DNA from: Candidatus Zixiibacteriota bacterium
Lineage (GTDB): Bacteria; Zixibacteria; MSB-5A5; UBA10806
Direction of reading: 5' to 3'
NCBI GenBank assembly: GCA_020348065.1
Contig: CP070742.1
Span: 2,060,737-2,098,089 of the forward strand
DNA length: 37,353 nucleotides
Part shown: positions 1 to 37,353 of the stretch, piece after piece
How the letters are laid out: each line of letters opens with the position of its first letter
Numbering within the stretch: the stretch's first letter is position 1
Translations under genes and position numbers: made by a program
Notes under the pieces: model-generated
The model's database searches: none
What the model saw: the letters and a program-made list of their open reading frames with translations, nothing else
What the model was told of the DNA's origin: nothing

Positions 1-2684
1 ATGTCAGGCATCGTTCCGGTCTCCCCCAGCTTATCGTAAATAATGGGGAGGTTCTATCGACCGTGGCATTTAATGATTCGTCAGCATATAGATATTCCAC
101 ATTTGTTACGGACGATCTTTCGGACGGCTTGAATCAAATTGAGGTTGTGGATGTAACGGATTTCTACCTGGATAATATCGAAATACATTATCCGCGATGG
201 CTGAAGGCCGTTGACGGGAACCTGAAATTTTCACAGCCCGGTGCCGAAGGCGTTATCAGGTATAACTTGAGTAACATATCAGGTCCTTATATTCTTCTTG
301 ATATCTCGGATATTTTATCGCCAACAAGAATTACGGGTGCTGAATTGTCCGGGGAGGATCTCGTGTTTCATAACGTCTCGGACAGCGTTTCTCATAATGA
401 GTTTTATATTTCTACGATTGAGCGCTTGAAAAGTCCCGGAAGCGTCAGCGTATATGAACCGGATAATCTGAGAGACATGACATCCCCGGACAACCGCGCC
501 GATATAGTTTTGGTCGCGTATGATTCTTTTGTGGATCAGGCCCAGAGGCTCGGGGAATTGAGAAGAGACGAATATGATCTTTCGACTCGCATCGTGAAAA
601 TATCGGATATTTATAATCAATTTTCGTGGGGATTGCAGGATCCGGTTGCCATCCGGGATTTTCTGAAATTCGCCTACGAGAACTGGCCGGAACCGGCGCC
701 CTCGTTCGCTACCCTTCTGGGCGACGGCCATTATGATTACAGGAGAAATCTGGGAGCTACTAACTTCAATTTCATTCCTCCCTATGAAAACAGCCCGGTT
801 ATGTCCGACGAACATTTCGTATACTTCGGGCCGTCCGGGTATCTCGATTCCGATACCAATAACGTACCCGATATGATGATTGGACGAATCCCTGCCAAGT
901 CAATACAGGATGCCGAAGAGATGATCGATAAATTTTATAATTACGACGGCGATCCGGATCTCTATCCCTGGAGAAATAAAGTGGTAATTGTGGCTGACGA
1001 TAATTTGCATCCCCCGAGATCGATTACGGAAACTTACCATACGTCACAGGCGGAAGGCCTGGCGAACGATCACGTGCCGAACAGGTTCGAAGTCTCGAAA
1101 ATATATCTGGTGGAATATCCTCTCAGGACCGGAGGCGAAAAGCCCGAGGCCAGGGAGGCGTTAATAGGGGCGTTTAACAGCGGTTCGTTGATTATTGACT
1201 GGATCGGGCATGGAAGCCCCGGGCTCTGGGCGGATGAGCATATATTCAGGCGATCGCAGGATATCGCCAGGTTGAGCAATGTCAGAAGACTGCCGCTGAT
1301 TTATACCGCCAGCTGTTCAATCGGCTTTTTCGACGATCCCTCATTCGAAAGCTTTGCCGAAGAGTTGTTGAGATCAAATCAGCGCGGAGGAGTTGCCGTT
1401 ATTTCGGCGACTCGCGAGGTGAATGCGTGGGCAAACGCCCAATTGAATGCCGCCGTATTTGATCTTTTGTTGGGCAGCGATTCGGTGGGTATCGGTGAAG
1501 CTTTATATACCGCGAAATATATTCGCAATGTACCTACATCTTCTAACGACAGATCGTACATGCTTCTCGGCGATCCGTCCCAGATTCTCCAATTCCCTAA
1601 ATTTGATGTTCAATTTTCAGCAGCGCCGGATTCGATCCTGGCGTTGAATGTCGGATCAGTAGCCGGTGAAATTATAGATAATAACAATAATGTAATGTCC
1701 GATTTTAACGGCACAGCCTGGATTACCGTTAAAGACGGCACCATAAATAGAACCGTCGTTTTGAGAGACAGAAATAATAATCCCATGGACCTGACCGTCG
1801 GTTTCAAAGCCCCGGGTCCGACCATATTTTTCGGCCCCGTTGAAGTTGTCGAGGGTCAATTTTCAAGCCAGTTCTTTATACCCAAAGATGTTTCTTATGG
1901 AAGTCAGGGGGCGAAAATATATGTATATGCCGAAAATAGTTCCTATGACGCCGCGGGGGTTGTGGATTCGCTGCCGGTTTCGGGCTCGATTCCATCAATC
2001 GCTGATTCTACGGGACCGGGCATAAACCTGCTTGTGGATGGAAGATCCTTCGGGGCCGGTATTACAATGGTTCCCGAAAGTTTCACGCTCGGAGGCGAGA
2101 TCGAGGACGAGCACGGAATTAATATCACCGGCCAACTGGGGCATGGTATTGTGGTGAAAATCGATGATGGCGATGTTTACGAAGCGGATATCACTGATAA
2201 TTTCGTATACAGTCGCGGCGAGTACACAAGCGGGATTTTCGAAATCGGCCTTCAGTCGCTGCCGCTGGGCGAACATGAACTTTCCATAAAAGCATGGGAC
2301 AATTTTAATAATTCGACATTGATTACAAAACGTATAGAAGTCGTTACGATGGACGGCCTTGAATTGTCCGAGGTGATGAACTATCCAAATCCCGTCAGGA
2401 ACGGTCACGATTTAACGACCTTTCAATACTGTCTTAACAATCCCGCGGAGCAGGTTAAAATCAGTATATTCACCGAATCCGGCAGAAAAATTAAATCGTT
2501 CGATCTTGTTTCGCCTCAATATACCGGCATGGATTGCAGCTACGTGCGTTGGAATCTGAAAGACGCGGACGGCGATGATCTGGCTAACGGAATATATCTG
2601 TATAAGATATCCGCGGAGGGAAGAGATGCAAACGGTCATAAGATGACGGCGGAAGATGTGAAAAAATTGGCGATATTGAGGTAA
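1..2684 (+). CDS. porU: PorU-like C25 (gingipain-family) cysteine peptidase, 5' end missing
   Basis: The reading frame is open from base 3 with no stop, so the gene begins upstream of the window. The GTG at 63 is only the first possible start inside it. Numbering from that codon, the C25 fold shows a conserved LLGDG at about 218-222, the catalytic-His motif IGHGS with His383, the catalytic-Cys motif TASCS with Cys418, and an LLGDP strand at 501-505. A beta-rich middle follows, then a C-terminal domain of about 100 residues starting near 765 with NYPNP at 773-777, of the FlgD/type IX sorting-domain type. PorU is the C25 sortase of the type IX system that cleaves cargo sorting domains at the outer membrane. 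The next gene is a PorV-family protein, which supports the sortase reading over a simple secreted protease. The family call is firm; the sortase role is inferred. Confidence 0.85.
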   Translation, partial: VRHRSGLPQLIVNNGEVLSTVAFNDSSAYRYSTFVTDDLSDGLNQIEVVDVTDFYLDNIEIHYPRWLKAVDGNLKFSQPGAEGVIRYNLSNISGPYILLDISDILSPTRITGAELSGEDLVFHNVSDSVSHNEFYISTIERLKSPGSVSVYEPDNLRDMTSPDNRADIVLVAYDSFVDQAQRLGELRRDEYDLSTRIVKISDIYNQFSWGLQDPVAIRDFLKFAYENWPEPAPSFATLLGDGHYDYRRNLGATNFNFIPPYENSPVMSDEHFVYFGPSGYLDSDTNNVPDMMIGRIPAKSIQDAEEMIDKFYNYDGDPDLYPWRNKVVIVADDNLHPPRSITETYHTSQAEGLANDHVPNRFEVSKIYLVEYPLRTGGEKPEAREALIGAFNSGSLIIDWIGHGSPGLWADEHIFRRSQDIARLSNVRRLPLIYTASCSIGFFDDPSFESFAEELLRSNQRGGVAVISATREVNAWANAQLNAAVFDLLLGSDSVGIGEALYTAKYIRNVPTSSNDRSYMLLGDPSQILQFPKFDVQFSAAPDSILALNVGSVAGEIIDNNNNVMSDFNGTAWITVKDGTINRTVVLRDRNNNPMDLTVGFKAPGPTIFFGPVEVVEGQFSSQFFIPKDVSYGSQGAKIYVYAENSSYDAAGVVDSLPVSGSIPSIADSTGPGINLLVDGRSFGAGITMVPESFTLGGEIEDEHGINITGQLGHGIVVKIDDGDVYEADITDNFVYSRGEYTSGIFEIGLQSLPLGEHELSIKAWDNFNNSTLITKRIEVVTMDGLELSEVMNYPNPVRNGHDLTTFQYCLNNPAEQVKISIFTESGRKIKSFDLVSPQYTGMDCSYVRWNLKDADGDDLANGIYLYKISAEGRDANGHKMTAEDVKKLAILR

Positions 2685-2730
2685 GATAATGATGATAAGC
2701 GGTCGACAATTAAGTAAAGGTCTCATATAT

Positions 2731-2735
2731 GGAGG
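2731..2735 (+). promoter_or_regulatory. Shine-Dalgarno GGAGG deciding the porV start
   Basis: GGAGG lies 5 nt before the ATG at 2741. An upstream in-frame ATG at 2729 would place this site inside the coding sequence. The ATG at 2741 also begins directly with a good signal peptide, so it is the preferred start. Confidence 0.7.
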
Positions 2736-2740
2736 AAATG

Positions 2741-5320
2741 ATGAGAGCGTATAAATATGCGTTAATATTGTTTTTGGTGATATCCGGGTCAGCGTCGGCG
2801 CAGGTCTCCCAGACTGCCGTGCAATTCTTGTTAATCGCTCCCGGAGCCAGAGCCGGGGGAATGGGGGAGACGTTCGTCGCAATTTCCGATGACGCCACGG
2901 CGGTTCACTGGAATCCCGCCGGACTCGGCCGTTATCCGCTAACCGGAAGCTGGCTGAACTTGAAGGCGGCCGAAGGGGATACCCTGAGGGAAGTCGTGCT
3001 GGTCAAAAATAACCTTCCCGAAGTCAACTATAAACAATATGATATCTGGGGGGTTGTTAACGGGAGATTATCGCGCTGGGAGAACGGTAAATGGATTGCG
3101 GGCATGCAGCATACTCTCAGGAAAGAATCTTCTCTTGAATCGATGATTCTGCGTTATACCGGTCTTGAGGAAAGCGATGCCCAGGTTTATATAGATCGTC
3201 TTGCCCGGGCTAATAATGAAATCACGCCCGAATCGATAGACTCGCTAGAAAGTTTTTTGGTGGCGATTTTACCGGAAGATTATATCTACAGGGAGGATAT
3301 TCAATTCGGATTTGAAAAACTTCACAGGACTTATTTGAGATTGAGAATAAACGTTTCGGGATTTAATGAGATCAAGAGCGATATTGAGACGGTTGCCGCT
3401 CAGTCTCCGCCCAGCGAGGATTTGTTAAACCAGATAGCATTCGGATTCGATAGGGCTATTTCGCCCAAAGGAGACAGGTCCGTATGGCTTCCCTACGATC
3501 TGATATTGCCGGATACTATAACCTGCCTGGCCTCGGATGATGATTACGTTTATGTCGGAACCAAAAAGGGATTTTTCCGTCTGGATCCCGGGAAATTCAG
3601 ATGGAGCTCATTTGCCGCCGAGGGTGATTCCTTGCCATCCAATAATATCACGGCCATCGAAAAAACCGGACGGCGTAAGATGTTCATAGGTACCGATAAG
3701 GGCGTATTCGTATTTTCGGGAAGGAACCTGGAACCGTTTGGAGAGGAGGCCGGGGCGCCCACCGGATACATATCGGCTATTGCCGCGAATAAGGATCGCG
3801 ATGTCTGGGCGGTTTCAAACGGCCTTTTGTATCACTATGATGGCGTCAAATGGCTATCGTCAAAGGTGGAAGAGATATCCATAGGAGAAGACCTTACTCT
3901 AACGGCAAAAAAATATTATGGAAAGTTCGGAGATACCTGGCACGAATCGCTCATGGAGAAAATAACGACGACCAATGCCGGCCGGCTGGATTCCGTCGAA
4001 GCCGGACAGTCGATTTTATTGCCTTACGAATCGGGATATAAAGGGGAAGTCACGGAATTGAGCGTCGACTCAAAAGGAAATTTATGGATCGGCACCTCGC
4101 TCGGGTTGGTCCTTTTGTCCGAAAACGGCTTCAGCCAATTCGGTTACAGATTGGTCGAAGTGCCGGAGGGCGGTTTATCCCTGGACGACATGGCCGCGCA
4201 GTTTATTCCCGACCGCGATCCCGTCAAAATAGAAACGCTTAAAAGCCTGATAAAAGAGTATAATGACCTGAAGTCAGAACAACTTTCCGGAGGAGACAGG
4301 ATACTCGTCAACGCCAATCCCCTGGCATCGAGAATTAATGCCGTGACGCAGATTTCAAACAAAAAGGCGATTGTGGCAACCACTTACGGGACTTTCAAGT
4401 ATAACAGCGGCGAATGGAGCAGGTTGTACAATCTTGGCGACGCGGGCACAAGAGTGGTGAATATTTATGAAAGAGGGGGCGAAATGTGGTTCGCTTCCGA
4501 TGACAGGGTGACCGTTTACGCAGCCGCCAAGAAACATATAACCTTCATGCATTCGAATTATCTCGTTCAGCTTGCGGATGATTTGTATTATGATTATTTC
4601 TCCATTGTATATCCTACCAGCGAATGGGGGACCTTCGGTTTCGGCGTTACCTTTTTATCTTACGGCAGCCAGGAGCGAACCAGTGAGATCGGTGACGCGC
4701 TGGGGTCTTTTGTATCGTATGATCTGGCCTTTACGCTTTCATATGGCACGAGAATAGCCCGCAATATATCGGGAGGCCTGTCATTGAGATACATTAACTC
4801 TCATCTCGCCGAAGCCGGTGCCGGCGCCGAGAAGGGAAAAGGCACGGGTTATTCTCTCGCAGTCGATGTGGGAGTCATGTATAATCTTACTCGTAGATTG
4901 ACACTGGCGACCAACGTTTCTAACCTGGGCCCCGATATCGCCTATATCGACGCGGATCAGGCCGATCCGTTACCCAGGAAACTGGCCTTCGGATTTAACT
5001 ATAAGCTTGTGGATTCTCCGTTCAACAAGATTTACATTCTGGGCGAGGCGGATAAACTTCTGGTGGATATGAACGATGATATTACAACCGAAATCGAGGA
5101 GGTAATCCCGCATCTCGGGATTGAATACTGGTATTCGAATTACGTCGGTCTGCGTTCCGGATACGTATATGACGATAAGGGCGTCCAGAAATACTTTACT
5201 CTTGGCGCGTCGTTGCAGTATTCGAATTACAGGTTCGATTTTTCGTATATTCCCTCCACGGACGAAAAATACAACCGTCTCGGAAATACAATGCGCTTTT
5301 CCATGAATGTGGGGTTCTGA
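2741..5320 (+). CDS. porV: PorV/PorQ-family outer-membrane protein with inserted beta-propeller
   Basis: Numbered from the preferred ATG at 2741 (859 aa). A signal peptide occupies about residues 1-20. The PorV/PorQ N-terminal signature is clear at about 34-62: GARAGGMGETFVA, then SDDATAVHWNPAGLG. The matching barrel half resumes near 602 with HSNYLVQL and WGTFGFGVTFLSYG and runs to the C-terminal Phe typical of outer-membrane barrels. Between them are about 535 extra residues: a region with predicted helical character (about 100-250), then two-component-regulator-type propeller blades with repeated VGT/IGT-x-x-G motifs (about 271, 316, 450). Ordinary PorV proteins are far shorter. PorV shuttles type IX cargo from the translocon to the PorU sortase, and PorU is the gene immediately upstream. 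The barrel assignment is strong; what the insertion does is unknown. Confidence 0.82.
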   Translation: MRAYKYALILFLVISGSASAQVSQTAVQFLLIAPGARAGGMGETFVAISDDATAVHWNPAGLGRYPLTGSWLNLKAAEGDTLREVVLVKNNLPEVNYKQYDIWGVVNGRLSRWENGKWIAGMQHTLRKESSLESMILRYTGLEESDAQVYIDRLARANNEITPESIDSLESFLVAILPEDYIYREDIQFGFEKLHRTYLRLRINVSGFNEIKSDIETVAAQSPPSEDLLNQIAFGFDRAISPKGDRSVWLPYDLILPDTITCLASDDDYVYVGTKKGFFRLDPGKFRWSSFAAEGDSLPSNNITAIEKTGRRKMFIGTDKGVFVFSGRNLEPFGEEAGAPTGYISAIAANKDRDVWAVSNGLLYHYDGVKWLSSKVEEISIGEDLTLTAKKYYGKFGDTWHESLMEKITTTNAGRLDSVEAGQSILLPYESGYKGEVTELSVDSKGNLWIGTSLGLVLLSENGFSQFGYRLVEVPEGGLSLDDMAAQFIPDRDPVKIETLKSLIKEYNDLKSEQLSGGDRILVNANPLASRINAVTQISNKKAIVATTYGTFKYNSGEWSRLYNLGDAGTRVVNIYERGGEMWFASDDRVTVYAAAKKHITFMHSNYLVQLADDLYYDYFSIVYPTSEWGTFGFGVTFLSYGSQERTSEIGDALGSFVSYDLAFTLSYGTRIARNISGGLSLRYINSHLAEAGAGAEKGKGTGYSLAVDVGVMYNLTRRLTLATNVSNLGPDIAYIDADQADPLPRKLAFGFNYKLVDSPFNKIYILGEADKLLVDMNDDITTEIEEVIPHLGIEYWYSNYVGLRSGYVYDDKGVQKYFTLGASLQYSNYRFDFSYIPSTDEKYNRLGNTMRFSMNVGF

Positions 5321-8300
5321 TATAGTGAGTCGCAGGCAGTATTATCAGATCCCTGTATCATTTTGTCTGGTTGTTTTGCTCTTTGCAGGCGCCGCCGCCG
5401 GCCATAAGATCATACCGATCCGGGGAATTCAACCCGTTCAAAATCCCCGTAACGCTGATCAGGTCCGGCGATGTATATCCGATGTTTCTCAAAAGAACCT
5501 TCTCGGATTGGACAGACCCTATCCCCTGGCGATGCCCACCGCAAGGCAGGGGATTCCAATAGAAGATGCGAGGGCTTCGGTGACAGTTGATACAACCATA
5601 AGAATCCTGGTTTTGCGGGTAGAGTTCTTGAGAGAATCGCCCGACAATCCCAGAACCACCGGAGACGGTACTTTCGATATGAGAAGCTATAATCAATTCG
5701 TGGCAGAAGAAGGGCATTTTATAGATCCCGCGCCGCACGATAAAGCATACTTTAACGCACACATGACGGCCCTGCGAAATTACTGGTACGCGGTGTCGGA
5801 TACCACATTGGATCTTGACTGGGATATATTTCCGAGAGAGGAAAGCGTCGCATATCGGCTTCCTGTGCATATGTCTTATTACGGCGCGGAGGGCGATTCG
5901 GGATGGACAGACCCGCGGGACCAGCTCGGTTACTTTTTTATGGATGCCGTAACGCTGGCAGACACCTCCGATCCCCTGATCGATTTTTCATTATATGACG
6001 CATTGATAATATTCCACGCCGGTTCCGACCAGCAGAATAACATACCGTTTATTTATGATACACCCGATGATTTTTATACGGGATTTATAATTATGGCAGA
6101 GCCCGTTATGGTAGATAACGGAACCGTGGGGATAAGAGAGGGGATATTAATGCCGGAAACTGAGAGCCAGGACAATCGTATCACGGCTTTGAATGCCGTT
6201 TTAGCCCATGAGTTCGGCCATCAGTTGGGTTTGATAGATTTATATAACACTTTGAATTTTATGACCCAGGTCGGTGATTTCGCGTTGATGGACAATAACG
6301 GTCTCTCGGTGGGAGTGCAGTTGTCTGTTGATTTTTCGTCTGTCGGGGGAACGATTCCTCTTATGCCCTGCGCCTGGTCGAGAGCTTTTCTGGGTTTTAA
6401 TGTGTCTCGTCTGATAACCGCCGGCGACGATCTGCCTGTATCGGCCGCGGCGCAAAATCATAGCGATACCGAAATTATAAAAGTTCCTGTAACCGAATTT
6501 GAATATTTTTTGATTGAAAACCGCCAGCAGGACGTGGATACCCTTCCGCCAAATTATCCCTATAATCTGGATAACGCTTTAATCGGGGACGAACAAACCG
6601 GAGTAATTCTGGGACCCGGTTTTGGAGTATATATCGGTAACGAGTTGGAATCATTCCTTGATACGGAATATGACAGGTTGATTCCGGGGAATGGAATGGC
6701 GATCTGGCATGTCGATGAATATGTTGCCTATCTTTCATACACCTCGAATCCCGGAGAATTTAACCGAATCCAATTCAATAATTATCAGACGAATACGTTA
6801 CAATTGGATAAAGACAGGCGTTTTCTAACTATTGTCGAGGCCGACGGCATTATCGATCTGGGAGGTAATTATTACAGAGGTTTTGGAGAAAGCGTCGATC
6901 TGTTCGGGCTCGGAAATAATTCCTCTTTTACTCCGTTTACCAATCCTTCCACGCACTCAAATCTCGGAGCCGACTCCCACATATTTATAACCGATATATC
7001 AGAATCGGATACGCTTATGACCGCCGATATCGAAATCGATTGGATGTTGCCGGGATGGCCGCAGATGAGTTTCCCCGGTAAAAGCTCCGATCCGGTTACG
7101 GCCGATCTCGACGGCGATGATACTCTCGAAGTGCTGGTCTCGGCTCTCAATAATCTTCTTATATACCGCCATAACGGCGCCAAATTCATAGATAACGATA
7201 TTATGATCTCTTTCCGGAATTATAACAATGATATGATGGTGTTGCCCTGGGGTCTCGCGGGAATTTGCGATACCACGATAATCGGCAGGCCGGTGCCGGC
7301 GGATTTCGATGGTGACGATACCCTGGAAGTGGCCGTTTCAACATCATCCGGATATTTGTATCTGTTCGAGGCGGCAGTCGTGCCGGGGCTGCAAAAAGCC
7401 GGGCTGGCAACGGGTTTTCCCATGAAGATTTCCGATTCCGGATTGTTAACGCCCGTGGCGGTTGATTTCGATTCTATCAACGGTTCGGAAGTCTTGGCCT
7501 TCGATGATACAGGAAGTGTACATATAGTCGCCGGTTCGGCCAGCGATAATATCGTGCATAAATTAGAAGGCGATTTATTATCTGCGGCGGGATACAACGC
7601 CGCCGGTTACAATGTTATTGACGCGGCAATACAAACGGGCAATGGAATTGTTATATCGAGGATAACTGCGGATTCCGGTACTCTCGCCTTCGAATCTGAA
7701 TTCGAGTACGAATTCCCGGAAAACGACTCCTGCTTTTTAATCGCGGCGGATATTGACCGGGACGGCGGTCTGCCCGAGATAATCGCCGTGAGTTCAAATA
7801 CTATAAGAGTTATCGAAACCGATGGATCGCTGGCCTGGCACAGGAGCGGGGAGGGAAGGTTGAGTCATCCGGCGGTGGGAGATATCAATTCCGACGGTTA
7901 CCCGGAGATAGTCGCTGCAGGCGATTCAAAAATATACGCGTATAATTTCGGTGGTTTTCTGCTTTCTGATTTTCCCATCGATCTGGGCCGTTTCGATCTT
8001 TATGGCCCGATAGAGTCGGGCCCGATTCTGGCCGATCTCGACAGCGATGATAATCCCGATGTCCTGGTGGGATTGCCGGGCGGGGGGATTTACGCTTTCA
8101 GTTACAGGACCGACAGGATATTCGGATTTCCTCTGGCGAGTTCCTTCGGTATCGGCAACATAGCCGCGGTCGCGGATCTCGATAACGACGTTGATTTTGA
8201 CCTGGTTTTTATAGAGGAATCGGGATATATAAGCGCCTGGGATATTTCCTCGGATCGTGAAAGTGCTAACGCTCCCTGGGCGATGTCAGGGGGGAATATT

Positions 8301-8636
8301 TATAACAATGGCTATCTGGATAACATATATGAAAAAGCGGTTGTTACGACCGATGTGCAGCTGCCGGCGGATTCCGTTTATAATTATCCGAATCCCGCCT
8401 CCAACTCCACAACCATCAGATATTACCTGAACGGCGATTCCGAGGTTAATATCGATATATTCGATTTCATGGGCGAGAGAGTGCATTCGACGAGCCTTCG
8501 TGGAACGGCAAACATAAACAACGAATATGTCTGGGATTGTTCGGGCATTGCTTCCGGCGTTTATTTCTGCCGGGTGGAGGCCGATAATGGCCAGGTTAAA
8601 AAACATAAAATAATAAAGATAGCGTTGGTAAAATAA
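5307..8636 (+). CDS. Secreted M6-family (immune inhibitor A-like) metalloprotease with FG-GAP-like repeats and C-terminal sorting domain
   Basis: The zinc site HEFGHQLGLID is at residues 301-311, with ligands His301 and His305 and catalytic Glu302, as in M6 peptidases. A hydrophobic signal segment ends near AGAAAG. From about residue 590 to 970 there are roughly seven calcium-binding-like FG-GAP/VCBS repeats of the DxDxDxxxE/D type, such as ADLDGDDTLEV and GDINSDGYPEI. A FlgD-like/type IX sorting domain begins near NYPNP at about 1026. The ATG at 5307 overlaps the preceding gene by 14 nt and lacks a Shine-Dalgarno. A GTG at 5325, just after the upstream stop, is an equally plausible start and leaves a compact signal peptide. 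Its position next to PorU/PorV-like genes suggests it is cargo of that system. Confidence 0.85.
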   Translation: MWGSDIVSRRQYYQIPVSFCLVVLLFAGAAAGHKIIPIRGIQPVQNPRNADQVRRCISDVSQKNLLGLDRPYPLAMPTARQGIPIEDARASVTVDTTIRILVLRVEFLRESPDNPRTTGDGTFDMRSYNQFVAEEGHFIDPAPHDKAYFNAHMTALRNYWYAVSDTTLDLDWDIFPREESVAYRLPVHMSYYGAEGDSGWTDPRDQLGYFFMDAVTLADTSDPLIDFSLYDALIIFHAGSDQQNNIPFIYDTPDDFYTGFIIMAEPVMVDNGTVGIREGILMPETESQDNRITALNAVLAHEFGHQLGLIDLYNTLNFMTQVGDFALMDNNGLSVGVQLSVDFSSVGGTIPLMPCAWSRAFLGFNVSRLITAGDDLPVSAAAQNHSDTEIIKVPVTEFEYFLIENRQQDVDTLPPNYPYNLDNALIGDEQTGVILGPGFGVYIGNELESFLDTEYDRLIPGNGMAIWHVDEYVAYLSYTSNPGEFNRIQFNNYQTNTLQLDKDRRFLTIVEADGIIDLGGNYYRGFGESVDLFGLGNNSSFTPFTNPSTHSNLGADSHIFITDISESDTLMTADIEIDWMLPGWPQMSFPGKSSDPVTADLDGDDTLEVLVSALNNLLIYRHNGAKFIDNDIMISFRNYNNDMMVLPWGLAGICDTTIIGRPVPADFDGDDTLEVAVSTSSGYLYLFEAAVVPGLQKAGLATGFPMKISDSGLLTPVAVDFDSINGSEVLAFDDTGSVHIVAGSASDNIVHKLEGDLLSAAGYNAAGYNVIDAAIQTGNGIVISRITADSGTLAFESEFEYEFPENDSCFLIAADIDRDGGLPEIIAVSSNTIRVIETDGSLAWHRSGEGRLSHPAVGDINSDGYPEIVAAGDSKIYAYNFGGFLLSDFPIDLGRFDLYGPIESGPILADLDSDDNPDVLVGLPGGGIYAFSYRTDRIFGFPLASSFGIGNIAAVADLDNDVDFDLVFIEESGYISAWDISSDRESANAPWAMSGGNIYNNGYLDNIYEKAVVTTDVQLPADSVYNYPNPASNSTTIRYYLNGDSEVNIDIFDFMGERVHSTSLRGTANINNEYVWDCSGIASGVYFCRVEADNGQVKKHKIIKIALVK

Positions 8637-8665
8637 TATTAAAAGAAATTCGGGAGGTAATTAAA

Positions 8666-9514
8666 ATGCGCAGAAATTTGATTATATTATTGATCATATT
8701 GTTTCCGGCGTTAACCGCGGACGCCTCGACTTTCGGCTTGACTAAAATGAAATCTATAAAACATCAGATGCTCGAAAACGGCCTGGCGATGGAAAGAATT
8801 TCCAGCAGAGAACTGGATTTTTCCAGACAGGGAGAAAATGAGACCCTTGGTGATATTTATGAATACAAAATGAAATCGCCCTTTAAAGCCTTCATGATGT
8901 CGTTAGCCGTTCCCGGATTGGGAGAATATTATGTCGGTCAAAAAATAAAGGCGGGTTCGTTTTTCGCCGCGGACGTGATTTTATGGACCGGTTATTTTAT
9001 CTACCGAAACAAAGGTAAAGATAAAGAAGAGGAATATCAGCAGTACGCGGACGAACATTATTTATGGAATACGTATATTCAATGGTGGGATTCACCCGCG
9101 GTTCCGGATTCTATCAAGCTGACGTATTCTCATTCTATGCCCTGGGACAGCACTGCCAACCAGCCCATATTTAATCATGAATATTACGAAAATATCGGTA
9201 AGTACGATCAGTTTCAGGTTGGCTGGGATGATATAGGTACTAATTTCCCGCCTCCCCCTATTCCGGGAGGAACGAGCGTTATATCCGGGCATAGAGCTTT
9301 TTACCTGAACCTTCGAAAAAAATCGAATGATTATTTCACGACCGCGTCCACTGTAGCCATGATCTCTATCGCCAACCATATTATCTCCGCCTTTGACGCG
9401 GCCATAGCGACCAAAAAATTCAACAAGGGCGCCAAACAATATTCCTTTAATTTCAAGGCCAGAAGATATGACGGTGAAATGACGCCGTTTCTGGAGTTCA
9501 CGGCCAAGTTTTAA
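8666..9514 (+). CDS. Signal-peptide-bearing DUF5683-like envelope protein, first of a tandem pair
   Basis: A strong Shine-Dalgarno (GGGAGGT, 8652-8658) sits 7 nt before the ATG. The protein (282 aa) has a cleavable signal peptide of about 21 residues ending in ADAS. The recognisable core is a hydrophobic hairpin around residues 70-110: SLAVPGLGEYYVGQ, a short basic turn, then a second hydrophobic segment ending in a basic Lys/Arg-rich stretch. This resembles the small membrane domain called DUF5683 (PGLGQ-Y motif), seen mainly in the Bacteroidota. A second hydrophobic segment is near 228-245. The next gene shares the same plan and is a diverged paralogue. Function is unknown; the location between a secreted protease and outer-membrane barrels suggests an envelope role. 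Confidence 0.65.
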   Translation: MRRNLIILLIILFPALTADASTFGLTKMKSIKHQMLENGLAMERISSRELDFSRQGENETLGDIYEYKMKSPFKAFMMSLAVPGLGEYYVGQKIKAGSFFAADVILWTGYFIYRNKGKDKEEEYQQYADEHYLWNTYIQWWDSPAVPDSIKLTYSHSMPWDSTANQPIFNHEYYENIGKYDQFQVGWDDIGTNFPPPPIPGGTSVISGHRAFYLNLRKKSNDYFTTASTVAMISIANHIISAFDAAIATKKFNKGAKQYSFNFKARRYDGEMTPFLEFTAKF

Positions 9515-9516
9515 TC

Positions 9517-10275
9517 ATGAGCGCTATCAGTAAAACAATCACAGTCTTAATGCTGTTGACGCTGTTTGTCGGGACTGCCGGTTCGCAGACGATACGGCAA
9601 AAGATGCTGGCCGGCCTGGAGCAAATGGGCGGCGATGATGATTTCGATTTTTATGATTTTCCCGAATCGATGGATAAGGAGGAGGGCGCGAAATCCAGAT
9701 GGAAAGCGCTGGGGCTGTCGATTGTCCTTCCCGGAGCGGGTCAATATTATACCGAATCCAGGGGTAAAATGATATTTTTCGGAGGCGCCGAAGCCTTGAT
9801 ATGGTCGAATTTCGTCGGCTTCCGGCTTTACGGGAAATGGAAAAAAGAGGATTACATCGGCTGGGCGGCCACCCACGCCGGCGTCGATGTTAACGGGAAA
9901 CCCGATTCCTATTTTGAGACATTGACCTATTACGACAATATCGATATATATAATCAACTGGAGCTCTTGTATGAAAGATCCGAGGCCGAACTCTACCCCG
10001 ATACGCCGGAGTTTTACTGGAATTGGGATTCTGACGAAAGCAGAGTCCATTTTAGAAAACTGAGAAATGACAGCAAAACCGCCTACAGAAGGTCCCTCCT
10101 GTTCCTCGGGGCCGCCCTGGTCAACAGGGTGCTTTCCGGTATAGACGCTTTTCGTTCGGCAGGTTCTTACAACCGTCGAAAGGAGTTCAGCGATAATGGT
10201 TGGAGATTGTATTACTCGGCCGCCGGATCTATCGCCGAAAGCAAAATTGAGATCGGCATTTCGCGCCAGTTCTAA
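9517..10275 (+). CDS. DUF5683-like envelope protein, second of the tandem pair
   Basis: It starts 2 nt after the upstream stop, so the two genes are co-transcribed. The protein (252 aa) has a signal peptide ending near GTAGSQ. An acidic Asp-rich linker (about 38-52) is followed by the paired motif LSIVLPGAGQYYTESRGK near residues 67-85, which matches the preceding protein in position and pattern. A late hydrophobic segment (LLFLGAALVNRVLSGIDAF, near 190-210) also has a counterpart in the neighbour (SIANHIISAFDAAIA). The pair therefore arose by duplication and has diverged strongly. No enzymatic motif is visible. Confidence 0.65.
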   Translation: MSAISKTITVLMLLTLFVGTAGSQTIRQKMLAGLEQMGGDDDFDFYDFPESMDKEEGAKSRWKALGLSIVLPGAGQYYTESRGKMIFFGGAEALIWSNFVGFRLYGKWKKEDYIGWAATHAGVDVNGKPDSYFETLTYYDNIDIYNQLELLYERSEAELYPDTPEFYWNWDSDESRVHFRKLRNDSKTAYRRSLLFLGAALVNRVLSGIDAFRSAGSYNRRKEFSDNGWRLYYSAAGSIAESKIEIGISRQF

Positions 10276-11218
10276 TTTTATCAGACCATTATTGATTTTA
10301 CTAACGGCATGCGCCGGAACCGACCAGGTTAATCGAAAATACGTAGACAATATTGCTGCTGAGAAGATCATAAATGTTCGTTTTGTCCAATCCGTCGGTC
10401 CGTCCTCCGACGTTAGAATAAAACTGATGGAACCCTCTGATATCGCCGTAAATCAACTGGGTGAAATATACGTGTCGGACGGCGAATTAAATATGATTCT
10501 TAAACTATCCGACAGGCTGGAGATGCTTTCATACGAGGGCGGTATGGGAAGCGGTCTCGGGGATTTTAACAGACCGTCCGGAATGGCCTGCGACGCGGCC
10601 CTGAACCTGTATGTCGCCGATCCGGGAAACAGGCGGATTCAGATACTCGATAGAAATCTTCATCAGGCTCCAGCTAAAACCGAATATTTCGAAAAAGACG
10701 GATCGACACGCAAGTTCAATCTTCCGGAAGACGTGGCCATAGACTTTGAGGGTAACGTTTGGGTGGCTGACGATGACAGGGTTTTAAAGATCAATCCCTT
10801 CAATGAAATTGTACTCGAGCTGTCTTACTCCTCGCCGGCGGGGTTGAATATCGGCAAGGCCGTATCAATTGCGGCTACGGGAACCGGAATTATCGCCATC
10901 GGGGATTCGGGGAATAAAAAACTGTTCGTCATTTCCTCCTACGGCAATTTGATATCCGAATTTCAGATCGGTTTAATTTCGTCGATTGCGTGGGAAGGAA
11001 AAGATATAATCTGGGCTTCAAGCCTCGTGAACGAAACGGTTTCTGCGTATGATATATACGGGAACCGTCTGTTTGTGTTTGCGGATAAGAACCCCGGCGC
11101 TAAACCAGCATCCATCACTATTGATAAACAGGGGAATCTGCTTGTTGCGGATAGAGGGCTCGGAAAGATCTCGCGCTATGAAATAATCAGAAGTAAAGCA
11201 GATCCATCCGAAAGATAG
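10196..11218 (+). CDS. NHL-repeat beta-propeller lipoprotein
   Basis: A lipobox L-T-A-C is preceded by the hydrophobic stretch FIRPLLILL, so the mature protein is probably lipid-anchored. Propeller blades follow: PSDIAVNQLGEIYVSDG, PSGMACDAALNLYVADPGNRRIQIL and PEDVAIDFEGNVWVADD, then two or three weaker ones, the last reading ITIDKQGNLLVADRG. Start choice is open. The ATG at 10196 has AGGAG at 10181-10185 with a 10-nt spacer but adds a non-signal-like leader. A TTG at 10247 would give a textbook 21-residue lipoprotein signal. Either start lies inside the end of the preceding gene. NHL propellers usually act as protein-interaction platforms. Its place between the envelope pair and the large barrel suggests a periplasmic accessory subunit. 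Confidence 0.75.
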   Translation: MVGDCITRPPDLSPKAKLRSAFRASSNFIRPLLILLTACAGTDQVNRKYVDNIAAEKIINVRFVQSVGPSSDVRIKLMEPSDIAVNQLGEIYVSDGELNMILKLSDRLEMLSYEGGMGSGLGDFNRPSGMACDAALNLYVADPGNRRIQILDRNLHQAPAKTEYFEKDGSTRKFNLPEDVAIDFEGNVWVADDDRVLKINPFNEIVLELSYSSPAGLNIGKAVSIAATGTGIIAIGDSGNKKLFVISSYGNLISEFQIGLISSIAWEGKDIIWASSLVNETVSAYDIYGNRLFVFADKNPGAKPASITIDKQGNLLVADRGLGKISRYEIIRSKADPSER

Positions 11219-11219
11219 C

Positions 11220-14200
11220 ATGTCCCGTATAAAAAAATGTCTGAATATATTTATTGTACTCATCCTGGCATCAAACGTGGCGAAGTCCGAATTACCTTCG
11301 GCAAACATTCAAATCGTGGGGAAAGGTACGCGCGGACCTTACCTTCCGGGATATGAAAATATAATATCAAATTCGGTATCCATAATCAGGGACGGCGTTA
11401 TTATCGACCCGGAAACTTATGATGTCGCCTATGTTGAAGGCGTATTTTGGTTTGATGAAATCGTTCCCGTTGACGATACGTTTACCGTAATTTTTAAATA
11501 TCTGCCGGTATCCCTTCAAACTCAGTATTACCTGCATGAGATGAAAACCGGGGCCGTTAAGGAGCGCGGGCGGAAAATCAAACTCGGCGGTTCAACCTCA
11601 GCCAGGGAAAGCGATATAACAATAAGCGGCAGTAAGGGATTTTCAATTGAGACGGGGGAGGGCTCGGATCGGCTGTCCCAGTCTTTAAACCTGAATATAA
11701 AGGGGGAGTTAATACCGGGATTGCGGACATCGGCCCATATTTCCGATAAAAGCGGCAATGGCGGTGCCGTTACCAGAAGACTTAATGAGCTGGATAAAAT
11801 ATATATCGAGGCTGAATCGAGATATTTCAAGGGTATATTCGGGGATTATGATTTCCATGAAACAGGTTTGAGCATGATGAGCTTCCGGAGAAAGCTGACG
11901 GGGTTGAATTTGAAATACGGTAAAAATGGGCGGGAAATCAGAGGGGCCGCCGGTTTTTTCCCGGGCGAATATAGAAGGTTGAATATTCCGGGAACGGATG
12001 GACGTCTGGGTCCTTATTATCTCACCGAAACCAATGGAAGAGAGGGCGTGCCGGTTCTGCCAGGTTCCGAACGAGTATATATTGACGGGGACCTACTGTC
12101 GCGGGGCAGCGAGAAGGATTATACCATAGACTACGAATCGGGAGCGATACAGTTCGCGCCATCCACTGTGATTCGGAACGAATCGAGGATAACCGTAGAA
12201 TATGAAGTCTCCCGCGAGGAATACAGCAGGTCGTTCTTCGCGGCCACCGGAGAATATCAGTCGTTCGGCGGATTAACCCTCTTTTCGAAACTCATTCAGG
12301 AAGGCGACAACGGCGATTCCCCCAAAAGCTTCGATATGACCACAGAAAACCGTAATCTGATCGAAAACGCGGGTTCCGATCCCTTGGAAGCGTCGAAAAG
12401 CGGCGTTACGTTTCGGGGCCCCGGGGAGGGGGATTATAATCCGGCAGTCGATACCCTGGGAAATCAGTATTTCGCTTATGCCGGGCCCGACCTCGGTGAT
12501 TATGATGTAACATTTTCGTTTATCGGTGAGAGCATGGGTTCCTATTTGCCTCTGGGCGGCGGGGTATTCCAATATGTCGGCTCGGGAATGGGAAATTATG
12601 AACCGGTTATTCTGATCCCGATCCCGCAATTAAAACGGTATGGCACAATCGGCTCTTCATGGAAGTCTGAAGATAACAATTTCAGTTTTTACGGGGAGAT
12701 TTCGGGTTCGCTTAACGACCGCAATGCAATATCTCAAATCGATAACATCGAGAAAGGGACGGCCGGAGCGGCCAAAATCGATTATGCTCGGAGCATTTTA
12801 GGCTCGAATGCCTTCGCCGGCTTCGGAATCGTTACCAGAAAAATCGGACACGGTATGATTTTCCCGGGTAGAGTCGATGACGTTGAGAGATATCGGGATT
12901 ACGATCTCGATCCCGAAACGTCTCTGGACGGCGAATGGATCAGCGAGTTAACCTTAAAAGGCGGATTGGATCACGACAGAAACGTATCGCTCTTGCTGGG
13001 AGACTTACGGCGCCCTGAAGAAAAACGCAGAAAACGCCGAAAAGGCGCTTTTGATTGGCGAATAATAGGTCCTTTAAAAGCTATCGGGAAATCCGAAAGA
13101 GTATCGGGCTTAAGAAACTGGGTAAAAAGAGATCTGGAGTTCACCGCCTCACTGAAAAAAATACAGCCCGGGATTGGTGTGGAGTATGAAAAGCGTAACG
13201 GCGAATCGGGATTCAAATATTATGAATACCGCGGAAGGCTGCAGACGACCTTATCATCGGATTTGCAAACCGAAACGGAGCTCAATTACAGGGATGAAAA
13301 AGCCCTGGAAACATCCTGGTTTGATAAATTTCAGTCGGGATACGTAAAGCAGAGCATTGATTTCACAATAGGACAGACGGGTTTATCGGGCGAATTAAAC
13401 GGCTCATATTACAAAAAAATATACAAAGATAACTCCGGCGCCGATTCGGATCAGAAGTCGGGATGGACGCGGCTGAACTATAACGATGCCGGAGAAAGAT
13501 TCGAATTGAAAATTAATGAAAGGTTGAGCGCGTCAAACGAGAGAGTGCAGTCGAGAAATTATATTTTTGTCGGCGAAGGTAACGGCGAATACAGGTTTGA
13601 GGACGGCGAATATATAAGAGATCCGGACGGCGATTATATATTGGTGCTGGAGGAACTCGGTGAGGGCGAAAAAATAACTGAAATTTCCACAGAGTTCTAC
13701 GGCGCAATCCGCCCTTTTATGTTTGCCGATTCAAAAGAAAATATCGAGGCTTCCGCGGGACGGCTGATTATCGAATCGGATCTCGCTTATAATCAAAGGA
13801 AATCCGAAGACCGATTGATATTCTCTGATTTCGTGCCCTGGAAAAAGGACAACCCGGACGATCTTGTTTTCAGAAATGGTAGACTCGATCTGCGCGTTTT
13901 TTATTATCCTCCCTCTTCAAAACAGCGGATAAAATATAATCTCGTTCGCTCATACGAAGATGGACGCAAATATGCCAATGAGACGAGCCGCGACAACATG
14001 TCGTCCGATGAAATTTCATGGGCCTTTCCGGCGGGCAAGAAGATAAACATTATATTGATCGGATCAATATCTAAAAGAGAAAGGCAGATAAACCAGGTAT
14101 CGTTGAATCTAAGTCGTCATAAAGAATCGATTTCAACGGAGTATAGATTTCATGATTCCTGGAATCTGAGATGCGGCGCCGAATATGAGAATGTCAGGCA

Positions 14201-14507
14201 AAGGGAGACCGATATTATTTCGCATATACCGTCGACAAACCTGAGTCTGACCAGGGAGTTGGGGAAGCGGGGACGGATTTCGTCTAACGTTTCGTATTTT
14301 CGAGTGATCGTCAGGCCGGAAGGCTCGTATATACCGTATCAAATCGCCGGTGGAAAACGTGCGGGAGACAACTTTGAAGGCGGCGTTCAGGCCAGAATCG
14401 AGCCGATTAATAATGGAAGGTTTGAGCTTTCTTATAGATTTGAAAAATTCTCCATGAGGTCCGAGAGACAGAATTTCAGACTCCAGTTTACGTTGTTGTT
14501 TCTATGA
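11220..14507 (+). CDS. Large predicted outer-membrane beta-barrel protein with SprA-like YTIDY motif
   Basis: The protein (1095 aa) follows the lipoprotein stop by 1 nt and has a signal peptide of about 23 residues. Most of the chain alternates polar and aromatic or hydrophobic residues, as in transmembrane beta-strands, and it ends in LQFTLLFL, an acceptable barrel terminus. Near residues 282-305, SERVYIDGDLL continues to DYTIDY and then a xxIxF strand. This motif recurs in SprA, the type IX translocon, and in related uncharacterised FCB surface proteins. It is less than half the usual SprA length. A degenerate glycine/tyrosine motif (G-x-G-x-Y) recurs between about 399 and 460 and again near 784-808. 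A SprA-related role is inference; an uncharacterised surface barrel is the safe call. Confidence 0.6.
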   Translation: MSRIKKCLNIFIVLILASNVAKSELPSANIQIVGKGTRGPYLPGYENIISNSVSIIRDGVIIDPETYDVAYVEGVFWFDEIVPVDDTFTVIFKYLPVSLQTQYYLHEMKTGAVKERGRKIKLGGSTSARESDITISGSKGFSIETGEGSDRLSQSLNLNIKGELIPGLRTSAHISDKSGNGGAVTRRLNELDKIYIEAESRYFKGIFGDYDFHETGLSMMSFRRKLTGLNLKYGKNGREIRGAAGFFPGEYRRLNIPGTDGRLGPYYLTETNGREGVPVLPGSERVYIDGDLLSRGSEKDYTIDYESGAIQFAPSTVIRNESRITVEYEVSREEYSRSFFAATGEYQSFGGLTLFSKLIQEGDNGDSPKSFDMTTENRNLIENAGSDPLEASKSGVTFRGPGEGDYNPAVDTLGNQYFAYAGPDLGDYDVTFSFIGESMGSYLPLGGGVFQYVGSGMGNYEPVILIPIPQLKRYGTIGSSWKSEDNNFSFYGEISGSLNDRNAISQIDNIEKGTAGAAKIDYARSILGSNAFAGFGIVTRKIGHGMIFPGRVDDVERYRDYDLDPETSLDGEWISELTLKGGLDHDRNVSLLLGDLRRPEEKRRKRRKGAFDWRIIGPLKAIGKSERVSGLRNWVKRDLEFTASLKKIQPGIGVEYEKRNGESGFKYYEYRGRLQTTLSSDLQTETELNYRDEKALETSWFDKFQSGYVKQSIDFTIGQTGLSGELNGSYYKKIYKDNSGADSDQKSGWTRLNYNDAGERFELKINERLSASNERVQSRNYIFVGEGNGEYRFEDGEYIRDPDGDYILVLEELGEGEKITEISTEFYGAIRPFMFADSKENIEASAGRLIIESDLAYNQRKSEDRLIFSDFVPWKKDNPDDLVFRNGRLDLRVFYYPPSSKQRIKYNLVRSYEDGRKYANETSRDNMSSDEISWAFPAGKKINIILIGSISKRERQINQVSLNLSRHKESISTEYRFHDSWNLRCGAEYENVRQRETDIISHIPSTNLSLTRELGKRGRISSNVSYFRVIVRPEGSYIPYQIAGGKRAGDNFEGGVQARIEPINNGRFELSYRFEKFSMRSERQNFRLQFTLLFL

Positions 14508-16174
14508 GAAAAATAAGCGTAATATTGATCTCAATTCTTATATGGTTTATAGCGAAAGACGCCTTTTGTGATTTAAAATTCCAGGGCAACCTCGCTCTAT
14601 CCGACAGGGAACTCCTGAGGGTCATCGATCCGAATCCCGGCGCTGATAGCATTTCCGATCAGATTAAAAAAATATACCGGAACCTGGGATATTTTGATAT
14701 CGAGGTGGAAAGAGAATATTTGGATCGATCGCAAAACAGGGTTTTCATAATCAGCGAAGGGAAGCAGTCGAAGATATCTGCCATTGATCTGGACATCGTG
14801 CCCGACAGCCTGAAATTAATCCTGGATGGTCTGCTCGATATGTTTGTGGGCCGCGCGGCGTCTCAAAAATCGTTCAGGCAATTTGCCGAGGGATGCGTAA
14901 ATATGCTGGCGGAAAACGGAATGCCGTTCGCACGCGGCGAATGGGCCGAATTCAAGCCGGATGAAAACGACAACATAATTGCGGGCTTTAAAATAATCCC
15001 GGGGCCCCTCTCGATTATATCGGATATTGAATTTAACGGGATTAAGAGAACGAAACCTGAAACGCTGGAGAAAGCGGCGGGATTGGAAAAGGGTAATCAA
15101 TTTTCCCAAAAAGAGGTTTTGCGTTCGGAGAAATTGATAGGAAAACTCCCGTATGTCGAAATATCGTCGCCGTATTATCTGGAGATATCGACGAACGGTG
15201 ATTCCTGCACGGTCGTATATAACATCAGGGAATTCCCGTCGACGAGGATTGAGGGATTTGGCGGTATTATAAACGTAAAGGGTAAAACGGACTTCATCGG
15301 CCGTGTGAATATCGAGTTCGGCGATATATTCGGTACCGGAAGAATGTTCGGCCTGTTCTGGAATAAAAAAGATACACGTTCAAATGAATTGAGCATAAAA
15401 TATGTTGAACCGTTCATTCTTGAAAGCCGGCTCGATCTGGAACTGGAAGCGTATCAGATAGACCGCGATACGTTGTATGTTACAATCGGCGGTAAGGCGT
15501 CTCTCATCCATAATTTCAGCATCGACCTGGCCGGGGCTTTGCGTACGTCAATAGAAAGGACGGTTCCTGAAACAGGATCGAATATCTGCAGGTCCGTCAA
15601 ACGCTCCATCGGGATCGACTTTGATTACAATAAATCCGATTTTCCTCCCAATCCGAAATCGGGATATGAATTCGGAACCGAACTTGAATACAGGTATCGT
15701 TCAAACAGCGCGGTATCGGAAGGGCAAAATCCGCCCTCCAATATTACGTCGGCCGGGTCAGACGGAGCCCTCTATCTTAATCCGGGAAGTAGATTTGTTG
15801 CGGCCGCCTTTTTTAAAGGGTGGGGAATTGTATCGGCAAATGGAAATGTCCCGGCCGATGAATATAGATTTATAGGCGGCGTTAATGATTTACGGGGATA
15901 TACTGAACAGCAGTTTCCGGCGTATCGATACCTGATTTTGAGCGTGGAACCGCGCTGGATTACCGGCACATATTCCAGGGCTTATCTCTTTGGCGATTTT
16001 GGACTTATAAAAGGCTCACAGGAAAAAGGCAACGATTACAAGTTCAGGCCCGGATACGGATTGGGATTGGTTTCCGGAAGCAGAATCGGTCAGGTAAGGG
16101 TTGAAATCGGATGGGGAGACGAGAATTTCCCCGATGGCGCTGTCTTTAATCTCGGTATCGGCGGCAGTTTTTAA
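14504..16174 (+). CDS. Omp85/BamA-family outer-membrane protein (POTRA domains plus surface-antigen barrel)
   Basis: The start overlaps the upstream stop as ATGA, indicating translational coupling with the large barrel gene. The protein (556 aa) has a signal peptide of about 22 residues. Two to three POTRA-like modules occupy about 23-240, the clearest being ISDIEFNGIKRTKPETLEKAAGL. The barrel runs from about 250 to the C-terminal Phe of GIGGSF. The conserved Omp85 lid-lock motif appears as LRGY at 463-466, preceded by RFIGG. The length is shorter than a five-POTRA BamA and closer to TamA-type proteins. Omp85 proteins insert or translocate polypeptides at the outer membrane. The coupling suggests it may serve the barrel encoded just upstream. 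Confidence 0.85.
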   Translation: MRKISVILISILIWFIAKDAFCDLKFQGNLALSDRELLRVIDPNPGADSISDQIKKIYRNLGYFDIEVEREYLDRSQNRVFIISEGKQSKISAIDLDIVPDSLKLILDGLLDMFVGRAASQKSFRQFAEGCVNMLAENGMPFARGEWAEFKPDENDNIIAGFKIIPGPLSIISDIEFNGIKRTKPETLEKAAGLEKGNQFSQKEVLRSEKLIGKLPYVEISSPYYLEISTNGDSCTVVYNIREFPSTRIEGFGGIINVKGKTDFIGRVNIEFGDIFGTGRMFGLFWNKKDTRSNELSIKYVEPFILESRLDLELEAYQIDRDTLYVTIGGKASLIHNFSIDLAGALRTSIERTVPETGSNICRSVKRSIGIDFDYNKSDFPPNPKSGYEFGTELEYRYRSNSAVSEGQNPPSNITSAGSDGALYLNPGSRFVAAAFFKGWGIVSANGNVPADEYRFIGGVNDLRGYTEQQFPAYRYLILSVEPRWITGTYSRAYLFGDFGLIKGSQEKGNDYKFRPGYGLGLVSGSRIGQVRVEIGWGDENFPDGAVFNLGIGGSF

Positions 16175-16261
16175 GGATACGAAATAAGGTATTGTTTTTG
16201 ACAGATAGGTTGAAATACTGAACTTATCGATATTTTAAATTATAATTATAAACCGGACGTC

Positions 16262-16290
16262 TTGACAGATTATAAAATCTTAAATATTTT
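16262..16290 (+). promoter_or_regulatory. Candidate sigma-70-type promoter for the Bat operon
   Basis: TTGACA at 16262-16267, a 17-nt spacer and TATTTT at 16285-16290 lie about 90 nt upstream of moxR. This 204-bp gap is the longest in the window and separates the surface block from the Bat operon. A second TTGACA at 16198 lacks a good -10. Confidence 0.5.
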
Positions 16291-16337
16291 GCAGGGTTTG
16301 AACATGTAGCAGATTGAGCGTACTGGAACAAAAATTA

Positions 16338-16369
16338 CCCGGGGCCTGTATAATTGATGATTAACCGGG
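16338..16369 (+). promoter_or_regulatory. Possible leader hairpin overlapping the moxR ribosome-binding site
   Basis: CCCGG (16338-16342) can pair with CCGGG (16365-16369). The latter contains the first G residues of the GGGAGGAG Shine-Dalgarno ending 4 nt before the moxR ATG. The stem is only 5 bp with a 22-nt loop, so any effect on translation is speculative. Confidence 0.2.
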
Positions 16370-16378
16370 AGGAGTTTT

Positions 16379-17365
16379 ATGGAACAACAAATAGCCGATA
16401 TTCAGGAATTGATTAAGCAGAAATCATCATTTATCGACCGCCTGAGCGCAGAGATATCGAGGGTGATAGTAGGGCAAAAGTATTTGATCGAAAGGCTTTT
16501 AATAGGCCTTCTGGCGGATGGCCATATTCTTATCGAGGGCGTGCCCGGGCTGGCTAAGACCCTGTCGGTCAGGACGTTGTCGGACGCCATCCAGACCGGA
16601 TTCAAACGTATTCAGTTTACCCCGGATCTTCTGCCGGGTGATTTAATTGGCACTCAGATCTATTCCGCGAAGGATAGCCGGTTTACGGTGAGGAAAGGGC
16701 CGATATTTTCCAATCTCATTCTGGCCGACGAGATCAACCGCGCCCCCGCCAAGGTACAATCGGCATTGCTTGAGGCCATGCAGGAACGGCAGGTCACGAT
16801 AGGCGACGAGACCTTCAAACTGCCCGAACCTTTTCTGGTGCTGGCCACGCAGAATCCGATTGAGCAGGAGGGCACCTACCCGTTGCCCGAAGCCCAGGTG
16901 GATCGCTTTATGCTGAAACTTAAAGTCACCTATCCTAGTCCGGAAGAGGAACTGGAGATCCAGGAGAGAATGGCGCCGCAGAGGAACATCGACGTCTCGA
17001 AAATCACAAGCCCCGACGAAATTATTGACGCCCGAAAAGCCATGCATCAAATCTACATAGATGAGAAGGTAAAAAAGTATATCGTGGATATAGTATGCGC
17101 CACCAGGGAACCGCAGAAATACGGAATCGAGCTCGAGGATCTGATCGATTATGGAGCGTCTCCCAGGGCGTCCATTTATCTGAATATCGTTTCCAGGGCT
17201 TACGCATTCCTGAAAGGCCGGGCCTACGTTACCCCTGATGACGTGAAAATCATAGGTCCCGACGTCCTGAGACATAGAATCATCCTCTCCTATGAGGCCG
17301 AAGCCGAGGAAATGACGTCGGATGATATTATCAGAAAAGTATTCAACGGAGTCGAGGTACCGTAA
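16379..17365 (+). CDS. moxR: MoxR-family AAA+ ATPase, first gene of the Bat operon
   Basis: The protein (328 aa) is a normal-length MoxR ATPase. Walker A is GVPGLAKT at 54-61, Walker B is LILADE at 113-118, the sensor-1 Asn is in ATQNP at 156-160, and the conserved EAQVDRF follows at about 171-177. MoxR proteins are chaperone-like ATPases that act with vWA-domain partners, and two such partners are encoded downstream. A strong GGGAGGAG Shine-Dalgarno precedes the ATG. The next gene begins on the base after the stop, so the two are surely co-translated. Confidence 0.95.
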   Translation: MEQQIADIQELIKQKSSFIDRLSAEISRVIVGQKYLIERLLIGLLADGHILIEGVPGLAKTLSVRTLSDAIQTGFKRIQFTPDLLPGDLIGTQIYSAKDSRFTVRKGPIFSNLILADEINRAPAKVQSALLEAMQERQVTIGDETFKLPEPFLVLATQNPIEQEGTYPLPEAQVDRFMLKLKVTYPSPEEELEIQERMAPQRNIDVSKITSPDEIIDARKAMHQIYIDEKVKKYIVDIVCATREPQKYGIELEDLIDYGASPRASIYLNIVSRAYAFLKGRAYVTPDDVKIIGPDVLRHRIILSYEAEAEEMTSDDIIRKVFNGVEVP

Positions 17366-18247
17366 ATGCTACCGAGCGAGATCCTGAAAAAGATCAAGCG
17401 TATAGAAATTAAGACCACCCGGATGGTCAACGAGGTTTTTTCCGGGGAGTATCATTCCATATTCAGGGGAATGGGTATGGAATTCTCGGAGGTCAGGGAA
17501 TACCAGCCGGGCGATGATATCCGCAATATCGATTGGAACGTTACCGCTAGGTACGGTCATCCTTTTCTGAAAGTATACCGGGAAGAACGGGAGCTCAATG
17601 TGATGTTGATAGTCGATCTCTCGGCCTCTCAACGATTCGGAACGGGTGAAAGATTCAAGACCGAGGCCGCCGCGGAGATCACGGCGCTTTTATCGTTGGC
17701 GGCCATAAAAAATAACGACAAAGTCGGCCTCCTGGTTTTTACAGACGAGGTCGAGCTTTATATACCTCCCAAAAAAGGTAAAAACCACGTCCTCCGGCTG
17801 ATCAGGGAAATTCTATATTTCAGGCCGTCGGGCAAAAGAACCGATACGGCTGCGGCTCTGGAATATTTTCTCGGTATAGCCAAGAAAAAAAGCGTGGTAT
17901 TTCTAATCTCGGATTTTATCGATGAAGGTTTTGAGAAACCGATGGGCGTCGCCGCCAGAAAACATGATCTCATAGCCTTAAAACTGGGCGATACCCTGGA
18001 AATGAAGATTCCCAGAACCGGGCTTATAAGATTTCAGGATCTGGAATCCGGCGCCGAGTGCCTGGTTGACACCTCCTCCAAAAGATTTAAAAAACTGTTT
18101 CAGAAAAGAGTAATTGAACGGAACAGGCGTTTCGACAATATGACGACCAGGATGGGTATAGACAAAGTCTACATACCGGCGGGCGGAGATTACTCCACCC
18201 CCCTGATCCGTTTTTTCGAAATGAGAGCGAAAAGGATAAGACGTTAA
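17366..18247 (+). CDS. DUF58-domain protein (vWA-like), Bat operon
   Basis: The protein (293 aa) carries the DUF58 signature GDDIRNIDWNVTARYG near residues 50-65, followed by KVYREERELNVMLIVDLSAS. The latter leads into a vWA-like fold with an incomplete metal site. DUF58 proteins nearly always follow MoxR and are thought to be its partners. There is no signal peptide or transmembrane segment, so it is predicted to be cytoplasmic. It abuts moxR with no gap and is followed 3 nt later by the next Bat gene. Confidence 0.92.
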   Translation: MLPSEILKKIKRIEIKTTRMVNEVFSGEYHSIFRGMGMEFSEVREYQPGDDIRNIDWNVTARYGHPFLKVYREERELNVMLIVDLSASQRFGTGERFKTEAAAEITALLSLAAIKNNDKVGLLVFTDEVELYIPPKKGKNHVLRLIREILYFRPSGKRTDTAAALEYFLGIAKKKSVVFLISDFIDEGFEKPMGVAARKHDLIALKLGDTLEMKIPRTGLIRFQDLESGAECLVDTSSKRFKKLFQKRVIERNRRFDNMTTRMGIDKVYIPAGGDYSTPLIRFFEMRAKRIRR

Positions 18248-18250
18248 AAG

Positions 18251-19255
18251 ATGATAAAACCTCATCTACATTTCCTGCTTGCCGTGCCGGCGGGATGGCT
18301 TATAAAGACTCTGGAGATTTTTGTACTGGCGTTGTGCCTCGTGATGGCGATGTACGATCCTGTTTCGGGTTACGAAGTCGACATCTCCACATCAATTAGC
18401 TCAGATAGCATAACCGTCGGGGACAAATTCCTGTTTACAAATACCATAGAAGGATTCGAGCATTATAAAATCGATCCGATTCCCATCGAAGAACAATTGG
18501 GCGATGCTACTGTATTGTCGGATATCTTCAGGATCCCGGACGAAAAGCAGGGAACGGTGTCGTTCGCCTGCACCTTGGCGATCTACAAACCGGGCGGGTT
18601 TGAGATACCCCCATTAGAATTCAATATTACCGATTCACTCGGGAATACGATAGAAGTTTCGGGGCAAAGTATACTGGTAACGGTTTACAGTGTTCTCCCC
18701 GATGATACATCCGGCATCGAAATAGCCGACATAAAAGAGCCCATGAAATTAAGAGGGCCGATCTGGCCTTATATAATTATTCCTCTCGCGATTGTTTTAA
18801 TAGTACTGTCGATAATTTTATCAAGAAAGTATTTTCGAAAAAAGACCGACGTTCCTGTTTTACCGCCCCGGCCGCCCTGGGAAATCGCATATGAAAAACT
18901 CGATCGCCTGAAAGCCGAAAGACACACTGAATTCGGACGATTGAAGATGTATTATTTTAATCTATCGCTCATTATTCGCGAATATATAGAGGCCAGGTAC
19001 GAATTCCCGGCGGCGGAATATACAACATACGAACTCGGGAATGCTGATAAGCTCAAGGAAATCGAAGGCGGTCTTTACAGCAGGCTTTTCGCGTTGTTCA
19101 ATCGCGCCGATCTGGCCAAATTCGCGAAATTCCACCCGGATGTCGCGGATGCCGATTCGGATATGAAATTCGCTTATGATTTCGTATCAAAAACAATTCC
19201 GGTAATCGAAAGCGCCGAAACGGAGGATGAAAAATTGGAGGTGGCGGTAGAATAG
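18251..19255 (+). CDS. DUF4381-like membrane protein of the Bat operon
   Basis: The protein (334 aa) has an N-terminal hydrophobic segment (about 20-40), an extracytoplasmic beta-rich domain to about 165, and a transmembrane helix at about 172-194 (PYIIIPLAIVLIVLSIIL). The basic stretch RKYFRKK follows. The cytoplasmic tail contains PPRPPWEIAYEKLDRL and YFNLSLIIREYIEARY, the pattern of the DUF4381-like proteins found between DUF58 and BatA genes. Its extracytoplasmic part resembles a shortened BatD. A function in assembling the MoxR/vWA complex at the inner membrane is inferred from context only. Confidence 0.7.
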   Translation: MIKPHLHFLLAVPAGWLIKTLEIFVLALCLVMAMYDPVSGYEVDISTSISSDSITVGDKFLFTNTIEGFEHYKIDPIPIEEQLGDATVLSDIFRIPDEKQGTVSFACTLAIYKPGGFEIPPLEFNITDSLGNTIEVSGQSILVTVYSVLPDDTSGIEIADIKEPMKLRGPIWPYIIIPLAIVLIVLSIILSRKYFRKKTDVPVLPPRPPWEIAYEKLDRLKAERHTEFGRLKMYYFNLSLIIREYIEARYEFPAAEYTTYELGNADKLKEIEGGLYSRLFALFNRADLAKFAKFHPDVADADSDMKFAYDFVSKTIPVIESAETEDEKLEVAVE

Positions 19256-19256
19256 A

Positions 19257-20249
19257 ATGATCAGATTTAAGGATCCTATTTGGCTTTTGCTGCTGATTTT
19301 GCCCGTGGCCTATCTATATATCCGGTATTTTACGAGCCGGCTTAAACCGCCTTCGCTGCCATATTCCAACATTAATGTTTTTTCCGGTATAGCCTCATCC
19401 TGGAAAACCAGGCTCTCTTCCTCTCTGCCGATATTGAAGGCCGTCGGTTTATCCGTCTTGATACTGGCCATGGCCAGACCGCAGTCCGGCTTCGGCGACA
19501 CCCGTGAAACGGTGGAGGGCGTCGATATAATGCTGGCTCTGGATATCTCCAGCAGTATGAAGGCCATCGATTTCAAACCTAAAAATCGTCTTTATGTCGC
19601 GAAGGAAGTAATCCGGAGGTTTATAGACGATCGGGAATCGGATCGCCTGGGACTGGTTGTGTTTGCCAGGAGGAGTTTTACGCAATGCCCTCTAACTACC
19701 GATTATGAACTTCTTAAAAGCCTTCTGCAGCGTGTTGATTTCGGCATGGTCGAAGATCGCACCGCTATCGGGCTGGCAATAGCGAACGCGGCCAACCGCT
19801 TGAGAGATTCCAACGCCAAAACCAAAATTATAATTCTCTTAACCGACGGCGTAAATAATGTCGATGATCTCGCTCCCATCGATGCCGCCAGGGCAGCCGC
19901 GGCATTGGGCATAAAAATCTACACCATCGGCGCGGGGAAGCCCGGAATGGTGGAAATCCCCATAGATACCGGTTTCGGCACCAGGTATGTCCGTCAACAA
20001 TCCGAGATTGACGAGGAAACCCTTAAGGAAATCGCCTCCGTTTCCAACGGCAAGTTTTACCGGGCAAAAGATGAAACCGCCCTGAAAGAGATCTACGATC
20101 AGATCTCCAGGCTTGAAAAAACCAAAATCGAGGTGTTCAGCTTTTACAGATATACCGAACTTTTCTCCGGATTTCTGATGGCCGGGCTTTCAGTTCTTTT
20201 TATTGAATTTTTTCTTCACAGATCATTGCTGGGAGGGATTCCCGAATGA
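19257..20249 (+). CDS. batA: BatA, inner-membrane vWA-domain protein
   Basis: The protein (330 aa) has N-terminal hydrophobic segments near residues 6-22 and 58-73 and a C-terminal one near 305-325, placing the vWA domain between membrane anchors. The metal-ion-dependent adhesion site is complete: DxSxS at Asp96, Ser98 and Ser100, Thr169, and Asp197 in LLTDG. It follows the previous stop by 1 nt and overlaps the next gene as ATGA. Bat proteins were named for aerotolerance in Bacteroides; their exact biochemical role is unsettled. Confidence 0.93.
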   Translation: MIRFKDPIWLLLLILPVAYLYIRYFTSRLKPPSLPYSNINVFSGIASSWKTRLSSSLPILKAVGLSVLILAMARPQSGFGDTRETVEGVDIMLALDISSSMKAIDFKPKNRLYVAKEVIRRFIDDRESDRLGLVVFARRSFTQCPLTTDYELLKSLLQRVDFGMVEDRTAIGLAIANAANRLRDSNAKTKIIILLTDGVNNVDDLAPIDAARAAAALGIKIYTIGAGKPGMVEIPIDTGFGTRYVRQQSEIDEETLKEIASVSNGKFYRAKDETALKEIYDQISRLEKTKIEVFSFYRYTELFSGFLMAGLSVLFIEFFLHRSLLGGIPE

Positions 20250-21250
20250 GATTTTACCACTCCGATTTCCTGATGCTGTTTTTATTATATCCTCTATTGT
20301 TTTTAATGATATTTATGTTCTTCAGACTCAGAAAACAACGCATAAATCGCCTGGGTCATATCGAATCTCTGAAAAAACTGCTTCTGCGGTTCAATCCGGC
20401 CGCCCGCAATATATCTATATTCCTGCTTGTAATCGGATTTTCATTTATTATAGCGGCCCTGGCGCGTCCTCAATATCCCGGAGGAGTGGAGAAAATCGAA
20501 GCCAGAGGCGGCAAGATTGTTATAGCGCTTGATATTTCACTGTCTATGCTGGCCCCCGATTTCCAGCCCAACCGGCTGGAAAAAGCCAAAAGAGAGATAA
20601 TCGATCTGGTGGAGATGTTGAAGGCGCAGACTCTGGGATTGGTGATTTTTGCGGGGGAGGCGTTCGTGCAGTGCCCCCCCACAATCGATTACTCTGCTTT
20701 CAGGCTGTTTCTCGATGTGGCCGATGTGGGCATGATATCCGATACCGGCACCAATATCGAAGACGCCATAGAAAAATCGGTCAAATTACTCGATGATGAT
20801 TCTCCTGTCGATAAAGCCATCGTAATTTTCACCGATGGTGAATCTTTTGAGGGCGAAGCCGGAGAGGCGGCATCCGAAGCCGCGAAAAAAGGAATCAAGG
20901 TATATACCGTCGGGATCGGCTCCACCAGGGGACGTCCCATACCCGATTTGGCGTCGGGAGGAGAATCTTTGAAGAAGAACAAGGAGGGTGAAATAATCGT
21001 CTCCCGGCTCGATGCGGAGGAGTTGACCGCTATAGCGTCCGCCGGAAAAGGCAAATTTTACAGGGCCACGCCGGGGGGAAAAGAGCTTGAAGGTATCTAT
21101 GCGGATATCAAGGGATTGCAGGGCGAAGAAAAAGATAAGAAATTCAGAACGCTCTATAATGAAAAATACAAATGGGCTCTTTTGCCGGGCATAACGTTTA
21201 TTTCCATATCGTTGTTGATTCCGCTTTCGAGGAGAAAAACGCATGCTTAG
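20246..21250 (+). CDS. batB: BatB, second inner-membrane vWA-domain protein
   Basis: The protein (334 aa) is paralogous to BatA. The MIDAS residues fall at the same positions, Asp96, Ser98, Ser100, Thr169 and Asp197 (in IFTDG), so both copies should bind metal. Hydrophobic segments flank the domain (about 8-26, 56-72 and the C-terminal 310-328). It is translationally coupled to BatA by an ATGA overlap and overlaps batC by 8 nt. Confidence 0.93.
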   Translation: MRFYHSDFLMLFLLYPLLFLMIFMFFRLRKQRINRLGHIESLKKLLLRFNPAARNISIFLLVIGFSFIIAALARPQYPGGVEKIEARGGKIVIALDISLSMLAPDFQPNRLEKAKREIIDLVEMLKAQTLGLVIFAGEAFVQCPPTIDYSAFRLFLDVADVGMISDTGTNIEDAIEKSVKLLDDDSPVDKAIVIFTDGESFEGEAGEAASEAAKKGIKVYTVGIGSTRGRPIPDLASGGESLKKNKEGEIIVSRLDAEELTAIASAGKGKFYRATPGGKELEGIYADIKGLQGEEKDKKFRTLYNEKYKWALLPGITFISISLLIPLSRRKTHA

Positions 21251-21983
21251 GACACCCTGCTTCATCATAATAACGACGTTATTTGTGGCGTCAATTTCCG
21301 GCGCTGACGAGTATCGCGATAAAATAAACCATGGATATGAATATTACCGTAACGGCGAATTCGACAAAGCGGCGTCTAATTTCGGGGAGGCCGGCGTTTT
21401 GAAACCGGATAGACCGCTGCCCAATTTCGACCGGGGCGGAGCCCTGTATAGATCCAATGATTTCGAGGGAGCGGCCAGAGAGTTCGATTCGGCCATATCC
21501 AAAGGCGATGAAAAATATCTTGCTGATTACCATTATAACCTGGGAAATTCTCTACACAAGTCGGGGAAATATGACGAAGCGATAAAATCGTATATTAACG
21601 CGCTGAAAATAAATCCCGATGATCATGATTATAAACATAATCTCGAATTGGCTTTGCTCAATTTACAGCAGCAACAGCAGCAACAACAGCAGAATCAGGA
21701 TCAGCAGCAAAAAGAAGACGAGAAAAAAGAACAGCAACAGGGTCAGGATCAGGACAAGGAAAATCAAGAAGATCAAAACCAGCAGCAGCAGGAATCTCAA
21801 AAGCAGGATGATCAGCAACAGCAGCAAGAGCAGAATCAAAAACAGCAGGCTTCCGAGGACAAACAGCAAATGACGGAGGAGGATGCCAGAAACCTCCTTT
21901 CGAGATTCGAGGAGGATGAAAAAGAGATACAGAAAAAATTAAAACAGGTAAATCTTCGTGGTAGATCCATTTATGACTGGTAA
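21243..21983 (+). CDS. batC: BatC, TPR protein with glutamine-rich C-terminal tail
   Basis: The start is preceded by GAGGAG (21229-21234) at about 8 nt. The protein (246 aa) has a signal peptide ending near SISGAD, then about three tetratricopeptide repeats at residues 22-135, including NGEFDKAASNF, DYHYNLGNSLHKSGKYDEAIKSY and the start of another. From about 142 to 209 the chain is dominated by Gln, Glu, Asp and Lys. A short conserved C-terminal segment, TEEDARNLLSRFEEDEKEIQKKLK, follows and recurs in BatB/BatC proteins. BatC-type TPR proteins are exported and are thought to bind the other Bat components. The Gln-rich linker is typical of the family, though long here. Confidence 0.88.
   Translation: MLRTPCFIIITTLFVASISGADEYRDKINHGYEYYRNGEFDKAASNFGEAGVLKPDRPLPNFDRGGALYRSNDFEGAAREFDSAISKGDEKYLADYHYNLGNSLHKSGKYDEAIKSYINALKINPDDHDYKHNLELALLNLQQQQQQQQQNQDQQQKEDEKKEQQQGQDQDKENQEDQNQQQQESQKQDDQQQQQEQNQKQQASEDKQQMTEEDARNLLSRFEEDEKEIQKKLKQVNLRGRSIYDW
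21666..21869 (+). repeat. CAG/CAA-rich low-complexity tract encoding poly-Gln
   Basis: This stretch inside batC is built mainly from CAG and CAA codons with interspersed GAT, GAA and AAA. Mixed synonymous codons argue against simple recent slippage. The complementary frame reads as a spurious poly-Leu/Ile protein. Confidence 0.9.
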
Positions 21984-23754
21984 AAGGTTTTACGTTTTTA
22001 TCATTTCATTTGTGCTTTTATTGGCGGCACCGGCTTTCGGACTCTCAATCTCCAGTTCAGTCGATAGAGATGTGGTGGAACTGGGCGATCCAGTTACGCT
22101 GTCCGTATCAATTAGCGGCGAGGGAGGTTCCGCCCCCGATCCTGTTCTTCCGGATCTATCCGATTTTGAAGTATATTCCTCCGGTAAGAATACCAGTATC
22201 TCAATTGTAAATGGAAGATTTTCATCGACTCTGGAATTATCCTATGTTCTGGTCCCCAAGAAGATGGGTAATCTAACTATCGGTCCTATTCGCGTTAAAG
22301 AGAGGAACATAACGGTGTCGTCCGATCCGATAAGAATCGAGGTAAAACAGGCGGGCAAGATCGGTCAGTCGCCGGGAACGCAAAGGAAAACCGAAAGCAT
22401 AAAGGTCCCCGGCAGGACTGAGAATTTTTTTATTGAACAGGTCGTCGATAAAAGGAGGCCTTTTGTCGGCGAGCAGGTTACACTGACTTTTAGATTTTAT
22501 GGGGCCGAAAGACTCTGGGAACAGCCCGATTTGGATTGGCCTGAATTCAACGGTTTTACCGTGGAGGATCTGCCCCCCATCAATAGATATAACAAAATTA
22601 TCAACAATAAACGTTACGGGGTGACGGAAATAAAACGCGCCTTATTCCCGATAAGTTCAGGGGAAATTATCATCGATTCGCCCCGCCTGACTATAAGAGA
22701 GGATATCTTTGATAATTTCATGGATCCTTTTAACATGTTTGGACGCGGCAGAAGGCGCGCCCGTTCAAGCGGCCCCAAGATTCTTACCACCGATAGGATT
22801 AAACTCAATGTCAAGCCGCTCCCCGCGCAGGGAAAACCCGGAAGTTTTGCCGGCGCCGTCGGACGTTATACGATCAGGGCCGCCGTTGATAAAGATTCGG
22901 TGGGAATCGATGAGCCGATTACCATGAAAGTCATCCTGTCAGGATCAGGCAATATCAAGTCATTGCCGGCCGTCTCGTTTCCCGAGATGCCGGATTTCAG
23001 AGTATACGAATCCGGTAAAACCGAATCCATCAACAACAGCGGAGGAGTTGTATCGGGCTCCAAAACCTTTGAACAAGCGGTAATTCCGATAACATCCGGC
23101 AATTTCCGGATACCATCCATCGAATTTAGTTTTTTCAACCCGGACACGCGCAAATATCAAACGGTTCGGACTGATCCCATAGATATTATAGCTTCGGGCG
23201 AAGCCCTTGCTGATATAGGGGGAACGCCTAAAAACATCATCGGGGCGGGTCACAAATCGTTTGCGTACATAATCACCGAGTTTTCGAAGCCGGAAAAACA
23301 ACTGGATATCTATAGTAGCGCCTGGTTCTGGATATTTCAATTCGCTCCTGTTGGAGGGATGATCGTGGCCGTGTTTATGAGATTGCGTAACAGAAAAATG
23401 ATGGGGGATCGGGCATATGCCAGGCGGATGTCGGCCGGAAAGAAATCCAGGGCTTTATTTAAATCATCTTTACGAAAGAAACAATCAGGTGATGTTATCG
23501 GATTTTATGGAGAGCTTTATTCTGCTATTATGGGGTATGTCGCCGACAGGCTCGATCTGGAACAATCCGCCCTCACCGTTGATGATATAAAGGCGCTTGA
23601 TAGATTAGACGCGGAGACAAATAGCAGGCTGGTTGAATTTTTGTACAATATCCAGGTCGCCCGATTTGCGCCGGGTCCGAATTCCGCTTCGGGAATGGAT
23701 AGGGCCGTTAACGAAGCGTCAGAACTGCTCAAGTGCCTGGAGAGAAAGTTATGA
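21958..23754 (+). CDS. batD: BatD, membrane-anchored protein with repeated extracytoplasmic domains
   Basis: The protein is 598 aa from the GTG at 21958. An in-frame ATG at 21973 gives a cleaner signal peptide (MTGKRFYVFIISFVLLLAAPAFG) and may be the true start. Two BatD-type beta domains begin SSVDRDVVELGDPVTLSVSI and RAAVDKDSVGIDEPITMKVIL. A transmembrane helix at about 455-472 (WFWIFQFAPVGGMIVAVFM) precedes a cytoplasmic tail with GDVIGFYGELYSAIMGYVADRL. BatD is the oxygen-tolerance protein family member that accompanies BatA, B and C. It overlaps both neighbours. Confidence 0.9.
   Translation: MVDPFMTGKRFYVFIISFVLLLAAPAFGLSISSSVDRDVVELGDPVTLSVSISGEGGSAPDPVLPDLSDFEVYSSGKNTSISIVNGRFSSTLELSYVLVPKKMGNLTIGPIRVKERNITVSSDPIRIEVKQAGKIGQSPGTQRKTESIKVPGRTENFFIEQVVDKRRPFVGEQVTLTFRFYGAERLWEQPDLDWPEFNGFTVEDLPPINRYNKIINNKRYGVTEIKRALFPISSGEIIIDSPRLTIREDIFDNFMDPFNMFGRGRRRARSSGPKILTTDRIKLNVKPLPAQGKPGSFAGAVGRYTIRAAVDKDSVGIDEPITMKVILSGSGNIKSLPAVSFPEMPDFRVYESGKTESINNSGGVVSGSKTFEQAVIPITSGNFRIPSIEFSFFNPDTRKYQTVRTDPIDIIASGEALADIGGTPKNIIGAGHKSFAYIITEFSKPEKQLDIYSSAWFWIFQFAPVGGMIVAVFMRLRNRKMMGDRAYARRMSAGKKSRALFKSSLRKKQSGDVIGFYGELYSAIMGYVADRLDLEQSALTVDDIKALDRLDAETNSRLVEFLYNIQVARFAPGPNSASGMDRAVNEASELLKCLERKL
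23739..23744 (+). promoter_or_regulatory. Shine-Dalgarno GGAGAG deciding the batE start
   Basis: GGAGAG lies 6 nt before the ATG at 23751, which overlaps the batD stop as ATGA. An upstream GTG at 23733 in the same frame would place this site inside the gene. Confidence 0.65.
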
Positions 23755-24506
23755 AGCTATCGGCATCCGTTATTATTCTGATTTTAACATTTACATGTTC
23801 GTTTTGCTTCGCCGTCGATAACGAAACCCTCTGGGATCAGGCTGCCGAATTTTATGATAACGGAGATTATTCATCCGCTATAAATTCCTATTTAATGTTA
23901 ATCGAAAAAAAACATATCAATTCGGAAATATACCACAACCTGGGTAATTCATATTTCAAAAACGGCCAGTACGGCAGGGCTATCTGGGCCTATAGACGGG
24001 CTTTAGTGCTCGATCCTGATCTTGAGCAGGCTCGAACTAATCTGGAGTTCGCCCGCAGCATGAATCTGGATAAAATTGAGGTCCGGGGAGGCGGATTTAT
24101 TACGGATATCTGGGATTTTCTCACCGGTTTATTCGGGTATAATGAATACCTGGTTGCTTTTACCGTAACCTGGTGGATATTGGGAGCTTTGGCCGTCCTG
24201 TTGATCTATCGCGGAAATTTCGCCTCGTGGCCATATTATCTGTTGATTGCAGCATTGATTGTTGCTATCTTTTCCGCTACAGCGGCCGCCAGAAGAATCA
24301 AAATTGAGCGTCTGACCCCCTGGGGCGTGCTCATTGAAAGCGCCGCCGATATTCGCGAAGGTCCCGGGGAGGATTTTGAAAGAATTGAGATCGGACATGA
24401 AGGGCTGGAATTCAAGATCCTCGGAGAAAGAGAAAACAGTTATCTTATTGAATTGGAAAATGGTTTAAAAGGCTGGATCAACAAAAAAGCCGTTTTGAAA
24501 ATTTGA
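23751..24506 (+). CDS. batE: BatE, TPR protein with membrane hairpin and C-terminal SH3-like domain
   Basis: Numbered from the ATG at 23751 (251 aa). A signal peptide ends near CFAVD. Two tetratricopeptide repeats follow: AAEFYDNGDYSSAINSY and IYHNLGNSYFKNGQYGRAIWAYRRAL. Two transmembrane helices lie at about 130-180, separated by a short loop. A bacterial SH3-like domain ends the protein, from ADIREGPGEDFERI to GLKGWINKKAVLKI. This order (TPR, membrane hairpin, SH3) is the standard BatE architecture. It closes the classical Bat set and is coupled to the next gene through a TTGA overlap. Confidence 0.9.
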   Translation: MKLSASVIILILTFTCSFCFAVDNETLWDQAAEFYDNGDYSSAINSYLMLIEKKHINSEIYHNLGNSYFKNGQYGRAIWAYRRALVLDPDLEQARTNLEFARSMNLDKIEVRGGGFITDIWDFLTGLFGYNEYLVAFTVTWWILGALAVLLIYRGNFASWPYYLLIAALIVAIFSATAAARRIKIERLTPWGVLIESAADIREGPGEDFERIEIGHEGLEFKILGERENSYLIELENGLKGWINKKAVLKI

Positions 24507-25552
24507 GTATTCTCAAGCGAAAGAGATTCTGGGGGCTTTTGTTGACGATAGGTCTTCTGATCTATTGCTTTTATGACCTCGACCTTTATGCCGTGCTTAA
24601 CGCCATTTCAGCCATAGATATCAGGTATCTTATCCCCTTAATTTTTATAGAGGTGATCATTGCCGTTATAAGAGCATCGAGATTTACATATTTCGTTGAC
24701 GCTTTTAAACCGGCAAAAATTCGAAAAATATTTCCGATCTACTGTATCGGAATAATGACCAATCTTCTAATGCCCTATCTCACGGGTCAGGTCGCCAGGA
24801 TATTCCTGCTAAGCAAAAAAGCCCATGTAAAAAAGACCTCAATCTTCACGACTACCGTACTCGAGGTTTTATTTGACGGTTTGGCGATCATATCGATTTT
24901 CCTGGTGATCTCACTGTTTGAGGTTATTCCCGATGATTTTCAGGCCTGGCATTTCATCGCCATGGGCGGCGCCGTGGTACTGGTAACCGCGGTTCTATTT
25001 GTCATCTCCCGTTCACACACCAAGAGCCATAATTTCGTTCATCGTTTTACCAAACGATTATCGCCGGGACTCCGAACGAAAATCGACGAAATAAAATTTT
25101 CTTTTCTGTCGGGGCTGGAGGCTTTAAAGAGTTCCAAGCACTTATCGGTCGTGTCCATCCTGTCTGTGTTATGGTGGATATTTCAGGCCGCTATGGTTTA
25201 TCTGCTCATCCTGGCATTCGGATTTAAAATAAGTATCTGGGGAGCGGTAATAATTACAGCCATTGTGAATATTATGATGACGGTTGTGGTATCGCCATGG
25301 AATATCGGCACATTTCAGGGCGCTACCGTCGCCGCCATGGCGCCCTTTGGCATAGGTAAATCCGAGGCCCTGGCGTTTTCTTTCCTGCTTCATATCTTTG
25401 TTTATCTTCCCCCGATAATTCTGGGGGCCCTTTCATCTTTTAAGGAGGGCCTGACATTCAGGCAGATAAAGGATGAAAGCGAGAAGGAAGCGGAGGAAAT
25501 TGAAAAAGAGAAAAAGACTCTCGAACGGGCGGAGATCGTAGAAGTAGAATAA
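24503..25552 (+). CDS. Lysylphosphatidylglycerol-synthase-type flippase-like membrane protein (UPF0104)
   Basis: The protein (349 aa) has about eight hydrophobic segments and the family's N-terminal pattern, LIPLIFIEVIIAVIRASRFTYF. Conserved internal motifs include LLMPYLTGQVARIFLLSKK and a late SPWNIGTFQGATVAAMAPFGI. The C-terminus is a charged Glu/Lys tail. It starts at a TTG overlapping the batE TGA stop. No ATG is available close by, so translational coupling is likely. This family includes the membrane part of MprF, which flips lipids, but no synthase domain is present and the substrate is unknown. Coupling to a Bat operon is a context worth noting. Confidence 0.8.
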   Translation: MSILKRKRFWGLLLTIGLLIYCFYDLDLYAVLNAISAIDIRYLIPLIFIEVIIAVIRASRFTYFVDAFKPAKIRKIFPIYCIGIMTNLLMPYLTGQVARIFLLSKKAHVKKTSIFTTTVLEVLFDGLAIISIFLVISLFEVIPDDFQAWHFIAMGGAVVLVTAVLFVISRSHTKSHNFVHRFTKRLSPGLRTKIDEIKFSFLSGLEALKSSKHLSVVSILSVLWWIFQAAMVYLLILAFGFKISIWGAVIITAIVNIMMTVVVSPWNIGTFQGATVAAMAPFGIGKSEALAFSFLLHIFVYLPPIILGALSSFKEGLTFRQIKDESEKEAEEIEKEKKTLERAEIVEVE

Positions 25553-25621
25553 ACGTACCGTATCCCCGATAAACATTCATATGCCGAATGCCTGTAAAGT
25601 AAAGGTGCGGATTCTTTTATA

Positions 25622-25648
25622 TTGACATAGTATAAAGTCTAATATTTA
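25622..25648 (+). promoter_or_regulatory. Candidate promoter for nth-corA
   Basis: TTGACA (25622-25627) is followed by an AT-rich tract with TATTTA at 25643-25648. The 15-nt spacer is short. The block aligns well with the moxR promoter region: both read TTGACA, then TATAAA, TCT and AATATTT in the same order. Confidence 0.4.
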
Positions 25649-25668
25649 CTTTAGAGGTTTGGGTAGAA

Positions 25669-26337
25669 ATGGTAAGCTCCGCTTTGTCGAAAAAGATCGT
25701 GATTGTCGATAAAAAATTGGCAGAAATGTACGGTGAGAAAAAACAACTGGAATTCCGCGATCCCACAAAGGAGTTGATTTTGACGATTCTTTCTCAAAAT
25801 ACAAATGACATCAACAGAGACAGGGCTTTCGTCTCGTTGACCGCCAGATTCTCCAGCTGGGAGGAGATTGCTTATGCCAGATCATCTTCTATCGCCAGCG
25901 CTATTAAGGTCGGAGGCCTGGCCAATATTAAATCCAGGAGAATAAAGAAGATCTTAAAACAAATCGGGGAAAGATCAAAAGATTATTCCATTTCATTCAT
26001 AAAAAAGATGACCGATAATGAAGCATGGGAATACCTGATGTCATACGAAGGTGTGGGGCCGAAAACCGCGGCCTGTGTGATGATGTTTGCATTGGGCCGG
26101 GATTTTATGCCGGTCGACACCCACGTACATAGAGTGAGTAAAAGGCTGGGACTGATCCCGGATAATGTGAATGCGGAAAAGGCTCATGATTGGTACCGGG
26201 AAATGAAGCCTCCCGTTAGCTTTTACCGCTTTCATCTGAATTTAATAGAGCACGGGCGAACTTTATGCCGTCCCGCGAAACCAAAATGCCCGGAATGCAG
26301 TCTTAAAAGACAATGCGTTCATTTTAAGAGAATTTAA
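25669..26337 (+). CDS. nth: Endonuclease III-family DNA glycosylase (HhH-GPD, [4Fe-4S])
   Basis: The protein (222 aa) has endonuclease III length and layout. The helix-hairpin-helix motif GVGPKTA (128-134) provides the catalytic Lys132. Asp150 lies in the conserved VDTHVHR. The iron-sulfur cluster loop is complete, with Cys200, Cys207, Cys210 and Cys216 in the Cx6Cx2Cx5C spacing. It should excise oxidised pyrimidines and nick the resulting abasic site. The first helix motif reads LTILSQNTND, slightly unlike E. coli Nth, so a related subfamily specificity cannot be excluded. The corA gene starts 1 nt after its stop. Confidence 0.9.
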   Translation: MVSSALSKKIVIVDKKLAEMYGEKKQLEFRDPTKELILTILSQNTNDINRDRAFVSLTARFSSWEEIAYARSSSIASAIKVGGLANIKSRRIKKILKQIGERSKDYSISFIKKMTDNEAWEYLMSYEGVGPKTAACVMMFALGRDFMPVDTHVHRVSKRLGLIPDNVNAEKAHDWYREMKPPVSFYRFHLNLIEHGRTLCRPAKPKCPECSLKRQCVHFKRI

Positions 26338-26338
26338 A

Positions 26339-27304
26339 ATGATTAAAACACTGGCTTACAATCCCGATGACGGCGTGACCGTCCACGAAGGCATCATCGA
26401 TTTTCAGGAATTGATCTCCAAAGACGATTGTACGTTCTGGGTGGATCTGGATAAGCCCGTTGACGAGGAGGCCTTTATCCTGACCTCTGACTTCCATTTC
26501 CATCCCCTGGTGATCGAGGATGTAATTGTCGAAAAGGGGCCGCCCAAATTGGACGTTTTCGATAAATACCTCTTCATGGTCTTCTATATATCCTACTACA
26601 AAAGCGCCGGGGAGCTCGGGAAAAAAGAAATAAACCTCTTCCTCGGCGACAATTTTGTAGTCACAATCCACAATGATTCATTTCCCATGCTTGAAAAAAT
26701 CAGAAACAGATGTCTACGCGACGAAAGAGTGCTCTCCAGGGGAGCCGTTTTTACGTTTCACACTGTTCTGGACTATCTGGTCGATGAATTCATAGAGATA
26801 CAGGACGAGGTCCAGCGGTTTATAGACCGTTTGGAGGCCGATGTGTTTTCCGGGACTGCAGAATCGTCTATTTTGAAGAGAATATTCGAGTTGAAGGAAG
26901 ATATAGGAGCCCTGAGAAGGTTGGCAACCACTCAAAAACAGATTCTTTGGAGATTTTCAAAAGGTGAATATAAATTGGCAAAAGGCGCGTCTTTGATCTA
27001 TTTTCGTGACGTTTTCGATCATATGAGCGATATTGTCGAACACGCCGAGAGTTTTAACGATCTGCTTTCAAATATACTGCATGTATACCTTTCTATGGCC
27101 TCGGAGAAAACCAATACCATAATGAAAACGCTTACTATATTTACGGCGGTTTTGCTACCGCTTTCGGTTATTTCCGGAATTTACGGTATGAACTTCGATT
27201 TTCCGGAAAGACATATTCCGGGAAGCTATTTTATCGTCCTCGGTATTATGGCGACAATTGTGGTGACTTTGCTGATTATTTTCAAACGCAAAGACTGGTT
27301 ATAA
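26339..27304 (+). CDS. corA: CorA-family Mg2+/Co2+ transporter
   Basis: The protein (321 aa) has the CorA plan: an N-terminal alpha/beta cytoplasmic domain (ending about 130), a long helical stalk (about 140-250), and two C-terminal transmembrane helices. The first helix ends in the pore signature GMN at 283-285 (YGMNF). The short basic tail FKRKDWL matches the family's basic sphincter. It would form a pentameric divalent-cation channel in the inner membrane. The loop after GMN reads FDFPERHIPGS, a usual bacterial variant. It appears co-transcribed with nth. Confidence 0.95.
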   Translation: MIKTLAYNPDDGVTVHEGIIDFQELISKDDCTFWVDLDKPVDEEAFILTSDFHFHPLVIEDVIVEKGPPKLDVFDKYLFMVFYISYYKSAGELGKKEINLFLGDNFVVTIHNDSFPMLEKIRNRCLRDERVLSRGAVFTFHTVLDYLVDEFIEIQDEVQRFIDRLEADVFSGTAESSILKRIFELKEDIGALRRLATTQKQILWRFSKGEYKLAKGASLIYFRDVFDHMSDIVEHAESFNDLLSNILHVYLSMASEKTNTIMKTLTIFTAVLLPLSVISGIYGMNFDFPERHIPGSYFIVLGIMATIVVTLLIIFKRKDWL

Positions 27305-27368
27305 CCGTTGACAATTTAGGGAAATCAGATTATTATGCGCGATAACGTGCCGGAGATTTGATTGAAAG

Positions 27369-27845
27369 ATGGACAATGTAAACGTAATAAGGAACGGTTT
27401 TTTCGCTCCCGATTTTACCCTTTCGTCCACTGACGGACGCATGGTATCATTAAAGGACTGCGTTTCCGATAATTTCCTGGCTTTGTGTTTTTTTTCGAAC
27501 TGCGAATCAAACAGAACAAAGACTTTATTGACCGAACTGGATAAAGGATTACCCGGGACCCTGTATGATTTCGAAATGACCGTTGCGGCCGTTACGCCGG
27601 AAAAAACACACAGATTAATAAGCCTTAAAAACGAACTAGGACTTTCTTTCCCATTATTATCCGATACCAGGATGGAGGTATGCGGTTCGTATAACGTAAT
27701 CGATTCTGCAAGCAAAATCCCGGCTGTGCACTTCTCGATCTTTATCATAGATAATGAGTTGATAGTCCATCACAGATTCATAGAGTCGCCCGAAAATGAA
27801 TTTCGAATAGAGGATTTTAAAAAAGAAATTTCGGCCATAATATAA
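27369..27845 (+). CDS. Redoxin/AhpC-TSA-like protein with atypical active site
   Basis: The protein (158 aa) has a thioredoxin-fold redoxin pattern: APDFTLSSTDGRMVSLKD at the N-terminus, a strand LALCFF (37-42), and later FPLLSDTRMEVCGSYNV and the strand FSIFIIDNE. The active-site loop reads NCESNR. A single Cys45 stands where thioredoxin-like proteins carry CxxC and is not in the TxxC context of peroxiredoxins. Cys31, Cys40 and Cys105 are the other cysteines. No signal peptide is visible. It lies alone between corA and the efflux genes. A thiol-dependent redox role is possible but unproven, and the active chemistry is uncertain. Confidence 0.65.
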   Translation: MDNVNVIRNGFFAPDFTLSSTDGRMVSLKDCVSDNFLALCFFSNCESNRTKTLLTELDKGLPGTLYDFEMTVAAVTPEKTHRLISLKNELGLSFPLLSDTRMEVCGSYNVIDSASKIPAVHFSIFIIDNELIVHHRFIESPENEFRIEDFKKEISAII

Positions 27846-27889
27846 ATTATTGCAACTTTTGGGATCAATTTCGTAGTTAGTTAATAATG

Positions 27890-27903
27890 CGGGCTCTGGC
27901 CCG
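27890..27903 (+). terminator. Short GC hairpin before the TolC-like gene
   Basis: CGGGC and GCCCG form a 5-bp stem with a 4-nt loop, followed by ATTTATTT. This could be a weak intrinsic terminator for the redoxin gene. The stem is short and the T tract is interrupted, so the call is tentative. Confidence 0.3.
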
Positions 27904-27911
27904 ATTTATTT

Positions 27912-29288
27912 ATGAGCGAGATGGGAAATATGACAAAAATCATGAAAAAGGCCTTCACAAATATATTCCTCGTGGTAATGACATCTATTTTTTGTTTGGA
28001 GTCATCGGCTGTAGGAGAAGGCTATTCGGTGGATCTTTCAGCAGCTATAGACCTGGCTATCGAAAACAACGAATCGTATCTGATTGCCAAAAAGGAAATG
28101 GAGAGGGCAAACAGCCAGATCATCGAGGCGGCGGCGGGAGCATTACCCTTGATTACCGGCGGCCTGACATATTTGAGAAATTGGAGAGTCCCCACCGGCG
28201 TATTTCAATTCGGGGATGAGATAGTTACGGTAAAATTCGGTACGGATAATTCCTATACTGCGGATCTAACTTTAACCCAGCCATTATATTCGGGGGGACG
28301 GACCATCGCGGCCATTAAAATAGCGCGGCTTTATAAAAAACTTTCGCGAGAAACAGTCCGAAGCGCCGGCCAGAACCTGAAAGTCGAGGTTTATAACGCC
28401 TTTTTCGGCGCCGTCTTGGCCCGGGAGATCAGCAGGGTCAGTTCCCAGTCGCTGGAACTTGCTCGGGACAACCTGAAGGTTGTTGATAAAATGTATGCCC
28501 AGGGCGTGGCCTCCGAATACGATCTTCTTCGGGCCAAGGTCGAGGTCGCCAATTTACAGCCGACTGTTACCAGATCCGAAACCGATTTTGAGGTCGCGAC
28601 TTCGGCTCTGAAAAACCTCTTAGGCATCGGTACTGATGACGAACTCGAGTTGGAGGTGGAATTCGATTCGTCTCAATTCATCGTTACGCCGATCGACATT
28701 CCCGGTTTTGAGGATGAGCTTATCCAGAATAGACCTGAGGTAAAAATCAGCACGTATACTTCGGAGGGAAGAAAGAAGGCTATATCGCTATATACCGCGG
28801 GATATAAACCGAGTTTGAATTTCAGGACCACGCTGCAGTACCAAACACAGTTTGATGAGGGGAATGTTTTTGAGAGAAGATGGGATCGGAGTTTGAGCAG
28901 TACGTTGGAAATAAACATCCCGATTTTCGATTCTTGGAAAACCCCGTCCCGGGTTAGACAGGCGAAAATTGACTATTCCCAGAGCGAATTGCAGAAAGAG
29001 GCCATAAGAAAGGCAATGATTCTGGATCTGGAGCAAAGTTACGGGAAATATATAGAAGCCAGGGAAAACCTCTCGGCGCAGGGCAATGCCGTAGAACTTG
29101 CCCGGAGAGGATTAGAGATCGCAAATGTAAGATTTGAGAACGGAGTGGGTACCCAGCTCGAAGTTTCCGACGCCAGATTGCAGTTGCAGCTGGCAGAAAT
29201 CAATAAGGCTACGGCCTTTTATGATCTGGCGGTGGGTTATGCGAAATTAATGCGGGCTCTCGGCAGGGACCTGGAGCCTATTAAATAA
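27912..29288 (+). CDS. TolC-family outer-membrane efflux protein
   Basis: The protein is 458 aa from the ATG at 27912. In-frame ATGs at 27921, 27930 and 27942 also exist, and the last begins directly with a signal peptide (MKKAFTNIFLVVM). Two TolC/OEP repeats are visible. The first starts at LSAAIDLAIENNESYLIAKKE and includes LTLTQPLYSGGRTIAAI. The second carries INIPIFDSWKTPSRVRQAK, the usual strand-turn into the periplasmic helices. Long heptad-rich helices (LARDNLKVVDKMYAQGVASEYDLL and its counterpart near the C-terminus) match the tunnel. It supplies the outer-membrane exit for the adaptor and RND pump encoded next. Confidence 0.93.
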   Translation: MSEMGNMTKIMKKAFTNIFLVVMTSIFCLESSAVGEGYSVDLSAAIDLAIENNESYLIAKKEMERANSQIIEAAAGALPLITGGLTYLRNWRVPTGVFQFGDEIVTVKFGTDNSYTADLTLTQPLYSGGRTIAAIKIARLYKKLSRETVRSAGQNLKVEVYNAFFGAVLAREISRVSSQSLELARDNLKVVDKMYAQGVASEYDLLRAKVEVANLQPTVTRSETDFEVATSALKNLLGIGTDDELELEVEFDSSQFIVTPIDIPGFEDELIQNRPEVKISTYTSEGRKKAISLYTAGYKPSLNFRTTLQYQTQFDEGNVFERRWDRSLSSTLEINIPIFDSWKTPSRVRQAKIDYSQSELQKEAIRKAMILDLEQSYGKYIEARENLSAQGNAVELARRGLEIANVRFENGVGTQLEVSDARLQLQLAEINKATAFYDLAVGYAKLMRALGRDLEPIK

Positions 29289-29301
29289 ACCGGAGTAAAT
29301 A

Positions 29302-30387
29302 ATGAGGAAAATTAAATACTTTTTGCTGGTTTTGATAAGCCTGAACGTCTTTTCTTCATGCGGCGAAAAAAGCAACGAAAAAACATCGGAGGAAAAGGCT
29401 ATCTCTGTGACCGTTGCCAGGGTTGAGCCGAGAGATCTTTCGTTGGATGTTGTTTATACCGGGACTCTGGAGGGGGAGAAACAGGCCAAGATATTCGCCT
29501 CAATCCCGGAAGCCGTTGTGGGACTGCCCGTTAAAGAAGGCAACCGGGTAAAAAAAGGCGAGGCGGTTATAGTTCTGGATAAAAGCGGAGCGGCTTCTCA
29601 ATATAATCAGGCCAAAGCGGTTTATCTTGAAGCGAAAGACAACTATAACAAAATGGAAAATCTCTATAAAGGCGGCGCTATTTCTGAGCAGGCTTACATC
29701 GGTTCCAGGACTGCCTTTGAAGTGGCCGAGGCGAATTTCGAATCCGCCAGACAACGGGTGGAATTAACAAGTCCCATCACGGGAATATTGACCGATCTTT
29801 CCGTAAATATCGGCGAATATGTCCAGCCCGGTTTGCCTCTTGCAACTGTAGCCCAGACCAGGTCCATGAGGCTGGTTATTTTTGTGGAAAGTCAGAATGT
29901 AGCATTTATCAAAAAGGGGCAAAAAGCGGATATTTTCGTTGAGTTATCGGGAAGCAACGACTCCGGATTATCGGGAGTCATAAGAGAGGTTTCCAGGTCG
30001 GCCGATCCTGAAACGAGGCTTTTCAGGGCGGAAATACAAATTGAGAATCCTGAGGGCGCGTTGAAACCCGGGATGTTCGCTCGAGCCAGAATTACCACCG
30101 CTAATTTGAAATCAGTGCTTGCCGTCCCGAGGGAATCGGTTTTCTCAACAGATGGCATCTATAAGGTATTTACGGTTGAAGACAGCAAGGCGGTGGAAAA
30201 ATCAGTCGGAATAGCTGAAATGACGGAGGAATTTTTTATCATAAAATCCGGTTTGAAAGAAAATGAGAAGGTAATTGTTTTGGGACGTAATCTTGTAGAA
30301 GATGGCTCGCGCGTTACCGTCTCGAATATCGAGAACAATGTTAAGGGCGAGCAATCTTTCGATTCAGTCTCGGGATCCGAAGGATAA
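29302..30387 (+). CDS. RND efflux periplasmic adaptor (membrane-fusion lipoprotein)
   Basis: A GGAG Shine-Dalgarno lies 7 nt before the ATG. The protein (361 aa) has a lipoprotein signal with lipobox FSSC at Cys20. The lipoyl/barrel-sandwich halves are recognisable as VVGLPVKEGNRVKKGEAVIVLD and VELTSPITGILTDLSVNIGEYVQPG. An alpha-hairpin lies between them (about 97-150). The beta-barrel segment includes ETRLFRAEIQIENPEGALKPGMFARARI. It belongs to the HlyD/AcrA adaptor family and bridges the inner-membrane pump and the TolC-like channel. The pump gene starts 3 nt after its stop. Confidence 0.95.
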   Translation: MRKIKYFLLVLISLNVFSSCGEKSNEKTSEEKAISVTVARVEPRDLSLDVVYTGTLEGEKQAKIFASIPEAVVGLPVKEGNRVKKGEAVIVLDKSGAASQYNQAKAVYLEAKDNYNKMENLYKGGAISEQAYIGSRTAFEVAEANFESARQRVELTSPITGILTDLSVNIGEYVQPGLPLATVAQTRSMRLVIFVESQNVAFIKKGQKADIFVELSGSNDSGLSGVIREVSRSADPETRLFRAEIQIENPEGALKPGMFARARITTANLKSVLAVPRESVFSTDGIYKVFTVEDSKAVEKSVGIAEMTEEFFIIKSGLKENEKVIVLGRNLVEDGSRVTVSNIENNVKGEQSFDSVSGSEG

Positions 30388-30390
30388 CCG

Positions 30391-33300
30391 ATGTACATAT
30401 CCAACGTATCGATAAAACGTCCCGTTTTTACCACCATGCTTATAGTAGCCCTGATTGTGCTGGGCCTGGTATCGTACAGGCAAATGAGCGTCGACCTTAT
30501 GCCGGATATAGATTTTCCATTTGTTATTATTACTACAGTTTATCCGGGAGCGGGACCGGAAGCTGTAGCCACGGATGTTACGCAGAAAATTGAAGATATC
30601 GTCAACCCGATTGCGGGGGTCAAACATATAGAATCAACCTCGAGCGAGGGAATATCGCTTATTCTTGTGGAGTTTACTCTCGAAACGAAGGGCCTTGACG
30701 CAGCGCAGGAGGTCCGCGAGAAAATTGCGACCATTCGTCCCGATCTCCCCCAGGACATAGAGGAACCGGTGGTGCAAAGATATGATCCCGAGTCCGAGCC
30801 GATCATGTCAATCGTTATGGGCGGAGATAGATCTCCTAAGGAACTGACGTCCATCGCTGATAAACTGGTTAAAGAAAAGCTGGAATCCATAGAGGGGGTA
30901 GGCGCCGCCACCATTGTGGGCGGAAGCGAAAGGGAATTTCAGGTTTTACTCGATCTCGATGCCATGAACGCGAGAATGCTGACTTTTCAGGATATTTCTT
31001 ACGCCGTCTCCGCCTCAAATTTCGAACTTCCCGGCGGCCATCTCAAACAAGGCCCCAGCGAGATCCTTGTCCGCACCATGGGACGTTTTGAAAATGTTGA
31101 CGATATCAAGAAAGTTATAGTTAAGAGTGAAGACGGCAAGGTAATCCGTCTGGATGATATCGCTACGGTTGTGGACACGATTTCCGAACGACGCAGTATC
31201 GCCCGCTTTGACGGACAAGATGCCGTTACGCTTGAAATCAGACGTCAATCCGGCGCCAATACGGTTGAAGTCGCCGATGCTATTAAAGAAAAACTTACGG
31301 AAATCAAGGAACTGCTGCCACGGGGCGTAATAGCAGAAATAGCCATGGATAACTCAGTGTTCATAGAAGAATCTTTACATGACGTCCAGGTGACGATTTT
31401 CTTTGCGGGCGCCTTGGCCATCTTGGCTATATTTCTATTCCTGGCGAATATACCTTCCACCATAATCACGGCTATTGCCATTCCTACTTCTATAATAGCG
31501 ACCTTTACGGCCATGAGGTTTCTCGATTTTACCTTGAACATGATGTCGTTGATGGCTCTTTCCCTGTCTGTCGGTTTGCTTATTGATGATGCCATCGTAG
31601 TTATTGAAAATATTTACCGCCATCTCGATACCGGCGAATCCAGAGTTGACGCCGCCAAAAACGGCACATCCGAGATCGGGCTGGCGGTTATGGCCACCAC
31701 GTTCTCTATTGTTGTGGTGTTTTTGCCGGTGGCATTTATGTCCGGCATCGTGGGCCGCTTCTTCTATCAATTCGGAATGACCATAGCGGTGGCGGTAATG
31801 GTATCGTTGTTCGTGGCCTTTACACTAACCCCCATGCTTTCGTCGAAATTTCTGCAGAAAGAAAAACCCGTAAAAAAGGAATCGAAAAATCCGATTACGC
31901 GAATTCTGTACTATTGGAACCGGCTATTTAAGAGATTCGGAGACATTTATAACACCACGCTCGGCTGGACCTTGAAACATAGATTCTTAACCCTTTTATT
32001 TGCGATTGCCGGATTCGCTTTATCGATTGCGCTTGCCAATTTTTTCTTGAGCACCCAGTTTCTTCCTCAATCCGATAGATCGGAGCTGTATATCAGTTTT
32101 GAGACGATGCCGGGTTCGAGCCTGGAGAGAACATCGGATCTGGCCGGAATGCTGGAAAATATTATTGCCTCCCATGAGGACGTCGTTAAATACCAGCTTT
32201 TGACTGTCGGCGGCGAGATTACACCGGTGAATGAAGGCGGTATTTACGTAAAGCTTGTCGATAAGAATGAGCGCGATAAAACAGTTTTCGAACTGGTGGA
32301 CATTTTTCGCGAAGAATTGTCCTCCGTACCCGGATTAACGCTGGGCGTTGCAACGGAGGCGGGTCATGCCGGGGGCGGAAATCTGGTGGAGTATTCGATT
32401 CGGGGGCCCGATTATGCTCGCATAAAAAACCTGGCGTTTTCATTGGAAGATATTCTTAAACAGACTCCGGGCGCGGTTGACATTGAGAACAGCGAAAAGG
32501 AAGCGCGGCCCGAGCTTCAGATTATGGTCGATCGGGATCTGGCCAAAGACCTGGGACTGGATCTCATGTCTATAGCCGGTACGGTCAGAAATCTTGTCGA
32601 TGGGGCCAGGGTAAGCCGCCTGAAAGAGGGCGATGAGGAATACGATATCAGGGTCCAGTTGTCGACGGAGTATCGAAAGGATGTTGAGAATCTGAATAAT
32701 ATCTACGTAGCTTCCGAGAAGAAAATACGGGGCGCCGATTATTCGGTTCCTCTCCGGCAGGTGGCCTCGATTTATGAGCAAAAAGCGCCTACGGAGGTCA
32801 GGAGATATGATCGCCAGAGGGAGATTAGAGTCGGTTCCAACGCCGCCACCGGTTACACCATGGGAGATGTTATCTCTTACGCCAATGCAGAAATGGTGAA
32901 ATTAAATATGCCTGCCGGCTACTCCGTAACGCCCGTGGGCGAGGCTGAAATTCAGCAGGAATCGTTCGCCGAAATCGGCATGGCTCTGATGCTGGCGATA
33001 ATATTCATCTACCTGTTGCTGGCCTCTCAGTTTGAATCCCTCGTGGATCCGTTGTCTATGGGCATGTCGCTTCTGATGGCTCCGGTGGGCGCTATCCTTG
33101 CCTTGATTATTTTTGATTCCGCCATTTCTTTAATGTCGTTGATCGGGATTGTGTTCTTGATGGGACTGGTTACCAAGAACGCCATCCTGCTCATAGACTT
33201 TATAAAACAGGCCCGCCGGCGCGGAGTAAAACGTACCGAGGCCATATTGCAGGCTGGAGCCATCAGACTTCGGCCGATCCTGATGACATCGCTTTCCATG

Positions 33301-33492
33301 ATTTTCGCTATGTTGCCACTGGCCTTCGGGGTCGGACCCGGCGCGGAGTTCAGGGCGCCTATGGCTCAGGCGGTAATCGGAGGTCTGACCTCATCGACCC
33401 TTTTAACATTGATTATCGTCCCCGTGGTTTATACATTACTGGATGATATCGTATTATTTGTGACGGGAAAGCGAAAAAAGGCGAACATTTAA
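30391..33492 (+). CDS. RND-family multidrug/hydrophobe efflux pump (AcrB/HAE1-like)
   Basis: The protein (1033 aa) is full-length for the family, with an internal repeat of two 6-helix halves and two large periplasmic loops. It opens with ISNVSIKRPVFTTMLIVALIVLG, the standard first helix. The proton-relay acidic pair is present as Asp399-Asp400 in LLIDDAIVVIENI, and the partner Lys929 is in GLVTKNAILLIDF. The pump uses the proton gradient to expel substrates through the adaptor and TolC-like partners. Substrate cannot be deduced. The C-terminal tail ends in a short basic stretch. Confidence 0.96.
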   Translation: MYISNVSIKRPVFTTMLIVALIVLGLVSYRQMSVDLMPDIDFPFVIITTVYPGAGPEAVATDVTQKIEDIVNPIAGVKHIESTSSEGISLILVEFTLETKGLDAAQEVREKIATIRPDLPQDIEEPVVQRYDPESEPIMSIVMGGDRSPKELTSIADKLVKEKLESIEGVGAATIVGGSEREFQVLLDLDAMNARMLTFQDISYAVSASNFELPGGHLKQGPSEILVRTMGRFENVDDIKKVIVKSEDGKVIRLDDIATVVDTISERRSIARFDGQDAVTLEIRRQSGANTVEVADAIKEKLTEIKELLPRGVIAEIAMDNSVFIEESLHDVQVTIFFAGALAILAIFLFLANIPSTIITAIAIPTSIIATFTAMRFLDFTLNMMSLMALSLSVGLLIDDAIVVIENIYRHLDTGESRVDAAKNGTSEIGLAVMATTFSIVVVFLPVAFMSGIVGRFFYQFGMTIAVAVMVSLFVAFTLTPMLSSKFLQKEKPVKKESKNPITRILYYWNRLFKRFGDIYNTTLGWTLKHRFLTLLFAIAGFALSIALANFFLSTQFLPQSDRSELYISFETMPGSSLERTSDLAGMLENIIASHEDVVKYQLLTVGGEITPVNEGGIYVKLVDKNERDKTVFELVDIFREELSSVPGLTLGVATEAGHAGGGNLVEYSIRGPDYARIKNLAFSLEDILKQTPGAVDIENSEKEARPELQIMVDRDLAKDLGLDLMSIAGTVRNLVDGARVSRLKEGDEEYDIRVQLSTEYRKDVENLNNIYVASEKKIRGADYSVPLRQVASIYEQKAPTEVRRYDRQREIRVGSNAATGYTMGDVISYANAEMVKLNMPAGYSVTPVGEAEIQQESFAEIGMALMLAIIFIYLLLASQFESLVDPLSMGMSLLMAPVGAILALIIFDSAISLMSLIGIVFLMGLVTKNAILLIDFIKQARRRGVKRTEAILQAGAIRLRPILMTSLSMIFAMLPLAFGVGPGAEFRAPMAQAVIGGLTSSTLLTLIIVPVVYTLLDDIVLFVTGKRKKANI

Positions 33493-33518
33493 GGAACCCT
33501 CGGTTATAGGCCGACGTA

Positions 33519-35150
33519 GTGTCTTATATGCCCTCAGTTTGTTTCGATAGCCTGACTGGCAGCACAAAACTCTTTCTGGATTTTATATGCTGTTCGGATA
33601 CGGCGTTTAAATATTACAAATATGACTTTAAGAGTATGTCCTCATACATAAACGCCGCCGAGTGGATTGACGGATCCTCCTACGATAGAGAAAAATTAGC
33701 GGCTATTATAGCCGGTTCGACATCATCATTGAACTTGCCGGATAACATCAAATCCAATATTGAGAAACTCTCGCAACCCGATTCACTTGTAGTATTTTCC
33801 GGGCAGCAGGTGGGATTGCTATTGGGCCCCATGTATACCGTCATAAAAGCTTTGACATCCTTTAAAATGGCCAATAGACTGGAAACCTTATTGAATCGCC
33901 CGGTAGTGCCCTGTTTCTGGATGGCTACCGACGATCATGACTTTGATGAGATAAAAACCGTGAATTTACTGGATCGTTCCGGGGATTGTCATGAGTTCTC
34001 ATATGAACCGTCTTCCCTGGATTGCGATATTCCCATGGCGGATGTTATTCTTGACGACGAGATTGAGAAATTTCAATCATCTCTATCGGAATATCTTATT
34101 GAGACCGAGTTTTCATCCTCCATTAATGAAAAATTAAAAGGCAGATATAAAAGCGGCAACAGTCTTTCCTCTGCTTTCGCCGGGCTTTTCGCCGATTTTC
34201 TCGGAAATTTCGGCATAATTCCAATCGATCCCAATTATCCCGGCATGAAAAAAATGTTTGCGCCCGTTTTCAAACAGGAGATCGAAAATTACCCGAAGAT
34301 TTTTAATTTATATGAGACGGCATCGCAGGAACTTCTGGATGCCGGTTATCACAGGCAGGTTCACAAGAGCGGTGAAAGCCTGAATCTCTTTTTCAATGAA
34401 AAGGGCAGGGCCAACATCATTCATAAAAATGGTAAATTTCACCTCGAAGGAAAAGATAAATCCTTTACAAAGGAGCAGCTTCTCGAAAAATTGGAATTCG
34501 AACCGGAGAGATTCTCGCCCAATGTCTGCCTCAGGCCGGTGGCGCAATGCTCCGCGTTTCCCACTATCTGTCAGATAGTGGGACCCTCCGAGGCGGCTTA
34601 TTATGCCCAGATTTGGCCGATATTCAGATATCTAAATGTTCCCTGGCCGGTTATTAAACCAAGAATGTTCGCGACAATTGTGGAGCCTCGCATTAAGAAA
34701 ACAATGGATAAATTAGGCATAAGTTTTGCCTCGCTTTATAATGATACCGATTATGAAATAAGTCGGGTGATCAAAGATAATTTCCCGTCGGAAATCCAGT
34801 CCGAGGGAGAATTAATGAGAAATGAGACAAAAAAACCGCTTAAACAGCTTTCCGAATCGTTGAAAGCCAAAGATCCGGAAAGTTACCAGGTAATTGAACA
34901 TTCTCTCAAGCGGCTGGACCAGGAACTCAATCATCTTTATAAAAAGCTGTTTACCGCGCATAAAAAACGCCATGATACGGCTATCGGGCAGGTGAGGAGG
35001 GCGGCAAATTTTCTGTTTCCGCAGAGTAAATTTCAGGAAAGGATTATTTCTCCTGTTTATTTCGCCAACAAGTTCGGCCCTGAAATATTTAAACGGCTGG
35101 AGGAAAAACTGGATATCGATTCGGTCAATCATCAGCTGATGGAATTATGA
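33519..35150 (+). CDS. bshC: BshC, putative cysteine-adding enzyme of bacillithiol synthesis
   Basis: The protein is 543 aa, the usual BshC length. It starts at a GTG at 33519, with an in-frame ATG at 33528. Family hallmarks are SGQQVGLLLGPMYTVIKAL and RPVVPCFWMATDDHDFDEI, the latter the HxFDE-type signature of the core. A long C-terminal coiled coil lies at about 435-490, followed by PQSKFQERIISPVYFANKFG near the C-terminus. BshC is the presumed last enzyme, ligating cysteine to glucosaminyl-malate. The stop overlaps the bshA start as ATGA. Confidence 0.95.
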   Translation: MSYMPSVCFDSLTGSTKLFLDFICCSDTAFKYYKYDFKSMSSYINAAEWIDGSSYDREKLAAIIAGSTSSLNLPDNIKSNIEKLSQPDSLVVFSGQQVGLLLGPMYTVIKALTSFKMANRLETLLNRPVVPCFWMATDDHDFDEIKTVNLLDRSGDCHEFSYEPSSLDCDIPMADVILDDEIEKFQSSLSEYLIETEFSSSINEKLKGRYKSGNSLSSAFAGLFADFLGNFGIIPIDPNYPGMKKMFAPVFKQEIENYPKIFNLYETASQELLDAGYHRQVHKSGESLNLFFNEKGRANIIHKNGKFHLEGKDKSFTKEQLLEKLEFEPERFSPNVCLRPVAQCSAFPTICQIVGPSEAAYYAQIWPIFRYLNVPWPVIKPRMFATIVEPRIKKTMDKLGISFASLYNDTDYEISRVIKDNFPSEIQSEGELMRNETKKPLKQLSESLKAKDPESYQVIEHSLKRLDQELNHLYKKLFTAHKKRHDTAIGQVRRAANFLFPQSKFQERIISPVYFANKFGPEIFKRLEEKLDIDSVNHQLMEL

Positions 35151-36271
35151 AAATAGGAATTGTCTGTTATCCGGTTAAGGGCGGTTCGGGTGTTGTGGCC
35201 TCCGAGTTGGGTCTGGCGCTTTCGGCGTCGGGTGTCGAGGTGCATTTCTTCTCGTATGCTCTTCCTTTTCGCCTGACCGGATTCGACGCCAATTTCATTT
35301 TCCACGAAGTCGAGGTTACCAGTTACCCGTTGTTTAAATATCCTCCATACACACTTTCCCTGGCGGCGAGGCTGGCGGAAGAATCCAAAAGAGTGGGATT
35401 GGATATTATACATGTGCATTACGCCATTCCCCACGCCATAAGCGGGTTTTTGGCCAAACAGATACTGGGCCCCGATGCTCCCAAACTAATTACGACATTA
35501 CATGGAACCGATATTACCCTCGTTGGTCAGCATCCATCATTTTACGCAGTGACTAAATTTTCCATGGAGGTATCGGACGCGCTGACCACCGTAAGCAGAT
35601 ATATTTCGGATAGGACCAGGGAGTCTTTCGGGATCACCGAGCGTATAGAAATCATCCCCAATTTCGTTGACGTTACCCGTTTCAAACCCGATCAAAAGGG
35701 ATGCGATCGCGCCGAGTTCGCCTCCCATGATGAGAAGATTATCATGCATATGTCCAATTATCGGCCTGTGAAAAACGCTGACAACGTGATAAGAATTTTC
35801 GATATTGTAAACAAAAGATTACCCTCAAGGTTGATTCTGGTAGGGGACGGTCCCGAAGCCCCCAATGCCCTTTCGCTGGCCGATAGCCTGGGTTTGAAGG
35901 ATCGGGTTACTTTTCTCGGCGCCCAGGATATGGTAGAATCGGTTCTCTGCAAGGCGGATCTGTTTCTGTTGCCATCGGCCTCGGAGGCATTCGGGCTCGC
36001 CGCTTTGGAGGCGATGGCATGCGGAGTGCCGGTAGTGGGATCGATCGTCGGCGGTTTGCCGGAGCTGGTGAAAAACGGTGATGTCGGATACCTTGAGCCT
36101 GTCGGCGACGTAGGCGCCATGGCCAGAAGATCACTCGAGATTTTGACCGACGGAGAGTTGCATCGTAAAATGTCGAAGCGAGCCAGGGAGATAACCGTGA
36201 AGAAATTCACCACTGAAAAAGTTGTAGGTCAGTATAAAGAGTTTTACCGGAAAGTTCTGGAAGATGGCTGA
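35147..36271 (+). CDS. bshA: BshA, N-acetyl-alpha-D-glucosaminyl L-malate synthase
   Basis: The protein (374 aa) is a GT4 glycosyltransferase that joins UDP-GlcNAc and L-malate, the first bacillithiol step. The N-terminus KIGIVCYPVKGGSGVVASELGLAL and the following HFFSYALPFRL are BshA-specific. The acceptor-side motif HVHYAIPHA and the LHGTDITLVG segment are present. The EX7E motif of GT4 enzymes is Glu280 and Glu288. The gene is translationally coupled to bshC upstream and overlaps bshB1 downstream by 8 nt. Confidence 0.97.
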   Translation: MKIGIVCYPVKGGSGVVASELGLALSASGVEVHFFSYALPFRLTGFDANFIFHEVEVTSYPLFKYPPYTLSLAARLAEESKRVGLDIIHVHYAIPHAISGFLAKQILGPDAPKLITTLHGTDITLVGQHPSFYAVTKFSMEVSDALTTVSRYISDRTRESFGITERIEIIPNFVDVTRFKPDQKGCDRAEFASHDEKIIMHMSNYRPVKNADNVIRIFDIVNKRLPSRLILVGDGPEAPNALSLADSLGLKDRVTFLGAQDMVESVLCKADLFLLPSASEAFGLAALEAMACGVPVVGSIVGGLPELVKNGDVGYLEPVGDVGAMARRSLEILTDGELHRKMSKRAREITVKKFTTEKVVGQYKEFYRKVLEDG

Positions 36272-36983
36272 TATAAAGCTTGATGTTCTCTCAATTGCGG
36301 CGCATCGCGACGACACCGAAATTGTATCCGGAGGCACTATTATAAAGATGGTAGATCTGGGTTATGCTGTGGGGATACTGGATCTTACCGAAGGCGAGTC
36401 CGGGTCGCGGGGAAGCGCCGAGAACCGTAGAAATGAGGCCGAATGCGCATCGAAAGTCATGGGAATTAAATACCGCCACAATCTCGGATTGCCTGACGCC
36501 GGCCTTTACGACACGCAGGAAAACGCGCTGAAGGTAGCGAAGATAATACGAGAGACGAAACCGGAGTTGGTAATACTGCCCTACTGGAAACAGCGCCATC
36601 CCGACCATGCCGCCGCAAGCCAGACAGGATACAGGGGATGTTTCCTCGCCGGCCTGGGCAAGATGCCCATAGACGGCAAACCGTATCGCCCGAGGAAGAT
36701 CATTTATTCAACGTCGTTTCATGACGACAACCCGTCATTCGTGGTGGATATTACCGACCAGTTCAAGCGAAAATGCGAGGCGGTAGCCTGCTATAAGACT
36801 CAGTTTGAGGAGAAACCGGGAGAGCGCGAGGTATATCCCCCGGCGCGCAATATATTCGACTACATGGAGATCAGGAATCGCCAGTACGGTTATATGATCG
36901 GGGTCAAATACGCCGAATGCTTCATCCAGAAAGAGAAAATGAGCCTCGATGACCCGCTGAAACTGCCGGGCAAATCGATCTGA
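36264..36983 (+). CDS. bshB1: BshB1-type LmbE/PIG-L deacetylase of bacillithiol synthesis
   Basis: The protein (239 aa) removes the acetyl group from GlcNAc-malate. Zinc ligands are His14 and Asp17 in AHRDD, and His115 in HPDH (112-115). The usual motif is AHPDD, and here Arg replaces Pro at residue 15. The GGTII strand, DLTEGESGSRGSAENRRNEA and the C-terminal MIGVKYAECF match BshB1. It ends the bshC-bshA-bshB1 set, which encodes the complete pathway. Alternative LmbE activities are unlikely given the operon. Confidence 0.94.
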   Translation: MADIKLDVLSIAAHRDDTEIVSGGTIIKMVDLGYAVGILDLTEGESGSRGSAENRRNEAECASKVMGIKYRHNLGLPDAGLYDTQENALKVAKIIRETKPELVILPYWKQRHPDHAAASQTGYRGCFLAGLGKMPIDGKPYRPRKIIYSTSFHDDNPSFVVDITDQFKRKCEAVACYKTQFEEKPGEREVYPPARNIFDYMEIRNRQYGYMIGVKYAECFIQKEKMSLDDPLKLPGKSI

Positions 36984-36993
36984 TCATTTTAAC

Positions 36994-37022
36994 TTGCCAT
37001 AGAAATAGGTAATATCTATACT
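36994..37022 (+). promoter_or_regulatory. Promoter of selC
   Basis: TTGCCA (36994-36999), a 17-nt spacer and TATACT (37017-37022) form a good sigma-70-type promoter. The first tRNA base, 37029, lies 7 nt beyond the -10 element, the expected transcription start distance. Confidence 0.65.
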
Positions 37023-37028
37023 GTTATC

Positions 37029-37121
37029 GGAAGAGGATGGGGTCTGGTGGCCCCTGCGGCCTTCAAAGCCGTTGGCGGGCGGTGTTCCCGTCTGCGGGAG
37101 GTTCGATTCCTCCCCCTTCCG
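37029..37121 (+). tRNA. selC: tRNA-Sec (anticodon UCA)
   Basis: The gene is about 93 nt, the large size of selenocysteine tRNA. The anticodon TCA is at 37063-37065 in the loop CTTCAAA. The D arm has the Sec-specific 6-bp stem (37039-37044 with 37049-37054) and a 4-nt loop TGGT. The anticodon stem is 37056-37060 with 37068-37072. A 6-bp long variable arm lies at 37074-37079 with 37087-37092. The T arm is GGAGG-TTCGATT-CCTCC (37097-37113). The discriminator is G at 37121, and CCA is not encoded. The acceptor is irregular: only seven 3' bases face the eight-base 5' strand, requiring an A bulge or an A-C mismatch at 37034. Confidence 0.95.
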
Positions 37122-37149
37122 GTTTTTAATATAAAATTCTTTAAAAACC
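37121..37149 (+). terminator. AT-rich inverted repeat just after selC
   Basis: GGTTTTTA (37121-37128) can pair with TAAAAACC (37142-37149) around a 13-nt loop. The first strand starts at the tRNA discriminator base. It lacks a following T run, so it could help end or process the selC transcript, but this is uncertain. Confidence 0.3.
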
Positions 37150-37182
37150 AAAATAATTTAATCTTTTTACTAATTTCCCCCG

Positions 37183-37188
37183 TATAAT
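37183..37188 (+). promoter_or_regulatory. Candidate -10 box for the final gene
   Basis: A perfect TATAAT lies about 53 nt upstream of the last ATG. No good -35 hexamer is visible at 16-18 nt upstream, so the site is weakly supported. Confidence 0.3.
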
Positions 37189-37240
37189 CGGCTTGATGTT
37201 GAAAATGCAGACTCTGAATTTGTGAAAAGGACTGGTGGTA

Positions 37241-37353
37241 ATGGGAAAATTATCGATGAAATATACGATTTTTATTCTGACAATTCTTTCGGCGGTGAAT
37301 TATTCTCTCGCCCAGGAAAATCCACAAACAGAGGTTAAAACAGGCGTTATTAA
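37241..37353 (+). CDS. N-terminus of a secreted protein, cut by the right window edge
   Basis: The open frame from ATG 37241 runs off the end. It reads MGKLSMKYTIFILTILSAV and continues NYSLAQENPQTEVKTG, a clear signal peptide with likely cleavage at SLA-Q. GGTGG at 37234-37238 is a weak, very close Shine-Dalgarno; AAAGG at 37226-37230 is better spaced. An internal ATG at 37256 is an alternative start. Nothing beyond export can be said about function. Confidence 0.6.
   Translation, partial: MGKLSMKYTIFILTILSAVNYSLAQENPQTEVKTGVI

Follow-up and report, generated by a model that had tools for sequence, protein, structure and literature searches.

The window analysed here is a 37,353-nucleotide stretch of DNA from Candidatus Zixiibacteriota, and its positions 1-16174 carry eight co-directional genes on the + strand. 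They encode, in order, the sortase PorU, PorV, an M6 protease, two DUF5683 proteins, an NHL lipoprotein, a barrel with a SprA motif (mini-SprA) and a small Omp85 protein (mini-BamA). Intergenic gaps within the block range from -80 to +44 nt, and 204 nt separate it from the next operon. The genes and their features are as follows.

3..2684, + strand: PorU, C25-family type IX sortase with a C-terminal T9SS tail-like domain (NF033707, Pfam C25)
2729..5320, + strand: PorV-family carrier/anchor barrel with a large inserted domain (NF033709)
2810..2938, + strand: PorV hatch segment, residues 28-70, containing DDATAVHWNPAGLG (profile match to the PorV N-terminus)
2939..4528, + strand: beta-propeller insert of PorV with LysM-like segments, residues 71-600, predicted periplasmic
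4535..5317, + strand: 14-strand barrel of PorV, residues 603-863, with the conserved loop YIDADQADPLPR (DSSP of the model)
5307..8636, + strand: M6 metalloprotease with FG-GAP repeats and a type A T9SS sorting domain (TIGR04183, NF052323)
8666..9514, + strand: DUF5683-like envelope protein 1 (Pfam 2.6e-4, below the gathering score; conserved position)
9517..10275, + strand: DUF5683-like envelope protein 2, paralogue of protein 1 (conserved position)
10196..11218, + strand: NHL beta-propeller lipoprotein (Pfam NHL 1.4e-19)
11220..14507, + strand: mini-SprA, 1095-aa outer-membrane barrel with about 36-39 predicted strands
12000..12260, + strand: motif shared with SprA, LPGSExVYLDGxxLxRGxDYxIDYxxGxIxF, residues 261-347 of mini-SprA
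14504..16174, + strand: mini-BamA, 556-aa Omp85 protein with POTRA domains (Pfam Omp85 6.6e-13, POTRA)

The 5' end and start of PorU fall outside the window. Despite this truncation, PorU scored 596 bits against the equivalog model NF033707 (cut-off 420) and matched Pfam C25 at 4e-84. Its catalytic residues, H403 and C438 in the numbering of the window fragment, were invariant in 60 of 60 homologs, and PorU is, by sequence, a true equivalog with an invariant His-Cys dyad. The M6 protease ends in a sorting tail recognized by TIGR04183 (47 bits) and scored 378 bits with NF052323, under the cut-off of 600; its HExxHxxGxxD active-site motif was intact in 65 of 66 homologs. Both DUF5683-like proteins stay under the Pfam threshold; orthologs of protein 2 in relatives matched protein 1 at E values of 1e-7 to 1e-22. 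The NHL protein, whose start codon is uncertain (ATG at 10196 or TTG at 10247), begins with a lipobox-like LLTAC, and its gene also lies upstream of mini-SprA in several other phyla. Like BamA, mini-BamA combines POTRA domains with an Omp85 barrel (Pfam), which places it in the Omp85 superfamily. Unlike BamA, it is short, is the fixed partner gene of mini-SprA and falls far below the BamA equivalog cut-off (TIGR03303, 85 bits versus 297); a canonical BamA is encoded elsewhere in the same genome (C1:1113441).

The second gene had been read as a PorV-type barrel. Its PorV family assignment held, with 242 bits for the PorV/PorQ family model NF033709 (cut-off 90), but the barrel is not plain, since an insert of ~530 aa lies between hatch and strand 1. 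This insert splits the match to the equivalog NF033710, which at 183 bits stays under its cut-off of 250. The AF2 model (pLDDT 86.8, pTM 0.81) showed 14 barrel strands of FadL type, and its top Foldseek matches were the PorV chains 8gl6_F and 6h3i_F, with the barrel part aligning to residues 69-258 of 6h3i_F. The hatch motif NPAGLG is near-invariant among homologs. Propeller structures 3ott and 4a2l matched the insert, and Reg_prop was recognized in 17 of 18 homologs and LysM in 9 of 18; in the window PorV itself, Pfam recognized no LysM. LysM modules bind peptidoglycan-type glycans. In the model the insert enters ahead of strand 1, on the face opposite to the long loops, among them a strand 1-2 loop of extracellular type; this topology predicts a periplasmic location. 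A syntenic PorV in another phylum (locus L170) has no insert, and in the one at L171 this position is taken by another insert, which is apparently helical. The PorV insert is one of the two new points of this analysis.

Mini-SprA is predicted to form a very large barrel, its AF2 model (pLDDT 81, pTM 0.67) containing about 36-39 strands, where the SprA barrel has 36. The best Foldseek matches in the PDB were SprA structures (8gl6_A at 5e-10, 8gl8_A and 6h3i_A), with low TM-scores of 0.23-0.27, and a sequence search of solved structures with mini-SprA returned nothing relevant. The shared motif aligned with SprA of the same phylum at an hhalign E value of 1.1e-10 over 94 columns. Homology over the whole length was considered and rejected: in the profile comparison, significance was limited to these 94 columns, the N-terminal parts gave a weak alignment in collinear order (E 0.02, probability about 2.5%) and the C-terminal parts did not align at all. 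TIGR04189 matched 14 of 21 mini-SprA homologs and gave 24 bits for mini-SprA itself, below the SprA equivalog cut-off of 200. Mini-SprA resembles the SprA/Sov translocon in its motif, its predicted very large single-chain barrel and its best fold matches, and differs from it in length (1095 aa versus about 1950-2400 aa), in its sub-threshold score and in coexisting with SprA. Neither Pfam nor NCBIfam has a model for the family, which appears to be an undescribed, half-length relative of the SprA export channel and is the second new point of this analysis.

The initial annotation had pointed to a co-directional grouping of outer-membrane genes and proposed a comparison of gene order in relatives. 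The grouping was borne out and the order is clearly conserved, being kept throughout the phylum and partly in other phyla too. It recurs in 79 named loci, far beyond what chance would give, with PorU preceding PorV in 72 of 72 named loci and PorV preceding the M6 gene in 76 of 77. The pairing of a small Omp85 gene with the SprA-motif barrel was likewise confirmed across phyla, and mini-BamA lay directly 3' of mini-SprA in 18 of 18 testable named loci. The NHL/mini-SprA/mini-BamA trio, or the pair, is also adjacent in other phyla, and its linkage to PorU, PorV and the M6 gene recurs there at loci L169, L170 and L171. There are also several phyla besides Zixibacteria where the trio or pair is separate from PorU and PorV and borders housekeeping genes of unrelated function, for example RNase E/G or glycogen synthase. 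Several loci keep the first six block genes and lack the last two, and UBP14 has the first five without mini-SprA and mini-BamA. A UbiA-type prenyltransferase gene comes after the block in most Zixibacteria.

The same complete chromosome encodes a separate full-length SprA of ~1950-1980 aa (C1:960 kb), which scored 583 bits with TIGR04189, above the cut-off of 200. The genome also holds at least 150 genes for sorting-domain proteins and about 12 PorV-family genes, about 11 of them ordinary ones outside the locus, so that cargo with C-terminal sorting domains (CTD), SprA, PorU and PorV all occur in one genome. Of the por genes suggested for a search alongside sprA, PorL and PorM were looked for and not found. 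PorL/GldL had no match in this genome and none over the cut-off in the class, whereas the model scored about 1e-56 in genomes G299 and G164; a divergent motor may be encoded here. Searches for PorM/GldM with TIGR03517 and PF12081, which had no true positive as a control, gave no convincing match.

Mini-SprA family members were found in 201 of 388 genomes at E<=1e-3, a count that includes weak cross-matches to SprA. Outside the class, SprA accompanies mini-SprA in 54 of 57 genomes, which argues that mini-SprA is no SprA replacement. Among the SprA-positive genomes outside the class, PorU was present in 53 of 54 with mini-SprA versus 1 of 19 without. When phylogeny was corrected for by taking one genome per family, the only correction applied, these figures became 39 of 40 versus 1 of 14. 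Mini-SprA is not essential for PorU: of the 97 class genomes with a completeness of at least 85%, about 14 gave no strong mini-SprA match while carrying both PorU and SprA, and the six-gene loci lack it as well.

The initial annotation had proposed a reduced or divergent type IX system, and a self-sufficient version with mini-SprA in place of SprA would fit its SprA-like motif and fold, its position near PorU and PorV and the missing PorL/GldL match. Yet a full SprA on the same chromosome and in nearly all mini-SprA genomes outside the class, together with class members that have PorU and PorV without mini-SprA, makes this very improbable, and we rejected replacement of SprA as the main reading. 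A stronger candidate, although still rather unlikely, is that the mini-SprA/mini-BamA pair constitutes a second outer-membrane export system in its own right, with a lipid, a glycan or a narrow set of proteins as substrate. Such a system would descend from the same large-barrel ancestor as SprA and simply happen to neighbour type IX genes in Zixibacteria. The trio or pair beside housekeeping genes, the five-gene arrangement in UBP14 and the prenyltransferase gene that follows would suit such an exporter; however, mini-SprA tracks PorU closely even within SprA-positive genomes, and the three linked loci in other phyla also speak against it.

For PorV, the insert might instead be a surface-exposed PorZ-like propeller, a PorV-PorZ fusion that delivers a sortase partner outside. 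It weakly matches both the PorZ model NF052228 and P. gingivalis chain 5m11, and PorZ is described as working with PorU (PMC8545088). An insertion point between hatch and strand 1, periplasmic in the AF2 model, counts against a surface location. So does the glycan-binding nature of LysM modules, and we regard the fusion as improbable.

Instead, we propose that the block is a conserved PorU-linked surface-attachment (sortase) module beside an ordinary SprA translocon, in Zixibacteria and several other phyla, a reading to which we give about an even chance. Cargo with C-terminal sorting domains would leave through the separate full-length SprA and be processed at the cell surface by PorU, held there by the adjacent PorV. 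The periplasmic propeller of PorV, with LysM modules in many members, may hold the PorU-PorV platform in place by binding peptidoglycan or partners in the periplasm. A PorV tethered in this way would act as a stationary anchor instead of moving about as a shuttle, a task that the ordinary PorV-family proteins encoded elsewhere could perform. The NHL lipoprotein, mini-SprA and mini-BamA would form a second, linked unit, in which mini-SprA is a compact, very large SprA-type barrel, probably inserted with the help of the adjacent Omp85 protein, its putative dedicated assembly factor. We infer a role for mini-SprA in the sortase arm; possible export substrates are PorU, the M6 protease and the anchor molecule that cargo becomes attached to.

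The attachment complex of Porphyromonas gingivalis comprises PorU, PorV, PorQ and PorZ and acts on CTD-bearing cargo (PMC7463736). The Zixibacteria locus is similar in its PorU beside, and presumably anchored by, PorV and in its CTD-bearing cargo. It differs in the large predicted periplasmic insert of PorV, in having as fixed neighbours both an M6 protease whose active-site motif is intact and a pair of DUF5683 proteins, and in the added NHL/mini-SprA/mini-BamA trio. PorE (PG1058) of P. gingivalis joins a periplasmic beta-propeller to a peptidoglycan-binding domain and has been proposed as a cell-wall anchor of the T9SS (PMC7192894). The PorV insert likewise combines a propeller, predicted to be periplasmic, with a peptidoglycan-binding type of domain, LysM in half of the homologs. 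Whereas PorE is a lipoprotein of its own that carries TPR and OmpA-like domains, the insert is built into PorV itself.

To our knowledge, type IX secretion has been studied almost exclusively in Bacteroidota, and among the papers that we searched none mentions it together with Zixibacteria. Tentatively, and as an unlikely reading taken as a whole, the trio might be an undescribed second giant-barrel channel for the sortase arm, in a type IX system outside Bacteroidota that lacks a PorL-type motor and whose PorV is anchored in the wall through a periplasmic domain of its own. Overall, the locus offers a set of genes that accompanies the sortase across phyla and includes an unmodelled large-barrel family and a domain-bearing PorV. 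Three questions become open to testing: by what means PorU stays at the surface, whether a second giant translocon exists, and where the energy for type IX export comes from in lineages in which PorL is not found.

The window (C1:2060737-2098089) comes from a genome of one 3.74-Mb contig. It carries a block of eight co-directional genes whose neighbours overlap or lie very close together, and 204 nt separate the block from the following operon.

1-16174, + strand: PorU, PorV with an insert, M6 protease ending in a type A sorting domain, two DUF5683-like genes, NHL lipoprotein, mini-SprA (1095-aa SprA-motif barrel) and mini-BamA (556-aa Omp85 protein), in this order
16379-25552: MoxR/DUF58/BatA/BatD/TPR operon, aerotolerance type
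33519-36983: adjoining BshC, GT4 glycosyltransferase and PIG-L deacetylase genes, probably a bacillithiol synthesis operon

A masked run of N lies inside the PorU gene just 5' of the window start (seen in locus L158, last ORF from 8617). The M6 protease (5307-8636) gave a below-cut-off match to the NCBIfam 'inactivated' T9SS M6 family; despite this match, HExxHxxGxxD is kept in 65/66 homologs.

The initial annotation had noted this grouping, and we found it conserved among relatives. Named relatives are nearly all Candidatus Zixiibacteriota, and of 20 loci examined in relatives, nearly all those long enough to show it had this order. Across 79 named loci from a profile search of genome contigs, which were retrieved by PorV so that PorV-containing pairs are conditioned on it, adjacency held for PorU>PorV in 72/72, PorV>M6 in 76/77, M6>DUF5683 in 44/47, the DUF5683 pair in 40/42, DUF5683>NHL in 28/35, NHL>mini-SprA in 25/28 and mini-SprA>mini-BamA in 18/18. 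As UBP14-type loci retain genes one to five alone, and certain Zixibacteria have six but lack the final two, the block comprises at least two parts. Directly 3' of mini-BamA, most relatives (L036-L053) have a UbiA-type prenyltransferase (~280 aa), which takes this position in one other phylum too (L177:4339-5220) but not in the window's genus.

The block had been proposed to be a reduced or divergent type IX secretion system (T9SS). A check for full-length sprA elsewhere located a separate SprA of ~1950-1980 aa on the same chromosome (C1:959.7-965.6 kb). Sorting-domain matches in the genome number at least 150 and PorV-family genes about 12; with the separate SprA, these counts led us to reject a reduced system. 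The class has SprA, PorU, the PorV family and, in the window genome, these sorting domains, yet a model search of the class for the PorL/GldL motor returned nothing over cut-off; the same model was positive in two other genomes (G299 and G164, about 1e-56).

An AF2 model of PorV (45 sequences, pLDDT 86.8, pTM 0.81) placed a barrel of 14 strands at residues 603-862, preceded at residues 74-600 by an insert forming a propeller with helical, LysM-like segments. Its best PDB fold matches were PorV (8gl6_F and 6h3i_F), followed by propeller sensors. Because the insert joins immediately ahead of strand 1, and turns 2-3, 4-5, 6-7, 8-9, 10-11 and 12-13 are short, as is typical of periplasmic turns, while alternate loops are longer (DSSP string), the predicted topology suggests a periplasmic insert. 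Pfam LysM was detected in 9/18 PorV homologs and the propeller repeat in 17/18. Two loci from other phyla differ at this site: L170 encodes a syntenic 339-aa PorV without the insert, its two halves joined at residues 75/80, and L171:1549-4059 has an unrelated, apparently helical insert of ~500 aa between hatch and strand 1, as in the window. In function, the closest counterpart is PorE, for which a role in linking the T9SS to peptidoglycan has been proposed (PMC7192894); PorE is a separate periplasmic propeller protein, whereas the propeller here lies within PorV.

No Pfam or NCBIfam model covers mini-SprA. It falls below the SprA equivalog cut-off and is therefore named SprA-like, not SprA. 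A motif of ~90 residues is common to both (hhalign E 1.1e-10). Its AF2 model (21 sequences, pLDDT 81.1, pTM 0.67) predicts a barrel with about 36-39 long strands by count; SprA has 36 (PMC12611786). SprA chains were 4/5 of the best PDB matches (5e-10 to 1e-6), with low TM-scores of 0.23-0.27.

Many genomes whose kinship with the window genome is at domain level only also have the mini-SprA family; in 20 loci from these, mini-BamA lies 3' in ~11 and the NHL gene 5' in ~10. Loci with M6/DUF5683 genes closely upstream include L167, L169, L170 and L171, the last two also with PorU and PorV. The mini-SprA/mini-BamA pair recurs in genomes G190 and G323; G299 has mini-SprA without this partner, and its SprA scores 2705 bits. 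Among 291 genomes outside the class, mini-SprA (called at E<1e-30) occurred in 57, SprA in 73 and PorU in 84. SprA was present in 54/57 mini-SprA genomes, and SprA-positive genomes had PorU in 53/54 cases with mini-SprA versus 1/19 without. Reducing each family to a single genome, which only partly controls for the shared ancestry of whole lineages, gave 39/40 versus 1/14. Mini-SprA therefore tracks the sortase more than the translocon. The dependence is one-way, as ~83/97 genomes inside the class have a strong mini-SprA match while all have PorU.

Overall, the block is best read as a type IX attachment arm. The data show the genes' identity, order and co-occurrence; the insert topology and the large barrel are predictions. 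PorV would hold PorU and would itself be tethered within the periplasm. The second linked unit, comprising the NHL lipoprotein, mini-SprA and mini-BamA, would supply a compact large barrel for this arm, with putative channel activity and assembly help.
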